From assembly GCF_028437565.1 (NCBI RefSeq), contig NZ_JAMRYR010000001.1, positions 496,001 through 560,000 on the forward strand: a DNA stretch of 64,000 nt. The letters run 5' to 3'. The stretch is from Actinomyces sp. B33 (GTDB lineage: Bacteria; Actinomycetota; Actinomycetes; Actinomycetales; Actinomycetaceae). The notes under the pieces are model-generated. The model was not told the DNA's origin, searched no databases, and worked only from the letters and a program-made list of their open reading frames with translations. Of the stretch, positions 1-64,000 are shown in pieces. Made by a program: the position numbers and the translations under genes. Position 1 is the stretch's first letter, and the number at the start of each line of letters is the position of its first letter.

Positions 1-391
1 TGACGGCACCGCACACGGCGCCGACCGCGAGCGCGATGGCCAGGGCCAGTCCGGCGGCGGTCAGCATTGAGCCGGCCGTGGTCTCGCCGGTCAGGAGGGC
101 GCGCAGGGCCAGGGCCGTGCAGATCGACGACACGTTGGCGATGGCGACGACCGACAGGTCGATGCCGGCGGCGAACATCGTGAACATGACGCCCAGGGAC
201 ATCAGGCCGAATTCGGGGAACTGGACGGCCATCGACTGCCAGGTCCTCAGGGAGAAGAACGGGCCGGTCCGGACGATGGCGAAGAAGACGAGCAGGAGGA
301 CGAGCATGACGACGAGGCGCGTGAGGTAGGGGTCCTTGGCGCCGATGCTCGTCAGGCCGATCCTGCGTCGGGGGGCGGGTGCTGTGGTCAT
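1..391 (-). CDS. Sugar ABC transporter permease (RbsC/YtfT-like), partial
   Basis: Inner-membrane permease of a ribose/AI-2-type importer. I translated the minus strand from the ATG at 391, which follows a GGAGA ribosome binding site. This gives 130 codons before the window edge cuts the gene. The product starts with a short basic cytoplasmic stretch, then a hydrophobic segment (LVVMLVLLLVFFAIV), then the family motif FAAGIDLSVVAIANVSS, which matches the GGIDLS signature of this permease family. It starts 23 nt after the stop of the other permease gene and is the fourth gene of the operon (binding protein, ATPase, permease, permease). The 3' part is outside the window. The closest relative in the window is the second permease of the plus-strand operon at 11023-12048, which has the same FQSMAIQ/WQSMAVQ region. 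Confidence 0.85.
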   Translation of the reverse strand, partial: MTTAPAPRRRIGLTSIGAKDPYLTRLVVMLVLLLVFFAIVRTGPFFSLRTWQSMAVQFPEFGLMSLGVMFTMFAAGIDLSVVAIANVSSICTALALRALLTGETTAGSMLTAAGLALAIALAVGAVCGAV

Positions 392-414
392 GGTGGGTTC
401 TCCTCTCATGCCGC

Positions 415-1425
415 TCATGCCGCCGTCGCCCGGCGCCCTCGCGAGCGCGCGACCTGGACGGCTGAGACTCCGGTGCCGACGATGATCAGCAGGCCGAGGG
501 CGAACCCCTGCCAGAAGGTGGGGATGCCGGTGAGGATCATCGAGTTCTGGACGATGACGATCAGGAGGGTCCCGAGCATGACGCCGGTGAGGGACCCGGT
601 TCCCCCGGTGATCGCGGTGCCGCCGAGGACGACCGCGGCGATGACCATCATCTCCATGCCGAGCAGGTTCGTCGGGTGCATCTGCCCCATCGAGCAGGTG
701 CGGACCATGCCGGCCATGGCGGCGATGACGCCGACGACGACGTAGAGCCAGAACTTCGTCTGGCGGACCTTGAAGCCGGCGCGCGAGGCGGCGGCCTCGT
801 CCCCGCCCAGGGCGAAGACGCCGCGCCCGAACATCGTGCGCTGCTCGACGAGGTAGACGACGGCGACGACGGCGACGAGCAGGAGGAAGGACACGGGCAT
901 CATCGACTGGAGCCCCGACGCGGGGTTGGTGACGACGAAGAGGCTCGACGAGCCGAAGGCGGACATGGAGTCGGGCAGGTCGGTGATCTGCACGGATTTG
1001 AGGGCCCCCTGCATGACGCCGCTGAACACGTTGGCGGTGCCGAGGGTGATGATGAGCGTGGGCACGGTGACCCAGCAGGTGAACATCCCGTTGAACGCGC
1101 CGAGGAGCGCGCCGATCCCCATGGCGATGGCGAAGGGGATGAGGACCGTGCCCTCCCATCCGGCGTCGACGAGCATCCGGGTGGTCGCGTAGACGGCGAG
1201 GGAGGCCAGTGCCGGGAAGGACACGTCGATGCCTCCGGAGACGAGGACGAGGTGGGCGGCGACGGCGAACAGCCCGGGGACGACCATGGCGTTGGCGAGG
1301 TCGACGAGGTTGTTGGCGGTGAAGAACTGGCCGGATCGGGCCTGGATGATGAGGGCCAGTGCGAGGATGACGAGAAACACCCAGAACTCGTTGGCCTTGA
1401 GCAGCCTCTGCTTGATCGCCTCCAT
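415..1425 (-). CDS. Sugar ABC transporter permease, RbsC family (336 aa)
   Basis: Multi-pass membrane permease (BPD_transp_2 family) of a ribose/rhamnose/AI-2-type importer. The sequence shows about eight to ten hydrophobic segments, the N-terminal family motif LVSGGIDVSFPALASLAVY and the cytoplasmic coupling region GRGVFALGGDEAAASRAGF. Both are typical of RbsC/LsrC/LsrD. The length is normal for the family. It starts one base after the ATPase stop, so translation is probably coupled to it, and it is followed by a second, different permease. The two probably form a heterodimeric channel, as LsrC and LsrD do. The substrate cannot be read from the permease. Confidence 0.9.
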   Translation of the reverse strand: MEAIKQRLLKANEFWVFLVILALALIIQARSGQFFTANNLVDLANAMVVPGLFAVAAHLVLVSGGIDVSFPALASLAVYATTRMLVDAGWEGTVLIPFAIAMGIGALLGAFNGMFTCWVTVPTLIITLGTANVFSGVMQGALKSVQITDLPDSMSAFGSSSLFVVTNPASGLQSMMPVSFLLLVAVVAVVYLVEQRTMFGRGVFALGGDEAAASRAGFKVRQTKFWLYVVVGVIAAMAGMVRTCSMGQMHPTNLLGMEMMVIAAVVLGGTAITGGTGSLTGVMLGTLLIVIVQNSMILTGIPTFWQGFALGLLIIVGTGVSAVQVARSRGRRATAA

Positions 1426-1426
1426 G

Positions 1427-2938
1427 TCAGGCGGCTCCTTCCGTGACGGCGTCCTTGGCGACGAGGGCGGCCAGTTCGGCCTCGGACGTGGTGGCGGGGT
1501 CGATCGATTCGCGCAGGCGGCCGCCGCGCATGATGAGGACGGACGAGCAGTTCGTCAGGACCTCGGCGATGTCGTCGGAGATGATGACGATCCCCATGCC
1601 GCGGGCCGCCAGCGACCGCAGGATCTGGTGGATCGTGCTCTTCGAGCCGATGTCGACGCCGACGGTGGGCCCGTTGAGGATGAGGACGTCGGGCTCGGTG
1701 GCGAGCCATTTGGCGAGGACGACCTTCTGCTGGTTGCCGCCCGACAGGGTGGACACGGCGTTGTCGGGGTCGGGGGTGGCGACGTGCAGGTCCTCGACCC
1801 AGCGCTTCTCCTCGGCGGCGATGGCGGTCTTGTCGAGGACCCCGCAGGCCCGGGCGAAGTCGGCCATCTCGGCGATGACGATGTTCTCGCCGATGGAGCG
1901 CGAGAGGAAGAGTCCCTCGGTGAGCCGGTCCTCGGGGACGTAGGCGATGCCGGCGTCGATGGCGCTGCGGATCGAGTCGAGTCTGACGTCGCGCCCCTTG
2001 ACGCGGATGGTGCCGGAGTCGGTCCTCATGGCGCCGAAGAGGGCGAGGGCGAGTTCGGTGCGCCCGGACCCGAGGAGCCCGGTGATCCCGAGGATCTCGC
2101 CGCCGCGCAGGGAGAATCCGACGTCCTCGAAGGCCCCGTCCATGGTCAGTCCCTCGACGTCGAGGACGGGCTCGTCGGTGAGGTCGCCGGGTTCGAAGCG
2201 GGTCTCGTCGATCTCCTTGCCGGTCATGTAGGCGGCGAAGCTGCGTCGGTCGAGGTCGTCGCGGTCGCAGGTGATGATGTGCTCGCCCGAGCGCAGGATG
2301 GTGAAGCGCTCGCAGATCTCGAAGACCTCTTCGAGCTTGTGGGAGACGAAGAGGATGGAGATCCCGCGGGCCTTGAGGTCGAGGATGATCGTGAAGAGGG
2401 CGTTGACCTCCCGCTTGGTCAGGGCGGTGGTCGGCTCGTCCATGATGATGAGCTTGGCGTCGGACATCAGGGCCCGGCTGATGGCGACGAGCTGCTTGTC
2501 GGCGACGGACAGGTCGGCGACTTTGGCGTCGAGGTCGACGTCGAATCCGATCTTGGCGACGGCCTCGGCGGCGATGGCCCGGAGGCGCTTGCGGTTGACG
2601 AGGCGGCGGCCGGCGGCGACTTCGCTGGTCAGTGCCAGGTTCTCGGCGACGGAGAGGTTGGGGAAGACGGAGAAGTCCTGGTAGATCACCTGGATCCCGG
2701 CGTCGATCGCCTCGAGGGGGGTCATGCGCTCCCAGGTGCGCTCGCCGATGGTGATCGTCCCGCTGTCGGGGGCGTGGACGCCGGAGATCACCTTGATGAG
2801 GGTGGATTTGCCGCATCCGTTCTCGCCCGCGAGGCAGTGGATCTCGCCCGGGGCGATGTCGAGGCTGATGTTGGTCAGGGCGTGGACGCCCTCGAAGGAT
2901 TTGCTGATCTGTTTGACGGAGATCAAGGGGGTTTCCAT
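1427..2938 (-). CDS. Sugar ABC transporter ATP-binding protein, duplicated RbsA/LsrA type (503 aa)
   Basis: Energises the importer formed with the two downstream permeases and the upstream lipoprotein. It has two fused nucleotide-binding domains. The N-terminal half has Walker A GENGCGKST (residues 38-46) and a Walker B region reading LIIMDEPTTALT. The C-terminal half has the degenerate Walker A GLLGSGRTE and a full LSGGNQQKV signature. This asymmetry is characteristic of RbsA, MglA, XylG and LsrA. Length is normal. The gene lies between the lipoprotein gene (106-nt gap containing a hairpin) and permease 1 (1-nt gap). The paralogue at 8434-9990 has the same layout. Confidence 0.93.
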   Translation of the reverse strand: METPLISVKQISKSFEGVHALTNISLDIAPGEIHCLAGENGCGKSTLIKVISGVHAPDSGTITIGERTWERMTPLEAIDAGIQVIYQDFSVFPNLSVAENLALTSEVAAGRRLVNRKRLRAIAAEAVAKIGFDVDLDAKVADLSVADKQLVAISRALMSDAKLIIMDEPTTALTKREVNALFTIILDLKARGISILFVSHKLEEVFEICERFTILRSGEHIITCDRDDLDRRSFAAYMTGKEIDETRFEPGDLTDEPVLDVEGLTMDGAFEDVGFSLRGGEILGITGLLGSGRTELALALFGAMRTDSGTIRVKGRDVRLDSIRSAIDAGIAYVPEDRLTEGLFLSRSIGENIVIAEMADFARACGVLDKTAIAAEEKRWVEDLHVATPDPDNAVSTLSGGNQQKVVLAKWLATEPDVLILNGPTVGVDIGSKSTIHQILRSLAARGMGIVIISDDIAEVLTNCSSVLIMRGGRLRESIDPATTSEAELAALVAKDAVTEGAA

Positions 2939-3007
2939 CGGAGGTTCCTTTCGGGCCGACGGGGCGCCGACGGGCGACGCGCAGGTGAGGGGGCAGGGCG
3001 AGGGGGC

Positions 3008-3039
3008 GGCGGCGGGAGGGCCGATGACCTCCCGCCGCC
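3008..3039 (-). terminator. Intercistronic GC-rich hairpin between binding-protein and ATPase genes
   Basis: Perfect 12-bp stem GGCGGCGGGAGG / CCTCCCGCCGCC with an 8-nt loop, six bases after the stop of the lipoprotein gene. There is no T tract, so it is more likely a processing barrier or partial terminator that raises binding protein over membrane components. That role is known for mal- and rbs-type operons and inferred here. Confidence 0.65.
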
Positions 3040-3044
3040 GAGGA

Positions 3045-4088
3045 TTAGAAGCCGAAGTCGGCGACGTTGTCCTTGGTGATCTGGATCCAGCCGTTGCCCT
3101 CGAGGACCTTGTCCGATCCTTCGGAGAAGTGCATGTCCTCGTATCCGGCGACGCCCAGGTTGACGCCGTCGGCGATCTTCTCGCCGTTGAGGATCTTCGT
3201 GGCCAGGGAGGCCATGGCGTATCCGGCGTCGGCGGGGTCCCACAGGGTCAGCGCGGCGACGAGGTCTTTTTCGAGGATCTCCTTGTTCGCCTCGGGCATG
3301 CCGGTGCCGGCGGTGAAGACCTTGCCTTTGAGGCCGAGTTCGTCGATGGCGCGGGCGACGCCGGGGGCGTCGAAGGAGGAGGTGCCGAGGATGCCCTTGA
3401 TCTCCGGGTATTTCTTGAGGACCTCCTTGGCGACCTGGTAGGAGGTCTCGCCGTTGTCCTGGGATTCGACGCGCGGCTCGGCCTCGAGCAGCGTCATGTT
3501 CGGGTACTTCTCCTTCTGGCGGGCGACGGCGCCGTCGGCCCATTCGTTGTGGGAGGCGTTGGTGACGTGGCCGACCATGGTCGTGTAGACGCCTTCCTCG
3601 CCCATGGCGGTGGCGAGGTTGTCCATGATGAAGGCGCCGTAGGCGGCGTTGTTGAACGCCTCGATGTCGTACATCGTGTTCTCCTGCGAGGCGCCCTCGT
3701 GGGTGACGACGACGATGCCGGCGTCCATGGCCTCCTTGAGGACGGGCTCGATGGCGCCCGGGTCGACGGGGACGACGCAGATGGCGTCGACGTTCTGGGC
3801 GATGAGGTCTTGGATGACCTGGGCCTGCATCGTCGCGTCGGTTTCGGCCGGGCCCTTCTGGAAGACGTTGAGCCCGGTCTCCTCGGCGTACTTCTTGACG
3901 CCGGTCTCCATGCGGACGAACCAGGGGTTGGTGGCGTCCTTGGGGACAACGGCGATGGTGTAGTCGGAGTCGGTGCTCGTGCCGGAGGCGGGGTCGGCGG
4001 TGCCGGCACCGGTGCCGCCGGAGCATGCGGCGAGTGCGAAGGCCGACGTGAGAACGATTGCACTAGTGATTGCACTGCGTGACTTCAT
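3045..4088 (-). CDS. Sugar ABC transporter substrate-binding lipoprotein (347 aa; LsrB/RhaS-like)
   Basis: Lipid-anchored receptor that hands its ligand to the downstream permeases. It has a lipoprotein signal peptide with lipobox LAAC (Cys22) and a Ser/Thr/Gly-rich linker. A periplasmic-binding-protein type I fold (Peripla_BP_4) follows, with YTIAVVPKDATNPWFVRMETG near residue 45 and repeated VVPVDP and TTMVGHVTN motifs. The pattern NPWF...VVPVDP...THEG resembles AI-2/rhamnose receptors (LsrB, RhaS) more than ribose RbsB. I assign this only at subfamily level. First gene of the minus-strand operon; the upstream 480 bp must hold the promoter. The paralogue SBP at 7328 shares the same NPWF/IPWF and DYDLEAFDN regions. 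Confidence 0.88.
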   Translation of the reverse strand: MKSRSAITSAIVLTSAFALAACSGGTGAGTADPASGTSTDSDYTIAVVPKDATNPWFVRMETGVKKYAEETGLNVFQKGPAETDATMQAQVIQDLIAQNVDAICVVPVDPGAIEPVLKEAMDAGIVVVTHEGASQENTMYDIEAFNNAAYGAFIMDNLATAMGEEGVYTTMVGHVTNASHNEWADGAVARQKEKYPNMTLLEAEPRVESQDNGETSYQVAKEVLKKYPEIKGILGTSSFDAPGVARAIDELGLKGKVFTAGTGMPEANKEILEKDLVAALTLWDPADAGYAMASLATKILNGEKIADGVNLGVAGYEDMHFSEGSDKVLEGNGWIQITKDNVADFGF

Positions 4089-4567
4089 GGTGTCTCCTTG
4101 TCTGATTCCATCGGCTCTGATGGGGATCGATCGCCCTCGGTCGTCGAGAGCCGTTCGTCAGCGCTCCCGTCCCGGAACCGCAGCCGGGGCGCGCAGAACC
4201 CCGGCTGAGCGACGCCGGTGCGAGCGGACGAACATGGACACTGTACGAGGGGTGAACGTCAACCCACTGCGATCTCCCAAAGATCGTTGTGCAATCGTTA
4301 TCACTCTGGTGATTCCAGGCTTCGCGCGCTCTTCGACGATGACTGCGCTCATCGGGTCCGTGCCCGGCACACCACGAGCATCGCCCCTCCCTCCCCCTGC
4401 CCCAAGGGACGCTGCGCACGTCCCCCTTACCCAACACGGCCCCTTGAGAGCCCCCCGCATCCGGATCGCGGCCCCTCAACCGGCCTGCCCGGCCACTACC
4501 GCTAGTTTTTCTTCCCCGTTTTGGGTCGCATCTCCGCCTTTCGGGTGAGCGCAGGACTATTCCGCGT
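4089..4567. promoter_or_regulatory. Intergenic control region of the minus-strand sugar operon
   Basis: No coding sequence is supported in these 479 bases. An inverted repeat CGATCT-cccaa-AGATCG lies at 4270-4286, close to a minus-strand TTGACG that could serve as a -35 element. The spacing and symmetry would suit a LacI/ROK- or MerR-type operator. The regulator is unknown; the ROK gene at 5887-7110 and the MerR gene next door are candidates. Confidence 0.35.
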
Positions 4568-5371
4568 TCATGCCCAGTCCGGATTCTCCAGGTCGACGCC
4601 GTTCGCTTCGGCGACATGCGCAATCGCATCGGCCAACCATTGGGCCAGGCCTTCTTGCTGGTTGTCGTAGTAGCTCTTGAACCGCTCGTCGCCGATGTAG
4701 CAGCGTGAAATCAAGTAGTGCTTCGCATGGGTAACCGGGAAGAACTGACTGAGCGCTTCGCGATGCGCATGTACGAGTGCAGCAGCCTCTTCGCTTTCGA
4801 TTTGCACACCGTTGCGCAGGGCCTCGACCAGGCGCTCGTCTATTGCTTCGAACCGCCGCTTGCTGGCCGCCCAGTCATGCGATTCCCAACTCGATGTGCG
4901 TCGTCGGCTGATCTCCCAATCGTCCGTATCGCCGTAAAGGCCTTCGGCTTCTGCCCGATGCTCGGCGAACATGGCATCACCGATGATCTCGCCGATCTGG
5001 TCGAGGTCGAGTTTCTCGTCACTCATTTCTTTCTCCAATAACGTGTCAATGGCCCGCACCATCTCAGAAATATGGGACTGTTGGTCGATGAGGATCTCGC
5101 GTTGCCGACGCAGATGGTCAATACTTGACGAGCCATCGGCGAGCAGCTGTTTGATTTCCGCCAACCTCATTCCAGTGGCACGGTAAATCAGTATTTGCTG
5201 GATCCTCTCGACGTCTTCTGGCGTATAGAGCCGGTAGTTCGACCAGCTCCGATCGGTGGGGGTCACGAGGCCCTGACTCTCCCAGTGATGCAAGGCGCGC
5301 ACCGTGACATTCAAGGTCTCCGCCACCTCCCCAACCGTGTAGAGGGTTTCTTCCGTATTCATGGATTCCAT
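4568..5371 (-). CDS. MerR-family regulator with TipAS ligand-binding domain (267 aa)
   Basis: DNA-binding regulator that probably senses a drug-like or peptide ligand. The N-terminal MerR winged helix reads YTVGEVAETLNVTVRALHHW with the RIQQILIYRATGMRLAEIK dimer region. A coiled coil follows (residues about 75-110). The C-terminal half is a TipAS/TipAL-like antibiotic-recognition domain (ALSQFFPVTHAKHYLISRCY, GDERFKSYYD). I chose the ATG at 5371, which has a weak GGCGGA upstream. The ATG three codons later (5362) is an alternative if the transcript is nearly leaderless, as the promoter geometry suggests. An in-frame extension to 5449 would read through the promoter palindrome and is unlikely. 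Autoregulation is inferred from the palindrome at 5381-5393. Confidence 0.88.
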   Translation of the reverse strand: MESMNTEETLYTVGEVAETLNVTVRALHHWESQGLVTPTDRSWSNYRLYTPEDVERIQQILIYRATGMRLAEIKQLLADGSSSIDHLRRQREILIDQQSHISEMVRAIDTLLEKEMSDEKLDLDQIGEIIGDAMFAEHRAEAEGLYGDTDDWEISRRRTSSWESHDWAASKRRFEAIDERLVEALRNGVQIESEEAAALVHAHREALSQFFPVTHAKHYLISRCYIGDERFKSYYDNQQEGLAQWLADAIAHVAEANGVDLENPDWA

Positions 5372-5380
5372 CGTTCCGCC

Positions 5381-5400
5381 TGACGTTACGTCAGAGTCAA
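5381..5400 (-). promoter_or_regulatory. MerR-type operator/promoter: perfect palindrome after a TTGACT -35 box
   Basis: On the minus strand, TTGACT (5400-5395) is followed one base later by the perfect 13-base palindrome TGACGTAACGTCA (5393-5381). This is the classic arrangement of MerR-family promoters, with the dyad filling a lengthened -35/-10 spacer. The -10 would overlap the first codons, so the message may be almost leaderless. Confidence 0.7.
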
Positions 5401-5886
5401 GCAAGCCCCTCAAGCCCCGCACCGGCCCGGGCCGCGCCGGAATCGGCACAGGGCAGGGCCCTTTTCTCCGGCGGTTTCACCCGATTCCGATATCTCCCAC
5501 GAGCTGATAGACGACCGCCCCTTATCACTCGTCGCCACGAGGAGAACTCATGGGCCCTGACAGGCAAGGACCGCTCCGCCATCAGGATGCGTTGGGTGGG
5601 GTGATTGCAGTCATGATTAGCGAGGGCGGGGGCTGATCGTGGTCCGATAGGCGCGGGAGGCGGTGTCGGCGCGCATCGCGGCGCCTCGCCGAGACTGGAA
5701 CGGGGTGACGCAGCGGTCGACGCGGTCCCATCAGCCGCGACAAGAAGACGGCAGGTCGACATTCTCCGGTCGGGAGCATCGAGAATGACGCGTCCCGCTC
5801 GTCTTCCGCATGACCCTGCGCGAAGAACCATCGCCCCTCTGGGATTCTCGATACGAGGCCGTTGATCTCGTCCCCGGATGCGATCA
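5401..5886. other. Intergenic, no gene seen
   Basis: 486 bases between the MerR promoter and the ROK stop codon. Open frames here have no recognisable protein sequence, poor ribosome binding sites and non-native codon bias. No convincing terminator hairpin was found. Confidence 0.4.
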
Positions 5887-7110
5887 TCAGTCGGACGAAC
5901 GCCCGGACCCCATCATGTCAACCTCTCCGGCCAGAAGAGAAGCGAGCCCCTCCTCCGCAGCGCCGATGAGGCAGGCATGCTCGCCCAGCGCCGAAGAGAC
6001 AATCGTGAACCCTTCAAGGAGGGGGAACGAGCACTGACGCCGGACGAGGGTCTGCATATGGCCAGGATCGGCCTCATACACCGAAGCGACGAATCCGTTG
6101 AGCACCATCACCTCGGGATTGAGCATGCTGATCGTGTTCGCGATGACCATGCTCAGCACCTCCGCCTGCCGTTCGGCGACATCCCTGATCTCCGGGGTCG
6201 GCCCCTCGTAGATCGACATACGGATCGCGTCATCCGTTGCCGAGGGGACCCCCATCGCTTTGAGGAGACTGCGGCGATTGACCTCATCATTGACCGTCCG
6301 CGCAGTGATCCGACCACGGACGCCGTGGGGCGGGCCGATGACGGAGTCGCCGATTTGAGAAGCGTATCCTCGAGCGCCTCGAATCGGCTGCCCGTCCTGA
6401 AGAATCGCGGACACGATCCCATCGTCCACGCCCTCGATGTAGACCACGCTCCGCCTGCCCCTGGCGATGCCGAACCGGCTCTCGGCGAGCGCCGCGGCCC
6501 CTGCGCGATTGACGACATGGGGACGCCTCCCGAAGCACTCCGACAGCTCTTCGCGGACATCCACGTCCTCCCACCCGAGTTTCGCCGCGTATCGGATCGA
6601 TTGATCGTCCGTGGAGATCAAGCCATCCAGACAGAGGACGTACTCGACAATCCGGACATCCTCGCGATCGAGAGAGAAGACCGAAACACTCGAGAGGACA
6701 TAGGACTTGACCTGCTGAATCGTCGGGGGAGCCTTGAGGATGACCTTTCTCTCTCGCAGCACTCTCCCACCGAGCCCGACTATGGCGAAGACGATAGATC
6801 GGACATCCACGCTGACGACGCCGACCGCCACCGCGGAATTCGGCTGAAGGACCGCGCCCGGACGCCCTCGGCCCCTCCTGGCGGTTTTCTCAGGGATCGA
6901 ACTGACGATGAGGTCGCGGTTAACAAGCTCGCTCACCAGCGCGCTGATCGTGGATCGGTTCAAGCCAGTCAGAGGAGACAGCGCCGCACGGGATATCGAC
7001 CCCGCGTAGTGGACATGGCGCAGCACGGCTGAAAGGTTGTTCCGACGAACAGCCTCGAAGCTCATCCCGCTCGGCGCCGGCGTCTGGAGCCCATTGACAT
7101 GGTCCATCAC
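5887..7110 (-). CDS. ROK-family transcriptional regulator (NagC/XylR-like, 407 aa)
   Basis: Sugar-responsive repressor. An N-terminal winged helix (residues about 20-80, SRAALSPLTGLNRSTISALVSELVNRDLI) is fused to a ROK sugar-kinase-like domain. The kinase ATP-binding and zinc motifs are degraded: the usual END motif reads VVNRAGAAALAESRFG and no CxCGxxGC cluster is visible, so it is a sensor and not a kinase. The C-terminus ends with the family-typical SSALGEHACLIGAAEEGL. It is divergent from the plus-strand sugar operon, so it probably controls that operon. The ATG at 7107 could also be used. A second copy of the ALGEHACL region occurs as a remnant near 12.7 kb. Confidence 0.9.
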   Translation of the reverse strand: MMDHVNGLQTPAPSGMSFEAVRRNNLSAVLRHVHYAGSISRAALSPLTGLNRSTISALVSELVNRDLIVSSIPEKTARRGRGRPGAVLQPNSAVAVGVVSVDVRSIVFAIVGLGGRVLRERKVILKAPPTIQQVKSYVLSSVSVFSLDREDVRIVEYVLCLDGLISTDDQSIRYAAKLGWEDVDVREELSECFGRRPHVVNRAGAAALAESRFGIARGRRSVVYIEGVDDGIVSAILQDGQPIRGARGYASQIGDSVIGPPHGVRGRITARTVNDEVNRRSLLKAMGVPSATDDAIRMSIYEGPTPEIRDVAERQAEVLSMVIANTISMLNPEVMVLNGFVASVYEADPGHMQTLVRRQCSFPLLEGFTIVSSALGEHACLIGAAEEGLASLLAGEVDMMGSGRSSD

Positions 7111-7327
7111 AACCCTTGTCTACCAGATCCCCGTCTGGATCCGCTCATCTCAGCTCTTTCTCCGTCGATCCGGATCCTCCTTCACCCCGCTGATCCGATC
7201 AGCTCGGTCGAAACACAACCGCAACATGGCGACGATACGCCCCTCTCTTGACGAATCTCCCCCAATGTCACATATTTGTGTTGGTCGCAACAAAATGCGA
7301 TTCATCAGTCTTTCAAAGGAGAACGAC
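7111..7327 (+). promoter_or_regulatory. Divergent control region between ROK repressor and sugar operon 2
   Basis: This 217-bp space must hold both promoters. An AT-rich imperfect dyad, roughly ATTTGTGTTG-gtcg-CAACAAAAT, lies at about 7273-7296. It is a plausible ROK operator because these proteins favour AT-rich dyads. AAGGAG just before the ATG at 7328 fixes the start of the lipoprotein gene. Confidence 0.4.
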
Positions 7328-8371
7328 ATGAGATCTTCGCGCGTCACGTCTTACATTGGAGCGACCGCAGCAATATCGGCGATGCTCCTCACCGCATGCG
7401 GCTCCACCACCACGCCGATGTCCTCGTCGGAGTCCACTGCCGATGGCGGCTACACGATCGTCACCGTCTCGAAGGTCGAGGGCATTCCGTGGTTCGAACG
7501 GATGAATGAAGGAGTCGAGCAGTTCGACGACGACAACGGATCGGCAGAAGCGCGACAGACCGGCCCGTCAACCGGGGACTCGGCGCAGCAGATCCAGATC
7601 GTCCAAGACCTTATCGCGCAAGACATCGATGCCCTAGTCGTCGTCCCCAACGACCCCCAGAGCATCGCCCCTATCCTCAAGCAGGCGCGCGATAAGGGAA
7701 TCGTGGTCATCACCCACGAGGCCCCGACCCTCGCCGGAACCGACAGCGTCGACTACGACCTCGAAGCATTCGACAATACCGAGTTCGGCGAGCAAATGTA
7801 TGAAGCCCTCGCGAAGTCCATGGGCGGCAAGGGCACGTACGCGACGATGGTCGCCTCGCTGACGAACGAGACCCACATGGCGTGGTACGAAGCCGGCACG
7901 AAGTACCTCCAGGAGAACTATCCGCAGATGCTCGCCGTCACCGACTCCCCGTACGAGGACAACAACGACGATGCCACTGCCCAATCCAAGGCCCTGGAAA
8001 TCATCAAGGCCTATCCAGACCTTGGCGGCTTCGCCGGCATGTCCGTTTCGGCGGGGTCGAACTTCGCCGCCGCGATCAAGGACAAGAATCTCACGAGCAT
8101 CACCGTCTCGACGCTGTCCGTCCCCTCCATCTCGGACTCCTACCTCGCGGACGGATGGATGGACAACGCCCAGGGCTGGGACCCGATGGCCGCCGGCTAT
8201 GCCGCGAACTCCCTCGCCCTCAAGGTCCTTCAGGGCGAGAAGATCGAAAGCGGAATCGATCTCGGTGCCGACGGGTTCGCTGACTCGACCGTCAGCGACA
8301 AGCTCGTCACCGGAAGCGGGATCGTGACCTTCAGCGCGGATTCGAATTCTTCCGGGAAATACCCGTACTGA
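7328..8371 (+). CDS. Sugar ABC transporter substrate-binding lipoprotein (347 aa)
   Basis: Receptor of the second import system. I start it at the ATG at 7328, behind AAGGAGAACGAC. The frame continues further upstream to 7037 but that part overlaps the promoter. The signal peptide ends in the lipobox LLTAC (Cys24) and is followed by a Thr/Ser-rich linker. The Peripla_BP_4 domain starts at YTIVTVSKVEGIPWFERMNEG and carries VVVPNDPQSIAPI and YATMVASLTNETH. It aligns along its whole length with the receptor at 3045-4088 but differs in the hinge-proximal binding residues, so ligands may be related and not identical. The tail SSGKYPY differs from the paralogue. Confidence 0.9.
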   Translation: MRSSRVTSYIGATAAISAMLLTACGSTTTPMSSSESTADGGYTIVTVSKVEGIPWFERMNEGVEQFDDDNGSAEARQTGPSTGDSAQQIQIVQDLIAQDIDALVVVPNDPQSIAPILKQARDKGIVVITHEAPTLAGTDSVDYDLEAFDNTEFGEQMYEALAKSMGGKGTYATMVASLTNETHMAWYEAGTKYLQENYPQMLAVTDSPYEDNNDDATAQSKALEIIKAYPDLGGFAGMSVSAGSNFAAAIKDKNLTSITVSTLSVPSISDSYLADGWMDNAQGWDPMAAGYAANSLALKVLQGEKIESGIDLGADGFADSTVSDKLVTGSGIVTFSADSNSSGKYPY

Positions 8372-8378
8372 GTCCGAG

Positions 8379-8414
8379 GGTGCGGGTCGGCACCCCCCAC
8401 TGCCGACCCGCACC
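8379..8414 (+). terminator. Intercistronic hairpin after the second receptor gene
   Basis: Perfect 14-bp stem GGTGCGGGTCGGCA / TGCCGACCCGCACC with an 8-nt loop, seven bases after the receptor stop and 19 bases before the ATPase start. No T tract. It is in the same position as the hairpin of operon 1 but unrelated in sequence, which supports a role in setting receptor:transporter stoichiometry. Confidence 0.7.
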
Positions 8415-8433
8415 ATATTGAATCGAGCACGAC

Positions 8434-9990
8434 ATGGAAAACACCCCACCCCTGCTTCGAGCCGAGGGGATCACCAAGCTCTTCTCCACCACGAAGGCCC
8501 TGAAGAACGTCGACTTCGAGATCGAAGCCGGAAGAATCGTCTGCCTCGCCGGGGAGAATGGCTGTGGCAAGTCAACCCTCGTCAAAGTAATCAGCGGAGT
8601 CCACTCTCCCGATGAGGGGAGGATCTCCATAGCGGGAACTCCCCTCCCACATGGTCGTCCCATCTGCGCCATCGACGCGGGTATTCACGTCATTTTCCAG
8701 GACCTTGCGCTCTTCGATCACCTGTCGGTGGAGGAGAACATCGCATTCAGCAGAATCCTCTCATCGAAAAGCCGATTGATCCGTCGTCACGAAATCCGCG
8801 AGATCGCTCAGGAGCAACTCGACCGCATCGGCGTGGTCCTCGATCCGACGGCCAGAGTCTCGTCCCTCTCGGTTGCGAACAAGCAGGTCGTCGCCATTTG
8901 CAGGGCTCTCAGCATGGACGCAAAAGTGCTCTTCATGGACGAGCCCACCGCCGCGCTCACATCGACTGAAGTCGATCGGCTCCTGTCGATCGTCCTCGAC
9001 CTCAAACGCGAAGGGCTCTCGATCGTCTTCATCAGTCATAAACTCGACGAGGTCTTCAAGATCGCCGACACCATCACCATTCTGCGCGACGGCGTCAAAA
9101 TCGGCGATTTCCCGGCCGAGCAGCTCGACGCCGATACCCTTGTCCATCACATGACGGGACGGCACGTCGCCCACGGATGCTACACACGCAGCCTCCCCGA
9201 CGCATCCCCCCTCCTGAAAACCGAGCGCCTCACGCGGAACGGGCACTACGCCGATATCAACATCGAGATTCAGCCCGGCGACATCCTGGGAGTCACAGGG
9301 CTGCTCGGGTCGGGAAGAACCGAACTCGCGCTGTCCCTCTTCGGGCTGAATCCACCCAGTTCCGGCACGATCCTCATTGATGGGCGTCCCGTGGACATCA
9401 AGAATCCTTGGACCGCCCTTGAGCTCGGAATCGCCCTGCTCCCCGAAGACAGGAAGAGCGAAGGCCTTTTTCTAAGGAAATCCATCGAAACGAATCTCAC
9501 GTCCTCCGCCCTCGATTCAGTTCTCACACGCTGCCGGAACATCTCCCACTACCTCGAGCGCTCCTTGTCGGAGTCCCTCGTCAACGCGGTCAACGTCAAT
9601 AACCGCGACGTTGAGACTCCAGTCGGTGCCCTATCGGGAGGAAACCAGCAGAAGGTCGTCATCGGGAAGTGGATGGCCTCGCGACCCAAGGTCCTGATAC
9701 TCGACAGCCCGACCGTGGGCATCGACATCGGGGCGAAGGAAGAGATCTACGAATCCATCAAGTCTCTCGCCAACGACGGCATGGGGGTGCTCGTCATCTC
9801 CGATGAGGCTGAAGAGATCTCCACGGTGTGCAACAAAGTGCTCGTCATGCATGAGGGATCGGTCGTCGAGACATTCAACGAGGACGACATGAGTGCAGCC
9901 ACTTTCACAGACCGCCTCATTCGGGTCGTCGCGAATCCTCCGAGCAGGGAAGCCAAGAGTACCGAAGACCCTGAACAGCAGGACAGATAG
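8434..9990 (+). CDS. Sugar ABC transporter ATP-binding protein, duplicated type (518 aa)
   Basis: Two fused ABC domains. Walker A GENGCGKST is at residues 40-48 with Walker B VLFMDEPTAALT. The C-terminal half carries the degenerate GLLGSGRTE loop and LSGGNQQKVVIGKWM. This is the RbsA/LsrA layout and the length is normal. The ribosome binding site is weak (GAGCACGAC), and the hairpin lies directly upstream. Permease 1 starts 8 nt after its stop. It is similar throughout to the ATPase at 1427-2938, so the two operons derive from one ancestral cassette. Confidence 0.93.
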   Translation: MENTPPLLRAEGITKLFSTTKALKNVDFEIEAGRIVCLAGENGCGKSTLVKVISGVHSPDEGRISIAGTPLPHGRPICAIDAGIHVIFQDLALFDHLSVEENIAFSRILSSKSRLIRRHEIREIAQEQLDRIGVVLDPTARVSSLSVANKQVVAICRALSMDAKVLFMDEPTAALTSTEVDRLLSIVLDLKREGLSIVFISHKLDEVFKIADTITILRDGVKIGDFPAEQLDADTLVHHMTGRHVAHGCYTRSLPDASPLLKTERLTRNGHYADINIEIQPGDILGVTGLLGSGRTELALSLFGLNPPSSGTILIDGRPVDIKNPWTALELGIALLPEDRKSEGLFLRKSIETNLTSSALDSVLTRCRNISHYLERSLSESLVNAVNVNNRDVETPVGALSGGNQQKVVIGKWMASRPKVLILDSPTVGIDIGAKEEIYESIKSLANDGMGVLVISDEAEEISTVCNKVLVMHEGSVVETFNEDDMSAATFTDRLIRVVANPPSREAKSTEDPEQQDR

Positions 9991-9998
9991 GGGAGAGG

Positions 9999-11018
9999 AT
10001 GTTTCGGACGATCTTCAAACGAAAAGCCACTTCGATGGAGAAATACCTATTCGTCGTGGTCCTCGCATACATCGCAGTCGTGGGCATCAAGAATCCCCTG
10101 TTCCTGAGCCTCGAAACCCTCTTCGACACCATCCGGTCCGGCTCAACGATGCTGCTGTTCGGCTTCGGGCTCCTCGTCGTCCTCGTCTCAGGAGGACTGG
10201 ACGTGTCCTTCACGGCGATCGCAGCCGCGAGCGGATACCTCGCGGTACGAGTCCTCCTCGTCGCGGGAATCGACAGCCTCCTCCTCGCCGTGCTCGTCTC
10301 AGCCGCGGCGGGCCTCGCGATGGGGATCGTCAACGCGCTCCTCATCCATGCGTTCGGCCTTCACCCGTTGATCGTCACACTCGGAACCCAATCCGTCTTC
10401 TACGGCGGAATGGCCCTCACCCTGGGGACGAAATCGTTCTCCTCGAGCCAGATGCCCGATTCCATCGCGCAATTCGGGGCCGCGAGCATCTGGGATGTCG
10501 GGAGCGGATCGGGATCGACCTACGGCTTGACGGTCTTCTTCCCGATAGCGGTCCTCATCGGCACCCTCACGTGGTTCCTCCTGTACAGGACCCGTCTGGG
10601 AAGAGAGGTCTTCGCCATCGGGAGCGACGCCGACGCAGCGAGTCGTATCGGCGTCAATGTGGCCTTCGTCAGGGGCTTCGTCTACGCGTACTCCGGGATC
10701 CTCGCCGGCATCACGGGGGTCATCTACTTCGCGAATCTTCGCTTCGTCAACCCCACGAGCATCGTCGGCTCAGAACTCTTCGTCCTTGCGGCGGTAATCA
10801 TCGGAGGAGCGACGCTCACCGGGGGCGAGGGCACGATCCTGGGCACGGTCCTGGGGATCGCCGTCGTCCAATTGTTCCAGAACACGCTCGTGTTCCTCGG
10901 CCTGTCGTCGAGCTTCAACAACTTCTTCTTCGGCATCGTGCTGCTCATCACCCTGGCCACGATGTACGCGCAGAAGCGCAAGTCGAACCGACGCGAACTG
11001 GTTTTCCGGGAGGGCTGA
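9999..11018 (+). CDS. Sugar ABC transporter permease, RbsC family (339 aa)
   Basis: Membrane permease. The family signature LVSGGLDVSFTAIAAASGY, a cytoplasmic GREVFAIGSDADAASRIGV loop and GGEGTILGTVLGIAVVQ are visible. Eight or more hydrophobic segments. GGGGAGAGG precedes the ATG. The stop is four bases before the next permease start. Most similar to the permease at 415-1425. Confidence 0.91.
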   Translation: MFRTIFKRKATSMEKYLFVVVLAYIAVVGIKNPLFLSLETLFDTIRSGSTMLLFGFGLLVVLVSGGLDVSFTAIAAASGYLAVRVLLVAGIDSLLLAVLVSAAAGLAMGIVNALLIHAFGLHPLIVTLGTQSVFYGGMALTLGTKSFSSSQMPDSIAQFGAASIWDVGSGSGSTYGLTVFFPIAVLIGTLTWFLLYRTRLGREVFAIGSDADAASRIGVNVAFVRGFVYAYSGILAGITGVIYFANLRFVNPTSIVGSELFVLAAVIIGGATLTGGEGTILGTVLGIAVVQLFQNTLVFLGLSSSFNNFFFGIVLLITLATMYAQKRKSNRRELVFREG

Positions 11019-11022
11019 CGCG

Positions 11023-12048
11023 ATGCGATTCGGATTCAACGCGAAAAAGGCCACCGAGAAACTGCTTCGCGGCGACCGCGATACCGCGATGCTCGTCACG
11101 ACCGGACTCATCCTGTATTTCGGGCTCGGTGCCCTCCTTGGGGCGCGCTTCTACTCGATCGCGAACTTCCAGTCGATGGCGATTCAGATGTCGAGTCTTG
11201 GACTGCTCTCACTGGCCATGTCTCTGGCAATGCTCTCCGGTGGGATCGACCTCTCGATCGTGTCGATCGCGGCCGTCTCCTCGATCGCGGGAGCCTACGT
11301 GATGTCCGGCGACCTCGTCTCGATCACCGCCTCCAACGATCTTCCACTGACATTGGCCGGGATCGTGACGATCCTCATCGTCGCGACCCTGTGCGGGGCG
11401 ACGAACGGCCTTCTCATCTCGCGCTTCTCGGTCCCGCCGATCCTCGCGACCCTCGGAACAATGATCTTCTTCAGCGGGATCGCCCTCGCCGCCACCAACG
11501 GGAACAGCATCGGCGTCGCCACATCGTCGCTCTCCTCTGTCTCGACGCTGACGATCGCCGCGATCCCGATCAGCTTCCTCGTGATCGTGCTGGCCTTCGG
11601 GGCGATGTGGTACCTGTTGTCACGCCGGCGCGTGGGCAGGAGGATCTACCTCATCGGGGAATCGATCACCGCCGCGCGCTTCTCCGGGATCCGCACGGAC
11701 TCGATCAAGTTCCGGGTCTACACGATCTCAGGATTCCTCTCCGGGATCGCCGCAGTGCTGATGCTCGCGTCTCAGAACTCGGCGCGTGAGGGGTTCGGCG
11801 AGTCGTACCAGCTTCAAGCGATCCTGGTGGCGGTCCTCGCCGGATTCGACCCCGACGGCGGTCGAGGGCGCGTCCCGAACGTCCTGCTCGCCGTCATCGT
11901 CTTGCAGTCCTTGCAGAGCGCGTTCTCCATTCTCGGATACTCCCCGTTCGCGAAAACCTTCGTTTGGGGAGTGCTCCTCCTAGGGGTCATGGTGCTCAAT
12001 TTCTATCTTCGACGTCGTTCACACCGCCGCTCGGCAACCTTCGGATAA
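11023..12048 (+). CDS. Sugar ABC transporter permease, second subunit (341 aa)
   Basis: Second membrane subunit of system 2. It has the signature LSGGIDLSIVSIAAVSSI, a coupling loop GRRIYLIGESITAARFSGI, and hydrophobic segments throughout. GAGGG stands upstream of the ATG. It is similar to the truncated permease at the left edge, including the FQSMAIQMSSLGLLSL region. A pair of non-identical permeases is known for LsrCD and for some pentose systems. Confidence 0.91.
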   Translation: MRFGFNAKKATEKLLRGDRDTAMLVTTGLILYFGLGALLGARFYSIANFQSMAIQMSSLGLLSLAMSLAMLSGGIDLSIVSIAAVSSIAGAYVMSGDLVSITASNDLPLTLAGIVTILIVATLCGATNGLLISRFSVPPILATLGTMIFFSGIALAATNGNSIGVATSSLSSVSTLTIAAIPISFLVIVLAFGAMWYLLSRRRVGRRIYLIGESITAARFSGIRTDSIKFRVYTISGFLSGIAAVLMLASQNSAREGFGESYQLQAILVAVLAGFDPDGGRGRVPNVLLAVIVLQSLQSAFSILGYSPFAKTFVWGVLLLGVMVLNFYLRRRSHRRSATFG

Positions 12049-12072
12049 TTTCGATACAGGAGGTCTTCTCCC

Positions 12073-12630
12073 ATGCTATTCCCCGAATACTCACGATCCG
12101 TTCTCACTGAACTGGCCGCCGTCATGTCCCGGGTCTCCTCGCGTGAGATCGTCGATCTGGCAAACGCGATCTGCTCGGCTCGCCGGATTGTCGTCATCGG
12201 AGTCGGTCGCGAGGGCCTCGCCGCTCGAGGACTCACCATGCGATTGGCCCACATAGGCCTCGACTCCCATTGGATCTGGGACGACACGACTCCCGCGCTG
12301 GGTGCGGACGACCTGCTCATCGCCGTCTCGGGCTCCGGTGAGATCGGCCATATCGACTACGTGATCGCACGGGCCCAGGAGATCGGCGCGAGCATCGCCG
12401 TGGTGACCTCGAATCCCGAGGGCCGGTCGGCCAAACGGGCGACCCATGTGCTGACTATTCCTGCCGCGGCGTTCCTCAGCACCGGGGACATGGTCGAGAG
12501 CATCCAACCCATGGGATCGCTATTCGAGCAGTCGGTATGGATCGCCTTCGACTGCCTGATCCTGGACCTCGAACAGCGGAAAGATCTCGATCACGAGGAT
12601 CTCGTCGGCAGGCATAGGAATCTCGAATGA
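12073..12630 (+). CDS. SIS-domain sugar isomerase, 6-phospho-3-hexuloisomerase-like (185 aa)
   Basis: Probable cytoplasmic aldose-ketose isomerase of the HxlB/PHI type. It is one SIS domain: IVVIGVGREGLAARGLTMRL near residue 38 (phosphosugar loop), ALGADDLLIAVSGSGEIGH near residue 82 (the Ser-rich SGSGxT-type motif) and IAVVTSNPEGRSAKRATHVL. Length matches HxlB (about 180-200 aa). It has the strongest ribosome binding site of the operon (AGGAGG) and starts 25 nt after the permease, so it is co-transcribed with the importer. No 3-hexulose-6-phosphate synthase partner is present in the window. It may act on an imported ketose phosphate and not in formaldehyde fixation. Confidence 0.82.
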   Translation: MLFPEYSRSVLTELAAVMSRVSSREIVDLANAICSARRIVVIGVGREGLAARGLTMRLAHIGLDSHWIWDDTTPALGADDLLIAVSGSGEIGHIDYVIARAQEIGASIAVVTSNPEGRSAKRATHVLTIPAAAFLSTGDMVESIQPMGSLFEQSVWIAFDCLILDLEQRKDLDHEDLVGRHRNLE

Positions 12631-12663
12631 CCTCGATCCGCGAGGCAGGGGCATCCGCCCTCC

Positions 12664-12772
12664 AATGACGCGAGGCAGGCAGGCATGCTCGCCCAGCGCC
12701 GCGGTCCCGGTCCCAGCCTGAGCCTCGCGGTTCTCGACGAGGATCCCCCTCGCGTGGGACACGACTGGCGCA
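12664..12772 (-). pseudogene. Possible remnant of a ROK regulator or sugar-kinase gene
   Basis: The minus strand here encodes ARGILVENREAQAG followed by AALGEHACL. This resembles the ROK ENDA-x-AALGE segment and the ALGEHACL end of the intact ROK regulator. About 19 bases (GCATGCTCGCCCAGCGCCG) are identical to positions 5977-5995. No start codon, flanking ROK sequence or ribosome binding site is left. The 257-bp gap between two operons looks like a decayed gene. Chance similarity is possible. Confidence 0.35.
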
Positions 12773-12887
12773 CCGCACGCTCCCATGGGCATCCCGATCC
12801 CACCGCGAGACCGAGCCCCAGGAAGGAGCACTGAGAACCGGCGGCCCCTCCACCCACCCACGCTTGACCGGGCGGAGGTCGGCGCCC

Positions 12888-13745
12888 TCAGGCCCGGCCG
12901 AGCCTGCGCGCGAGCGCCCCGTGCCGGGGGGCGAAGGCCCACGCCAACGCGAACCCGACCGTCAGCACGAGGACGATCGTCGCCCCCGTCGGCACGTCCA
13001 CCGACCACGACAGGTAGAGCCCGAGGACCCCCGCCAACGCTCCCAGCGTCGGCGCCAGCCACATCATCGTCCCCAGGCGATCCGTCAGCAGGCGCGCCGT
13101 CGCCGCCGGCGTCACGAGGAGCGCGAGGACGAGGATGTTGCCGATCGTCTGCACCGAGATGACGACCGCCAGGGACACCGCCACGTACAGGAGCACGTCG
13201 AGGGCCAGGACGTTCAGGCCCGCGGCCCGGGCCGTCTCGCGATCGAGGGACACGGCGACGATCGGCCTGTGGAAGACCGCGAGGAGCCCGACGACGAGGG
13301 CCCCTCCCGCGAGCGCCACCGGCACGTCCGAGGCCGGCACCCCCGTGATCGACCCGAAGAGGAAGTCCTGGAGGCTCCCCGCGTACCCGGGAGTCCTCGC
13401 GATGACGACGACGCCGAGGGCGAACGCCCCGACGAAGAGGACGCCGATCACCGAATCCTCCTTGAGCCTGCGGTTCTGCGACAGCAGGGCGACGAGGACG
13501 GCCGTCGCGACGCCCGCGACGGCGCCGCCCAGGACCAGCGATCCCGAGACGAGGAAGGCGACCGCCAGGCCGGGGAACACCGAGTGGGCGACCGCGTCCC
13601 CGATGAACGCCATTCCCCGCAGGACGACGTGGACGCCGACGACGCCGCAGACGACGGCGCACAGGACCGCCATGAGCAGGGCCCGCGGTAGGAAGGCGAG
13701 GACCGGGTTGAACAGGTCGTTGATGAAATCGATCGGCGTGAGCAT
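12888..13745 (-). CDS. Anchored-repeat-type metal ABC transporter permease (285 aa)
   Basis: Membrane subunit of a Zn/Mn-type (ABC-3 family, ZnuB/MntB-like) transporter. Family features seen: ALLMAVLCAVVCGVVGVHVVLRG at the N-terminus, FIGDAVAHSVFPGLAVAFLV (the GxAxxHxxxPG signature), and ALLVTPAATARLL plus YLSWSVDVPTGATIVLV towards the C-terminus. Start ATG at 13745 overlaps the ATPase stop (ATGA), so it is translationally coupled. The 347-aa frame extending further upstream is out of register with that overlap and lies inside the ATPase gene. Last gene of the cluster that begins at 22016. Confidence 0.92.
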   Translation of the reverse strand: MLTPIDFINDLFNPVLAFLPRALLMAVLCAVVCGVVGVHVVLRGMAFIGDAVAHSVFPGLAVAFLVSGSLVLGGAVAGVATAVLVALLSQNRRLKEDSVIGVLFVGAFALGVVVIARTPGYAGSLQDFLFGSITGVPASDVPVALAGGALVVGLLAVFHRPIVAVSLDRETARAAGLNVLALDVLLYVAVSLAVVISVQTIGNILVLALLVTPAATARLLTDRLGTMMWLAPTLGALAGVLGLYLSWSVDVPTGATIVLVLTVGFALAWAFAPRHGALARRLGRA

Positions 13746-14530
13746 CACGAGACTCCAAGCGCCGCGAGCAGCGGGTTGTCGGGACGGACCGCGAAAGTGC
13801 GGATCCACGTGTCGGCGTCGGACAGCTCGGCGGGCGTCCCCGAGGCGACGACCGTCCGGTTGACGAGGTAGAGGCGGTCGCACTGGGCGCGCGCGCCGAT
13901 GAGGTCGTGGGTCGTCATGAGGACCGCGCACCCCTCCCCCGCCAGGTCGCGGAACAGGTCCATGAGGAGCTCCTGGGTCGGCATGTCGAGGCCGGTGAAG
14001 GGCTCGTCGAGGAGGAGCACCGACGGCTCGAGGGCGAGGGCCCGGGCGACGAGGACCCGTTGGCGCTGGCCGCCCGACAGCTCGCCGACGGGCCGGTCGC
14101 CCAGGTCCGACATGCCGGTGCGCGCCAGGGCCCGTTCGACGGCGCGGTGGTGCGCGATCCGGGGTCGGGCGAGCAGCCCGAGGCGCACGGTGATCGCCCC
14201 GAGGACGGCGTCGCGCACGCTCATGGGGAAGTCCCAGGCGAACTCGTGGCGCTGGGGGACGTACCCGATGGACGTGCCGACGCCCGCCCGACCGGGGCGC
14301 CGGGCGCGCGGACCGCCCGCATCGGGGGAGTCCGGGGCCCCGGCGTGCTCGACGGCGCCCGCGACGGCGGGGATCAGGCCGAGGACGGCCCGCAGGAGGG
14401 TGGTCTTGCCCGCCCCGTTGGGGCCGATGAGCCCGACGAGCTCCCCGGCGTCGATCTCCAGGTCGACGTCGCGCAGGACGGCCCGACCCCCCAGGTCGAC
14501 GCCGAGTCCGCGGACGCTCAGCGCCCTCAC
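13745..14530 (-). CDS. Anchored-repeat-type metal ABC transporter ATP-binding protein (261 aa)
   Basis: ATPase of the ZnuC/MntA class. It has Walker A GPNGAGKTT (residues 36-44), signature LSGGQRQRVLVARAL, Walker B SVLLLDEPFTGLD and the switch His in MTTHDL. An Ala/Gly/Asp-rich insert of about 20 residues follows Walker A (near EHAGAPDSPDAGG). I place the start at GTG 14530, which overlaps the preceding stop (GTGA). The much longer open frame upstream is the shadow of the neighbouring repeat gene. Confidence 0.92.
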   Translation of the reverse strand: MRALSVRGLGVDLGGRAVLRDVDLEIDAGELVGLIGPNGAGKTTLLRAVLGLIPAVAGAVEHAGAPDSPDAGGPRARRPGRAGVGTSIGYVPQRHEFAWDFPMSVRDAVLGAITVRLGLLARPRIAHHRAVERALARTGMSDLGDRPVGELSGGQRQRVLVARALALEPSVLLLDEPFTGLDMPTQELLMDLFRDLAGEGCAVLMTTHDLIGARAQCDRLYLVNRTVVASGTPAELSDADTWIRTFAVRPDNPLLAALGVS

Positions 14531-15594
14531 TCGCCGTCCCCCGCCGCTTCCGCGCCCGGATCGGCGGATCCGGCGGCGCGGGCCTCGGCGATCGCGGCGG
14601 CGCGATCGCGGACGCTGGCCCGGCGGCGGACCCACACGAGGAGCCCCCCGACGATCCCGGCGACGACGACGGCCCCGGCGATCCATATCGTCGCCCGCGA
14701 CGAGGCCGGCTCCCGCCCGGCGTCGACGGGCTGCGCCTCGTCCTCGCGCTCGTCGGCGCCGTCCCGGGCGTCGGAGCCCTGAGCCCGGGGCTCGTCGTCC
14801 GTCCCGGCCGACTGGGCGGACGCCGCGTCGCCCGGCTCGGGGGCCGCGGCCGCGAGCGCCTCGTCGACGGAGGTCTGCGAGCCGACGGCGAAGCGCAGGA
14901 CGGTCGACGCCGAGACCTTCGACCCGTCGAGGGCGTCGGCGGAGAAGGTCAGGGCCGCGGTGTAGACGCCCGGCTCGGTGAACACCCAGTTCGCGTGGAC
15001 GTGCGTGTTGACGTCGACCCACACGTCCTGCGCCTCGTCCTTCTGCCCGTCGACGAGGAGAAGGGGCTCTCCGAAGGTCCCGTTCTGCAGGAACATCCAC
15101 GACCGCCCCGGGCCGCGGACGGGGCCGATGCTCATCGTCGCGCCCCGGTCGACGAGGCCGACGACGCCGGGGTCCTGGGTGCTCCACCCGAGCCAGACGA
15201 CATCGGCGAGCTGGGTCTGGGGGATGACGTACCACTGCTCGCCGGCGGTGGCGCCCATGAACGAGTACTCGGGCCCGGTGGGGGCGTCGAGGAGGCCGGC
15301 GTCGGAGACGACGAGGACGGTCTGGTCGGGGTCGCGCCACACCGGCTCGGTCCCGGAGTCGTCGCGCATGGCGACGGTCCACTGCCCGTCGACGAGGCGC
15401 GGGCCGAGGTCGACGTGCCCGCGGACGATCGACACCGGCCCCTCGCCGGAGGCCTCGTCGGCTCCGACGCTCTGATCGAGGGCGGGGTCGTCCGCGCCGT
15501 CGCCGGGGGCCGCGTGGACGCCCGGTCCTCCCAGGAGCGCGGCGCACGCGAGGGCGGCGCCGAGGGCGAGGGCGCGAAATCGGTGGGTTCTCAC
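14527..15594 (-). CDS. Membrane-anchored repeat protein of the metal ABC transporter (355 aa)
   Basis: Actinobacterial surface-anchored (choice-of-anchor M / TIGR03769-type) protein. A signal peptide occupies residues 1-28 (ALGAALACAALLGGPGVHA). One extracytoplasmic repeat unit follows, with RGHVDLGPR near residue 57, a WLGWST stretch, and HVHANWVFTEPGVY near residue 197. An Asp/Glu-rich spacer then leads to a C-terminal membrane helix (IWIAGAVVVAGIVGGLLVWV) with a charged cytoplasmic tail. There is no sortase motif, so it stays in the membrane. It sits between receptor and ATPase genes and overlaps the ATPase start, which ties it to transport. The exact role is not known for the family. The HxH pair is a candidate metal site (inference). 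Confidence 0.85.
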   Translation of the reverse strand: MRTHRFRALALGAALACAALLGGPGVHAAPGDGADDPALDQSVGADEASGEGPVSIVRGHVDLGPRLVDGQWTVAMRDDSGTEPVWRDPDQTVLVVSDAGLLDAPTGPEYSFMGATAGEQWYVIPQTQLADVVWLGWSTQDPGVVGLVDRGATMSIGPVRGPGRSWMFLQNGTFGEPLLLVDGQKDEAQDVWVDVNTHVHANWVFTEPGVYTAALTFSADALDGSKVSASTVLRFAVGSQTSVDEALAAAAPEPGDAASAQSAGTDDEPRAQGSDARDGADEREDEAQPVDAGREPASSRATIWIAGAVVVAGIVGGLLVWVRRRASVRDRAAAIAEARAAGSADPGAEAAGDGE

Positions 15595-15598
15595 AGGG

Positions 15599-17269
15599 TC
15601 ATTCCTCTTCGGGGTCGTGCCCGCCGAGGCAGCGGGCGAGGGACTGGGCGTTGAATCGCATCATGTCGACGTAGGTGGGGGCGGTGGCGTCGAGCGTATC
15701 CCCGTACAGGGGGCACACCCGGACGCCGGCCTCCTGGGCCGTCGTGCGCAGGGTCGAGCGGGTCCGGGCGAGGTTCGGTTCGAGGAACACCGCGGGGATG
15801 TCGAGGTCGTCGAGGGTGGCGGCCAGGCGGATCCGGTCGGCGACGCTCGGCTCGACGCCGGGGTTGGGGGCGACAAAGCCGGCGACGTCGAGGCCGTAGG
15901 CGTTGGCGAGGTACCCGTAGGCGTCGTTGGTCGTCACGAGGCGGCGCCGCTCGGGGGGGATCGTCGCGATCGTCGCGGCGACCTCGGCGTCGACCTCGTC
16001 GAGGAGCGCGGCGTAGGCGGCGGCGTTGCGCCGGTAGTCGTCGGCCCCGTCGGGGTCGGCGGCGATGAGGGCGTCGCGGATGACGCGCACGTAGGCGGCC
16101 GCGTTGTGGGCGTCGTGCCACAGGTGGGGGTCGATCTCTCCGTGGACGTGCTTGCCGAGGACGGCCTGGGGCAGGACGTAGGCGTCGGATCCGGGCGCTC
16201 CGAGGAAGCGGAATCCGGGGGCCCCGGGGATCTGCGTGAGGGTGCGGGTCGGCACGTCGATGACGACGTCGTCGAGGTCGACGACCTCCATGCCGGGAGC
16301 GAGGGGCGCGTCCCGCTTCGACGAGCGCTCCTCGTCGTCCGGGCCGCCTCCCGGCGCCGGTGCGAGGGCGCCCTCGTCCACGGCGAGGGCGACGCCCCCG
16401 CGCTCGAGGTCGACGGTGATATCCGCGTGGCCCGCCGACAGGATCCTGCGCCCCTCGGCGGCGGCCACCTCGTCGGGGGCGACGCCGACGGCGAAGACCG
16501 CGGTGGCGCCGTCGAGGACGACGGGCCGATCGCCCTCGCGGGCGCGCAGCCGCGCCTCGAAGGGGATCCGGTAGACGCCGGGGGCGGTGAAGGCCCAGCT
16601 CATGTGCTGGTGGGCGTCGGCCGGCAGGACGGAGGTGTCGTCCGCGTACCCGGAGGCGGGATCGAATCCGTCGGAGGAGGCGAAGCCGATGTCGGGGGCC
16701 CCGAAGGAGGTCGTCAGGTAGGAGGCGGCGTCGCCGGGCCCGTCGACGCCGGTGGCGATGAGGTCGATGGTCGAGGCCCGGTCGGCCCCGTACTGGGAGC
16801 CGGTGCCCAGGACCCTCATGCCGAGCCACACGGTGTCGAGGGAGCGGTCCTCGATGAGGGGGAGGATCGTCGCCCCCTCCTTGGCGGCCTCCTCGGCGAC
16901 CGAGACGGAGGTCGCGGTGGGGGGCAGGTTGGCGTCGAGGGCCCGGATGATGGCGTGCTCCTCGAGGAGGAGGTAGTTCGAGAAGGCGACGTCGGCGTAG
17001 GCGACGTCGCGGATGGTCCGCAGGCTCGGCTCCCACGAGTGGGGGTCGGCGCCGTCGGGAACCATCTGGGTGACGGTCGCCCGGTCTCCGGCGACGTTGC
17101 GCACGAGGTCGGCGAGGATGCCCGTCGTCGTCGCGACGCGCAGCTCGCCGTCGTCGGCCGGGTCGGAGGACAGGGCGGGGGCGGAGCAGGAGGACGCGGC
17201 CAGGACGGCGGTCAGCGCGAGAACTGCGCCGACCGCCGCCCGGGCGATCCGATGGGGGTTGGAGGTCAC
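15599..17269 (-). CDS. Anchored-repeat ABC transporter substrate-binding lipoprotein with inserted repeat (556 aa)
   Basis: ZnuA-like receptor (cluster A-I) interrupted by a surface-repeat domain (TIGR03772-type). Lipobox ASSC near residue 28. The N-lobe has ATTTGILADLVRNVAGD and the first metal His in DGADPHSW (about 75). Residues about 140-320 form the insert, with VWLGMRVLG, DAHQHMSWAFTAPGVY (His pair about 221) and SAGHADITVDL. The ZnuA fold resumes with HGEIDPHLWHDAHNAAAYVR (second His, about 380), VTTNDAYGYLANAYGL and a C-terminal VFLEPN. It is nearly twice the normal ZnuA length because of the insert. It lacks the His-rich loop common in ZnuA. Zn or Mn is the likely ligand. Confidence 0.9.
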   Translation of the reverse strand: MTSNPHRIARAAVGAVLALTAVLAASSCSAPALSSDPADDGELRVATTTGILADLVRNVAGDRATVTQMVPDGADPHSWEPSLRTIRDVAYADVAFSNYLLLEEHAIIRALDANLPPTATSVSVAEEAAKEGATILPLIEDRSLDTVWLGMRVLGTGSQYGADRASTIDLIATGVDGPGDAASYLTTSFGAPDIGFASSDGFDPASGYADDTSVLPADAHQHMSWAFTAPGVYRIPFEARLRAREGDRPVVLDGATAVFAVGVAPDEVAAAEGRRILSAGHADITVDLERGGVALAVDEGALAPAPGGGPDDEERSSKRDAPLAPGMEVVDLDDVVIDVPTRTLTQIPGAPGFRFLGAPGSDAYVLPQAVLGKHVHGEIDPHLWHDAHNAAAYVRVIRDALIAADPDGADDYRRNAAAYAALLDEVDAEVAATIATIPPERRRLVTTNDAYGYLANAYGLDVAGFVAPNPGVEPSVADRIRLAATLDDLDIPAVFLEPNLARTRSTLRTTAQEAGVRVCPLYGDTLDATAPTYVDMMRFNAQSLARCLGGHDPEEE

Positions 17270-17276
17270 CCCGGCA

Positions 17277-20200
17277 TCACCACCGCATCGCCGACGGGCG
17301 CCGGCGCGACGCCGCGAGGACCGCGAGGCCGCCGAGGGCGACGAGGCCGGATAGGACGAGCACCGAGGAGGCGTCGGAGCCGGTGCGGGCCAGGTCGGCC
17401 GCGGTGAGCTCGCAGGGCTGGCCGCTGGGGGTGCGCCCGACGACCTCCTTGACGATGGGCAGGCCGTTGGGGCCCTTCTCGCCGGTGGGCGTCAGCTTCC
17501 CCGCGGCCCCGGTGCCCGCGACCGACCCTTTGAGGGAGCCGGACTTGGGCGTGACCTTCATGGAGATCGTCAGGCGGTAGTCGCCGGGCTCGGTGAACAA
17601 CCAGTTCTGGTGGGCGTGGGTATTCGCCGGGAGGGTGTAGGACGACCCCGCGCCGTCGAAGATGTGGGATCCCACTCCTGAGCCGAGGCTGCCGGCGTTG
17701 AAGACCGCGACCTTGCCGGGGCCCTGGACGTCGACGAGGGTGAATACGACCTCGCCGGAGGTCTGGTTGACGATCTCCTCGCGCTGGGAGTTCATCCCCA
17801 GCCAGGGGACGCCGGCGATCTGCGTCGACGGGATCATCCAGATGTCCGATCCGGGGGAGGCGACGAAAGAGACGTCGGCGGGGGCCTTCATCTTGGCCGC
17901 ATCGCCCAGGGCGAAGGTCAGCGACCCGGGGTCGACCCACGAGGCCGGCTGGCTGCGATCGTCCTTGATGCGGGCGACGACCGTCCCGTCCTCGATGGCG
18001 GGTCCGAGGTCGAAGTGGCCCTCGGTGACGTTGCCCGCGCCTCCGACCGAGAAGTTCAGGGTCGCAGTGGCGGTGTTGGCCTCGCCCGCCGCGGAGCCCA
18101 AGGACAGGTTCTTCGCCTCGTCCTCGGTGGCCTCGCGAGTGATGGTCGTCGGGAGGCACTGCTCCTTGGCGATGCCCGCGCGCGCGTTCGACCCGCCGGT
18201 CGTCCCCGTCGATCCGCCGGCGCCGTCGGCTCCGCCTGTTCCACTGCCCCCGTCGGACCGGGGGTCTGTGGGCTGGGGGCCGTTGCCGCTGGCGTCCGGG
18301 ACGGCGGTTGCTGCGGTGACGGCGAACGCGGCGGAAAGGCCGTCGCGGCCCCGGATCGTCACCTCGTGCGTGCCGGGCTCGAAGTCGGCGGGAACGGTCC
18401 ACGTGGCGCGAGCCGTTCCCGCGGCGTCCGACGTGACGGCGGGGAGCTCAACGGTCTGGGAGTGGACCTCGAAGACGACCGGGGAATCGGGCTCCACGCC
18501 GGTGGCGGTGAAGACGATCGTCCCGCCCTGGGCCACCTCGGTCCGGTCGACGGCGATCGTCGGGGCGTTGGCGCATGCGCTCTGATCGCCCACGTCGATC
18601 GTGTACGTGCGGGCCGGGGCCTGGGCGACGGTCCCGTCGGCCTTGGCGGCGCTGGCCTTGACCGTCAGCACGTAGCGGCCGGCCGTGGAGAACACCCAGT
18701 TGACGTGCTTGTGGGCCGGGTAGTCCTGGGTGATCGTCGCCCCCTCGGGCGCGAGCTCGAAGCCGCCGTCCTTGAGGACCGACTCCGCTCCGCGGAACGG
18801 GTCGACGGTGAACGCGTGGATCGATCCCCCGTAGGGGCCGACGTAGGAGACGTCGAAGGCGGCGCTCTCGTATCCGCCGGCGCGGATCGCGAGCGTGTCC
18901 CATCCGGGCCACAGGACGGTCGCCTGGTCGTTGCCGCTCTGATCGAGGACGTACCCGGATGCCGGGAGGGTCTCGATGCTCGCGCGGATCGTCTCGGGGA
19001 TGTCCTGCCGCGTCGACTGCTTGACCTTGAGGAGGACCTTCTCCGGCTCGCGCATCGTCCCCAGGGCCGTGACGTCCTCCTTGATCTTGAGGGTCAGCGC
19101 GCCGGCCTCGTCGGACGCGAGATCGAAGATGTCGGCGTGGCCGTGATCGAGCGCGATATCGGCCCCCTTGGGCAGCGACGCCATCGCCTCGCAGGTGGTG
19201 AACTCCCCTGTCGGGGCGGGCCGGGGCTGCGGCTTCGCGTCGGGCGTGGCGTCCGGCTCCGGCTTGGTATCGGGCTGGTGCGTGGCGTCCGGCTCCGGCT
19301 TCGCGTCGGGTTGGGGCTTCGGCGACTCGTCCGGCGCGGGATCCGGGGAGGGGGCGGAACCGCATGCCGCGGCCACGGCCTCGTCGCCGACGGCGTAGTA
19401 CACGTCGAAGAACGCGTACATGCGCTCGGGCCATCCGGAGTCCTTGGCGTACTCGGCCTTCCACAGGTTGCTCATCCGGTAGATGCCGGGCTTGTTGACC
19501 GAGGTCGCCAGGTGACGGTGGGAGGCCTCCCTGAAGATGATCTTCTCCGACTCGTTGAGTCGCGATCCGAGGCCCGCGGCCGAGCCCGTGCCGGGGCGCA
19601 GCGTCATCCGCGCATTGGCCCCGAGCATCGGGTCGTAGTCCCACAGGACCATCGTGCCGGGGCCCTCGTACTCCTCGGTGTAGAAGCCGACGCCGTCGGC
19701 GGTGACCTTCGAGTAGTCGATGCCCTCGGTGTTGAACCCGAGCCAGACGAGGCCCTCCTTCTGGACCTCGGGCAGGGTCCAGATCGTCGCCCCGGCGCTC
19801 CCGAGGACGCTGAGGGCGGCCTTGGGGCCGATCGGGGCGAGCACGGACGAGGCCGAATCCGGCACCGGCACGACGACCGTGTGGGATTCGCGCTTCTTCG
19901 CCGGGGAGACGGTGTCGTCCTTGAGGAACGAGGTCATCTGGCCCTTGTCGTCGGTGACGACCGACAGGTCGTGGTGCCCGGGGGCCAGGCACTCGTAGGT
20001 GCCCTTGGCGGGCAGGGCGACGGTGTCGATGTCGGCGTCTTCCTCGGACGGCGCCCCCGGGGTCGTCGGGCCCGCGGGGGTTCCGCCGGCGAACGCCTCG
20101 GCGGGCGTCGTGATCTTCGCCCCGGCGGTCGTGCAGTCGGGCAGGTCGACGTCCTTGTCCTCGCCGACGAGCCACAGGGTGTCGTAGTCCTTCGAGGTGA

Positions 20201-22016
20201 TCGTCTCGCCGGACTTGCTCTTGGCGGTCGCGCGCCAGGTCACGGTGTATCGACCGGGCTCGGTGAAGGACCAGTTGAGGTGCCCGTGGCCGCCCGGGAC
20301 GATCCGCGAGACCCGCTTATCGGGATTCGCGGAGTTGAAGTCCTCCTGGACGAAGTCGGCGCCCGAGCGCCACACGGACATGACGCCGGGGCCCGTGACG
20401 GAGACCAGTTCGAGCTTGACGGTGTCGGGGTCGATCGTCGAGGGGACCTGTCCGGCGCCGTAGCCGGCCCAGATCGGCCGGTGGCCGTCGTAGTACTGGC
20501 CGGGTCCGTTCCACAGGATGTCGCCGGGCTTGCCGAGGAAGGACAGGGAGTTGTCGGCCGGCAGCTTGATGCGGGAGACCTCGCGGCCCGAGGCATCGGC
20601 GTCGGGGCCCAGTCGCATCGCGACCTCGGAGGCGGGGCGCACGTTCTCGGCCGGACCGTCGACGACATCGACGGTGAAGTTGCCGAGCTCGTCGTTCCAG
20701 GAGATGTGGGCGGCGTCGACGTGCTTGCGGTAGAGCATGTCGCGACCGGTCTTCGGGTCCTTCTGGTTGCCGCCGGCGGGCTTGTCGGCCAGGCACGCCG
20801 AGGCGACGCCGGGGGTCGCGGAGGGCGCGGCCGGGTTCTCAGCCGGGTCGCCCGCGTCGGGGTCCTCCGCCGGCGCGGGCTGGGGCGTCGGCGCGGGCTG
20901 GGAGCCGTCCGGGTTGAGCACGGTGAAGGAGACGGAGACGCTGCGCGTGCCGGAGCGGGCGATGAGCGTGTGACGGCCGGGGGTCATGTCCTCGGGGATC
21001 GCGTATTCGAGGACGGCGTCCTCGTCCGTGACGGTCGCCGAGCCGATATTCGTGCCGTCGATGAGGAACTCGACCTGGGCGCCTTCGGAGAATCCGGAGG
21101 CCCAGGGGTCGAGGCTCTCGCCGGGCTTAAGGGATGAGGGGATGTCGACGGAGGGCGCGCCGTCTGAAGCAGAGTCGCCGTTCGAGGCCGGGTCGTCGGC
21201 GCCGTCGGGGATCGCGTCATCGGATCCGGGGGCGACGGGCCCGCTCGGGCCGGGAGCCTCGGGCGATTCGGACGGATCGTCCGCCTGGCCGGCGATGGCG
21301 GCGTCGCCGACCTTGAAGGTGATGCTCAGCGGCTCCGTGCGCTGGGAGTACATCGACCCCGCGCCGGAGGCGTTCGCCGTGGCCGTCAGGGTGTAGGTGC
21401 CGGGCTTGGTGAAGATCCAGGTCGCCGATCCCCTGGCGGTCTCGGTGACGACGATCTTGTCGTTGTTCTTGGCCCCGGAGTCCCCCTCCGCGGAGCCTCG
21501 TTCCATGTCGAACCTGCCGCTGTCGAGGATCGCGACGGGGGAGGAGGACGTCGTCGAGTGGACGAGGATCTTGCCCCCCTCCGGGCCCGTGTAGTTGAAG
21601 CGGTAGGTCATCTTGGTGTAGCCGGCGGCGCTCAGGGCCGTCGTGTCCCACCACAGGCCCAGGCCCGAGGGGGACGAGGCGGTCGGTCCGACGACATAGC
21701 CGGAGCCCCCGCCCAGGGCCGGGTCGAGCTTCGCGACGAGGGCGGAGTCCCGCACGCCGATGGCGGTCTTCGCCGTGTCGATGGGGGCGTCGCCGCTGCG
21801 GGCGTCGAGTGCGAGGCCGCCGAGGTCGTTGGGGGCGGTCAAACGCCACAGGGTGACGTCTCCGGAGGTGATGGGCTGAGCGGTGTCCGCCGCGTGAGCG
21901 GGCGAGCCTGCGGAGGGAACGATGACGCCGAGCACCGCGAGCGCGATGACGCTCAGTACGGCGACGAGTCGTGCCCCTGCCGACACCCGGTGCGACGTGT
22001 GGAGACGGGAGGACAT
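17277..22016 (-). CDS. Giant LAxTG cell-wall-anchored repeat protein of the metal ABC cluster (1,579 aa)
   Basis: Surface protein of the TIGR03773/TIGR03769 type and first gene of the cluster. Start ATG at 22016 follows AGAAGGGTC; the ATG seven codons upstream has no ribosome binding site. Signal peptide to about residue 42 (SPAHA). Five repeat units have W-F-T-x-P-G-x-Y cores near residues 199, 574, 829, 1100 and 1465. Four carry an HxH pair (HGHLNW, HRHLAT, HKHVNW, HAHQNW) and several carry a GHxD-type strand (PGHHDL, HGHADI, EGHFDL). Two Ig-like modules lie between repeats (about 300-380 and 1150-1240), plus a Pro/Asp/Lys-rich tandem linker (about 905-935). The end is LARTG, a membrane helix and RRR, a class E sortase-type sorting signal. 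It probably binds metal or a host ligand at the wall; ligand unproven. Confidence 0.88.
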   Translation of the reverse strand: MSSRLHTSHRVSAGARLVAVLSVIALAVLGVIVPSAGSPAHAADTAQPITSGDVTLWRLTAPNDLGGLALDARSGDAPIDTAKTAIGVRDSALVAKLDPALGGGSGYVVGPTASSPSGLGLWWDTTALSAAGYTKMTYRFNYTGPEGGKILVHSTTSSSPVAILDSGRFDMERGSAEGDSGAKNNDKIVVTETARGSATWIFTKPGTYTLTATANASGAGSMYSQRTEPLSITFKVGDAAIAGQADDPSESPEAPGPSGPVAPGSDDAIPDGADDPASNGDSASDGAPSVDIPSSLKPGESLDPWASGFSEGAQVEFLIDGTNIGSATVTDEDAVLEYAIPEDMTPGRHTLIARSGTRSVSVSFTVLNPDGSQPAPTPQPAPAEDPDAGDPAENPAAPSATPGVASACLADKPAGGNQKDPKTGRDMLYRKHVDAAHISWNDELGNFTVDVVDGPAENVRPASEVAMRLGPDADASGREVSRIKLPADNSLSFLGKPGDILWNGPGQYYDGHRPIWAGYGAGQVPSTIDPDTVKLELVSVTGPGVMSVWRSGADFVQEDFNSANPDKRVSRIVPGGHGHLNWSFTEPGRYTVTWRATAKSKSGETITSKDYDTLWLVGEDKDVDLPDCTTAGAKITTPAEAFAGGTPAGPTTPGAPSEEDADIDTVALPAKGTYECLAPGHHDLSVVTDDKGQMTSFLKDDTVSPAKKRESHTVVVPVPDSASSVLAPIGPKAALSVLGSAGATIWTLPEVQKEGLVWLGFNTEGIDYSKVTADGVGFYTEEYEGPGTMVLWDYDPMLGANARMTLRPGTGSAAGLGSRLNESEKIIFREASHRHLATSVNKPGIYRMSNLWKAEYAKDSGWPERMYAFFDVYYAVGDEAVAAACGSAPSPDPAPDESPKPQPDAKPEPDATHQPDTKPEPDATPDAKPQPRPAPTGEFTTCEAMASLPKGADIALDHGHADIFDLASDEAGALTLKIKEDVTALGTMREPEKVLLKVKQSTRQDIPETIRASIETLPASGYVLDQSGNDQATVLWPGWDTLAIRAGGYESAAFDVSYVGPYGGSIHAFTVDPFRGAESVLKDGGFELAPEGATITQDYPAHKHVNWVFSTAGRYVLTVKASAAKADGTVAQAPARTYTIDVGDQSACANAPTIAVDRTEVAQGGTIVFTATGVEPDSPVVFEVHSQTVELPAVTSDAAGTARATWTVPADFEPGTHEVTIRGRDGLSAAFAVTAATAVPDASGNGPQPTDPRSDGGSGTGGADGAGGSTGTTGGSNARAGIAKEQCLPTTITREATEDEAKNLSLGSAAGEANTATATLNFSVGGAGNVTEGHFDLGPAIEDGTVVARIKDDRSQPASWVDPGSLTFALGDAAKMKAPADVSFVASPGSDIWMIPSTQIAGVPWLGMNSQREEIVNQTSGEVVFTLVDVQGPGKVAVFNAGSLGSGVGSHIFDGAGSSYTLPANTHAHQNWLFTEPGDYRLTISMKVTPKSGSLKGSVAGTGAAGKLTPTGEKGPNGLPIVKEVVGRTPSGQPCELTAADLARTGSDASSVLVLSGLVALGGLAVLAASRRRPSAMRW
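19244..19301 (-). repeat. Tandem DNA repeat coding for a Pro/Asp/Lys linker
   Basis: A 22-base unit (19244-19265) recurs unchanged at 19280-19301, 36 bases apart, so the frame is kept. The peptide alternates KPEPDAT and related PDAKPQP blocks. This is a wall-spanning linker that can change length by slippage. Confidence 0.75.
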
Positions 22017-22038
22017 GATGACCCTTCTAGCTATCAAT

Positions 22039-22053
22039 TGGGAATCATTCTCA
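22039..22053 (-). promoter_or_regulatory. Fur/Zur-like operator upstream of the anchored-repeat metal cluster
   Basis: Minus strand TGAGAATGATTCCCA, a 15-base dyad with one mismatched pair around a central G. It closely matches the actinobacterial Zur/Fur pattern TGaaAATgATTttCA. It lies about 22 bases upstream of the start of the giant surface protein gene. It implies repression by metal-loaded Zur (or Fur) of the 9-kb cluster. Which metal regulator binds is inferred from the ZnuABC-like genes. Confidence 0.7.
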
Positions 22054-22362
22054 TTCTACACATGAGATCGCTGCGCTCCGGATCAGGCCCTCGGACGGGG
22101 ACCACCGGCGGATCCATCGGCGCGCGAGCGCGAGCCCCTACCACCGCCGATCAGCACCGGGCCTCCCTCACTGCCGCCTCTGGCACGACTCCCCCCGCCA
22201 CCGACGATGAACATGGCCCAGAACACGCCCGATGCGGTCAACCGACAGCCCGGCGACCAGCTCTTAGCCGCGCCGATCCGCGCGCAGGCGCGCCGCCGAG
22301 GCGCACGGGACGACCGGAGAGCGCCCTCGCCTCCCGGCCCATCGGCACCGAACGGTCCACCG
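22054..22362. other. Intergenic, no gene seen
   Basis: 309 bases between the Zur-like site and the MgtC stop codon. Only Pro/Ala/Arg-rich shadow frames; no recognisable product. The promoter serving the Zur-like site must lie in the first part. Confidence 0.4.
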
Positions 22363-23061
22363 TCAGTCCAGAACCGCCCGCTCCACACGGTCGACCGCAT
22401 TGACGCCCTCGAGATCCGCGAGGGCCCGGACGAGCGCATCCTGCGGATGGGGCCCCTCGAATCTCATGACGACCCGCATCCCCTCGCCGTCCTCGGTGCG
22501 GATCGACTCCGTCGAGTTCACCGTCGCCGTGTACCCGTGGTGCGTGGCCGTCAGGAGGATCGACCGCATCACCCCGCGCCCGGCCTCGTACTCGACGACG
22601 ACCCGGTCGTCGCGGTGGCTCGACGGCAGCTTGGCGACGAGCGGGCCGATGAGGAAGACGAGGAGGAAGTGCAGGACGAGCGCGGCCGCCGCCAAGAGCG
22701 CCAGGCCGGCGCCGCACGCCACCCCGATCGCCGCCGACACCCACACGGTCGCCGCCGTCGTCAACCCCTTGACCGTGTCGTTGTTGACGAAGATGACGCC
22801 CGCGCCCAGGAATCCGATGCCCGAGACGATCTGGGCGGCCAGGCGCGACGGGTCCGGCACGGCGCCTCCCCCGGCATCGGCGAACCCGTGCATCGACACG
22901 AGGGTGAACAAGCACGACCCCATGCCGACGAGGACGTGCGTCTTCACCCCCGCATCCTTCAGGTGGTAGTGGCGCTCCAGGCCGAGGGGGAAGCACAGGG
23001 CGAGCGTCATCCCCAGGGCCGCCAGGCCCGGGAGGAAGTGGGCGACGGTGAAGGGGTACAT
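22363..23061 (-). CDS. MgtC/SapB-family membrane protein (232 aa)
   Basis: MgtC-type integral membrane protein, linked in other bacteria to growth in low magnesium and to survival in host cells. Start ATG at 23061 has GGAGAACGC upstream; the longer frame to 23442 has no such site. The N-terminal membrane domain shows the family pattern GLERHYHLKDAGVKTHVLVGMGSCLFTLVS, IVSGIGFLGAGVIFVN and VKGLTTAATVWVSAAIGVACG. The cytoplasmic C-terminal domain (about residues 150-232) is ACT-like. Length is normal. I see no magnesium riboswitch upstream. It stands alone between two unrelated regions. Confidence 0.88.
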   Translation of the reverse strand: MYPFTVAHFLPGLAALGMTLALCFPLGLERHYHLKDAGVKTHVLVGMGSCLFTLVSMHGFADAGGGAVPDPSRLAAQIVSGIGFLGAGVIFVNNDTVKGLTTAATVWVSAAIGVACGAGLALLAAAALVLHFLLVFLIGPLVAKLPSSHRDDRVVVEYEAGRGVMRSILLTATHHGYTATVNSTESIRTEDGEGMRVVMRFEGPHPQDALVRALADLEGVNAVDRVERAVLD

Positions 23062-23393
23062 GCGTTCTCCTGTCTCTCGATCCTGCCCGGAGCCTCCCCG
23101 AGGTCTCCGCGGCCGTGGCCCGGGTGGACAGGCCAGTCGAGGAGCTGAGCTTCCGGAAAAGCTTCGTTCATCATGCCAGTACGCCGTTTGGCCGACTCCC
23201 GGGTTATCGGCGGATTGAGTCTGACGAGGGCTGCGACGACCTCGTCGAGGATCCGATCGGACCATCTTCGCGACGTCGAAGATCCCATCAACATCACACC
23301 AGCTTCCCGCATTGGCGAGTTCAGTGGGATGCCCCGTGGGAAGCTGTCTCCGCGCCCCGTCCCAGTCTCGGTCGCGAACCTCGGAGCGAAGCC
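23062..23393. other. Intergenic, no gene seen
   Basis: 332 bases upstream of the MgtC gene and downstream of the Fic remnant. No supported gene, no clear terminator and no M-box-like structure that I can recognise by eye. Confidence 0.4.
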
Positions 23394-23748
23394 CTACTCC
23401 CCCGCCTCGATCCTCTCGGCGAGGTCGTCGTCGGGGAACCACACGAAGGTCTTGCCCCTCTTCACGAAGTCGATGAAGCCGCGCCCCTCAAGATCCTTGA
23501 GGTCGTTGCGCGCGGTCTGAAGGGAGACTCCATGGGTGCGCCGATGCTCCTGCACGGTCGTCGTGGCCCCCGGATCCCTGGCGAATGCCTCAAGAAACGC
23601 GATCTGCCGGACCAGCGGAGGGACGTAGGGGCCGTCCGCATCCGCGCCGGTCGCGTTCGCGAACGCGCAGAGAGCCTCCATCCTTCCGGGCAGTTCTTCG
23701 GCCGAGGGCGGCACGTGAAGGATCGGATCCTCCCCCGAATCACCACCT
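23394..23748 (-). pseudogene. Internally deleted Fic-family AMP-transferase remnant
   Basis: The minus strand encodes the segment that precedes the Fic core (ILHVPPSAEELPGRMEALCAFAN), then PYVPPLVRQIAFLEAF, then a complete C-terminal winged helix (TTVQEHRRTHGVSLQTARNDL, RGFIDFVKRGKTFVWFPDDDL). The catalytic HPFxDGNGR loop and the helices around it are missing, so an in-frame deletion has joined N-flank to C-terminus. The first part of the 245-aa open frame is only the antisense of the neighbouring gene. No AMPylation activity is possible. The remnant ends head-to-head with the AlbA_2 gene. Confidence 0.65.
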
Positions 23749-23765
23749 ACTGCTAGTCTTACAAT

Positions 23766-25325
23766 GTGACTATCAATGATAGTTTGATTCTGACGGAGGA
23801 AACGCTTCCTCGCATCGTTCAGGCGCTTCGCAGGCGCGGAGGCGACTCGACCACGATCGAAGTCAAGTCCGCACAGGACGGATGCCCGAAGCTTGGCCCC
23901 ACGCTCAGCGCATTCGGCAATATGCCCGGCGGGGGAACGATCATCCTCGGCCTCGATGAGCATCGCGGATTCAAACCGGTTGAACTCACCGATATCGCAG
24001 TACTCGAACAGGGGGTGGCCGGGCAGGCGCGCGACGCCGTGGAACCTCCAGTCACATGCTCTTTCAGCACAGTCAAGTTCGAAGGTCACGAGATTCTCAT
24101 CGTCGGTGTCGAAGGAGTCCCACTCTCCCATCGACCAGTCTTCTACCAGAGTCGCGCGTATCTACGACAGAGTGATGGCGACTATCCGATGAGCGATCTT
24201 GAAATCGCTCAGATCAACCTCCTCAAGACGCAGCAGACACGACCGACGCGACCCGACCTCGAACCTGTCCGTGGAACGTCGTACTCCTCACTCGCGAGCG
24301 ACCTCGTCGAGACATACGTCGAGAACGTCCGCAAGCGCTCTCGTCGCCTCGTCGCACTCCCTGAGGACGATCTGCTGAAAGCCACCGGCGTCCTCAGCGT
24401 CACCGGCGAGGCGACGCTCGCTGGACTCTACGCACTCGGCGCGCATCCGCAAGGACAACGACCCGCATTGGGAGTCACAGCCGCCGTGCAGATGCCGACG
24501 GGATCCCCGACCAGAAACAGGGACCTCGCTCATTTCAATGGCCCCATGCCCGACCTTCTCGACGAGGCCATGCTATGGATCGCCAGGAATACCCCCTCCG
24601 ACATGGGTTACGACGAGCGAGGTCGCGGGCGAGACTTCAGTGCACTGCCGATGCGCGCCGTGCGAGAACTCGTCGCCAACGCACTCGTTCACCGCAATCT
24701 CGATGCCATCACCGACAACAAGCGGATCGAGATTCGAATCAAGGATGACAAGCTCATCATCTCCAGTCCGGGAGGGCTCCGCGGCCTCTCCCTCGAACAG
24801 CTCGGCAAGCCCAATGGCAAGAACGCCGTCAACCCCGCTCTCTATGAGATCTGCAAAGATATCCGCGGCGCCGATGGGGTGCGCCTCATCGAGGGCGAAG
24901 GCGGAGGCATCCAAGAAGTTCGCGCTGCCGCGGAGGAGTATGGACTACCGGAACCGATCTTCCGCGACTACGGCGTCTCATTCGTCGCGATCCTCTATTG
25001 GCGCATCTCTCCCGACATCCTCCTTGAACAGCCCGCCCCATCGCCTCGACGAATCCCGGCTCCGACAAGGTCCAAGGATTCGTCCGTTCCCATCGATATC
25101 GTCGACGTTTCCAAGAACGCACCTCGCGTGTGGGCCGCGCTGAGCGAGCCGCAGAGTTTCTCTTCACTCGTCGTTCGAAGCGGCCTCAGCTCGAACGCGA
25201 CTCGCTGGGCCCTCAATCGCCTGATCGCCACAGGAAATGTCGAGATGCTGGGGACTCAGGGGGATAGGGGCACGACCTATCGACGGATCTGCGCAGACGC
25301 TCTGTCAGAATCTGAGTCTCAATGA
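23766..25325 (+). CDS. AlbA_2-domain putative DNA-binding protein with GHKL ATPase module (519 aa)
   Basis: Cytoplasmic protein of the ATP-binding/Schlafen-AlbA_2 group. The N-terminal AlbA_2 domain (residues about 15-130) shows TIEVKSAQDGCPKLGPTLSA and GGGTIILGLDE. A helicase-associated GHKL-like ATPase follows (about 280-400) with RAVRELVANALVHRNL and LIISSPGGLRG. The C-terminal 60 residues form a winged helix (LVVRSGLSSNATRWALNRLIATGNVEML). Such proteins are annotated as transcriptional regulators and are often found in accessory or defence regions. No partner gene is next to it except the dead Fic gene. Start is GTG 23766 without a visible ribosome binding site. Confidence 0.78.
   Translation: MTINDSLILTEETLPRIVQALRRRGGDSTTIEVKSAQDGCPKLGPTLSAFGNMPGGGTIILGLDEHRGFKPVELTDIAVLEQGVAGQARDAVEPPVTCSFSTVKFEGHEILIVGVEGVPLSHRPVFYQSRAYLRQSDGDYPMSDLEIAQINLLKTQQTRPTRPDLEPVRGTSYSSLASDLVETYVENVRKRSRRLVALPEDDLLKATGVLSVTGEATLAGLYALGAHPQGQRPALGVTAAVQMPTGSPTRNRDLAHFNGPMPDLLDEAMLWIARNTPSDMGYDERGRGRDFSALPMRAVRELVANALVHRNLDAITDNKRIEIRIKDDKLIISSPGGLRGLSLEQLGKPNGKNAVNPALYEICKDIRGADGVRLIEGEGGGIQEVRAAAEEYGLPEPIFRDYGVSFVAILYWRISPDILLEQPAPSPRRIPAPTRSKDSSVPIDIVDVSKNAPRVWAALSEPQSFSSLVVRSGLSSNATRWALNRLIATGNVEMLGTQGDRGTTYRRICADALSESESQ
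23769..23783 (+). promoter_or_regulatory. Perfect 15-base palindrome at the start of the AlbA_2 gene
   Basis: ACTATCA-a-TGATAGT begins one base after the GTG start codon (codons 2-6). TACAAT directly upstream could be a -10 box, in which case the palindrome overlaps the transcription start. It is probably an autoregulatory operator. The GTG may then not be the true start, with the TTG at 23784 as the alternative. Confidence 0.55.
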
Positions 25326-25744
25326 CACTCGGCATGAGGGTTTCATTGTCAGTCAGACTTCAATTCTAAGTCCAACTCTTCACATGAGACTCAAACTCTG
25401 AGAGTGGTCGCCCCACCCACCCGACCCCTCCCTCCCTCTCGCCGAACCCGATACCGCCTCCGGGCCCGTGAAGCGGCACACGTCCTCCTCAGTGCCGCCC
25501 GTCTCACCGGGCGCACCGCGCGGCTCCCGGCCGACGCGGGCACGGCCCTCCCGATTCGCGAGGACGGAGCCCCACCCCGCGGGAGCGTCGCCGGATCGAC
25601 CGAGCCCCGGCCGGCGCCTCGTCCCATGCCGCCCCGAAGTGGCAGACTGGACCCACCTGTAGCCCACGGCACACCCGCGGGCACGGCGACCCTCGGGGCC
25701 GCGCCCGCGGACCCGCACACCCGACACACGTAGAGGAAGGTCCA
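25326..25744. other. Intergenic, no gene seen
   Basis: 419 bases. The first 80 are AT-richer with repeats of a GAGACT(C)AAA-like word; the rest is very GC-rich with overlapping frames lacking homology. The promoter of the aminotransferase should be here. AGGAAGG at 25735 is its ribosome binding site. Confidence 0.4.
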
Positions 25745-27097
25745 GTGAGCACTTCAGCGCATCCGGACGGCATTCAGCAGGGCAACCGACTCGACCCCTG
25801 GTTCGACGCCTACGCCGAGCGAGCTCACAACCTGCGGGCCTCCGAGATCCGCGCCCTCTTCTCCGTCGTCTCCCGGCCCGAGGTCGTCTCCCTGGCCGGC
25901 GGCATGCCCAACCTCAAGGACCTGCCCCTCGACAGACTCGCCGAATCCGCCAAGCGCCTCATCACCGCCCACGGCGCCCAAGCCATGCAATACGGATCCG
26001 GCCAGGGCTGGGAAGTCCTGCGCGACCGCATCACCGAGGTCATGAGCTACGACGGCATCATCGGCGCGGACCCCGACGACGTCGTCGTCACCACCGGCTC
26101 CCAGCAGGCCCTCGACCTCATGACGGAGATCTTCGTCGACCCGGGCGACGTGATCCTCGCCGAAGCCCCCTCCTACGTCGGCGCCCTCGGCGTCTTCCGC
26201 GCGCGCCAGGCCGACGTCGTCCACGTCCCGATGGACGCCGACGGCATCATCCCCGAGGCCCTCGAGCAGACGATCCACGACGTGCGCGCCTCGGGACGGA
26301 CCATCAAGCTGATCTACATCATCCCGAACTACCACAACCCCGCCGGCGTCACCCTCTCCCTCGAACGGCGCCCGATCATCGCCGAGATCTGCATGCGCGA
26401 GCACGTCCTCATCATGGAGGACAACCCCTACGGGCTCCTCGGATTCCACAACGACCCGCTGCCGGCGCTCAAGTCCTTCTCCCCCGAGGGCGTCGTCTAC
26501 CTCGGGTCCTTCTCGAAGATGTTCGCCCCGGGTTTCCGCATCGGCTGGGCCTACGCCCCCCACGCGATCCGCGACAAGCTCGTCCTCGCCTCCGAGTCGG
26601 CGATCCTGTCCCCCTCGATGGTCGGGCAGATGGCCATCGCCGACTACCTCTCGGACTACGACTGGTACGGGCAGGTCAAGGCGTTCCGCTCGATGTACGC
26701 CGAGCGCGCCCACGCGATGCTCACGGCCCTCGGCGAGTTCATGCCGGACTGCCGGTGGACGGTCCCCGAGGGCGGCTTCTACACGTGGGTGACCCTGCCC
26801 GAGGGGCTCGACGCCAAGTCGATGCTGCCGCGCGCCGTCAAGGCGCGGGTCGCCTACGTGTCGGGCACCGCGTTCTACTACGACGGTCAGGGCGCCGATC
26901 ACCTGCGCCTGTCGTTCTGCTACCCGACGCCCGAGGACATCCGCGAAGGCGTGCGGCGCCTGTCGACGGTGGTCAACGCCGAGAAGGAGCTCGTCGACAT
27001 GTTCGGCACGAGCGGGCGGTCCGCCGACGACGGTCCGGGCGTCGGCCCGCGGCGGCCGATCGGCCCCGCGGGGGCCCCGGCCCCCGATACCCTGTGA
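25745..27097 (+). CDS. PLP-dependent aminotransferase, fold type I (450 aa)
   Basis: Cytoplasmic aminotransferase of the LysN/kynurenine/2-aminoadipate (MocR-related, without DNA-binding domain) group. GTG start with AGGAAGG upstream. Seen: VVSLAGGMPNLKDLP near residue 43, TTGSQQALDLMTEIF near 115, IYIIPNYHNPAGVTLSLERR (the Asn/Pro cofactor region), MEDNPYGLL (PLP ring Asp/Tyr), and the Schiff-base lysine in LGSFSKMFAPGFRIGW near 260. An about 30-residue Gly/Pro-rich tail is extra. Downstream by 22 bases is the D-Ala-D-Ala-ligase-like gene, so they form an operon. The substrate is not determined; amino-acid supply for the wall is a guess from context. Confidence 0.9.
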   Translation: MSTSAHPDGIQQGNRLDPWFDAYAERAHNLRASEIRALFSVVSRPEVVSLAGGMPNLKDLPLDRLAESAKRLITAHGAQAMQYGSGQGWEVLRDRITEVMSYDGIIGADPDDVVVTTGSQQALDLMTEIFVDPGDVILAEAPSYVGALGVFRARQADVVHVPMDADGIIPEALEQTIHDVRASGRTIKLIYIIPNYHNPAGVTLSLERRPIIAEICMREHVLIMEDNPYGLLGFHNDPLPALKSFSPEGVVYLGSFSKMFAPGFRIGWAYAPHAIRDKLVLASESAILSPSMVGQMAIADYLSDYDWYGQVKAFRSMYAERAHAMLTALGEFMPDCRWTVPEGGFYTWVTLPEGLDAKSMLPRAVKARVAYVSGTAFYYDGQGADHLRLSFCYPTPEDIREGVRRLSTVVNAEKELVDMFGTSGRSADDGPGVGPRRPIGPAGAPAPDTL

Positions 27098-27119
27098 GCT
27101 GGTCAGGAGGAGTATTCAT

Positions 27120-28109
27120 ATGACCCACACGACTCTTAAGGTGCTGATTGTTGCGGGCGGGTTGACTCATGAGCGCGATGTGTCGTTGCGTTCGGGGCGG
27201 CGGGTGGCCAATGTCTTGGCGCAGGCGGGGTACGAGGTGCGGGTGTGCGATGCCGATGAGCGCCTTCTGTCGACGATCGACGAGTCCGCTCCCGACGTCA
27301 TCTGGCCGCTGGTACACGGATCGATCGGCGAGGACGGGTCCTTGCAGGCGGTCCTCGAGCAGGTGGGGGTCCCCTTCGTCGGGTCGGCGGCGGTCCAGTC
27401 GATGCTCGCGTCGAACAAGCCGACGGCGAAGTCCTTGCTGGCCGCGGCGGGGATGGCGACGCCCGGGTGGGTGACGCTGCCGCAGGCGCTCTTCCGCCAG
27501 TTGGGGGCCGGTCGGGTGCTCGACGCCGTCGAGACGGGGATCGAGTTCCCCGTCGTCATCAAGCCGACGGACGGCGGATCGGCGTTGGGGATCTCGACGG
27601 CGTCGGACGGGGCGCAGTTGCGCGCGGCGATGGTCGACGCCTTCGCCTACGGGGAGCGGGTCATGGTCGAGCAGCTCATCGGCGGGCGCGATGTCGCCGT
27701 GTCGGTCGTCGATCTGGAGGACGGGCCGGTGGCGCTGCCGCCCGTGGAGATCTCGACGGATGGGGGCCGCTACGACTACGAGGCCCGGTACACGACGGAT
27801 TCGACGGAGTACTTCGTCCCGGCGCGCCTGGGCGAGGAGGCGCTGGAGGATCTGCGGGCGGCCGCGGTCGAGGCGCATACGGTCCTGGGTCTGCGGGACG
27901 TGTCGCGGATCGATTTCGTCATCGACGAGGCGGGGGCGTGCTGGTTCATCGACGCGAATGTCGTCCCGGGCATGACGGATACGTCGCTGCTGCCGCAGGC
28001 CGCGGACGCCGACGGGTCCTTCGCCGCGTTGTGCTCGAGGATCGTCGAGTTCGTGGCGGCGGGCCGTCCGGTGAGGGACGGGGCCGGGGCCGACGAATCG
28101 GGGGAGTAG
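27120..28109 (+). CDS. D-alanine--D-alanine ligase family protein (329 aa)
   Basis: ATP-grasp ligase related to Ddl, which joins two D-alanines for peptidoglycan. Seen: N-terminal VAGGLTHERDVSLRSGRRV (SxE(R)xVSL-type motif), PLVHGSIGEDGSLQAVLE (substrate loop), VVIKPTDGGSALGIS (ATP-grasp lysine and loop) and IDANVVPGMTDTSLLPQAA (metal and D-Ala contacts, matching NTxPGMTxxS). Length slightly below typical Ddl (340-370). A strong AGGAGG lies before the ATG. Its codon use is more G-ending than its neighbours. Whether this is the housekeeping Ddl or a second, specialised ligase cannot be decided from the window. Confidence 0.85.
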   Translation: MTHTTLKVLIVAGGLTHERDVSLRSGRRVANVLAQAGYEVRVCDADERLLSTIDESAPDVIWPLVHGSIGEDGSLQAVLEQVGVPFVGSAAVQSMLASNKPTAKSLLAAAGMATPGWVTLPQALFRQLGAGRVLDAVETGIEFPVVIKPTDGGSALGISTASDGAQLRAAMVDAFAYGERVMVEQLIGGRDVAVSVVDLEDGPVALPPVEISTDGGRYDYEARYTTDSTEYFVPARLGEEALEDLRAAAVEAHTVLGLRDVSRIDFVIDEAGACWFIDANVVPGMTDTSLLPQAADADGSFAALCSRIVEFVAAGRPVRDGAGADESGE

Positions 28110-28226
28110 GTTCCGCGGTAGCGGTGATGGGGCGGAGCGGTCGGTCGCATCGTCGTCAGGCGCTCGGCGTCGCGCGTCGAGCGCGGAGTCCGCTTGTGGG
28201 CGCGCAGGATGCCGGCCAGGCGGGAG

Positions 28227-28859
28227 TCAGCGGTCCAGCAGCCCCATGTCGGTCATGGCCCGGCGGGCCTGGACGGGGTTCTCCCATTGGAGCGACGCGA
28301 GTCCCATGAGCTCGCCGGCGCGGACGTTCGGCTTGCGGTCGTCGACGAACAGGAGGTTCGCGACGTTCTCGTCGCTGCGGGCGACGGCTTCCCGGTAGAT
28401 CCCCCGAGAGGGTTTGCACGAGCCGGTGTCGCAGGAGAAGACGAAGAAGTCGAAGCGGTCGGACCATTGGGCGGCGCGGATCGCGTCGGCGACGGCGCGG
28501 GGGGCGTTCGACAGGATGCCGAGGCGCAGGCCGGCGGTCCGCAGGTCGTCGACGAGGGCGAGGGCGTCGGGGTCGGCATCGGTCATCCGCTGGGCGTCGT
28601 GGGCCACGAGGCGGTCGATGTCGGCGTCGGAGAGTTCGGGCTTGCCGCAGTCGCCGGCCACTCGGTCCCAGAATTCGCGGTCGCTGCATCCGGCGTCGTA
28701 GGAGTCGCGGTGGGTCCACATCGCCTGGTCGACGAGTTTGACGAGGGCGTCGTCGCCGTCGCCGATGACATTCGCGACGAATCGGGGGTCGGGGTGGGAG
28801 CTGATGAAGACGCCACCGACGTCGAAAAGCACGGCATGGATATCGTCTTGATCGGCCAT
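28227..28859 (-). CDS. HAD-superfamily hydrolase (210 aa)
   Basis: Cytoplasmic HAD-IA phosphatase-like enzyme. Motif I is AVLFDVGGVF: the nucleophile Asp is present but the usual second Asp is Gly, as in YihX/epoxide-hydrolase-like HADs. Motif II is GILSNAP, motif III Lys in CKPSRGIYREA, motif IV LFVDDRKPNV. A helical C1 cap lies between motifs I and II (about residues 18-95). Start at ATG 28859 with GGAG six bases upstream; a longer frame to 28970 lacks this. It is convergent with the ligase gene. Substrate unknown. Confidence 0.87.
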   Translation of the reverse strand: MADQDDIHAVLFDVGGVFISSHPDPRFVANVIGDGDDALVKLVDQAMWTHRDSYDAGCSDREFWDRVAGDCGKPELSDADIDRLVAHDAQRMTDADPDALALVDDLRTAGLRLGILSNAPRAVADAIRAAQWSDRFDFFVFSCDTGSCKPSRGIYREAVARSDENVANLLFVDDRKPNVRAGELMGLASLQWENPVQARRAMTDMGLLDR

Positions 28860-29417
28860 ACCTAGGCTCCTTCGGTGACGGGAACTCGTCTCCATATTGT
28901 CCGCCCCGAGGGGCGGCGCAACCACTTTAGTGATGAGTCGCACGGACTCGACCGGGCCCGCGTCGGGCATCCGATACGGCGGGGATATCGGCGGCGTGAC
29001 AACGACGGTTCGTCATCGCTGGCTATCGGTCGCCGCGCAGGGATGGGGCGGAGGATGGCGGCGGTCATCCTCGGCGTCCCGATCGCGCTCTCCCGGGGTC
29101 CGAAGGCGCGGATGGGCCTTGGACGCTACCCGGACCGGGTCGCCGGTCGGGTATCCGCAGGAAACGGCTCGCTCTGGGGATCGGATGGTCGCGTCGGCCT
29201 CACGGGCCGCGGGTGAGGGAATGAGACGAAGGAGTCGGGCCGGGTTCAGCCGGTCACGACGGGATCATCCGATTGTCGAGTCGACCACGAGGCCGAGCCG
29301 GACGGTGGGCTCGCCTGATCGGGAGGGGTCGAGTCGTCCCTGATCCCTCGATTCACTATCGTCGATGGCGCCCAAAGGCCGAAGAAGGGACGAGGCGCGT
29401 TGATGATCCTATGCGCT
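28860..29417. other. Intergenic, no gene seen
   Basis: 558 bases between the HAD start and the parB terminator hairpin. Several GC-rich frames overlap without any family match or ribosome binding site. The HAD promoter must be in the first part. Confidence 0.4.
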
Positions 29418-29459
29418 CGTGGTGCTTGCTCCCGCTTTCCTGCGGGCGCAAGCACCACG
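29418..29459 (-). terminator. Strong hairpin downstream of parB
   Basis: Perfect 12-bp outer stem CGTGGTGCTTGC / GCAAGCACCACG, one T-C mismatch, then 5-bp inner stem CCCGC / GCGGG around a 6-nt loop. It begins 37 bases past the parB stop (29497) and is the likely end of the rsmG-parA-parB transcript. T tract absent. Confidence 0.7.
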
Positions 29460-29496
29460 AATGTTCGAGACCTCGATCATCATGGGGCCTGGGGTT

Positions 29497-30855
29497 TCAC
29501 CGTTCACCTCTTGCGGTGAGGACGTCGGCGATGCGCTGGAGGTCCTCCGCTCCGGCGTACTCGATGACGATGCGCCCCTTGCGGCGGCCCTCGGTGATGG
29601 TCACTCGGGTGTCGAAGGCGTCCTGGAACGCGTCAACCACGCTTTCTCCGAGTGCTGAAATAATCGGTGACCTGCGTGTTCGTGCGCTGGTCGGGGCTTT
29701 AACCCGGCCGAGTCGAACGAGTTCCTCGGTTGTTCGGACCGACAGTCCCTCGGCGATGATCCTCTCCGCGAGTCGCTCCATGTCCTCGGCGGAGCTCAGG
29801 GAGAGAAGGGCGCGGGCGTGCCCGGCCGAGATCACCTGGGCGGCGACTTTCTTCTGGACCGCGGGGGGAAGTTTGAGGAGGCGAAGAGTATTGGCGATCT
29901 GCGGTCGCGAACGGGCGATCCTCTGGGAGAGCTCCTCTTGCGTTGCTCCGAAATCGGCCATGAGCTGCTGGTACGCGGACGCTTCCTCAAGGGGGTTGAG
30001 TTGGGCGCGATGAAGGTTCTCCAGCAGGGCATCCCGGAGGAGGTCCTCATCCTCCGTATCCCGGATGATCGCGGGAATAGTCGTCTCTCCGGCGAGTTCG
30101 CTCGCCCGTGTGCGCCTCTCCCCCATGATCAGTTCGTATGTCGCCTCCGGGTTGTTCTTCAGCGCCTCTTCGAGGGCGGAACCGGGTTCGATCGACGAGG
30201 GGATCTCTCGGACGACGATCGGCTGGAGGACGCCGACCTCGCGGATCGAGGCCGCCAGTTCGGCGAGATCGTCCTCGTCGAAGATCTCTCGGGGCTGACG
30301 CGTATTCGGAATGATCGAGTCGATGTCGATGACGGCGAACACGGCGCCCGGGACGGAAACGAGTGTGGATGTTTCACGTGAAACATCTGCTTCACTCTCG
30401 CTGACGACACGCGTCGGATCAGTGTCGCGCACCGCTGTCGTCTTCGGAGCGTCCGTCCCGGTGGAGTCGAATTCTCTCGACGAGGAACGCGAGGTTCTCT
30501 TCGTCGTCGACCCCTCCGCCTTCGTGCCGCGTCGGCTCGCCCGAGTGCGGGCCGCGCTGGACGAGGGGGAAGACTTTCGGGCGCGCGTGGAGGTCTTCTC
30601 CTCGGGTTCCCCGGCCGAGGAGGTGTCGCGCTTGTGGGGGATCAACAGTTCTTTCGCCGAGCCGCCCCTCGTCCGACGGCCCGCTGTGCCAGAACGATCC
30701 GGGAAGAAGACATCCAGGGGATCAACAGCGGAACGCCCTTCATCCGAGGCGACGGCGTCGCTCTGGGCGGGAATGAGAGCGCCCAATCCGCGTCCGAGTC
30801 CGGCGTGCCGCCCAGCCTTGCGTCCGGCTGTCGCTTTCGATTTCTCAGCAGTCAT
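29497..30855 (-). CDS. parB: Chromosome-partitioning protein ParB (452 aa)
   Basis: CTP-dependent DNA clamp that loads at parS and, with ParA, segregates the origins. Start ATG 30855 follows AAGGAG. The N-terminus has the ParA-stimulating segment GLGRGLGALIP (residues about 20-30). An unusually long, Arg/Ser/Thr-rich disordered stretch follows (about 35-165). The ParB/CTPase core has IPNTRQPREIF, GVLQPIVVRE and GERRTRASE, the helix-turn-helix has ATQEELSQRIARSRPQIANTLRLL, and the C-terminal dimer domain ends at the stop. Typical ParB is 300-340 aa, so the linker accounts for the excess. A parS site lies inside its own coding sequence (30370-30385, peptide VSRET). Confidence 0.96.
   Translation of the reverse strand: MTAEKSKATAGRKAGRHAGLGRGLGALIPAQSDAVASDEGRSAVDPLDVFFPDRSGTAGRRTRGGSAKELLIPHKRDTSSAGEPEEKTSTRARKSSPSSSAARTRASRRGTKAEGSTTKRTSRSSSREFDSTGTDAPKTTAVRDTDPTRVVSESEADVSRETSTLVSVPGAVFAVIDIDSIIPNTRQPREIFDEDDLAELAASIREVGVLQPIVVREIPSSIEPGSALEEALKNNPEATYELIMGERRTRASELAGETTIPAIIRDTEDEDLLRDALLENLHRAQLNPLEEASAYQQLMADFGATQEELSQRIARSRPQIANTLRLLKLPPAVQKKVAAQVISAGHARALLSLSSAEDMERLAERIIAEGLSVRTTEELVRLGRVKAPTSARTRRSPIISALGESVVDAFQDAFDTRVTITEGRRKGRIVIEYAGAEDLQRIADVLTARGER
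30370..30385. other. parS: parS site 1 (inside parB)
   Basis: TGTTTCACGTGAAACA, a perfect 16-base parS. It encodes part of the ParB linker, so the sequence serves both roles. Confidence 0.93.
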
Positions 30856-30880
30856 GTCGCGCTCCTTCTCCTGCTCTCAT

Positions 30881-30896
30881 TGTTTCACGTGAAACA
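30881..30896. other. parS: parS site 2
   Basis: Perfect TGTTTCACGTGAAACA, 26 bases upstream of the parB start codon. ParB bound here would sit on its own promoter region. Confidence 0.93.
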
Positions 30897-31017
30897 TCCC
30901 GATCTCCACTCCGATGAAAAGCTGAGGATGATCTGCTCGAAGCAGCTTCGATTGGATACAGCACCAGTCCGCAACCTGCGAGAACAACGGACCATCGACC
31001 CTTTCGACCATCATGAC

Positions 31018-31053
31018 TGCCCGGTGATGTTTCACGTGAAACATCACCGGGCA
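31018..31053. other. parS: parS site 3 embedded in a 36-base perfect palindrome
   Basis: The perfect parS occupies 31028-31043. The symmetry continues ten more base pairs on each side (left arm begins TGCCCGGTGA, right arm ends TCACCGGGCA) without a mismatch. It could form an 18-bp cruciform or RNA hairpin. No other parS in the window has such an extension. Confidence 0.93.
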
Positions 31054-31232
31054 TAGTGCTGGGTTAACAATGTGCGCCCGCATGAGAGCGGACCGGGTTT
31101 CTAGTACGCGGTCAGAGAGAAGTACTCTCCCCACGATCGGGAATCTCCTGTTCTGCGCCATTCATATCTGTCCTAGAAATCGCTAGCCATGAGCATCGCT
31201 AACAGATCACCCGATCTTCATCATCCTCGTCA

Positions 31233-31248
31233 GATTTCACGTGAACAC
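31233..31248. other. Degenerate parS-like site
   Basis: The core TTTCACGTGAA is intact but five outer positions differ from the 16-base consensus. It is probably a decayed site with weak or no ParB binding. Confidence 0.4.
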
Positions 31249-31339
31249 GACGAGATTCATCGTGTATGCCCGCGAAAGGGGTCTTGGTGCCTCATCTGGA
31301 ACTTCCCAGCGAGAGTCGCGGATCGTGATGGGCATGGGA

Positions 31340-31610
31340 AGCGGGTTATCGATGCGGCCCAGGGCTGAGATCACTAGGAAGTAGGCAGAGGCCTATGCCA
31401 AGGCGTCGAAGAAGGACAAGAGGGATGGATGCGGTGCGCGCGGTCACCGGCAGGGGCGTCAGGAGGGCGCTAGGCGACACCTGAGGGCGGTGACCACGTG
31501 TTTTGGCGGTGCGGACAAGCCCGAGCCGCGGGCCAAGGCGCAAGTATTCCTACGACGCCTTGAACGTCCTCCAGCGCGTGTAGGCGGCCAGTGACGGGCA
31601 CTCCTAGTTG
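31340..31610 (+). pseudogene. Decayed transposase (integrase-type) fragment
   Basis: Plus-strand pieces in different frames read, in order, EITRK-stop-AEAYAKASKKDK, then AVTG, then HLRAVTT, then RKYSYDALNVLQRV-stop-AAS. The order and wording recall the N-terminal region of actinobacterial DDE transposases that read ...AVTGW...RRLRA...YSYDAL..LQRVWAASG. Several stops and frameshifts make it nonfunctional. The assignment rests on memory of the family and is tentative. Confidence 0.4.
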
Positions 31611-31844
31611 AGGCACCAATGAACTAATCGCGGGCACCTTGACATGAGGCACCTCGAACACCGCGAACGAGACTGAAAGAAGACCACGGGTCCCATATCA
31701 GAGGAGGGACTGGCAAGGCTTTCCCCATGATCGCAGTGATCCGCGCGTATCCCGCTCGTGCACATCGAGCCCTGTAATGATCGACCATCGACGAGCGCAC
31801 CATTATGGGGATCGGCATCGCCTGACTTCATCCTTCCCCGTTCA

Positions 31845-31860
31845 TGTTTCACGTGGAACA
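31845..31860. other. parS: parS site 4 (one mismatch)
   Basis: TGTTTCACGTGGAACA, one change (A to G at position 12) from the consensus; a commonly functional variant. Confidence 0.85.
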
Positions 31861-31942
31861 TTCACGTGATCGGGGATGGTTCATCAGCGCGGCTCAACGA
31901 GCGACACACTCCGTACCTCATGAGCGGTTTCTCGCCATTGCC

Positions 31943-32077
31943 CTGTCGATGCAGGTCGCACAGAATATGCGCGATCGTCGGATGCTGGACGACGCACGAT
32001 TCGGCCGTCCCGCGCGCCCCCAGGTCATCGCCGTGGCGAACCAGAAGGGCGGCGTCGACAAGACGATGTTCTGCGTC
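31943..32077 (+). pseudogene. Inverted, truncated duplicate of the parA 5' end
   Basis: Plus strand, opposite to intact parA. 135 bases match the parA codons 11-55 (33179-33313 on the minus strand) with only 8 differences by my alignment. The Walker A motif is altered from KGGVGKTT to KGGVDKTM, and similarity stops abruptly after CV. Frame stays open to 32122 but gives no ATPase. It is a recent inverted duplication and not an old paralogue. Confidence 0.88.
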
Positions 32078-32166
32078 TCCCACCCCTCTCACACGTTCGT
32101 GTATAGGCGACAATCTCATTGAGCACTCACTCACCATCAACCGTATGGAGTCCATTCACCCATGCG

Positions 32167-32182
32167 TGTTTCACGTGAAACA
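32167..32182. other. parS: parS site 5
   Basis: Perfect TGTTTCACGTGAAACA, with one more symmetric base pair on each side (18 bases in all). Confidence 0.93.
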
Positions 32183-32371
32183 CCCACTGTAAGGACTCGT
32201 GGAGCGCACCTCCAGGAGGAACCGACGAGTGACGTGCTCCCACCATGAAAGGCTCTCTGCACTGATGTCCCTCGACGCTCCAGCGCTCATCGAGTGAATG
32301 GCGGGGAATCAAACAGATCCCTTATCGAACCTAGAGCGTCGTCGGCACTGACTATGTCGTTCCGCCCCGAA

Positions 32372-32387
32372 TGTTTCACGTGGAACA
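32372..32387. other. parS: parS site 6 (one mismatch)
   Basis: TGTTTCACGTGGAACA, the same variant as site 4, 24 bases past the parA stop codon. Confidence 0.85.
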
Positions 32388-32410
32388 TCGCGCCGGCATG
32401 ATCCGTCCGT

Positions 32411-33343
32411 TCAGTCGTCGTCCCGGATCCGAACCCCGGATCCCTCCGGAGGAGCCTCCAGAGGAGCCTCCAAGCGCAAGGACAATTCCAAAGCGGCCTT
32501 GCGATAGGCCAGGGCACCGGTCGATCGGGGATCGTAGGTGACCACGGTCTGCCCGTAGGACGGCGCCTCCGATACCCGTACCGACCGGGGGATCACCGTC
32601 TCCAGGGCGAGCCCGGGGAAATGACGGCGGACCTCCTCCTCGACCTCCTCGCTCAGGCGCGTCCGACGATCGGCCATCGTCAGGAGCATCGTCGAGATGT
32701 GAAGACGAGGATTGAGGTCTCGGCGGATCCTCTCGATCGTCGACCACAGCTGGCTCAATCCCTCAAGGGCGTAGTACTCCGTCTGGATCGGGATGAGCAC
32801 CTGGTCGGCGGCCACCATGACATTGAGCGTCACCAGCCCCAACGAGGGCGGGCAGTCGATGAGGACCACGTCGACCTCGCGATGGAGGGAGAGGAACTCC
32901 CGTACGGCATCCGCCAGAAGATGCTCGCGCTTAGGCAGGTCGACCAGTTCGATCTCGGCGCCGGACAGGTCGATCGTCGCCGGGCAGACGCGAACCCCAT
33001 CGATATCCGGGCACGGTTGAAGGGCCCGGGCCAGCGGCATCCCGCCGATGATGACGTCGTACGTCGAGGGCGTGCCCGCCGAATGCTCGATCCCCAGAGC
33101 GCTGGAGGCGTTCCCCTGGGCATCCGAGTCGATGACGACGACGTTCAATCCGCCCATCGCCAGGCCGGCCGCGATATTGACGCAGGACGTCGTCTTGCCG
33201 ACGCCGCCCTTCTGGTTCGCCACGGCGATGACCTGGGGGCGCGCGGGGCGGCCGAATCGTGCGTCGTCCAGCATTCGACGATCCCGCATATTCTGCGCGA
33301 TCTGCATCGACAGGGGAGTGGCGCTGGTCTTCTGTCCGCTCAC
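32411..33343 (-). CDS. parA: Chromosome-partitioning ATPase ParA/Soj (310 aa)
   Basis: Deviant Walker ATPase that moves ParB-parS complexes over the nucleoid. GTG start at 33343 with AAGGTGAT upstream. Walker A KGGVGKTT with signature lysines at residues 45 and 50, VVVIDSDAQGNAS (A'), Walker B VDVVLIDCPPSLG, and the DNA-binding C-terminus SEAPSYGQTVVTYDP. An N-terminal extension of about 35 residues is normal for actinobacterial ParA. It follows rsmG by 100 bases on the same strand. Its first 55 codons are partly duplicated in inverted orientation at 31943-32077. Confidence 0.96.
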   Translation of the reverse strand: MSGQKTSATPLSMQIAQNMRDRRMLDDARFGRPARPQVIAVANQKGGVGKTTSCVNIAAGLAMGGLNVVVIDSDAQGNASSALGIEHSAGTPSTYDVIIGGMPLARALQPCPDIDGVRVCPATIDLSGAEIELVDLPKREHLLADAVREFLSLHREVDVVLIDCPPSLGLVTLNVMVAADQVLIPIQTEYYALEGLSQLWSTIERIRRDLNPRLHISTMLLTMADRRTRLSEEVEEEVRRHFPGLALETVIPRSVRVSEAPSYGQTVVTYDPRSTGALAYRKAALELSLRLEAPLEAPPEGSGVRIRDDD

Positions 33344-33443
33344 GTCATCACCTTCCTCAGGGCCTCCAGTCTACGATCGGGCCCCGCCGGAGCCGAGGCG
33401 CACCCGCCCGCGCGGCCATCGATCGGCGCCCGCCGTACGCCGT

Positions 33444-34220
33444 TCAGATCCTCGTGCAGACGACGACGTACGTCGATTCCTCATCCATGACCGACGCCAC
33501 CTCGTGGATGCGCGCGGTGAGGTGATGCCTCTTGAGCTCCGGGGCCGCGTCCTCGACCTCGATGGCCGCCCGGCGCCCCTTGAGGGCGACGAGAGCCCCT
33601 CCCGGGGCGATGAGTTTGGAGGTCATGCGCACGAGCTTCGACATGTTCGCCACGGCCCGGGCGGTGACGACATCCGCCTTCCCCTTGCCGCGCAGCTCCT
33701 CGGCGCGCGCCTGGTGGAGGGTGACGTTGTCGAGGCCGAGCGCGTCGATGACGTCGCTCAACCACTCGCAGCGCCTGAGCATTGGTTCTGCCAAATGAAC
33801 ATCAAGATCCGGTCGACAAATCGCAATGATAATGCCGGGAAGGCCCGACCCGGATCCGATGTCGAGCACCTGCCCATGACGCGGGAGGAACTCGAGGACG
33901 GCCGCGGAGTTGACGATGTGCCGCGACCACAGGCGCTCCATCTCGCGCGGCCCGACGAGGCCCCGTAGCTCCCCCTCCTCCTCGAGCATCCGGGTGAACT
34001 CCCGGATATCGGCGAAAGCCGGACCGAAGAAGCGCCGGACCCGCTCGGTCGGCTGCTCGGGGACGAAGGGGTCGCCGACCCGCCGGCCCCCATCCCGCTT
34101 CTGCCCGCCGCCGTCCTGAGGATCCGCGGCCACGATCCCCTCGCCGGTCCCAAGGCCCGTCCCCGCCTCGCGCTTATGAGCGCCGCCCCCCGTCGGGGCC
34201 TCGTCCCAGATCTCGTTCAT
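33444..34220 (-). CDS. rsmG: 16S rRNA (guanine-527-N7)-methyltransferase RsmG (258 aa)
   Basis: Modifies G527 of 16S rRNA; loss gives low-level streptomycin resistance in other bacteria. The SAM-binding fold reads GQVLDIGSGSGLPGIIIAI, followed by VHLAEPMLRRCEWLSDVI, ADVVTARAVANMSKLV and GGALVALKGRRA. I start at ATG 34220, which has GGAGCAGGG upstream; an ATG 12 codons earlier (34256) is possible. The N-terminal 50 residues are Gly/Asp-rich and extra compared with E. coli RsmG. Lies between khpB and parA as is standard. Confidence 0.94.
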   Translation of the reverse strand: MNEIWDEAPTGGGAHKREAGTGLGTGEGIVAADPQDGGGQKRDGGRRVGDPFVPEQPTERVRRFFGPAFADIREFTRMLEEEGELRGLVGPREMERLWSRHIVNSAAVLEFLPRHGQVLDIGSGSGLPGIIIAICRPDLDVHLAEPMLRRCEWLSDVIDALGLDNVTLHQARAEELRGKGKADVVTARAVANMSKLVRMTSKLIAPGGALVALKGRRAAIEVEDAAPELKRHHLTARIHEVASVMDEESTYVVVCTRI

Positions 34221-34352
34221 CCCTGCTCCACTCGACTCATCGTCTCGACTCGTCATCGATCGTCGCCGTCCCGACAGCGCGCGTCGTCCTCGCCCTCGAC
34301 GACGAATCGCAGCCGAGCCCGAAGGCGATCGGCTGCGATTCCCCGTGATCGG

Positions 34353-34913
34353 TCAGTCCTCGACCCCGTCCTCGGAAGCCTCCGCGGCCTCGGCGGCGGC
34401 GTCGGCCACGGCCTCACCGGACCCCTCGCTGACGAGGATGACGACCCGACGATGGGGCTCGGCCCCCTTGGACTCGGAGAACAGGCCCTCGGCGGCCACG
34501 ACGTCATGGCACACCTTGCGCTCGAAGGGGTTCATCGGCTCGAGCTTCTGCTCCTCGCCGGTCGCCCGCAGCCGCGCGATCGCCTCGAGAGTGAGCTCCT
34601 GGAGCTCCTCCTTGCGCTCGGCGCGGAAGCCCGCGATGTCGAGCATCAAGCGCGAGCGCTCGCCGGTCTCGGTCTGAACGGCCAGTCGCGTGAGCTCCTG
34701 GAGGGCGTCGAGGACCTCGCCGTCGTCCCCGACGAGGCGGTCGAGGCCGCCCTCGTCCTCGGAGACGATCTCGACGCTCGCGCGCCCGTTCTCGACGTCG
34801 ATCTCGATGTCGCCGCCGAGGTCGGCGATGTCGAGGAGCTCCTCGAGGTAGTCGGCGGCGAACTCGCCCTCCTCCTCGAGGCGCGTGAGCTTGGCCTTCG
34901 TGTCTTCACTCAT
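34353..34913 (-). CDS. khpB: RNA-binding protein KhpB/Jag, KH and R3H domains (186 aa)
   Basis: Cytoplasmic RNA-binding protein, partner of KhpA in other Gram-positives, where it affects cell elongation. It lacks the separate Jag_N domain of Firmicutes. KH-like domain about residues 30-110 (RLVGDDGEVLDALQELTRLAV), then R3H motif PMNPFERKVCHDVVA near 130, and an acidic Ala/Glu tail. Located between yidC and rsmG; the 82-base gap to yidC has a GGTGGA-type ribosome binding site. Confidence 0.92.
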   Translation of the reverse strand: MSEDTKAKLTRLEEEGEFAADYLEELLDIADLGGDIEIDVENGRASVEIVSEDEGGLDRLVGDDGEVLDALQELTRLAVQTETGERSRLMLDIAGFRAERKEELQELTLEAIARLRATGEEQKLEPMNPFERKVCHDVVAAEGLFSESKGAEPHRRVVILVSEGSGEAVADAAAEAAEASEDGVED

Positions 34914-34995
34914 GGTGGAATCCTCCCACGGGGGTGCTGGGTCTGGTGTCTGCGACCGTCGGGGCGTCGGCGCTGGAGCCGCGAGCCCGCGCGGA

Positions 34996-36348
34996 TCAGC
35001 GGTGCTTCTTCTTCGACTGCTCGCGGCGGGCCTTGCGACGCTCCTGGCGACGGCGCTCGATCTCCTCGGCGCTGACGTCGCCCGCGCCCTGCGCGGACGA
35101 ACGGCGGGCCTGCCGGCGCTCCTCCTCCTCGCGCTGCCTCTGGGCCTCTCGCAGGCGCTGCTCGCGCGGCATCTTCTTCGTGCGCTCGCGCTGAGCGGTC
35201 GCGGCGCGCCGCTCCGCGTTCTTCGAGACCGCCTCGCGCACGCCGTGCATCCACATCTCGTCGGGCAGGGAGGTCCACTCCTGGTTGGCGAGATTGCGGT
35301 AGACGGTGACCTTCTCGCCGGCGGTCATCGTCTCGGGGAAGTCGGAGGCGATGCGCTGGGCCTTGGCCTTGGCCTGGACCTCGGCGAGAGTGCGCTCGTT
35401 GAGGGCGATGACGGACTGGTCGTCGGCGGCCGAGGGCAGGCCGGCGCGCTCGGCGTCGTAGCGGGCGAAATAGTCCTTGGCCCAGTCCTGGTACTTGGAC
35501 TGGCGGCGCTCGACGAGCTCGAGGTAGGCGGGCGAGCCGGGCGTCGGCATGACCTTGATCGTCCAGTACGACTGGGCGAGGGCCCACACGGACGCGGTCG
35601 CCATGTAGACGAGGACGCCCATCTGGAAGAACGAGCCCGAGAAGACGTACATCAACGGCATGACGTAGAGCATCGACTTCTGCGACTGGACGAGCGGGTT
35701 GTTCGGGTCGGAGCTGGGCGGCATGTTCCGGGTCATCGACATGCGCATGGAGATGAACTGGAGGACGACCATGACGATGATGAGGATGACGAAGACCGCG
35801 ATCCCGAAGGGGCCGTCCCCGGAGGTGATCGTGTGGGACAGGGGGATCCCCAGGACGGTGGACCCGTCGATCTCGGCCGCCACGGACTGGGTGATCGGGC
35901 CGAGGCGGTCGGCCTCGACGTCGGCGTAGTGGTAGGTGCCGGCGGCGAGGTCCTTGACCGCGTAGATCGCGCGGTACATCGCGAAGAGCACGGGCATCTG
36001 GACGAGGACCGGCAGGCAGGAGGCGAAGGGCGAGACCTTGTACTTCTTGTACAGGGCCTGGGTCTCCTCGCCCATCTTGCGCTGGGACACGGGGTCCTTC
36101 TTGCCCTTGTACTTCTCCCGGATCCGCTGGATCTCGGGTTGGACGGCCTGCATCGAGCGGCTCGACTTAATCTGGCGCAGGAAGAGCGGGAGGATGAGGA
36201 TGCGGACGATGATCGTCAGCAGGATGATCGAGAGGATCCAGGCGACGCCCGACCCGGAGCCGAATCCGATGGCGACGAGGAGGTCGTGGATCTTCACCCA
36301 TACCCACGCGACGGCGACGGCGAAGGGGTGAAGGATCTTGTCGAACAT
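34996..36348 (-). CDS. yidC: Membrane protein insertase YidC (450 aa)
   Basis: Inserts proteins into the cytoplasmic membrane with or without SecYEG. ATG 36348 with AAGGAGCGC upstream is the start; a frame extension to 36414 lies in yidD. Five hydrophobic segments: near residue 10, near 35-60 (SGVAWILSIILLTIIVRILI), 120-140, 215-235 (FGIAVFVILIIVMVVLQF) and 265-300. Conserved KxxRSMQAVQPEIQ coiled-coil and catalytic Arg region IVRILILPLFLRQ are present. A very long, Arg/Lys-rich cytoplasmic tail (about 120 residues, ending SKKKHR) is typical for actinobacteria and contacts ribosomes. Confidence 0.95.
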   Translation of the reverse strand: MFDKILHPFAVAVAWVWVKIHDLLVAIGFGSGSGVAWILSIILLTIIVRILILPLFLRQIKSSRSMQAVQPEIQRIREKYKGKKDPVSQRKMGEETQALYKKYKVSPFASCLPVLVQMPVLFAMYRAIYAVKDLAAGTYHYADVEADRLGPITQSVAAEIDGSTVLGIPLSHTITSGDGPFGIAVFVILIIVMVVLQFISMRMSMTRNMPPSSDPNNPLVQSQKSMLYVMPLMYVFSGSFFQMGVLVYMATASVWALAQSYWTIKVMPTPGSPAYLELVERRQSKYQDWAKDYFARYDAERAGLPSAADDQSVIALNERTLAEVQAKAKAQRIASDFPETMTAGEKVTVYRNLANQEWTSLPDEMWMHGVREAVSKNAERRAATAQRERTKKMPREQRLREAQRQREEEERRQARRSSAQGAGDVSAEEIERRRQERRKARREQSKKKHR

Positions 36349-36358
36349 GCGCGCTCCT

Positions 36359-36787
36359 TCAGCGATGGCGGGCGCCGGGTGCGCCCGCGGGGGTTGCGGC
36401 CGAGGCCGGCTCATTCGGGGGGACGAGGGCGGGGCCGCCCTCGTCGGTGGCGGGGAGGACGGAGGCCAGTCCCATGGGGACGGGACGGACGATGTCGGTG
36501 GCGTTGCCGGCCCAGTCGTCGGGCGGGATCCACGGATCGGGGGTCCAGCGCCCGCGCTCGGGGACGCGGTCGACCCCTCCCAGGCTCCAGGGGTTGCACC
36601 GCAGGAGCCTCCATGAGGCCAGGAGCATCCCCTTGACGACGCCGTGCGCGCCGATGGCCTCGATCGCGTAGGTCGAGCAGGTCGGGGCGTAGCGGCAGCG
36701 GGGGCCGATCATCGGGGAGATGAGCTTCTGGTAGAGGCGGATCGGAGCGACGGCGAGACCCCGGATGAGGGCCGATAGGGGGCTCAT
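36359..36787 (-). CDS. yidD: Membrane protein insertion efficiency factor YidD (142 aa)
   Basis: Small membrane-associated helper of YidC. Core at residues 1-75: [47 protein letters not shown] with the three conserved Cys/Tyr features and [17 protein letters not shown]. It overlaps the rnpA stop (ATGA). The last 60 residues are Pro/Ala-rich and lie beyond the family domain. Confidence 0.94.
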
Positions 36788-37137
36788 CGGGCCTCCCATT
36801 TCTTCCACGCGCGCCTCATCGTCCGATCGAGGTGGGCGGCGAGCTCCTCCGAGCTCGCTCCCAGGGCCCGTGCGCCGACGCGGATGACGACGCGCCCGCC
36901 CTCGGGGATCGTGTCGATGCGCTGGCGCATGAGGTGGCGGAATTGCCTCTTGACCCGGTTGCGCCCGACGGCCCGTTTGATCTCGCGCTTGGGGACGACG
37001 AAACCGACGAGGCGCGTGTCGCGTTCCTCGTCGGTTCGACAGTGCACGACGACCATCGGGTCCCCGGCGCGCGATCCCTCGCGGATCGCCCGTCGGAAGT
37101 CGGCCGGGTCGACCATGCGGTGCTCGCGGGCCAGCAC
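36784..37137 (-). CDS. rnpA: Ribonuclease P protein component (117 aa)
   Basis: Protein subunit of RNase P. The RNR signature is [16 protein letters not shown] (residues about 60-75). N-terminal [21 protein letters not shown] matches the family. Ten bases separate it from rpmH and it overlaps yidD by four bases. Confidence 0.94.
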
Positions 37138-37147
37138 CTCGCCGGTC

Positions 37148-37288
37148 TCAGGCGGAGAGCTTGGCGCGGCCCTTGCGACGGCGGCTCGCCAGGATGGCGC
37201 GACCGGCGCGCGTGCTCATGCGCAGGCGGAAGCCGTGCGTCTTGGCGCGACGACGGTTGTTGGGCTGGAAGGTCCGCTTGGTGGTCAC
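37148..37288 (-). CDS. rpmH: 50S ribosomal protein L34 (46 aa)
   Basis: Translated by hand from GTG 37288: starts [20 protein letters not shown] and ends KGRAKLSA. It is basic throughout and full length for L34. GGAGACTGCA is the ribosome binding site. First gene of the rpmH-rnpA-yidD-yidC run; too short for usual ORF cut-offs. Confidence 0.96.
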
Positions 37289-37743
37289 TGCAGTCTCCTC
37301 GGCGGGAACGGGGAGGGTCCCCGCTCGTGATCGGTTCGATGAGGCCCACCGCAGGAGATCCGCGCAGGGCCCGGAGCGCCCACACCAGTGGGCACAGACG
37401 AAGAACCAGATTAGGAGACCTCCGCGGGCCAGTCAACGTCTGCGGACACGATGTGGCGAGGATCCTCAATCCACAACTGTGGATGAGCCTGTGGACCGAC
37501 TCATCCACATTCGTCGAATGCGCACATTTGTCCACAGGCGTGCGCCTGATGCGCTTTCCGCGGAGTCCTCGGGACCCGCGTTTGTAACTACATCAGTGTC
37601 ATTCCTCGCAGGTTGTCCACAACTCCATCCCCAACCTGTGAATGAGCTTGTGTATGAGTAGACTCCTGACGCACGAGAAGACGCACCGACGACACGATCC
37701 GGTGATCGACGTCACGAATCCCATTGACATCCTGGAGGCCCCG
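37289..37743. other. oriC: Candidate replication origin / dnaA control region with DnaA boxes
   Basis: Five 9-mers match TT(A/G)TCCACA closely: CAATCCACA 37467-37475, TCATCCACA on the minus strand 37478-37486, TCATCCACA 37501-37509, TTGTCCACA 37528-37536 and TTGTCCACA 37613-37621. The first two are face to face (ATCCACA-ac-TGTGGAT). Local sequence is less GC-rich than its surroundings. Because dnaA probably starts at 37744, this 455-bp space also holds the dnaA promoter and, on the other strand, the rpmH promoter. It is the best DnaA-box cluster in the window. Confidence 0.7.
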
Positions 37744-39171
37744 GTGGAGAACGACTCCCTCGAACGCGCCTGGACGCGCGCCCTCGACTCCCTCGACACC
37801 GAGAAGCTCGGCCCCGCCACGACGAACTACCTGCGCGTCGCCCGCCCCCTGGGCGACATCGAGGGGACGATCCTGCTGGCCGTCCCCGACGCCTTCACCA
37901 AGTCGTGGATCGAATCGCACGCCGCCGACCAGATCACGACCTCGCTCAGCCTGACCATGGGCCGGACGATCCGCATCGCCATCACCGTCGACCCGGCCCT
38001 CGCCCCCGCGTCGGACGACGAGCCGACCAGCGAAGGCGAGCAGGAGCCGCAGGCCCCGGCACCGTCCCCCGAGGCCCCCGCGCCGACGCCCCCCGCCCCG
38101 GCCTCGTCGACCGGGACCCCCCCGACCCATCTCAACGCGAAGTACACCTTCGACACCTTCGTCATCGGCCCGTCGAACCGCTTCGCCCACGCCGCCGCCT
38201 TCGCCGTCTCCGAGACCCCCGGAACCGCCTTCAACCCGCTGTTCATCTACGGGGACTCCGGACTGGGCAAGACCCACCTCCTCCACGCGATCGGCCACTA
38301 CGCCCTGTCCCTGTACCCGCACCTGAAAGTCCGCTACGTCTCGTCGGAGGAGTTCACCAACGAGTTCATCAACGCGATCCGCCTGAACAAGACCGACAAC
38401 TCCCAGGTCGAGGCCTTCCACCGGCGCTACCGCGAACTCGACGTCCTGCTCATCGACGACATCCAGTTCATCGGCGACAAGGAGCAGACCGTCGAGGGCT
38501 TCTTCCACACCTTCAACGCCCTCTACGAGGCCGACAAGCAGATCGTCCTCACCTCCGACGTCGCCCCCAACAAGCTCAGCGGGTTCGAGGATCGGATGCG
38601 CTCGCGATTCGCCTCCGGACTCCTCGTCGACGTCCAGCCCCCGGACCTGGAGACCCGCATCGCGATCCTCCAGAAGAAGGCCGCCGGGGACTCCCTGGAG
38701 ATCGGCCCCGACGTCCTCGAATACATCGCCTCGCGGATCTCCTCGAACATCCGCGAGCTCGAGGGCGCCCTCTTGCGGGTCATCGCCTTCGCCAACCTGT
38801 CGAAGGAGCGGATCGACCTGCCGCTGGCCGAGATGATGCTCAAAGACTTCGTCTCCGATCCCAGCGATAACGAGATCACCGTCCCGCTCATCATGGGCCA
38901 GTGCGCGCACTACTTCGGAGTGACCATCGACCAGCTGTGCTCGACCGACCGCTCCCACGACGTCGTCGAGGCCCGACAGGTCGCGATGTACCTGTGCCGC
39001 GAGCTCACCGACTTGTCGCTGCCGAAGATCGGGTCGGCGTTCGACCGCGACCACACGACCGTCATGTACGCCAACAAGAAGATCGTCTCGCTGATGAAGG
39101 AGAAGCGCGAGACCTTCAACCAGGTGACGGAGCTGACGAACCGGATCAAGCAGAAGGCCCGCGAGTCCTGA
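37744..39171 (+). CDS. dnaA: Chromosomal replication initiator DnaA (475 aa)
   Basis: Origin-opening AAA+ ATPase. I choose GTG 37744 because CTGGAGG stands 5-6 bases upstream and the product then begins VENDSLERAWTRAL, like other actinobacterial DnaA. The upstream ATG (37642) has no ribosome binding site and would read through the DnaA-box region. Domain I about residues 1-85, disordered Pro/Glu linker about 90-135, then AAA+ core with Walker A GDSGLGKTH, Walker B LLIDDIQF, and Arg finger region. Domain IV has CSTDRSHDVVEARQVAMYL and DRDHTTVMYANKK, the DnaA-box recognition helix. Confidence 0.95.
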   Translation: MENDSLERAWTRALDSLDTEKLGPATTNYLRVARPLGDIEGTILLAVPDAFTKSWIESHAADQITTSLSLTMGRTIRIAITVDPALAPASDDEPTSEGEQEPQAPAPSPEAPAPTPPAPASSTGTPPTHLNAKYTFDTFVIGPSNRFAHAAAFAVSETPGTAFNPLFIYGDSGLGKTHLLHAIGHYALSLYPHLKVRYVSSEEFTNEFINAIRLNKTDNSQVEAFHRRYRELDVLLIDDIQFIGDKEQTVEGFFHTFNALYEADKQIVLTSDVAPNKLSGFEDRMRSRFASGLLVDVQPPDLETRIAILQKKAAGDSLEIGPDVLEYIASRISSNIRELEGALLRVIAFANLSKERIDLPLAEMMLKDFVSDPSDNEITVPLIMGQCAHYFGVTIDQLCSTDRSHDVVEARQVAMYLCRELTDLSLPKIGSAFDRDHTTVMYANKKIVSLMKEKRETFNQVTELTNRIKQKARES

Positions 39172-39268
39172 GTCGAACCGCGCCGGGCGCCCGATCCGCT
39201 ACCCCGGCCCGGATCACCGCACGCCGCCGCTCGGGCCGCTCGCCCTCCCAAGCCACACGGCCCCGACC

Positions 39269-39339
39269 CCGTAGCGAACGGGCGCGTGGCCCCGACCGCC
39301 CACCGGGTCCGCGGAGCCGGTCGGGCCTGTTCGCTACGG
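39269..39339. repeat. 71-base composite inverted repeat after dnaA
   Basis: Outer arms CCGTAGCGAAC (39269-39279) and GTTCGCTACGG (39329-39339) are perfect. Inner arms GGCCCCGACCG (39288-39298) and CGGTCGGGCC (39318-39327) pair with a single bulge. It could be the dnaA terminator or a structural element near the origin. No T tract follows. Confidence 0.7.
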
Positions 39340-39734
39340 CGTCCTCGACGAGTGTCCACACCCCCTGTGGATCCCCTCGGCATAACCGCCCCGGATCTGT
39401 GCACGCCGCGATCCGATCTGTGAACGGGCCGGACTCCGCCTCCAGAAGTCCTCACAGGGGAAGGCTCCCATCCCCGGATCGGTCCCCATCCCCTCCACCG
39501 GCGAGAAGCCCGCGACGGCGCGGCGAATGACAGGTTTCCACAGAATCCACACCCCTGATGGTGATGATGAGTTCTTGTCATTCGGATGAATGATCCCCGA
39601 TCGCACATCACCCGTGTGCCGACCCGACGCGACCCGCGGGCGCGGAGTCGACGGCGTCTGCCCGGGGGTGCCCACGCGTCACCGGGAGTGGGTAGAGTGG
39701 GGCGGTACTCGTCTGTCATGAACCGGAGGCTGGC
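39340..39734. other. dnaA-dnaN spacer: weaker DnaA-box-like sites and dnaN promoter
   Basis: DnaA-like 9-mers GTGTCCACA (39352-39360), minus-strand GGATCCACA (39366-39374), GTTTCCACA (39534-39542) and GAATCCACA (39543-39551) each differ from consensus by two or more bases. An AT-richer patch at about 39555-39600 follows the last pair. Many actinobacteria use this spacer as oriC, so it is the alternative origin. TAGAGT at 39691 could be the dnaN -10 box. Confidence 0.45.
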
Positions 39735-40871
39735 ATGAAGTTCACCGTCGCCCGCGACGTCCTCGCCGAGGCCGTGTCCTGGACCGCCAGGGCCCTGCCG
39801 CCCCGACCCGCCAGCCCCATCCTCGGCGGCGTGCGCATCCACGCGGCCGACGAGGAACTCACCCTGTCGTCCTTCGACTACGAGGTCTCCGCCAACTCCC
39901 GCATCCCCGCCGAGGTCGTCGAGGCCGGCGATGTCCTCGTCTCCGGCCGCCTCCTCGCCGACATCTCCAAGTCCCTGCCGAACAAGCCCGTGTCCGTCGA
40001 GCTCGACGGGCAGAAGGTCTCCATCGTCTGCGGATCCTCGCGCTTCGCCCTGCCCGTCATGCCCCTCGACGAATACCCGCTGCTGCCCGCCCAGCCCGAG
40101 GCCGCCGGCGCCGTCGACTCCCAGACCCTCTCCCAGGCGATCGCCCAGGTCTCCATCGCAGCCTCGCGCGACGACACCCTGCCGCTGCTGACCGGCGTGC
40201 GCATCGAGATCGAGGGCGAGCACATGACGCTGCTGGCCACCGACCGCTACCGCCTGGCCATGCGCGAACTCGACTGGCAGCCCGTCGACACCTCCTTCTC
40301 CCAGGTCGCCCTCGTCAAGGCGCGGATCCTCCAGGAGGTCGCCAAGTCGATGACCTCGGGCGCCAAGGTCGACCTCGGCATGTCCGACGAGACCCAGCCC
40401 AGCGCCTCCTCGCTCATCGGATTCGCCTCCCAGGGCAGGCGGACCACCTCCACCCTGATGAACGGCGACTACCCGGCGGTGCGCCGGCTCTTCCCCGAGT
40501 CCACGCCGATCCACGCGATCTGCGACCGGCAGGCGCTCCTCGAGGCCGTCAAGCGCGTCTCCCTCGTCGCCGAGCGCAAGACCTCCGTGCGCCTGGCGTT
40601 CACCGAGGGCCAGCTGATCCTCGAGGCCGGGCAGGGCGACAACGCCCAGGCCTCCGAGGCCCTGGAGGCGACACTCATCGGCGAGGACATCGCCACCGCC
40701 TTCAACCCCCAGTTCCTCCTCGAGGGCCTGCAGGTCATGGACACGGATTTCGTCCGCTTCGGCTTCACCCATCCGACGAAGCCCGCCGTCATGACCGGCC
40801 AGACGAAGGCCGACGAGGGCGAGGTCACCGAGTTCCGCTACCTCCTGATGCCGATCCGCTTCGGCGTCTGA
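39735..40871 (+). CDS. dnaN: DNA polymerase III beta subunit, sliding clamp (378 aa)
   Basis: Ring-shaped processivity clamp made of three repeated domains. N-terminus MKFTVARDVLAEAVSWTARAL and C-terminus ending YLLMPIRFGV are typical, with the hydrophobic peptide-binding pocket region near the end (VMTGQ...YLLMPIR). GGAGGC is the ribosome binding site. recF starts three bases after the stop. Confidence 0.96.
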   Translation: MKFTVARDVLAEAVSWTARALPPRPASPILGGVRIHAADEELTLSSFDYEVSANSRIPAEVVEAGDVLVSGRLLADISKSLPNKPVSVELDGQKVSIVCGSSRFALPVMPLDEYPLLPAQPEAAGAVDSQTLSQAIAQVSIAASRDDTLPLLTGVRIEIEGEHMTLLATDRYRLAMRELDWQPVDTSFSQVALVKARILQEVAKSMTSGAKVDLGMSDETQPSASSLIGFASQGRRTTSTLMNGDYPAVRRLFPESTPIHAICDRQALLEAVKRVSLVAERKTSVRLAFTEGQLILEAGQGDNAQASEALEATLIGEDIATAFNPQFLLEGLQVMDTDFVRFGFTHPTKPAVMTGQTKADEGEVTEFRYLLMPIRFGV

Positions 40872-40874
40872 GTC

Positions 40875-42065
40875 GTGCGAGTCTCGCACGTCGCGCTCGA
40901 CGACTTCCGCTCCTGGCGGCGCGGAGTCGTCGAACTGCCCCCCGGGCCGACGGTTCTCCTGGGCCCCAACGGGCAGGGCAAGACGAACCTCGTCGAGGCC
41001 ATCGCCTACCTGTCGACCTTCTCCAGCCATCGGGTCTTCGCCGAGGGCGCCCTCGTGCGAATCCCCGTCGACGAGGAGGAGGAGCCGCCCGGCGGCGCCG
41101 TCGTCCGCGTCCGCCTGGTCTCGCACTCCGGGCGCGAGCAGGTCCTCGAATTGGAGATCGTCCGCGGCAAGGCGAATCGAGCGCGCATCAACCGCACGCA
41201 GGTCAGGCCCCGCGACATCCTCGGCCTCGTGCGCACCGTCGTCTTCGCGCCCGAGGACCTCCACCTCATCCGCGGCGAGCCGGGGGCCCGCCGCTCGTTC
41301 CTCGACGACCTGGCCGTCCAGCTCCACCCCCTGTCGGCCGCCGTGCGCGCCGACTTCGAGAGGGTCGCCCGTCAGCGGGCCGCCCTGATGAAGCAGGCGC
41401 AGGCGCGGGTGCGCCGCGGCCTCGAGCCGGAGCTGTCGACCCTCGACGTGTGGGACGAGCGCTTCGCCGACCTGTCGGCGCGGGTGACGGCCGCCCGGGC
41501 CGAGGCGGTCCGCCTCCTGTCCGAGCCCGCGGCCCTGGCGCACGATCGCGTCGCCCAGACGGAGCGGGGCCTGGAGATGTCCTTCGAGGCCGGCGTCGAT
41601 CGGGTCATCGGCGTCGACCCCGACCTGCCGGGCACCGCCGACCTGGAGGACGCGGGCGCCCAGGCGCAGCGGATGCTCGCGGCCCTCGCCCTCGTGCGCG
41701 ACCGGGAGGTCGAGCGGGGGGTCAATCTCGTCGGCGCCCACCGCGACGACCTCGACCTGCGCCTGGGGCGCATGCCCGTCAAGGGGTACGCGAGTCACGG
41801 GGAGTCGTGGTCGGTGGCGCTGGCCCTCAGGCTCGGCGCTTTCGACATCCTCACCCGGGACGAGGAGACGCCGATCCTCATCCTCGACGACGTGTTCGCC
41901 GAGCTCGACTCGCGTCGGCGCCGGGGCCTGGCCGAGCTGGCGTCGGCCGCCGACCAGGTGATCGTCACCGCCGCGGTCGCCGAGGACGTCCCCGAGTCCC
42001 TGTCGGCCCACGTCGTCCCCATCCGATGGGATCGCGATCGCGGGACGGTGGCCGGCGATGACTAG
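40875..42065 (+). CDS. recF: DNA replication and repair protein RecF (396 aa)
   Basis: SMC-like ATPase that helps load RecA at gapped DNA. GTG start. Walker A LLGPNGQGKTNLVEA near residue 37, signature region YASHGESWSVALALRLG, Walker B TPILILDDVFAELD, and GAHRDDL. Length normal. The stop overlaps the start of the DciA-like gene by eight bases. Confidence 0.95.
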   Translation: MRVSHVALDDFRSWRRGVVELPPGPTVLLGPNGQGKTNLVEAIAYLSTFSSHRVFAEGALVRIPVDEEEEPPGGAVVRVRLVSHSGREQVLELEIVRGKANRARINRTQVRPRDILGLVRTVVFAPEDLHLIRGEPGARRSFLDDLAVQLHPLSAAVRADFERVARQRAALMKQAQARVRRGLEPELSTLDVWDERFADLSARVTAARAEAVRLLSEPAALAHDRVAQTERGLEMSFEAGVDRVIGVDPDLPGTADLEDAGAQAQRMLAALALVRDREVERGVNLVGAHRDDLDLRLGRMPVKGYASHGESWSVALALRLGAFDILTRDEETPILILDDVFAELDSRRRRGLAELASAADQVIVTAAVAEDVPESLSAHVVPIRWDRDRGTVAGDD

Positions 42066-42834
42066 CGGGGCGATGGGCGTCCCGCCGGAGGAGAGGGTCG
42101 CCGAGGAGTACCTGGCGCGCGCCCTCGAACGCGCCCAGGCGGTGGCCCGGGCGCAGGGGTTCATGCGCACGAGCCTGCCGGCGTGGGGCCTGGGGGACGA
42201 GCCGAGGAGGCCCCGGGGGGCGGACGGGTCGAGCGAGTCGTCGCCGATCGACGCGACGTCGGCCGACTCCCTCGACGACGCGGGCTCCGGGGAGGAGGGT
42301 CCCGGGGCGGGGGAGGATCGGGCCTCCGCGCCGTCCGCGGCCCCGGGGGCGTCGGATCGTCCCGGGGGGGACGACGACGTCGATCCCGAGGGGGATCTGA
42401 CGGCCCTTCGCGCCCTCCTGGCGGTGCCGGGAGCCCGGTGGTCGAGGATCCCGGGGATGGCCCCGATGCGCCGCCAGTACCGGTCGATGCGCCCCCTCGG
42501 GTCGTCGATCGACCGGATCATCCGCGTCAACCAGTGGGGGACGGCGACCCGCATGGGGTCGATCATGGCGAAGTGGCCGGTGATCGTCGGCGAGACGGTC
42601 GCCGAGCACGCGGCGGTCGAGACCTTCGAGGAGCATCGGCTGATCGTGCGCTGCTCGTCGACGGCGTGGGCCAACCAGCTGCGCCTCCTCCTGCCGATGA
42701 TCGAGCGGAGGATCGCCGAGGAGGTCGGGACCGGCGTCGTCGAGCAGGTGGTGATCCTCGGCCCGATCGCCCCGTCGTGGAAGAAGGGGCCGCTGTCGGT
42801 GCGCGGCAGGGGTCCGCGCGACACCTACGGGTGA
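42058..42834 (+). CDS. dciA: DciA-like DUF721 protein (258 aa)
   Basis: Probable DnaB helicase loader/operator of the DciA family, which replaces DnaC in most bacteria. The conserved DUF721 core is in the C-terminal 110 residues: IDRIIRVNQWGTATRMGSIM, KWPVIVGETVAEHAAVETF, RLIVRCSSTAWANQLRLLL. The first 130 residues are acidic and Gly/Ser/Asp-rich, probably disordered. The recF-dciA-gyrB order is conserved in actinobacteria. The gene name is given by family, not by experiment. Confidence 0.88.
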   Translation: MTSGAMGVPPEERVAEEYLARALERAQAVARAQGFMRTSLPAWGLGDEPRRPRGADGSSESSPIDATSADSLDDAGSGEEGPGAGEDRASAPSAAPGASDRPGGDDDVDPEGDLTALRALLAVPGARWSRIPGMAPMRRQYRSMRPLGSSIDRIIRVNQWGTATRMGSIMAKWPVIVGETVAEHAAVETFEEHRLIVRCSSTAWANQLRLLLPMIERRIAEEVGTGVVEQVVILGPIAPSWKKGPLSVRGRGPRDTYG

Positions 42835-42967
42835 GATTGCGGGGTCGGACGGGGTGCCGGCCGAAAGGCGGGGGTGCGACTCGTCACATCGTCGTCGACG
42901 CAGGTCGCGCAGCGTATGGGTGATCCGCGGCGATATCGGGAGCCTCGGGTGAGGGGGCCGTTTTTGG

Positions 42968-42973
42968 TAGAAT
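42968..42973 (+). promoter_or_regulatory. Probable -10 box of gyrB
   Basis: TAGAAT in a short AT-rich patch (about 42961-42999), 54 bases before the gyrB start, inside a 192-base spacer after dciA. No good -35 hexamer is visible at 17 bases. AT-rich, supercoiling-sensitive promoters are usual for gyrase. Confidence 0.45.
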
Positions 42974-43026
42974 ATCCGAGGTCAATTGTCGGGTTTTCAC
43001 CTCCCGACTGATGCGAGGGGAGCCAC

Positions 43027-45054
43027 GTGGCTGACAACGAGACAACCGCCGACGGCGCGCAGGGATACGGCGCGTCCGACATCACCGTCCTCGAGGGGCT
43101 CGAGGCCGTGCGCAAGCGGCCGGGCATGTACATCGGGTCGACGGGCGAGCGCGGTCTGCACCACCTGGTCTACGAGGTCGTCGACAACTCCGTCGACGAG
43201 GCCCTCGCCGGCTACGCCGACCACATCGAGGTGACGATCCTCGCCGACGGCGGTCTGAGGGTCGTCGACAACGGCCGCGGCATCCCCGTCGACGAGCACC
43301 CCACCGAGCACAAGCCCACCGTCGAGGTCGTCATGACGATCCTCCACGCAGGCGGCAAGTTCGGCGGCGGCGGCTACGCCGTGTCCGGCGGCCTGCACGG
43401 CGTCGGCATCTCCGTCGTCAACGCCCTGTCGACCCGCGTCGACACCGTCGTGCGCCGCCAGGGCCACGCGTGGCGGATGTCCTTCGCCAACGGCGGCACC
43501 CCGGTCACCGCCCTCGTGCGCGGGGAGGAGACCGAGGAGACCGGCACGACCCAGACCTTCTACCCCGATCCGGCGATCTTCGACACCGTCGACTTCGACT
43601 TCGAGACCCTGCGGACCCGCTTCCAGCAGATGGCCTTCCTCAACAAGGGCCTGCGGATCACCCTGACCGACGAGCGCCCCACCGCCATCGACGACGGCGA
43701 CGAGATCACCGGCGACGAGATGGGCACCGCCGACGACCCGGTCCCCGGGTTCCGCACCGTCTCGTACTTGTACGCCAATGGTCTCAGGGACTACGTCGAG
43801 TACCTCGACTCGGCCAAGAAGATCGAGACGATCAACGACGAGATCATCTCCTTCGAGTCCGAGAACGACGAGGGCACGATGAGCGTGGAGATCGCCATGC
43901 AGTGGACGAGCGCCTACTCCGCGTCCGTCCACACCTTCGCCAACACGATCAACACCACCGAGGGCGGCATGCACGAGGAGGGCTTCCGCACGGCCCTGAC
44001 CTCGATCGTCAACCGCTACGGGCGCGACAAGGGGATCATCAAGGACAAGGACGACAACCTCACCGGCGACGACGTGCGCGAGGGCCTGACCGCCGTCATC
44101 TCCATCAAGCTGACCGAGCCCCAGTTCGAGGGGCAGACGAAGACCAAGCTCGGCAACACCGAGGCGCGGACCTTCGTCGCCCAGCAGGTGTACTCGCGCC
44201 TGACCGACTGGTTCGACGCGCATCCGGCCGACGCCAAGGCGATCATCGCGAAGGGCCAGCAGGCCCAGATGGCCCGCGTCGCCGCCCGCAAGGCCCGCGA
44301 GGCCACCCGCCGCAAGGGGGTCCTCGAATCCGCGTCCATGCCCGGCAAGCTGCGCGACTGCTCGAGCCGCACCGCCTCCGAATGCGAGATCTTCATCGTC
44401 GAGGGCGACTCCGCCGGCGGCAGCGCCGTCGGCGGGCGCGACCCCGAGCACCAGGCGATCATGCCGATCCGCGGCAAGATCCTCAACGTCGAGAAGGCCC
44501 GCCTCGACCGGGCCCTGTCGTCGGACACGATCCGCTCCCTCATCACCGCCTTCGGCACCGGCATCGGCGAGGACTTCGACCTCGCCAAGCTGCGCTACGG
44601 CAAGATCGTCATCATGGCCGACGCCGACGTCGACGGCCAGCACATCGCCACCCTGCTCCTGACCCTCCTCTTCCGCTACATGCGCCCCCTCATCGAGCAC
44701 GGTCACACCTACATCGCCATGCCGCCGCTGTACCGGATCAAGTGGACGAACGCCGACCACCAGTTCGCCTACTCCGACAAGGAGCGCGACGACCTGCTCG
44801 CCGCCGGCGCCGCCGCGAACCACCGCCTGCCCAAGGAGGGCGGCATCCAGCGCTACAAGGGCCTGGGCGAGATGAACGACCACGAGCTGTGGGAGACGAC
44901 GATGGACCCGAGCCGGCGCATCCTCAAGCAGGTCACCCTCGACGAGGCCGCCGACGCCGACGAGACCTTCACGATCCTCATGGGCGACGACGTCGAGAGG
45001 CGCCGCACCTTCATTCAGCGCAACGCCGCCGACGTGCGCTTCCTCGACATCTGA
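43027..45054 (+). CDS. gyrB: DNA gyrase subunit B (675 aa)
   Basis: ATPase subunit of gyrase. GTG start with GAGGGGAGCCAC upstream. GHKL motifs: [30 protein letters not shown], and [21 protein letters not shown] motifs: [14 protein letters not shown] and [17 protein letters not shown]. Length and C-terminus (VRFLDI) are typical of the short actinobacterial form without the gamma-proteobacterial insert. Confidence 0.97.
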
Positions 45055-45058
45055 CATC

Positions 45059-45089
45059 GGCGGGGGCGGCGCCCGGCGCTAGCCCCGCC
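45059..45089 (+). terminator. Weak hairpin in the gyrB-gyrA gap
   Basis: GGCGGGG (45059-45065) can pair with CCCCGCC (45083-45089). No T tract. It may only modulate gyrA levels. Confidence 0.3.
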
Positions 45090-45114
45090 ACCCGAAACGA
45101 CCCGAAGGACACAC

Positions 45115-47747
<2,633 letters not shown>

Positions 47748-47751
<4 letters not shown>

Positions 47752-48143
47752 GCTCTCCGATGGGCGATCCCCACTACGACGACGCCCCGCGCCGGGTCGA
47801 CCTGGCGGTCGCCCGACTCGACGCGTGGAGCGTGATGAAGGTCAGCTTCCTGCTGTCGGTGGCCCTGGGGGTCGCGATGGTCATCGGGACGGCGATCCTG
47901 TGGTTCATGGTCGACGGGATGCACGTCTTCTCGACGATCGAGGACTTCCTCGTCCAGATCGGCGCGGAGAGGTACGCGTCCTTCCTCGATTACGCGCGCC
48001 TGCCGAAGGTCCTGTCGTACGCGACGATCGCGGCGGTCGCCAACGTCGTCCTCATGACGGCGATGCTGACGCTGGGGTCGCTGTTGTACAACGTCATCAC
48101 CTCGCTGGTCGGCGGGGTGAAGATCTCCTTGATGGACGAGTAG
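47748..48143 (+). CDS. DUF3566 membrane protein (131 aa)
   Basis: Actinobacterial protein of unknown function always found just after gyrA. Two membrane helices ([20 protein letters not shown] near residue 30 and [20 protein letters not shown] near 100) flank an extracytoplasmic loop. The start overlaps the gyrA stop (ATGA). Its relative in M. tuberculosis is also gyrA-linked. Confidence 0.92.
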
Positions 48144-48232
48144 CCGGCGTCGTGTCGGGCGTCACCGGGGGCTGTTTTGCCCCGTCCGGGGTCGCGCGTA
48201 TACAATCATCCGGTGCCCCTCGGGGAGCAGTT

Positions 48233-48309
48233 GGGCCTATAGCTCAGTAGGTTAGAGCGCAGTCCTGATAAGACTGAGGTCGGTGGTTCGAGCCCACCTA
48301 GGCCCACCA
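48233..48309 (+). tRNA. tRNA-Ile (GAT)
   Basis: 77 bases including the encoded CCA. Acceptor GGGCCTA / TAGGCCC, D-arm GCTC...GAGC, anticodon stem CAGTC / GACTG around CTGATAA (anticodon GAT), T-arm GGTGG-TTCGAGC-CCACC. Confidence 0.97.
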
Positions 48310-48341
48310 TCCGTATCAGCCGGAGAGCGGAGGGACAGACC

Positions 48342-48476
48342 ATGAAGAAGTGGATCGCCGCCGTCGTGGCCGTTGGATCCGCCATCGGGATCGGCCTGAT
48401 CGTCCGTCAGATCGTCGAGGACCTGTCCGACAACGCCGAGTTGTGGACGTCGGTGACGGACTCCGTCGAGGTCTGA
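48342..48476 (+). CDS. DLW-39 family micro-protein (44 aa)
   Basis: Starts MKKWIAAVVAVGSAIGIGLIV and ends ELWTSVTDSVEV. One membrane helix, then a short polar tail with the LW motif of the family. GGAGGG is the ribosome binding site. Its position between the Ile and Ala tRNAs after gyrA is the standard one. Function unknown. Too short for the usual ORF cut-offs. Confidence 0.88.
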   Translation: MKKWIAAVVAVGSAIGIGLIVRQIVEDLSDNAELWTSVTDSVEV

Positions 48477-48485
48477 AAACCCCTG

Positions 48486-48561
48486 GGGGCCATGGCGCAA
48501 TTGGTAGCGCACCTGCTTTGCAAGCAGGGGGTTACGGGTTCGAGTCCCGTTGGCTCCACCA
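48486..48561 (+). tRNA. tRNA-Ala (TGC)
   Basis: 76 bases including CCA. Acceptor GGGGCCA / TGGCTCC with one G-T pair, D-arm GCGC...GCGC, anticodon stem CCTGC / GCAGG around TTTGCAA (anticodon TGC), T-arm ACGGG-TTCGAGT-CCCGT. The GC-poor block starts right after its 3' end. Confidence 0.97.
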
Positions 48562-48990
48562 CCAGTACTGGCCCGTAGTTTTGCTGTCGTCGAGCATTTT
48601 GTTTAATGCGGAGCTTGGTGTTTCGTGACAAGGGTGGTGCATCCTCCCCCTGCTTTTGACATGGCGGTGTTGGCGAGTTCGAGGTATCGCGCATCGCCGA
48701 CGTGCAGCATGTTTTCGTAACGCCACATACTGCCGAGGCTGGCATCAACGAGCAGAGGTTCAGATGTTTGTTCCTCGGGGTGCGTTAGAGCGGGCGGTCT
48801 ATGGGTGCATCGTTTTCCGCGATTCTTGGTGAGCGAGGACGATCTGCTCGTCCTGACGGTGTTGTGAACGAGGATTCTTGAACCGGCTTTGTCGTATGGG
48901 ATCGAGTATCCGTCACCTGTGTCCGAACAGAAAACGATGATCCGTGAGCGGATTGATCACCCGAGGCTCGAAGAGGCGTTTCCGATTCTC
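48562..48990. other. Start of the AT-richer block; one possible gene fragment, no intact gene
   Basis: On the minus strand, about 48615-48760, a frame reads DASLGSMWRYENMLHVGDARYLE-like sequence and stops. This recalls a short stretch of GH127-type arabinofuranosidases (WRxxML..GDARYxxL), but there is no start, no flanking domain and the match is weak. Long antisense frames across the tRNAs are artefacts. No repeat of the tRNA-Ala 3' end was found further right in the window. Confidence 0.3.
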
Positions 48991-49764
48991 TCAGAGGGTG
49001 AACTCGAAGCGGCTTCTGTTGCCGCGGTGATACGCAGTGAAATACTCGATCGGATTTCCGGCTGGATCGAAGTTAACCGACATCAGAACCATCACCACGG
49101 GAAAACCTCCCAGTTCCAGTAATCGTTGTTGCTCCTCTGTAGCGGGTGCTACCTCTATCGATCGACGGGCGCCTAGGACCATTACGCCGTTCTCATTCAG
49201 GACCTTGTGCATCGATTCCGTTCGCATGTCGCGGCCGGCGAAATACTCCCCGAACTCCTTCGGAAGATACGAGTGAATCCAAGACCACGGCTCTCCGTCT
49301 ACTCGGCGGACGCGTTCGAGATAGAAAACGATGTCGCCCGGTGCACAATTCAATTGGAAAGCAACATTGGAATCAGCTTTGACATACTTTTGTGAGAGGA
49401 CATCGGAAGTGATCACCGCTTCAGAACCGGTAGCATCTGCATAAAGCCCACGCAGAGTGTACGGACTCTTTTCGGCCGACTCCCTTTCAGCGACGAACGA
49501 GCCTTTTCCGTGGACCCTATAGATGATCCCCATACTCTCGAGCTCTTCGAGAGCCTGTCGAACAACTGCCCGGGAAACATCGTACATCGAGCAAAGCCCG
49601 CTTTCGCTTGGCAGAGCATCGCCCGGTGTCAGGCACAGTCTGCCGATCTCCTTGATCAGGCTGTTGCGCAATTGCTCGTGCTTGGTGTCTCCGGGCACGT
49701 CATGCAAAGAAAACTCTTTGCCTGAGGCGACCCATTCTTTCGTGGCTCGACGTGAGTTGGTCAT
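48991..49764 (-). CDS. GntR-family regulator, HutC/UTRA subfamily (257 aa)
   Basis: Ligand-responsive repressor. The N-terminal winged helix reads EQLRNSLIKEIGRLCLTPGDALPSES and VVRQALEELESMGIIYRVHGKGSFV. The C-terminal UTRA domain (from about residue 90) binds a small effector, often a phosphosugar or phosphonate. Start ATG 49764 with AAAAGGATC upstream; a frame to 49809 lacks a ribosome binding site. Divergent from the ABC importer, with 194 bases between starts, so it probably represses that operon. AT-richer than the genome average, like its neighbours. Confidence 0.9.
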   Translation of the reverse strand: MTNSRRATKEWVASGKEFSLHDVPGDTKHEQLRNSLIKEIGRLCLTPGDALPSESGLCSMYDVSRAVVRQALEELESMGIIYRVHGKGSFVAERESAEKSPYTLRGLYADATGSEAVITSDVLSQKYVKADSNVAFQLNCAPGDIVFYLERVRRVDGEPWSWIHSYLPKEFGEYFAGRDMRTESMHKVLNENGVMVLGARRSIEVAPATEEQQRLLELGGFPVVMVLMSVNFDPAGNPIEYFTAYHRGNRSRFEFTL

Positions 49765-49958
49765 CGATGATCCTTTTGACGTGCCCTGAAGGCATGACCA
49801 CTGTATCAACTTACACAGGGAAAGATATCAAAATGAGATCAAATTGTTATAATAAGTTTGCATGAAAGTATCTTGTTGAACTCAAACTTGTCATATCATG
49901 TTAGGTGCGGATGTCATCCGTGCCGCTGCGCGCTTGATCTTGTCGAGGAGGACTGGAA
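49765..49958. promoter_or_regulatory. Divergent promoter region of gntR and the ABC importer
   Basis: Very AT-rich for this genome. TATAAT at 49848-49853 is a clear -10-like hexamer. TTGAAC at 49876 with TGTTAG 17 bases downstream is a second candidate for the importer. GAGGACTGG before 49959 is the ribosome binding site. The GntR operator is not identifiable by eye. Confidence 0.5.
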
Positions 49959-51035
49959 ATGCGTTCAAAAGCCATTTTTGCAACTGTTGGATTCGTTGCG
50001 GTTGCGCTATTAGCCGCAGGATGCGGTCAGTCTGGCAGTGTCGGGAACAGTGCGGAATCGTTCCCGAATTCCGGTGAATCGCCTGCTCCTGGCGGCAAAG
50101 TTACCGCGTACTGCTCGATGTCTGAGGTGGACTGCCAGCAGATCGTCGAAGATTTCACCACCGACACGGGTATCACAGTCGATTACGTCCGCATGTCCGT
50201 GGGCGAAAACTATGCTCGGATTCAAGCGGAGGCGGATAATCCGCAGGCGTCGCTGTGGATCGGAGGGTCCGCTGAGACCTATGTCGAGGCTGCGGTGAAT
50301 AACTTGCTCGAGCCTTATGAGCCGAACGGTCTAGATAAGATTGATGAAATCTACCGTGATCCGGATAATTTCTGGATACCAACATCCAGCGCGCCGGTGG
50401 CATTCGCCTCCAATACTGCCCTTATTGAGGAATTGGGAATCGATCCACCGGACAGCTGGGAGGATTTGGCAGACCCGAAGCTCGCGAACTCGGTGGTTCT
50501 CGCTCATCCCGCATCATCTGGGACCGGCGCAGCCGTCATGTCCACTCTGGTTCAGCTGTACGGCGAGGAGAAGGGATTCGATGTGATGAAGAGAATCGAT
50601 GCCAATGTTGCTCAATACACCAGATCCGGCGGTGCCCCGACCCGTATGGTCGGGCTTGGCGAGGCCGCTGTCTCCGCAAGCTACGTCATGGATGTCGAGC
50701 TCGGGATGGCTGAGGGATTCGACATCACCCCGTCGTTCCCCCAAGAGGGAACGGGGTTCGGCATCAATGCCGCCGCGCTCATCAAGGGTGGGCGGGAGAA
50801 TGAAGCGGCGGGTGCAAGAGCATTTCTTGACTGGGTTCTGACCGAGAATGGTCAGAAATCAATGATGAAAACGTTCTGGCGTCCCATAGTCCCTGGCATC
50901 ATGAACTCAACTTCGCGGGTTGATACCTCTGGCATCAAGCTCATCGATTACAACACCTTTTGGGCTGGCGAAAACAGGACACGCCTCATCGAACTGTTCG
51001 AAGACCGGATTCGCCACGGCTCGGATGCTCAATAA
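49959..51035 (+). CDS. ABC transporter substrate-binding lipoprotein, ferric/sugar-phosphate/phosphonate type (358 aa)
   Basis: Receptor of the SBP_bac_6/13 family (FbpA, AfuA, PhnS relatives). Lipobox LAAGC (Cys22). The mature part starts KVTAYCSMSEVDCQQIVEDFTTDTGITVDY, then ASLWIGGSAETYVEAA, PTSSAPVAFASNTALI, and AHPASSGTGAAVMSTL. The Tyr-Tyr iron-binding pair of FbpA is not seen, while ASSGTGA resembles the phosphate-holding loop of AfuA/PhnS. So a phosphorylated organic ligand is more likely than ferric iron (inference). First gene of a four-gene operon. Confidence 0.87.
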   Translation: MRSKAIFATVGFVAVALLAAGCGQSGSVGNSAESFPNSGESPAPGGKVTAYCSMSEVDCQQIVEDFTTDTGITVDYVRMSVGENYARIQAEADNPQASLWIGGSAETYVEAAVNNLLEPYEPNGLDKIDEIYRDPDNFWIPTSSAPVAFASNTALIEELGIDPPDSWEDLADPKLANSVVLAHPASSGTGAAVMSTLVQLYGEEKGFDVMKRIDANVAQYTRSGGAPTRMVGLGEAAVSASYVMDVELGMAEGFDITPSFPQEGTGFGINAAALIKGGRENEAAGARAFLDWVLTENGQKSMMKTFWRPIVPGIMNSTSRVDTSGIKLIDYNTFWAGENRTRLIELFEDRIRHGSDAQ

Positions 51036-51037
51036 AA

Positions 51038-52756
51038 ATGAGCGCGTCACCTCTCATGGGTAGAGTAACCCATCCCACTGCACTCGGTGATCGCGCGCGA
51101 CGTGAGGATCAGCATAGTCGATGGCACTCAGTGAGGGCAGATCCCTGGCTTTGGGCAATCTTTATTCTGCTGACCGCCATCGCCGTTATCTTCATTGTCC
51201 TTCCGATCGCCTCGGTGCTGAAGTCAGCAGTTATCGGCAAAGAAGGATTCGATCTCGCGCGCGTATGGTCGAGCATTAGTGCTTCCCACGTATGGAAGGC
51301 CTTTCGTCACTCGCTCATCTTGGCCCTGGCGTCGGCTTCACTAGCAACGGTTGTCGGATTCGTCATGGCCTTTGCTGTCACTAAGACAGCTGTGCGGTTC
51401 AAGAAGTTCTTCCACATGGTTTCACTTCTGCCGATCATCTCTCCTCCATTTGTTCTTTCACTTGCGATCATCTTGCTGTTCGGACGACATGGGGTGATCT
51501 CTTCAGATCTCCTAGGAATTCGAAACTCGAATGTCTACGGACTTCCATCACTGATAGTCATACAGACGATGGCATTTAGTCCTCTTGCTTACCTTAATAT
51601 CCGGGGAATGCTCCAATCGATGGACTCGTCTCTGGAGAACGCATCCGCTTCAATGGGAGCGAGCCATTGGGTGACCTTCAAAAGGATCCTATTGCCCTTG
51701 GTTACTCCGTCACTTCTTTCGTCATTTTTGCTAGTCTTCGTAAAATCGTTGGAGGATTTTGGAAATCCGATGCTGATTGGAGGGGATTACTCCACACTCG
51801 CAGTCGAGGCGTATACACAGATCACCGCTGTTTATGACATGCAAGCAGGGGCGATCCTTGCAGTTCTCCTGCTCACTCCCTCTCTTCTTGCTTTCATTCT
51901 CCAACGATATTGGATTGGACGGCGATCATATGTGACAGTTACAGGTAAGCCAGTGAGGGATGGGAATCTCTTTGATTCTCGAAAATTGACGATACCGCTT
52001 ACTATCGTATGTGTACTGATATCTGGTGGAATAATCTTATTCTATGGGACTGTGATATCTGTTTCTTTCATGAAGCAGGTGGGAATTGATTCTTCATTCA
52101 CTCTTGAACATTATCAGTATATAATCGAGCGAGGTTTTAAAACTCTGGGAAATTCTTTAATTCTTGCGGGAATTGCAACCCCTATTGTTGCAATCATGGG
52201 TCTTCTCATCTCATTCCTTCTCGCAAGGCGAAGATTTCCGGGATCGAATATTCTTCGATTCAGCACTCTCCTTTCGTTTGCGGCGCCCGGAACAATTATA
52301 GGTATAGGTTACATTCAAACTTTCAATTCTTGGCCTCTAATGCTGACCGGAACCGCGGTGATCATCGTAGCGGCGATGGTCGTAAAAAATCTCCAGGTTG
52401 CGATCGAAGGAGGAAATAACCAACTCAAACAGATCGATCCTGCTATCGAAGAAGCTTCAACCATTATGGGTGCATCGAACACCAGGACTTTTTTGAAAAT
52501 CGTGTTGCCACTCCTCAGGCCAGCGATCTTCACTGCATTGGCATACGCATTCACACGTTCTCTTACGACGCTAAGCGCTGTCATCTTCCTGATCTCTGCC
52601 AGTTGGAATTTGGTGACGGTAACGATTCTCGGACAGGTTGAATCATCGCGTCTTTCAGTAGCAGCTGCATACTGTGTGATTCTCATATTTATCGTTCTCG
52701 GAGTAATGACTGCGATGCAGGCCTCTCTTAATCTCATAGTCCGAAGAAAGGATTGA
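51038..52756 (+). CDS. ABC transporter permease, fused two-domain FbpB/AfuB type (572 aa)
   Basis: Twelve or so membrane helices in two homologous halves, each with an EAA loop (ENASASMGASHWVTFKRILL near residue 200 and EEASTIMGASNTRTFLKIVL near 480). ATG 51038 lies two bases after the receptor stop; no clear ribosome binding site, so coupled translation is likely. ATG 51056 is an alternative. Later half of the gene is markedly AT-rich. Typical length for FbpB-like permeases is 500-560. Confidence 0.92.
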   Translation: MSASPLMGRVTHPTALGDRARREDQHSRWHSVRADPWLWAIFILLTAIAVIFIVLPIASVLKSAVIGKEGFDLARVWSSISASHVWKAFRHSLILALASASLATVVGFVMAFAVTKTAVRFKKFFHMVSLLPIISPPFVLSLAIILLFGRHGVISSDLLGIRNSNVYGLPSLIVIQTMAFSPLAYLNIRGMLQSMDSSLENASASMGASHWVTFKRILLPLVTPSLLSSFLLVFVKSLEDFGNPMLIGGDYSTLAVEAYTQITAVYDMQAGAILAVLLLTPSLLAFILQRYWIGRRSYVTVTGKPVRDGNLFDSRKLTIPLTIVCVLISGGIILFYGTVISVSFMKQVGIDSSFTLEHYQYIIERGFKTLGNSLILAGIATPIVAIMGLLISFLLARRRFPGSNILRFSTLLSFAAPGTIIGIGYIQTFNSWPLMLTGTAVIIVAAMVVKNLQVAIEGGNNQLKQIDPAIEEASTIMGASNTRTFLKIVLPLLRPAIFTALAYAFTRSLTTLSAVIFLISASWNLVTVTILGQVESSRLSVAAAYCVILIFIVLGVMTAMQASLNLIVRRKD

Positions 52757-52760
52757 GAAC

Positions 52761-53858
52761 ATGGCGACGGTTGTATTTGAGAATGTTTCAAAGGTCTTTC
52801 CCTCCTCTAAAAAAGGGGAGGGTGTCATGGCAGTTCGCGATCTGAATTTGATTGTCGAAGAAGGAGAACTGCTGACTTTGCTCGGTCCTTCCGGATGCGG
52901 GAAGACGACCATTCTGAGAATGCTTGCTGGTTTTGAACCTGTTACCGATGGGAAAATATTTCTGGATGGAGTTGATATTACTTCTAAACCCGTGAATACA
53001 AGAGGAATAGGTATGGTTTTCCAATCGTATGCCTTGTTTCCTCACATGTCCGTATATGACAATGTTGCATACGGTTTAATGATTGAGAAACTGTCTAAGA
53101 AAGAAATAGAAAAACGGGTCTCAGATGTCATGGATCTCATGGCTATTTCACAGTTTGCCGATCGTGCGCCGAATCAACTGTCTGGCGGTCAACAACAGCG
53201 TGTCGCTCTAGCGCGGGCTGTCGTCACTGAACCTAGTGTCCTTCTGCTTGATGAGCCTCTTTCTAATCTTGATGCTCAACTTCGTGAGCAGATGCGAGAT
53301 GAGCTTCGGAGAATTCAGCAAAGGCTGGGAATCACTAGTCTTTATGTCACGCATGATCAAAGCGAAGCGTTGGCAATATCTGACGAAGTTATCCTTCTTA
53401 GGGATGGGATCATTCAACAAAGGGGAAGCGCTGAATATATTTATCAGTATCCCGACAGTGAATTTGTTGCTCAATTCCTGGGGAAAGCAAGTATTCTCTC
53501 TGGCAAACTCATAGGACAATATTCGAATGGTGGAGAAGTGCTGATCGATGGAATGGTGGGCAAAATCTTCCAGCCGATCGATGAGTCAAGGATGGGTATG
53601 CCTGTTAAGTGCGTCGTGAGGCCTGAGAATGTTGCATTCAATGCGTCCCCTGAAGGAAAGTATGTTATTGAGCAAGCGGTGTTCCAAGGGCTGTATGTGG
53701 AATATCGGATGACTATAGGGGGTGAGCGCTTTGCCATTGTCGATCATGATTACCTGAAAAATGGAGCATTGAGCGCTGGGGATCGGATCGATATCGAGCT
53801 GGAACGGACTCCTTTGTGGATCCTTCCGGAAGCAAAGGACAAGGTCAATGCCTTTTGA
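52761..53858 (+). CDS. ABC transporter ATP-binding protein, PotA/FbpC type (365 aa)
   Basis: Walker A GPSGCGKTT (residues 42-50), Q-loop VFQSYALFPH, signature LSGGQQQRVALARAV, Walker B VLLLDEPLSNLD and switch YVTHDQSEAL. A C-terminal TOBE domain (about 280-365) completes it. Four bases after the permease stop. Its stop overlaps the start of the phosphatase gene by 11 bases. Confidence 0.94.
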   Translation: MATVVFENVSKVFPSSKKGEGVMAVRDLNLIVEEGELLTLLGPSGCGKTTILRMLAGFEPVTDGKIFLDGVDITSKPVNTRGIGMVFQSYALFPHMSVYDNVAYGLMIEKLSKKEIEKRVSDVMDLMAISQFADRAPNQLSGGQQQRVALARAVVTEPSVLLLDEPLSNLDAQLREQMRDELRRIQQRLGITSLYVTHDQSEALAISDEVILLRDGIIQQRGSAEYIYQYPDSEFVAQFLGKASILSGKLIGQYSNGGEVLIDGMVGKIFQPIDESRMGMPVKCVVRPENVAFNASPEGKYVIEQAVFQGLYVEYRMTIGGERFAIVDHDYLKNGALSAGDRIDIELERTPLWILPEAKDKVNAF

Positions 53859-54705
53859 AGCTGATGAATCCATCGACCTGACTCTTCAAAGGGTAGCCTA
53901 TGAGGCTGCTATTATCGGTGGTCGGATTTCCCTAGATATGTTCGCAAATCGTAAAGATCTCGCTGATGATATCCATATGAAGGATGGACACTTTGATATT
54001 GTGACCGCTGCTGATCCGATGGTTGAGGAAGCTGTAACGCAGCATCTCTTCGCGAACGTTTCAGATTCACGAATCTTAGGAGAAGAAGGGGGATGGCGAG
54101 GTTCTGGAGCGATCACCTGGATGGTCGATCCTATCGATGGCACCTCGAACTATGCCTCAGGCCTACCAATTTTTGCAACCTCAGTAGCGGCTATCAACGG
54201 TAGTCGTCCGGTTGCAGCGGCGGTGTATCAGCCGGTGATTAAAACAGTTTTTCACAAGAGAAATGGTGAGTTGTTCGTTAACGATGCGCCGTTTCACTGG
54301 GATCCTAAACACCGATCAGCCAAAGATGTGGAGTTGCTGACTAATGCGCCGTACGAAAGATACGGACTTCCTGACGGTATGGTGGAAGACTATCGGAGGA
54401 TACTTGGATCTTTCCGAGCAGTGCGCAGATTGGGAGCCTGCACGCTCCATGTTGCTTATGTGGCTGCAGGTTTAGCGGCTGCTTGTTACGAGTATGATTT
54501 TCATCCGTGGGATATTGCTGCGGGACTACAGCTGGCGGAAGCCTCTGGCTGCTGTATTCAATCCTGGGACGAAAAATGCTCACGTGTCTCTAATCCTGCC
54601 GCGAATCCTGAAAGAATTAGAATTCTACTTGTGACGGCTCCGGGCCTAGAGATCGAGAATATCGAGTGGACGACTCCTCACAGAGTATTGGTTGCAAAAC
54701 AGTAG
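53848..54705 (+). CDS. Inositol-monophosphatase-family phosphatase (285 aa)
   Basis: Mg-dependent sugar/inositol phosphatase fold. Motifs: LGEEGGW (metal Glu), MVDPIDGTSNYASGLP (DPxDGTxN metal and nucleophile site), and FHPWDIAAGLQLAEASG (WDxAAG, third metal Asp). Length normal. Start codon is inside the end of the ATPase gene, so it belongs to the operon. The combination implies that the imported ligand is a phosphate ester cleaved on arrival (inference). Possible substrates are inositol phosphate, a sugar phosphate or histidinol phosphate. Confidence 0.9.
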   Translation: MPFEADESIDLTLQRVAYEAAIIGGRISLDMFANRKDLADDIHMKDGHFDIVTAADPMVEEAVTQHLFANVSDSRILGEEGGWRGSGAITWMVDPIDGTSNYASGLPIFATSVAAINGSRPVAAAVYQPVIKTVFHKRNGELFVNDAPFHWDPKHRSAKDVELLTNAPYERYGLPDGMVEDYRRILGSFRAVRRLGACTLHVAYVAAGLAAACYEYDFHPWDIAAGLQLAEASGCCIQSWDEKCSRVSNPAANPERIRILLVTAPGLEIENIEWTTPHRVLVAKQ

Positions 54706-54709
54706 TAGG

Positions 54710-54890
54710 TGAATTCCTTCCTTAGCGATGCAGCCGTCCACGCACGCATGAGCAGGTCCAGGCCGACAGCTTTGTCATAGGCATCCAGGGCGGCCTGCTC
54801 CAGGCGATCGAAAGAGCCCGCCTTGATCCACTCGTCGCGGCGTGTGCGCATCGTGGTCGAGGCTCTACCGTCCGAACCTTCCACCGTTGG
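54710..54890 (-). pseudogene. Frameshifted IS5-type transposase remnant
   Basis: Minus strand reads RRDEWIKAGSFDRLEQAALDAYDKAVGLDL, then shifts frame into ACVDGCIAKE. Intact IS5-family transposases read RRDEWIKAGvF...aYDriiGLDL...aVDGcitKap. The join of these pieces in two frames shows a frameshifted fragment. No terminal repeats are visible near it. It marks the right side of the AT-rich block. Confidence 0.7.
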
Positions 54891-54914
54891 TGCGTCGCAT
54901 GGTCGAACCGCCGG

Positions 54915-55187
54915 TCATGCGGAGGCGCTGTAGCGTTGGCGGGCGGCTTCGCCGCTGGTGCCGATCGCCTCGCCCACCTTGCGCCACGACAGGCCTTGTT
55001 CGCGCGCGGCGCGCACAGCTTCGGCAAGCTCTTTCTCGGCCGTGTCGCGTCGCCAGGCGGCGAGCTTGACCGCCATCGTCGGCGACAGGGGCGCGTCCTG
55101 ATCCCCGGGCTTCGGATCGTAGTTCTCGAAGGCATCGGCGAACTCGTCTGCCCGGGCCTTGATGTCTTCAATGGAGCGTCGAGTCAT
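54915..55187 (-). CDS. Putative antitoxin with C-terminal helix-turn-helix (90 aa)
   Basis: N-terminal acidic helix (SIEDIKARADEFADAFENYD) and a C-terminal homeodomain-like helix-turn-helix (AREQGLSWRKVGEAIGTSGEAARQRY). Small, charged and placed six bases after the gene at 55194-55427, so the two are translated together. The pairing resembles toxin-first TA modules of actinobacteria. The exact family is not certain. Confidence 0.65.
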   Translation of the reverse strand: MTRRSIEDIKARADEFADAFENYDPKPGDQDAPLSPTMAVKLAAWRRDTAEKELAEAVRAAREQGLSWRKVGEAIGTSGEAARQRYSASA

Positions 55188-55193
55188 GATGGT

Positions 55194-55427
55194 TCACCTC
55201 AGATACTTGGTTCGGGCTGGGCGCATGGCGTGAGCGATGGCGATGACACCGTGCCACTCGATCACGCCGACTTCCACGAGGGTGCCGATTTCATCGGGGC
55301 CGATGAACATGGTCATCGAATCGTCTCGCACGAAATGGCGGACAGGAAAGCGCAGCGCATGGAGCACCGCCGAATTCGGGACACCGTGCCGAGAGGCGCT
55401 GCCGAGGATGATCGGTTCGGGCTCCAT
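55194..55427 (-). CDS. Putative toxin of a toxin-antitoxin pair (77 aa)
   Basis: Compact protein with the pattern SASRHGV...AVLHALRFPVR...TMFIGPDEIGTLVEVGVIEW...AIAHAMRPARTKYL. This is shared with small actinobacterial proteins annotated as BrnT/DUF4258-like toxins. Start at ATG 55427. An RNase-type toxin is suggested only by fold similarity. Antitoxin gene follows directly. The upstream 60 bases are AT-rich, fitting an autoregulated promoter. Confidence 0.6.
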   Translation of the reverse strand: MEPEPIILGSASRHGVPNSAVLHALRFPVRHFVRDDSMTMFIGPDEIGTLVEVGVIEWHGVIAIAHAMRPARTKYLR

Positions 55428-55552
55428 TCCACAAGTTTACTTGTCACAAGGGGGCTTGCCAAGCATCAGCGCGTCTTCCCCCACACCATGCCCCGGTGAA
55501 CTCTGAACCAGCTCGCGAGCGGCCGTGGACTACGCGTGTGAGAATCGCTCCC

Positions 55553-56416
55553 ATGAGCACGATCGCAGACGATCTCCCCTCCATCGCCGTCACCGGCGTC
55601 ACCGGGCGCGTCGGCGGCCTCGTCGCCCGTGCGCTCGCGGAAAGGGGAGTGCCGCAACGGCTCTTGGCCCGCTCCCCGCAGCGCGCCCCGGAACTGCCCG
55701 GCGCGCGCGTTATCGGCTGCGTCTACGAGGACTCGGCGCCCGCACGACAGGCCCTGGACGACGTCGATGTCCTCTTCATGGTCTCCGCCGGCGAGTCGGA
55801 GCGGCGGCGCGACGAACATCTCGGTTTCATCTCGGCCGCGCGGGCGAGCGGCGTTCGCCATGTCGTCTACCTCTCCTTCCTGGGGGCCGATGAAGACTCG
55901 ACTTTCACCCTGGCCCGCGACCACTGGGCGACAGAGGAGGCGATCAGAGCGTCGGGTATGACGTGGACGTTCTTGCGCGACAGCTTCTACCTTGATTTCT
56001 TCGCCGATCTTCCGGGCGAGGATGGGGTGATTCGGGGTCCTGCGGGTCGGGGCAGGTGCGCCGCCGTGGCTCGTTCGGATGCGGCGGCCGTGGCGGCACG
56101 AGTGATGATGGAGCCGTGGGCGTGGGAGCGTCGAACGCTGACGTTGACGGGGCCTCAGGCCCTGACGATGGACGAGGTCGCCGAGACGATCCACCGGGTC
56201 ACCGGTCGTCCGTGCTCCTTCCATGACGAGACGGTCGATGAGGCGTACGAGTCTCGACGGGCGTGGTCCGCCCCTCAGTGGCAGTACGACGCTTGGGTAT
56301 CGACCTACACGGCGATCCGTTCCGGTGAACTCGATGTCGTGACGGGCGACGTGGAGGAGGTACTCGGCAGGTCTCCCCTGTCGTTCGAGGATGTTCTGCG
56401 CCTGCGCGAACAATGA
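55553..56416 (+). CDS. NmrA-like NAD(P)-binding oxidoreductase/sensor (287 aa)
   Basis: Atypical short-chain dehydrogenase fold. The Rossmann motif is AVTGVTGRVGGLVARALAERG (residues about 11-31; GxxGxxG kept), then VDVLFMVSAGE and HVVYLSFLGADED. The catalytic Tyr-Lys pair is replaced (YLSFLGAD), as in NmrA and quinone reductase YtfG-like proteins. I start at ATG 55553; a frame to 55496 has no ribosome binding site. Reverts to genome-typical GC content, so it lies outside the acquired block. Confidence 0.85.
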   Translation: MSTIADDLPSIAVTGVTGRVGGLVARALAERGVPQRLLARSPQRAPELPGARVIGCVYEDSAPARQALDDVDVLFMVSAGESERRRDEHLGFISAARASGVRHVVYLSFLGADEDSTFTLARDHWATEEAIRASGMTWTFLRDSFYLDFFADLPGEDGVIRGPAGRGRCAAVARSDAAAVAARVMMEPWAWERRTLTLTGPQALTMDEVAETIHRVTGRPCSFHDETVDEAYESRRAWSAPQWQYDAWVSTYTAIRSGELDVVTGDVEEVLGRSPLSFEDVLRLREQ

Positions 56417-56509
56417 TCGGATAGGGGCGGCTGTGGCCGGGCACGGCGGTGAGAAGCCGCTCCTGAGATGTTTCTGCATCGGGCGGGGATGATCGACTCA
56501 TTAAAACTA

Positions 56510-56544
56510 TTGACTTTCGATAGGTATCGATCGATCATCGATAT
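56510..56544 (+). promoter_or_regulatory. Promoter and dyad operator of the DUF2975/XRE pair
   Basis: TTGACT (56510-56515) is a good -35. The inverted repeat TATCGAT-cgatc-ATCGATA (56525-56543) fills the space up to the ATG at 56545. The small XRE regulator two genes on is the likely ligand of this dyad. No ribosome binding site is seen, so the message may be leaderless. Confidence 0.6.
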
Positions 56545-57045
56545 ATGCGTTCGTGTGAGTATGAGCCCCGTCCCCCGCTGCCCCTGACGGCGGCGACCCA
56601 CCTCTGCCTCGGCGCCCTGGCGGTCCTCGGCCTCGCGGCGATCGCCCTCCTGCCCACGGTCTCCGCCCACATGGCCATCGCTCTGCCCGAGTACGCCGAC
56701 CTGCGCGCACCCCTCCTGGCCCTGGCGATCGGCGCGATCGTCCTGGCCCTCGTCGTCCTCGCCGTCATCGGCCTGCTCGTCCAGAGGATCCACCGGGGGG
56801 CCATTCTCGTCAGATCATCCCTGACATGGGTCGACGCGATGATCGCATCGTTCCTCGGCGGCGCCGCGATCGTCGTCGCCTCCGGCGCCGTCATCGACCG
56901 CGGTCAGGCCGGCAGCCCCTTCCTCCTCCTCGCCGAGGCCGCCGCCTTCGTCGTGATGATCGCCCTCGCCTGCCTGACCGGGGTCCTCCGATCGCTGCTG
57001 CGCCGATCGATCCTCATGCGCGACAAATTGGACGAGGTGATCTGA
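56545..57045 (+). CDS. DUF2975 membrane protein (166 aa)
   Basis: Four hydrophobic segments (near residues 20-45, 55-80, 95-115 and 125-150), the shape of DUF2975 proteins. They are usually paired with a YozG-like XRE regulator, as here, where the stop shares a base with the next start. Function unknown. A dyad operator lies directly upstream. Confidence 0.82.
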   Translation: MRSCEYEPRPPLPLTAATHLCLGALAVLGLAAIALLPTVSAHMAIALPEYADLRAPLLALAIGAIVLALVVLAVIGLLVQRIHRGAILVRSSLTWVDAMIASFLGGAAIVVASGAVIDRGQAGSPFLLLAEAAAFVVMIALACLTGVLRSLLRRSILMRDKLDEVI

Positions 57046-57293
57046 TGGGCATTCGGATCACCCTCGATCGCCTCCTCGTCGAGAGGGGCATGGGCGTCGG
57101 CGAGTTCGCCCAGAGGGTCGGCATCACCCCCGCCAATGTCGCGGTCCTCAAGAACGGGCGCGCGAAGGCCGTCAGGTTCTCCACCCTCGACGCCATGTGC
57201 CGGGTCCTCGAATGCCAGCCCGGGGATCTCATCCGCTACGAGGAGGATCGGGACGGGAGTCGAACAGAGCCGATGTGGACAAATGATGAATAA
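57045..57293 (+). CDS. XRE-family small regulator, YozG-like (82 aa)
   Basis: One Cro/CI helix-turn-helix: ITLDRLLVERGMGVGEFAQRVGITPANVAVLKNG, then FSTLDAMCRVLECQPGDLIRYE. The pattern matches YozG-type regulators, which accompany DUF2975 genes. ATG 57045 overlaps the upstream stop by one base. Probably represses its own operon through TATCGAT dyads. Confidence 0.88.
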   Translation: MGIRITLDRLLVERGMGVGEFAQRVGITPANVAVLKNGRAKAVRFSTLDAMCRVLECQPGDLIRYEEDRDGSRTEPMWTNDE

Positions 57294-57358
57294 CTCCTGC
57301 ACAAGGATGAAGAGTGTGGAACACTGGAATCGTTGATCCCACTAGTCAGGAGCACATC

Positions 57359-57616
57359 ATGGGAATCCTTGCATACCTCATCCTCGGCCTCATCGCCGGT
57401 GCCATCGCCAAGCTCATCATGCCCGGCGAGCAGGGCGGCGGCTGGTTCGTCACGATGATCCTCGGCGTCGTCGGCGCCATCCTCGGCGGCTGGCTCGGCA
57501 ACATGATCTTCAACGTCGGCCTGGAGAACTTCTGGTCCATCCAGACCTGGGTCGTCGCCATCATCGGCTCGCTTATCGTCCTCCTGATCTACGGATTCGT
57601 CACCAAGAGGAAGTGA
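57359..57616 (+). CDS. GlsB/YeaQ/YmgE-family stress membrane protein (85 aa)
   Basis: Small Gly-rich membrane protein with three helices: ILAYLILGLIAGAIAKLIMPG, GGGWFVTMILGVVGAILGGWLG and TWVVAIIGSLIVLLIYGF. The motif GxxAGxxAKxxMPG is that of the family. AGGAG before the ATG at 57359. Followed by a strong terminator. Linked to general stress in other bacteria. Confidence 0.92.
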   Translation: MGILAYLILGLIAGAIAKLIMPGEQGGGWFVTMILGVVGAILGGWLGNMIFNVGLENFWSIQTWVVAIIGSLIVLLIYGFVTKRK

Positions 57617-57623
57617 TCCGGCC

Positions 57624-57654
57624 GGCTCCCGCACCGCACCCCGGTGCGGGAGCC
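57624..57654 (+). terminator. Terminator hairpin after the GlsB-like gene
   Basis: Perfect 13-bp stem GGCTCCCGCACCG / CGGTGCGGGAGCC with a 5-base loop, seven bases after the stop codon. No T tract, as is common in this genome. Confidence 0.85.
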
Positions 57655-57997
57655 CTGAACGACTCGCTTACGGCGCCCCCGTCCCGATCCCATCGGCGAC
57701 GGGGGCTCGTCGTTCCCGGGTTCTGGCCCCTCGCGCACGGGCCGCTCGCACGCCGCCAGACGGGTGCGGTGATGCGGTAGGCGCTCGCCCCTCGCTGATG
57801 CCGCGGACCATCACCGCCACCCCACCCCACCCCGGGGCCGTCCGTCGAGCACCACCTCATCCCGCTGACCGCCCACGAACGCCCGGCACGCGCCCCACCG
57901 GCCTCCCGATGCCATCGCGGAACCGCCGACCGACGACCACGGACTCTGGTCGCGCTGAGGGGCTCTCACCGCCCGACGGACGCCGGACCCGGGCCGA
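57655..57997. other. Intergenic, no gene seen
   Basis: 343 bases between two convergent transcription units. GC-rich frames here show no homology or ribosome binding site. Confidence 0.4.
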
Positions 57998-58855
57998 TCA
58001 ATCGGCCCTGGCCTCGTCGGCGAAGACCACTCCCGCCACGAGCAGCGTCGTCCCCGTCCCGATCATCGCCCCGGCGACCACATCGGAGAACCAATGGGCC
58101 CCCACGTACATGCGCGACACCGCGATCAGCGCCGTCAAACCCACGCCCACCGCCCACGCCGCCCCCACGAGGCGCCGAGGCCCCCCGAGGCGACGCGCCG
58201 ACCGCATGCGCGCCAGGATGACCAGGCACACCGCCAGCGTCGCCGCCGCCGTCGTGTGCCCCGACGGGAACGAATGCGAATGCTCGACGACGAGACGATC
58301 GACCTCGGGAGGCCGCAGCCGCTCGACGCCGAGCTTGATGACCGCCGTCACCACGGCCGACAGGGCCATCGACGCCGGGATCAGCACGCCCTGACGGCGC
58401 GACCCGGTCCCCCGTGAGACCAGCGCCCCCACCGCCAGCGCCCACACGACGCACACACTCGGGGCGAACACTGCCGTCACCGTCCGCATGAGGACCGTCA
58501 GCGCCTCGGACCGCACCGACAGGAAAGCGCGGAAGACCCGCAGATCCCAGGCGACCACCGCATCCGCGAGCGTCACCGGGCTCAGCACGAGCACGAGGAC
58601 GAGCAGACCGGCGCCGACCCCGATCCTGCGCGCGCCCAACGACCCGGCCACCCCCAGGAGGGCTCCCGGACTCGACTCCGGACCGCCGGCGCTCCGGCCA
58701 CGCACCTCCCGCCCGGCCTCGGCCCCAGTCCCGGCGCCCGCCCCGCTCAGGCACGGCCCCTGGCGGGGCCCGGAGTCGACGAGCTCCAGCCCCGCACCGG
58801 CCCGGGTGCCCTCATCGGCGCGCGGGGCGCGCCGCGGATCGTGGACAGAACTCAT
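57998..58855 (-). CDS. PAP2-family phosphatase, membrane-bound (285 aa)
   Basis: Lipid-phosphate or undecaprenyl-pyrophosphate-type phosphatase. All three active-site motifs are present: KLGVERLRPP (KxxxxxxRP), FPSGHTT (PSGH) and SRMYVGAHWFSDVVAG (SRxxxxxHxxxD). Six membrane helices. A polar N-terminal stretch of about 75 residues (MSSVHDPRRAPRADEGTRAG...) is extra and Gly-rich. ATG 58855 is preceded by GAGGAGCCC. UppP-like recycling of the wall lipid carrier is possible but not shown. Confidence 0.9.
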   Translation of the reverse strand: MSSVHDPRRAPRADEGTRAGAGLELVDSGPRQGPCLSGAGAGTGAEAGREVRGRSAGGPESSPGALLGVAGSLGARRIGVGAGLLVLVLVLSPVTLADAVVAWDLRVFRAFLSVRSEALTVLMRTVTAVFAPSVCVVWALAVGALVSRGTGSRRQGVLIPASMALSAVVTAVIKLGVERLRPPEVDRLVVEHSHSFPSGHTTAAATLAVCLVILARMRSARRLGGPRRLVGAAWAVGVGLTALIAVSRMYVGAHWFSDVVAGAMIGTGTTLLVAGVVFADEARAD

Positions 58856-58974
58856 CGGGCTCCTCGGGTCGCGTGTCGTGCGACCACCGTATCCGACCCG
58901 GCTGCGTCCCGCCGCAGGAGACCAGCCCCACTCCGGGCCGCCGCCGCTTCTACGCCGCCGATCATCCTCACCCC

Positions 58975-60063
58975 TCACCGGGTGAGGAGCACCCCGGCGT
59001 ATCCGGTGACGGCCACGACGAGGGTCGTCGCCCCCGCGACGACGAAGGGCCGGGGTCCCACGGCGACGAAGTCCCGGATCCTCACCCCCGTCCCCAGGGC
59101 GAACATCGCCGCCGCGAGCAGGCCCGTCTGGATCGGCTTGAGCGCCCCCAGGACGCCGACGGGCACCAGCCCCGTCCACCGCAGGGCGACCATCGCGATG
59201 AACCCGAGGACGAACAGCGGCATGATCGGCGGGAGCCTGCCGCCCTCGGTCCCCATGCCGTCGACCGCGCGCCCGCGGGACACCGCCGACCGGCGCCACA
59301 GGCCGATGGCCGCCATGACCGGGGCGAGCATGAGGACCCGGGCGAGCTTGACGACGACCGCGCCCGACAGCGCCTCCTGCGAGATCGATCCGCCGATGGC
59401 GACGACCTGCGCGACCTCGTGGACGGAGGACCCGGCCCACAGCCCCGTCATCATCGGGTCGAGGCCCGCGAGGGCCCCGACGGCGGGCACGACCGGGATC
59501 ATCAGCGTCCCGAAGATCACGACGAGGGCGACCGCGGTGACGACCTCCTCCCGGTCCTCCGTCTCGATGACCCCGTCGACGGCGGCGACCGCGGCCGCCC
59601 CGCAGATCGAGAAGCCCCCGGCGATGAGCAGCGACTGGGTGAGGGACATGCGCAACCACCGGCCGATGAGCAGGGCCGCGCAGAACCCGACGAGGACGAC
59701 GGCGACGACGACGAGGACCATCCCCGCGCCCAGGGCGACGATGTCGGCGACGACCAGTTGGAGCCCGAGGAGGACCACTCCGGCGCGCAGGAGCCGCTTC
59801 GAGGCGAACGCCAGGCCCGGGTCGAGGCGCGTCGGCAGGCGCAGCGCGTTGCGCGCGACGACGCCGAGGACGATCGCCACGAGGAGCGCGGAGACGGTCG
59901 GCGCGAGGGCGTTGACCGTCAGGGAGGCGGCGACGGCCGCGGCGCACACCGCCAGGCCCGGCAGGAGCCGGGATGCGGACGGGGCCGGGGTCGGGGTGGG
60001 AGCGGAGGTGGGTTCCGGTGTCAGGGCCGGTCGGGAGGCGGGGGAGGCGGGGGCGTCGGGCAT
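58975..60063 (-). CDS. YeiH/YadS-like putative sulfate or anion exporter (362 aa)
   Basis: Conserved hypothetical UPF0324/YeiH family: ten or so membrane helices with LLVAIVLGVVARNALRLP, FCAALLIGRWLRMSLTQSLLIAGG and SICGAAAVAAVDGVI (the family's SICGxSA motif), and VHEVAQVVAIG. A Pro/Ala-rich N-terminus (residues 1-30) precedes the first helix. Start taken at ATG 60063; a frame to 60105 is possible. Ribosome binding site weak. It stands alone between the PAP2 and trxB units. Confidence 0.88.
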   Translation of the reverse strand: MPDAPASPASRPALTPEPTSAPTPTPAPSASRLLPGLAVCAAAVAASLTVNALAPTVSALLVAIVLGVVARNALRLPTRLDPGLAFASKRLLRAGVVLLGLQLVVADIVALGAGMVLVVVAVVLVGFCAALLIGRWLRMSLTQSLLIAGGFSICGAAAVAAVDGVIETEDREEVVTAVALVVIFGTLMIPVVPAVGALAGLDPMMTGLWAGSSVHEVAQVVAIGGSISQEALSGAVVVKLARVLMLAPVMAAIGLWRRSAVSRGRAVDGMGTEGGRLPPIMPLFVLGFIAMVALRWTGLVPVGVLGALKPIQTGLLAAAMFALGTGVRIRDFVAVGPRPFVVAGATTLVVAVTGYAGVLLTR

Positions 60064-60382
60064 GGGGTCACCGTATGCCCGGACGGCTCTGCGGCGTGGG
60101 ACCATCGCCCCGAGGGCCCGAGGTCGCGCTCATGCGGGGAGGGGCCGCGGAGGTCATCGGGCCACGGCTACCGGGTCGAGTGCTTCATGCCATGCGGGGA
60201 CGCGCCCGGCCCTCGCCGAGGCGCGCACCGATGCCCGTGCCGCCGTGCCCGGGGGAATCGGCCGCTCGTCGTGGGCGGCGGAGCGGATCCGCACGGCGCC
60301 CGCCTGCGACCAGCGGATGAGGCGCCCGGTGAAGGGTGGGGACGCGGAAGCGGCGGGACGCCCGCCGGGCCGGCGCCGGAAC
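60064..60382. other. Intergenic, no gene seen
   Basis: 319 bases between the YeiH-like start and the trxB terminator. Frames on both strands are Arg/Pro-rich shadows. No trxA gene is present here, although trxA normally follows trxB in actinobacteria. Confidence 0.4.
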
Positions 60383-60440
60383 CGCCGCCGCGGGGCCCGC
60401 CGCGCTGGGACGAGAACAGTCCCCATGCGGGCCCCGCGGC
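60383..60440 (-). terminator. Terminator hairpin after trxB
   Basis: Perfect 16-bp arms CCGCCGCGGGGCCCGC (60383-60398) and GCGGGCCCCGCGGCGG (60425-60440) with a 26-base loop, ten bases past the trxB stop. Confidence 0.8.
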
Positions 60441-60449
60441 GGTCGTCCG

Positions 60450-61499
60450 TCAGTCGTCGAGGGCTGCCAGGTAGCGCTCGGCGTCCAGAGCCGCGCGGCA
60501 GCCCGAGCCGGCCGCCGTGATCGCCTGGCGGTACGTGTGGTCGACGGCGTCGCCGCAGGCGAACACCCCCGGGGCGCTCGTGCGCGTCGACGGCTCCTCC
60601 ACCCTGATGTACCCGGCGTCGTCGAGATCCACCTGGTCGCGCAGGAAACCGGTGCGCGGCAGGTGCCCGATGGCGACGAACACGCCGTCGACGTCGAGGA
60701 CCGACTGCGAGCCGTCGACCGTGCTCGTCAACAGCAGCCCCGACACCGACTCGTCGCCCTGGACCTCGGCGACCGTCGAATTCCACGCGAAATCGATCTT
60801 CGGGTTGTTCAGGGCCCGATCCGCCATGACCTTCGAGGCGCGCAGCTCGTCGCGGCGGTGGACCACCGTCACCCGGGACGCGAAATTCGTCAGGAACGTC
60901 GCCTCCTCCATCGCCGAGTCCCCGCCGCCGACGACCGCCAGGCGCTTATCGCGGAAGAAGAACCCGTCGCAGGTCGCGCAGTAGGAGACCCCGCGGCCCG
61001 ACAGCTCCTCCTCGCCGGGCACGCCCATGTGCCGGTACTCCGAGCCGGTCGCCAGGATCACCGCGCGGGCGTAGAGCACCTCGTCGTCGACGGCCACCGC
61101 CTTGACGGGGCCGTCCAGGTTGACGGCCGTCACGTCCTCGAAACGGATGTCCGCCCCGAACCGCTCGGCCTGGGCGCGCATCCGCTCCATGAGGTCGGGC
61201 CCCTGGACGCCCTCGGGGAACCCCGGGAAGTTCTCGACCTCCGTCGTGTTCATCAGGGCGCCGCCGGCGCTCACCGCGCCCGCGAGGACCACGGGCGCCA
61301 GGCCCGCGCGCGCCGTGTAGATCGCCGCGGTGTAGCCCGCCGGTCCCGAGCCGACGACGACGACCTCGTGGATCGTCGCCCCCTCGGGAGGCTGGGCGCT
61401 CGGACGGGCGACGGTCGCCGCGGCCGCCGCCTCGGCGGGCGCCGCCTGATCGGAGGGGCCGGGGACGGACAGGAGGGAGTTGAGCACGGGAATGGTCAT
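60450..61499 (-). CDS. trxB: Thioredoxin-disulfide reductase (349 aa)
   Basis: Keeps thioredoxin reduced with NADPH. FAD motif [16 protein letters not shown] (near residue 45), redox pair CATC in [16 protein letters not shown] motif [12 protein letters not shown], and C-terminal FAD motif [22 protein letters not shown]. An N-terminal extension of about 40 Ala/Pro-rich residues precedes the FAD motif; the true start could be later, but no better ribosome binding site is visible. Downstream of murJ on the same strand. Confidence 0.95.
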
Positions 61500-61520
61500 G
61501 GCGATCCAATCTGGGGTCGG

Positions 61521-61561
61521 CCCCGCGGCTCCGGCCGTCGCAGCAGGACGGCCGCGCGGGG
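61521..61561 (-). terminator. Two-tier hairpin between murJ and trxB
   Basis: Outer CCCCGCG / CGCGGGG and inner CGGCCGTC / GACGGCCG arms, with four unpaired bases on one side only, seven-base loop. Begins eight bases after the murJ stop. trxB may still be transcribed by read-through or from its own promoter. Confidence 0.7.
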
Positions 61562-61569
61562 TGCGGCGG

Positions 61570-64000
61570 TTATTGAACGGTCAGCTCGTAGATCCACGCC
61601 CACGCGTTCCCGTCGACGGACACCGGCAGCGACCTGAAGGACAGGGCGATGGCATCCGCCGTCACGGGCTCGGGCAGGGCGATCTGCGTCGACTCGCTCA
61701 ACGCCGACGTCGTCAGTTCTGTTCCACCTCGCGGGTTCGACGTGTCCGACACCGCTTTGACGACGATCTCGCCGCCCTGGGTCGTCGGATCCATCTGGAG
61801 GGACACCGACGAGACGGTCGCGGTCTCCTGGAGCTTGACGAGGATCGTCACGCTCGTCTCATCGCGGAACTGGTTGAGGTCGTACCAGCGCGACCGCCAC
61901 GACGTCTGAGGATTCGCGTCGATCATGTTGACGGCCAGGTCCTCGTGATCCCCGCCGTCGTCGTTCCACGACAGGACCGACACCGAGGAGATCACCGGCG
62001 CCGCATAAGCGGGCTGCTCCTCGACGACCGCGTCCGACTGAGAGCCCGACTGGGCGGCGGCCGACTGCGCGGCGGCGATCGACTGGGCCAGGTCGATGTC
62101 GGTGACCGGCGACAGCGCCGTCGCTGTGGCCCAGACTCCGGCGACGACGACGAGGCCGGCGGCGAACACGAGGGTCGGCGTCGTCGGGTCGATGAGGCGG
62201 CGCCCCTGGGAGTCGCGCGGAGCCTCCGCGTCCCCGTCGGCGGCCGGGGCATCGGCGGCCGGGGCATTGGCGCCCGGGCGGATGACGCGGGGGATCGCGA
62301 CGGTGGGGGCCGTATCCGCCCCGATGGCCCGCGCTCCCCCGGCGACCGGCCGATCCGCCCGGCTGTCGTCGAGGTCGTCGGGCGGTGGGGGCGGCATCGT
62401 CAGAGCATCGGCCCCCCCGCCGCCGGAGGCCCCCCGGCCCAGGCGGGCCGCCCAAGCGGACAGGACCGCTCCCGCGCCGCCGACCCACGCCGAGGCCCGC
62501 CCGCTCAGGGGCGCCGGCGCGCCGGCCCCGTCCTGCGCGGGGGCCGCCCCGTCGTCGAAGATCTCATCGAAGCCCGGGACCCGCTCGGAGTCGTGGGAAT
62601 CCTTGTCTGGCGCCGCCGAGTCGTCGACGCCCAGCTCATCATCGCGATCCATGCGACTCCTCTCCGTGGACGATCCCCGGCCATTATCCCGGTCCTGGTC
62701 CCGAATCGGCGCAGCCGGCTCGGCGAGGAGCCCCACCAGCGGCCCGGGAAGGCGCAGGCGCACGAGCAGCGGGCGGATCGTGCGCGCCGACTCGACGGGG
62801 GACACGACCCGCATCGCCGCCATGTAGACGACCGACGCGACGACGCCGACGAGCACCATCTTGCCCGTCGCCGCCGCGAACCTCGCGAGATTCGACTCGA
62901 TCCCCGTCTCGATGCCGACGACCCACAGGGCCCCCAGGGCGACGACGCCGGCGATCGCCGCGCACACCAGGTACGCCGAGTACGAGCGCAGAACCGCCTC
63001 GCGGTCGACGAAGCGGTTGCGCCTCGCGACCCAGACGACGGCGACGACCCCCTGGACGAGCCGGCAGGCCGTCTCCCCCAGGGCCGCCCCGATGACCCAC
63101 CACTGGGCGCCCGTCAGCGCGTACATCGACCAGCCGACGACGACCTGGAGGAGGGTCGGCCCGATCCCCATGAGGAACACCGGGCGCACGTCCTCGTAGG
63201 CGAAGAAGACCCGCTGGCTCATGAGGACCATGCCCGTCGACGCCACGCCCGGCATGAGCGCCGCCAGGACCCACGCGTAGGCGGCGACGATCCCCTGGTC
63301 GGACTGGGAGAACAGGACCATCTGCATCATCGGCATCGCGCCGGCCATGAGGATCGCCGCGGCCAGGAGCGTCAGCGACGTGATCGTCCGCACGCCCAGG
63401 TGGTAGGAGGACGCCACCCCCCGGTCGTCGTCGTCGGCGACCGCCGCCGCCATGCGCGTGAAGATCGCGGTCGTCAACGACACGGTGATGACCGACTGGG
63501 GGACCATGAAGATCATGAAGGCCGTCGCGTAGGCGTTGACGCCGGCGATCAGCGGGTCGTGGGCCTTCGCGTAGGCGTCGGCCAGGGCCGCGATGTTGTT
63601 CGTCGACAGAACGCCGATCTGACTGACCCCCAGCGTGGCGAACGTCCACCCGGCGACCGTCGACACCGACCCGAACGACGTCCCCCGGAATCGGAAGTCC
63701 GGGCGGAAGGACACGCCCGAGTGGCGCATGGGGATCAGGAGGAACAGGGCCTGGCAGACGACACCCAGGGTCGCCGACCCGGCGAGGACCCAGAACTGGG
63801 GGCCCGACAGATCGGTGACGTCGATGCGCACGTCCTGCGAGCCCCACACGCCGATGAAGACCGCCAGCCCGGCGATGCCGACGATGTTGTTGACGACCGG
63901 GGCCCACATGTACGGGCCGAACACGCCCCGGGCGTTGAGGAGCTCGCCGAGGAGGTTGTACAGGCCGTAGAAGAAGATCTGCGGCAGGCACAGGAACGCG
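61570..64000 (-). CDS. murJ: Lipid II flippase MurJ with extracytoplasmic C-terminal domain, partial
   Basis: MviN/MurJ-family flippase; the N-terminus lies beyond the right edge (the frame stays open to 63999). Visible: [31 protein letters not shown], many membrane helices, and [19 protein letters not shown]. After the flippase core comes a 150-residue acidic, Ala/Asp-rich cytoplasmic stretch. An extra membrane helix ([20 protein letters not shown]) then leads to a discoidin-like extracytoplasmic domain ending YELTVQ. Mycobacterial MviN also has a C-terminal extracellular domain after a pseudokinase. No pseudokinase is recognisable here. Confidence 0.92.

Follow-up and report, generated by a model that had tools for sequence, protein, structure and literature searches.

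A probable zinc module with two histidine motifs recurs in the wall protein, membrane protein and receptor of an importer operon in Actinomyces sp. B33

The extracellular repeat shared by three proteins of an importer operon in Actinomyces sp. B33 is very probably the zinc module of a zinc importer. A zinc role of the repeat was largely published in 2025 for C. diphtheriae; the additions made here are that its two motifs, HxD and HxH, are conserved jointly, and that the module occurs in circularly permuted form. On the minus strand of the window, a stretch of DNA of 64,000 nucleotides, one operon (12888-22037) codes for a giant wall protein, a receptor of the ZnuA type, a small protein anchored in the membrane (ZnuE-type), an ATPase and a permease. 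Its features are as follows:

22039..22053, minus strand: Zur-type operator TGAGAATGATTCCCA, lying 22 nt ahead of the ATG start codon (22016)
17277..22016, minus strand: giant wall protein, 1579 aa, five modules; matched by TIGR03773, NF038134 (five stretches) and TIGR03769 (four stretches)
21306..21878, minus strand: module 1, degenerate, without HxD and without HxH, core retained (WIFTKPGTY)
20163..20735, minus strand: module 2, HVD 20715-20723, HGH 20280-20288
19386..19991, minus strand: module 3, HHD 19968-19976, HRH 19512-19520; W lost
18588..19154, minus strand: module 4, HAD 19131-19139, HKH 18705-18713
17532..18095, minus strand: module 5, probably permuted by one strand, HFD 18009-18017, HAH 17610-17618
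15599..17269, minus strand: receptor, 556 aa, cluster A-I metal-binding protein with inserted module
16172..16831, minus strand: circularly permuted module in the receptor, HQH 16604-16612 first, HAD 16421-16429 second
14527..15594, minus strand: ZnuE-type protein, 355 aa, with signal sequence, one module and C-terminal membrane segment (both ends read by eye)
14881..15432, minus strand: module of the ZnuE-type protein, HVD 15409-15417, HVH 14995-15003; model pLDDT 94.6
13745..14530, minus strand: ATPase subunit (start approximate), TIGR03771 313.3 bits, cut-off 268.8
12888..13742, minus strand: permease subunit (start approximate), TIGR03770 426.3 bits, cut-off 296.8

All six curated models (TIGR03769-TIGR03773 and NF038134) matched proteins of the operon above their cut-offs. 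The family named in a sequence-only reading of this DNA (TIGR03769-TIGR03773) is thereby borne out, as are the adjoining genes for a ZnuA-like receptor, an ATPase and a permease (TIGR03772, TIGR03771, and TIGR03770, respectively); the repeat is also described as NF038134. The giant wall protein, which ends in a LARTG sorting signal (motif read by eye), is a member of TIGR03773 (408.1 bits, cut-off 190.3), and the receptor is a member of TIGR03772 (676.1 bits, cut-off 350.45). The ZnuE-type protein scored 164.9 bits against TIGR03773, under the whole-protein cut-off of 190.3, and is not a member of that family; it is filed as NF038134 (184.6, cut-off 55) and TIGR03769 (52.5, cut-off 30.9).

An HxH had been read in six of the seven repeat units of the three proteins (14527-22016), and every motif quoted is present on the minus strand: HGHLNW (residue 577, 20280-20288), HRHLAT (residue 833, 19512-19520), HKHVNW (residue 1102, 18705-18713) and HAHQNW (residue 1467, 17610-17618) in the giant protein, HVHANW (residue 198, 14995-15003) in the ZnuE-type protein, and HQHMSW (residue 220, 16604-16612) in the inserted module of the receptor. 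Neither HxH nor HxD was found in the N-terminal repeat of the giant protein, module 1. The core W/F-T-x-P-G-x-Y ascribed to the HxH units needs one correction, as it is not intact in the HRHLAT unit (SVNKPGIY). A GHxD strand, said to precede the core often, does so in five units; it is not occasional, since HxD occurs in all six HxH units, and its order is reversed in the receptor. In the five units, HxD precedes HxH by 133-152 residues, and in the receptor it follows HxH by 61 residues, an arrangement that corresponds to the C. diphtheriae type (HxD and HxH about 150 residues apart, reversed in the receptor). The giant protein has five HxH against 0.44 expected (5000 shuffles, P 0.0002), a number that is not due to chance; the HGH at 958 among them shares residues with an HxD. 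The two HxH of the receptor, one of which is in the ZnuA part (shuffles, P 0.026), and the one HxH of the small protein (shuffles, P 0.056) are weak taken alone. The small protein has five histidines in 355 residues, three of which are the motif.

A profile was built from six modules of the window, refined on 416 full-length matches, and run on open frames from 104 sources (100 loci, the window itself, and three stretches of the strain's genome), which gave 712 matches, 450 of them co-linear and full-length. In the co-linear domains, the HxD histidine is conserved in 405/442 and the aspartate in 432/444, the two HxH histidines in 405/450 and 407/450, and the W in 437/450. All four residues (H and D of HxD, both H of HxH) are present in 392 of the 438 distinct co-linear sequences, while 28 have only the D, 15 have none, 2 have only the second HxH histidine, and 1 lacks the D alone. 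The HxD histidine and the first HxH histidine agree, being both present or both absent, in 438/438, and the second HxH histidine agrees in 436/438. The three His-His pairs are the top three correlations of 210 column pairs (162 clusters; phi 1.00, 0.94, and 0.94; median 0.11); W82 and G84 track these histidines at up to 0.71 and 0.66 in the same clusters, and the best pair without these histidines or the D is W82-G84 (0.47). On a tree of 134 representative domains, each motif changes six times, with only 2 independent pairs on well-supported branches; the 438 domains are therefore far from independent. HxD and HxH are kept or lost together, in few independent events, and this goes beyond the published work.

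The joint conservation is complete next to the receptor, where both motifs are present in 78/78 full-length modules (L059-L138; one further copy, in L070, is cut at its start and was left out). The 372 other co-linear domains come mostly from wall proteins, with the small proteins of L039-L058 and of the window also included; both motifs are kept in 326 of them, neither is intact in 45, and the D alone is lost in 1. The alignment check proposed in the sequence-only reading thus finds the histidines not to be variable in most domains; the pattern named there as evidence against a ligand role, variable histidines with a fixed W and FTxPGxY, is absent from most domains and describes a minority (45/372) that keeps the core with neither motif intact. 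Mean-field coupling analysis, at an effective number of 277 (245 once the degenerate domains are removed), pairs residues 8, 12, and 13 of the HxD strand with 81, 85, 86, and 88, and residues 86-87 with 143-144, a result that therefore places one strand, with the conserved W82 and G84, between the two motifs. Such a strand order would be consistent with a single site across three strands.

The module inside the receptor starts with its late part and ends with its early part, an order shared by 93 receptor-type reading frames. A doubled model gained more than 10 bits in 82 of these 93 frames (median gain 40) and in 0/59 canonical controls; the receptor of the window gains no more than 4.5 bits (from 65.9 to 70.4), an extra low-complexity stretch in it being the probable reason. 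HxD stands before HxH in 403 of 514 distinct HxH anchors and after it in 103, with neither order assigned in 8, in a test that partly used a loose pattern; the stricter pattern matched shuffled stretches in 9% of cases before and 4% after. AlphaFold2 models of the ZnuE-type module (pLDDT 94.6, 37 sequences) and of the receptor (pLDDT 87.2, pTM 0.69, 51 sequences) agree in their succession of strands and helices apart from a shift, when the printed lists are compared by eye: strand 159-161 of the ZnuE-type module, with HxH, has its counterpart in receptor strand 180-182, and strand 20-29, with HxD, has its counterpart in receptor 240-247 (also by eye). The insertion point of the receptor's module lies immediately ahead of the cleft's second metal ligand.

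The C-terminal modules of wall proteins seem to be cut at other points, and the HxD/HxH pair survives there. In module 5 of the window, the last strand (TATLNFSVG) has probably been put ahead of the GHFD strand, and the doubled model gains 10.8 bits, with its start 17 positions before the junction. The last strand seems likewise to be in front in L059, L064, L067, and L068, and in L065 by eye only; the first strand seems to have moved behind the module in the strain's own paralogue on contig C4 and in L056, L070, L084, and L117; and the wall module of Actinomyces bovis (L061) seems to be cut further in. The linkers from old end to old start are alike in these modules, mostly ending in GHFD, and Cys flanks each side (by eye); the cases rest on small gains of 2.0 to 10.8 bits (43.9 in L061), plus the motif. 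Module 5 itself has one Cys on either side (CLPT..., ...QPCEL; by eye). Permutation of the module was not found among the papers that the literature searches listed (in one of them 12 of 448), a weak check; in PMC12445094, "permut" occurs 0 times and "reverse" 2 times. The permuted or re-joined module, including that inside the receptor, is an addition to the published work.

Just downstream of the receptor there is a module in a separate frame in 77/77 related loci with room, and just upstream there is one in 56/69; the loci were collected via the receptor insert, not via neighbouring modules. One scan of species genomes found relatives of the insert in 398 stretches. Among the matches listed (best 80 of 398), all bear actinobacterial names by our own reading, and of the named ones Schaalia vaccimaxillae is nearest (67% identity over the receptor insert). 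This system is widespread among actinobacteria.

The Zur-like box that had been noticed upstream of the operon was confirmed at 22039-22053. It is one of four sites in the genome (2.28 Mb) with at most one mismatch to TGANAATNATTNTCA; at up to two mismatches, there are 15 sites versus 1 for the reversed control. Another of the four precedes an L28 gene (over the cut-off) and a divergent GTPase (weak match, MRF/ZigA-like), which we take to deserve the label COG0523; genes of the COG0523 type are linked to Zur. A further one lies between an AztB-type permease (over the cut-off) and an AztA-like ATPase (209.8 versus 220), and the remaining one precedes an AztC-like receptor (188 versus 350). On contig C4, the start of the second wall protein is preceded, at a distance of about 120 bp, by a two-mismatch site. 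In 79 related loci, some of them close relatives, we found 57 Zur-type sites with at most one mismatch versus 0 for the reversed control; they fall in 38/79 loci, leaving 41/79 without a site at this threshold, and 36/57 are no more than 500 bp away from a receptor frame or one with a module. The genome search returned one Fur-family gene, whose best named models, Fur and PerR, are all below cut-off, so the Zur identity rests on the operators. An operator of the kind that marks the C. diphtheriae-type Znu system is present, which suggests Zur control of the operon.

The statement that the repeat has no assigned ligand is outdated: PMC12445094 (J Bacteriol, August 2025) proposes and assays zinc binding by the repeat for C. 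diphtheriae ZnuE, ZnuF, and ZnuG. According to that paper, the HxD/HxH motif is found in ZnuE, ZnuF, ZnuG, CmrA, and CmrA2 and is reversed in ZnuA, the motif residues of ZnuE and of ZnuG come near one another in publicly available structure predictions, and growth on low zinc needs ZnuE and its histidines. Melting shifts with zinc were recorded there; His-to-Ala ZnuE still shifts, as do other mutants (ZnuG unclearly), and because the mutant proteins also shift, the authors leave the motif's part in zinc binding open. Deletion of znuF or znuG did not reduce low-zinc growth, and deletion of znuA had only a modest effect; loss of both ZnuF and ZnuG restored growth of a transporter mutant, and their overexpression limits growth (PMC12445094). 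The C. diphtheriae cluster is under zinc and Zur control (PMC6711530). PMC11979175, a paper that nowhere uses the word zinc, lists anchored-repeat genes of Gardnerella vaginalis among those induced by a genital-tract medium; the four values visible range from 86- to 121-fold.

We propose that the module is a beta-sandwich of about 185 residues that would hold a metal ion, most likely Zn2+, through three histidines and perhaps one aspartate from the distant motifs HxD and HxH; each module would, we infer, carry one metal and could hand it to another module. The modules would serve one import system under the Zur-type operator, whereby the several modules of the wall-anchored protein would gather or buffer surface zinc, the single module of the ZnuE-type protein would sit membrane-tethered beside the transporter, and the permuted module would be built into the receptor at its cleft, just before the second metal ligand. 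In the mechanism that we prefer, the modules would load zinc onto the receptor, a step for which the ZnuE-type protein would be indispensable, and the metal would then enter via the permease. We tentatively suggest that the receptor's permuted module may be a docking and loading site homologous to its own donor, zinc passing between like modules; the transfer would run from the ZnuE-type protein to the receptor insert, perhaps also from the wall protein to the ZnuE-type protein. A zinc-carrier domain would have been spliced, by circular permutation, where other zinc receptors carry a loop that takes zinc from an unrelated chaperone.

The sequence-only reading had proposed a metal- or metallophore-binding module that passes zinc or manganese from wall protein through membrane protein to receptor. 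Its zinc-linked module stands, its metallophore option finds no support here, and the ordered relay is a hypothesis. The wall-protein phenotypes of C. diphtheriae (PMC12445094) fit sequestration at least as well as a relay and favour an essential ZnuE-type partner with a buffering role for the wall proteins. We regard the full relay as plausible, if somewhat short of an even chance. It is quite possible, though less likely than not, that the wall modules are a zinc store or sink with slow release and not donors, only the ZnuE-type protein and the receptor acting in uptake: the restored growth without ZnuF and ZnuG and the growth limit on their overexpression point this way (PMC12445094), as does the presence of the motifs in 78/78 receptor-adjoining modules, yet with neither intact in 45/372 others, mostly of wall proteins. 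On the other side, the module directly upstream of the receptor in 56/69 loci with room and the position of the wall gene, first in the window's operon behind the operator, suggest joint work with the importer. That the triad binds a structural metal stabilising the sandwich, the true ligand being a host protein, glycan, or metallophore, appears unlikely to us.

The body of the receptor has the fold of the cluster A-I metal receptors (ZnuA, AztC, MntC, PsaA). Its best sequence match is the manganese receptor 5hx7, and in structure comparison the zinc-type AztC and the manganese-type MntC tie; the metal assignment does not rest on the receptor fold. The first and second cleft histidines are present in the window's receptor, and the third position is Asn448. 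This position in 51 aligned receptors is H in 44, N in 6, and S in 1, so that the third histidine is lost in 7/51, the window's receptor included; the inserted motif pair is invariant (51/51). The cleft may have weakened in the clade of the window, with the inserted site taking its place. Assignment to the three-His zinc receptors (ZnuA Groups I and II of PMC7731109) was rejected on account of Asn448, and the receptor is filed only as TIGR03772. Import of manganese instead of zinc is very improbable: the 5hx7 match, the MntC tie, and an Asn where AztC has His and PsaA has Glu speak for it, but the operator type is common to L28 and zinc-transporter-like genes, 44/51 receptors keep the third histidine, and the C. 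diphtheriae relative is zinc and Zur regulated (PMC6711530).

Little is understood of how zinc gets through the thick Gram-positive wall to its importer. With the two motifs kept jointly and a permuted module in the receptor, what was a vague "surface repeat" becomes a donor-acceptor pair open to testing, and the residues and domain boundaries for module expression are now given.

The closest known system is C. diphtheriae Znu, which (PMC12445094, PMC6711530) has the same genes in the same order of receptor, membrane module protein, ATPase, and permease, shares the HxD/HxH pair with its reversal in the receptor, and is under Zur control where the window has a Zur-type box. Unlike that system, the window has a wall protein with five modules upstream in the same operon and an Asn in place of the third cleft histidine of its receptor, and the reversed order in the receptor is explained here as circular permutation. 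The names of the models TIGR03769-TIGR03773 and NF038134 (choice-of-anchor M) carry no ligand. Streptococcal Pht with AdcAII offers a likeness, in that multi-copy zinc-binding surface repeats are proposed to feed a ZnuA-type receptor (PMC12445094). Membership in the Pht histidine-triad family was rejected, as Pht has HxxHxH in one stretch and no HxH of the window has that form. In Paracoccus, AztC and AztD form a pair of zinc receptor and metallochaperone, whereas the donor here would be a homologue of the module inserted in the receptor.

The receptor of the zinc operon carries an extra HxH, which is invariant in the aligned set (51/51 receptors) and could possibly form a bridge linking the permuted insert of the receptor with its metal-binding cleft.

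16142-16150, extra HxH (KHVHGE) of the receptor, immediately N-terminal to the second cleft His
G000:C4:243267-247025, on contig C4 of the same genome and outside the window, second wall protein (loci L001, L002 and L007)

The second wall protein contains four HxH modules (HKHPTW, HQHAHW, HVHASW, and HVHPNW), the final one of which looks permuted, and a Zur-type site with two mismatches lies upstream. In loci L093, L099, L116, L078, L119, and L123, wall proteins contain degenerate repeats that lack the His motifs, several of these repeats with a G-x-Y-C terminus. The degenerate repeats are a separate class of the module, and this class perhaps carries a disulfide.

Elsewhere in the window, the following were recorded:

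9999-12630, plus strand, two ribose-type ABC permease-like genes, then a sugar-isomerase-like (SIS) gene, by eye
22363-23148, minus strand, MgtC/SapB family-like protein, read by eye, immediately upstream of the operon
48994-54702, low-GC stretch (gene GC 0.46-0.56 vs about 0.7 in the flanks)

The genes of the low-GC stretch, named by eye, are regulator-like, an ABC transporter (iron or polyamine type by its look), and phosphatase-like. The stretch is probably acquired DNA.
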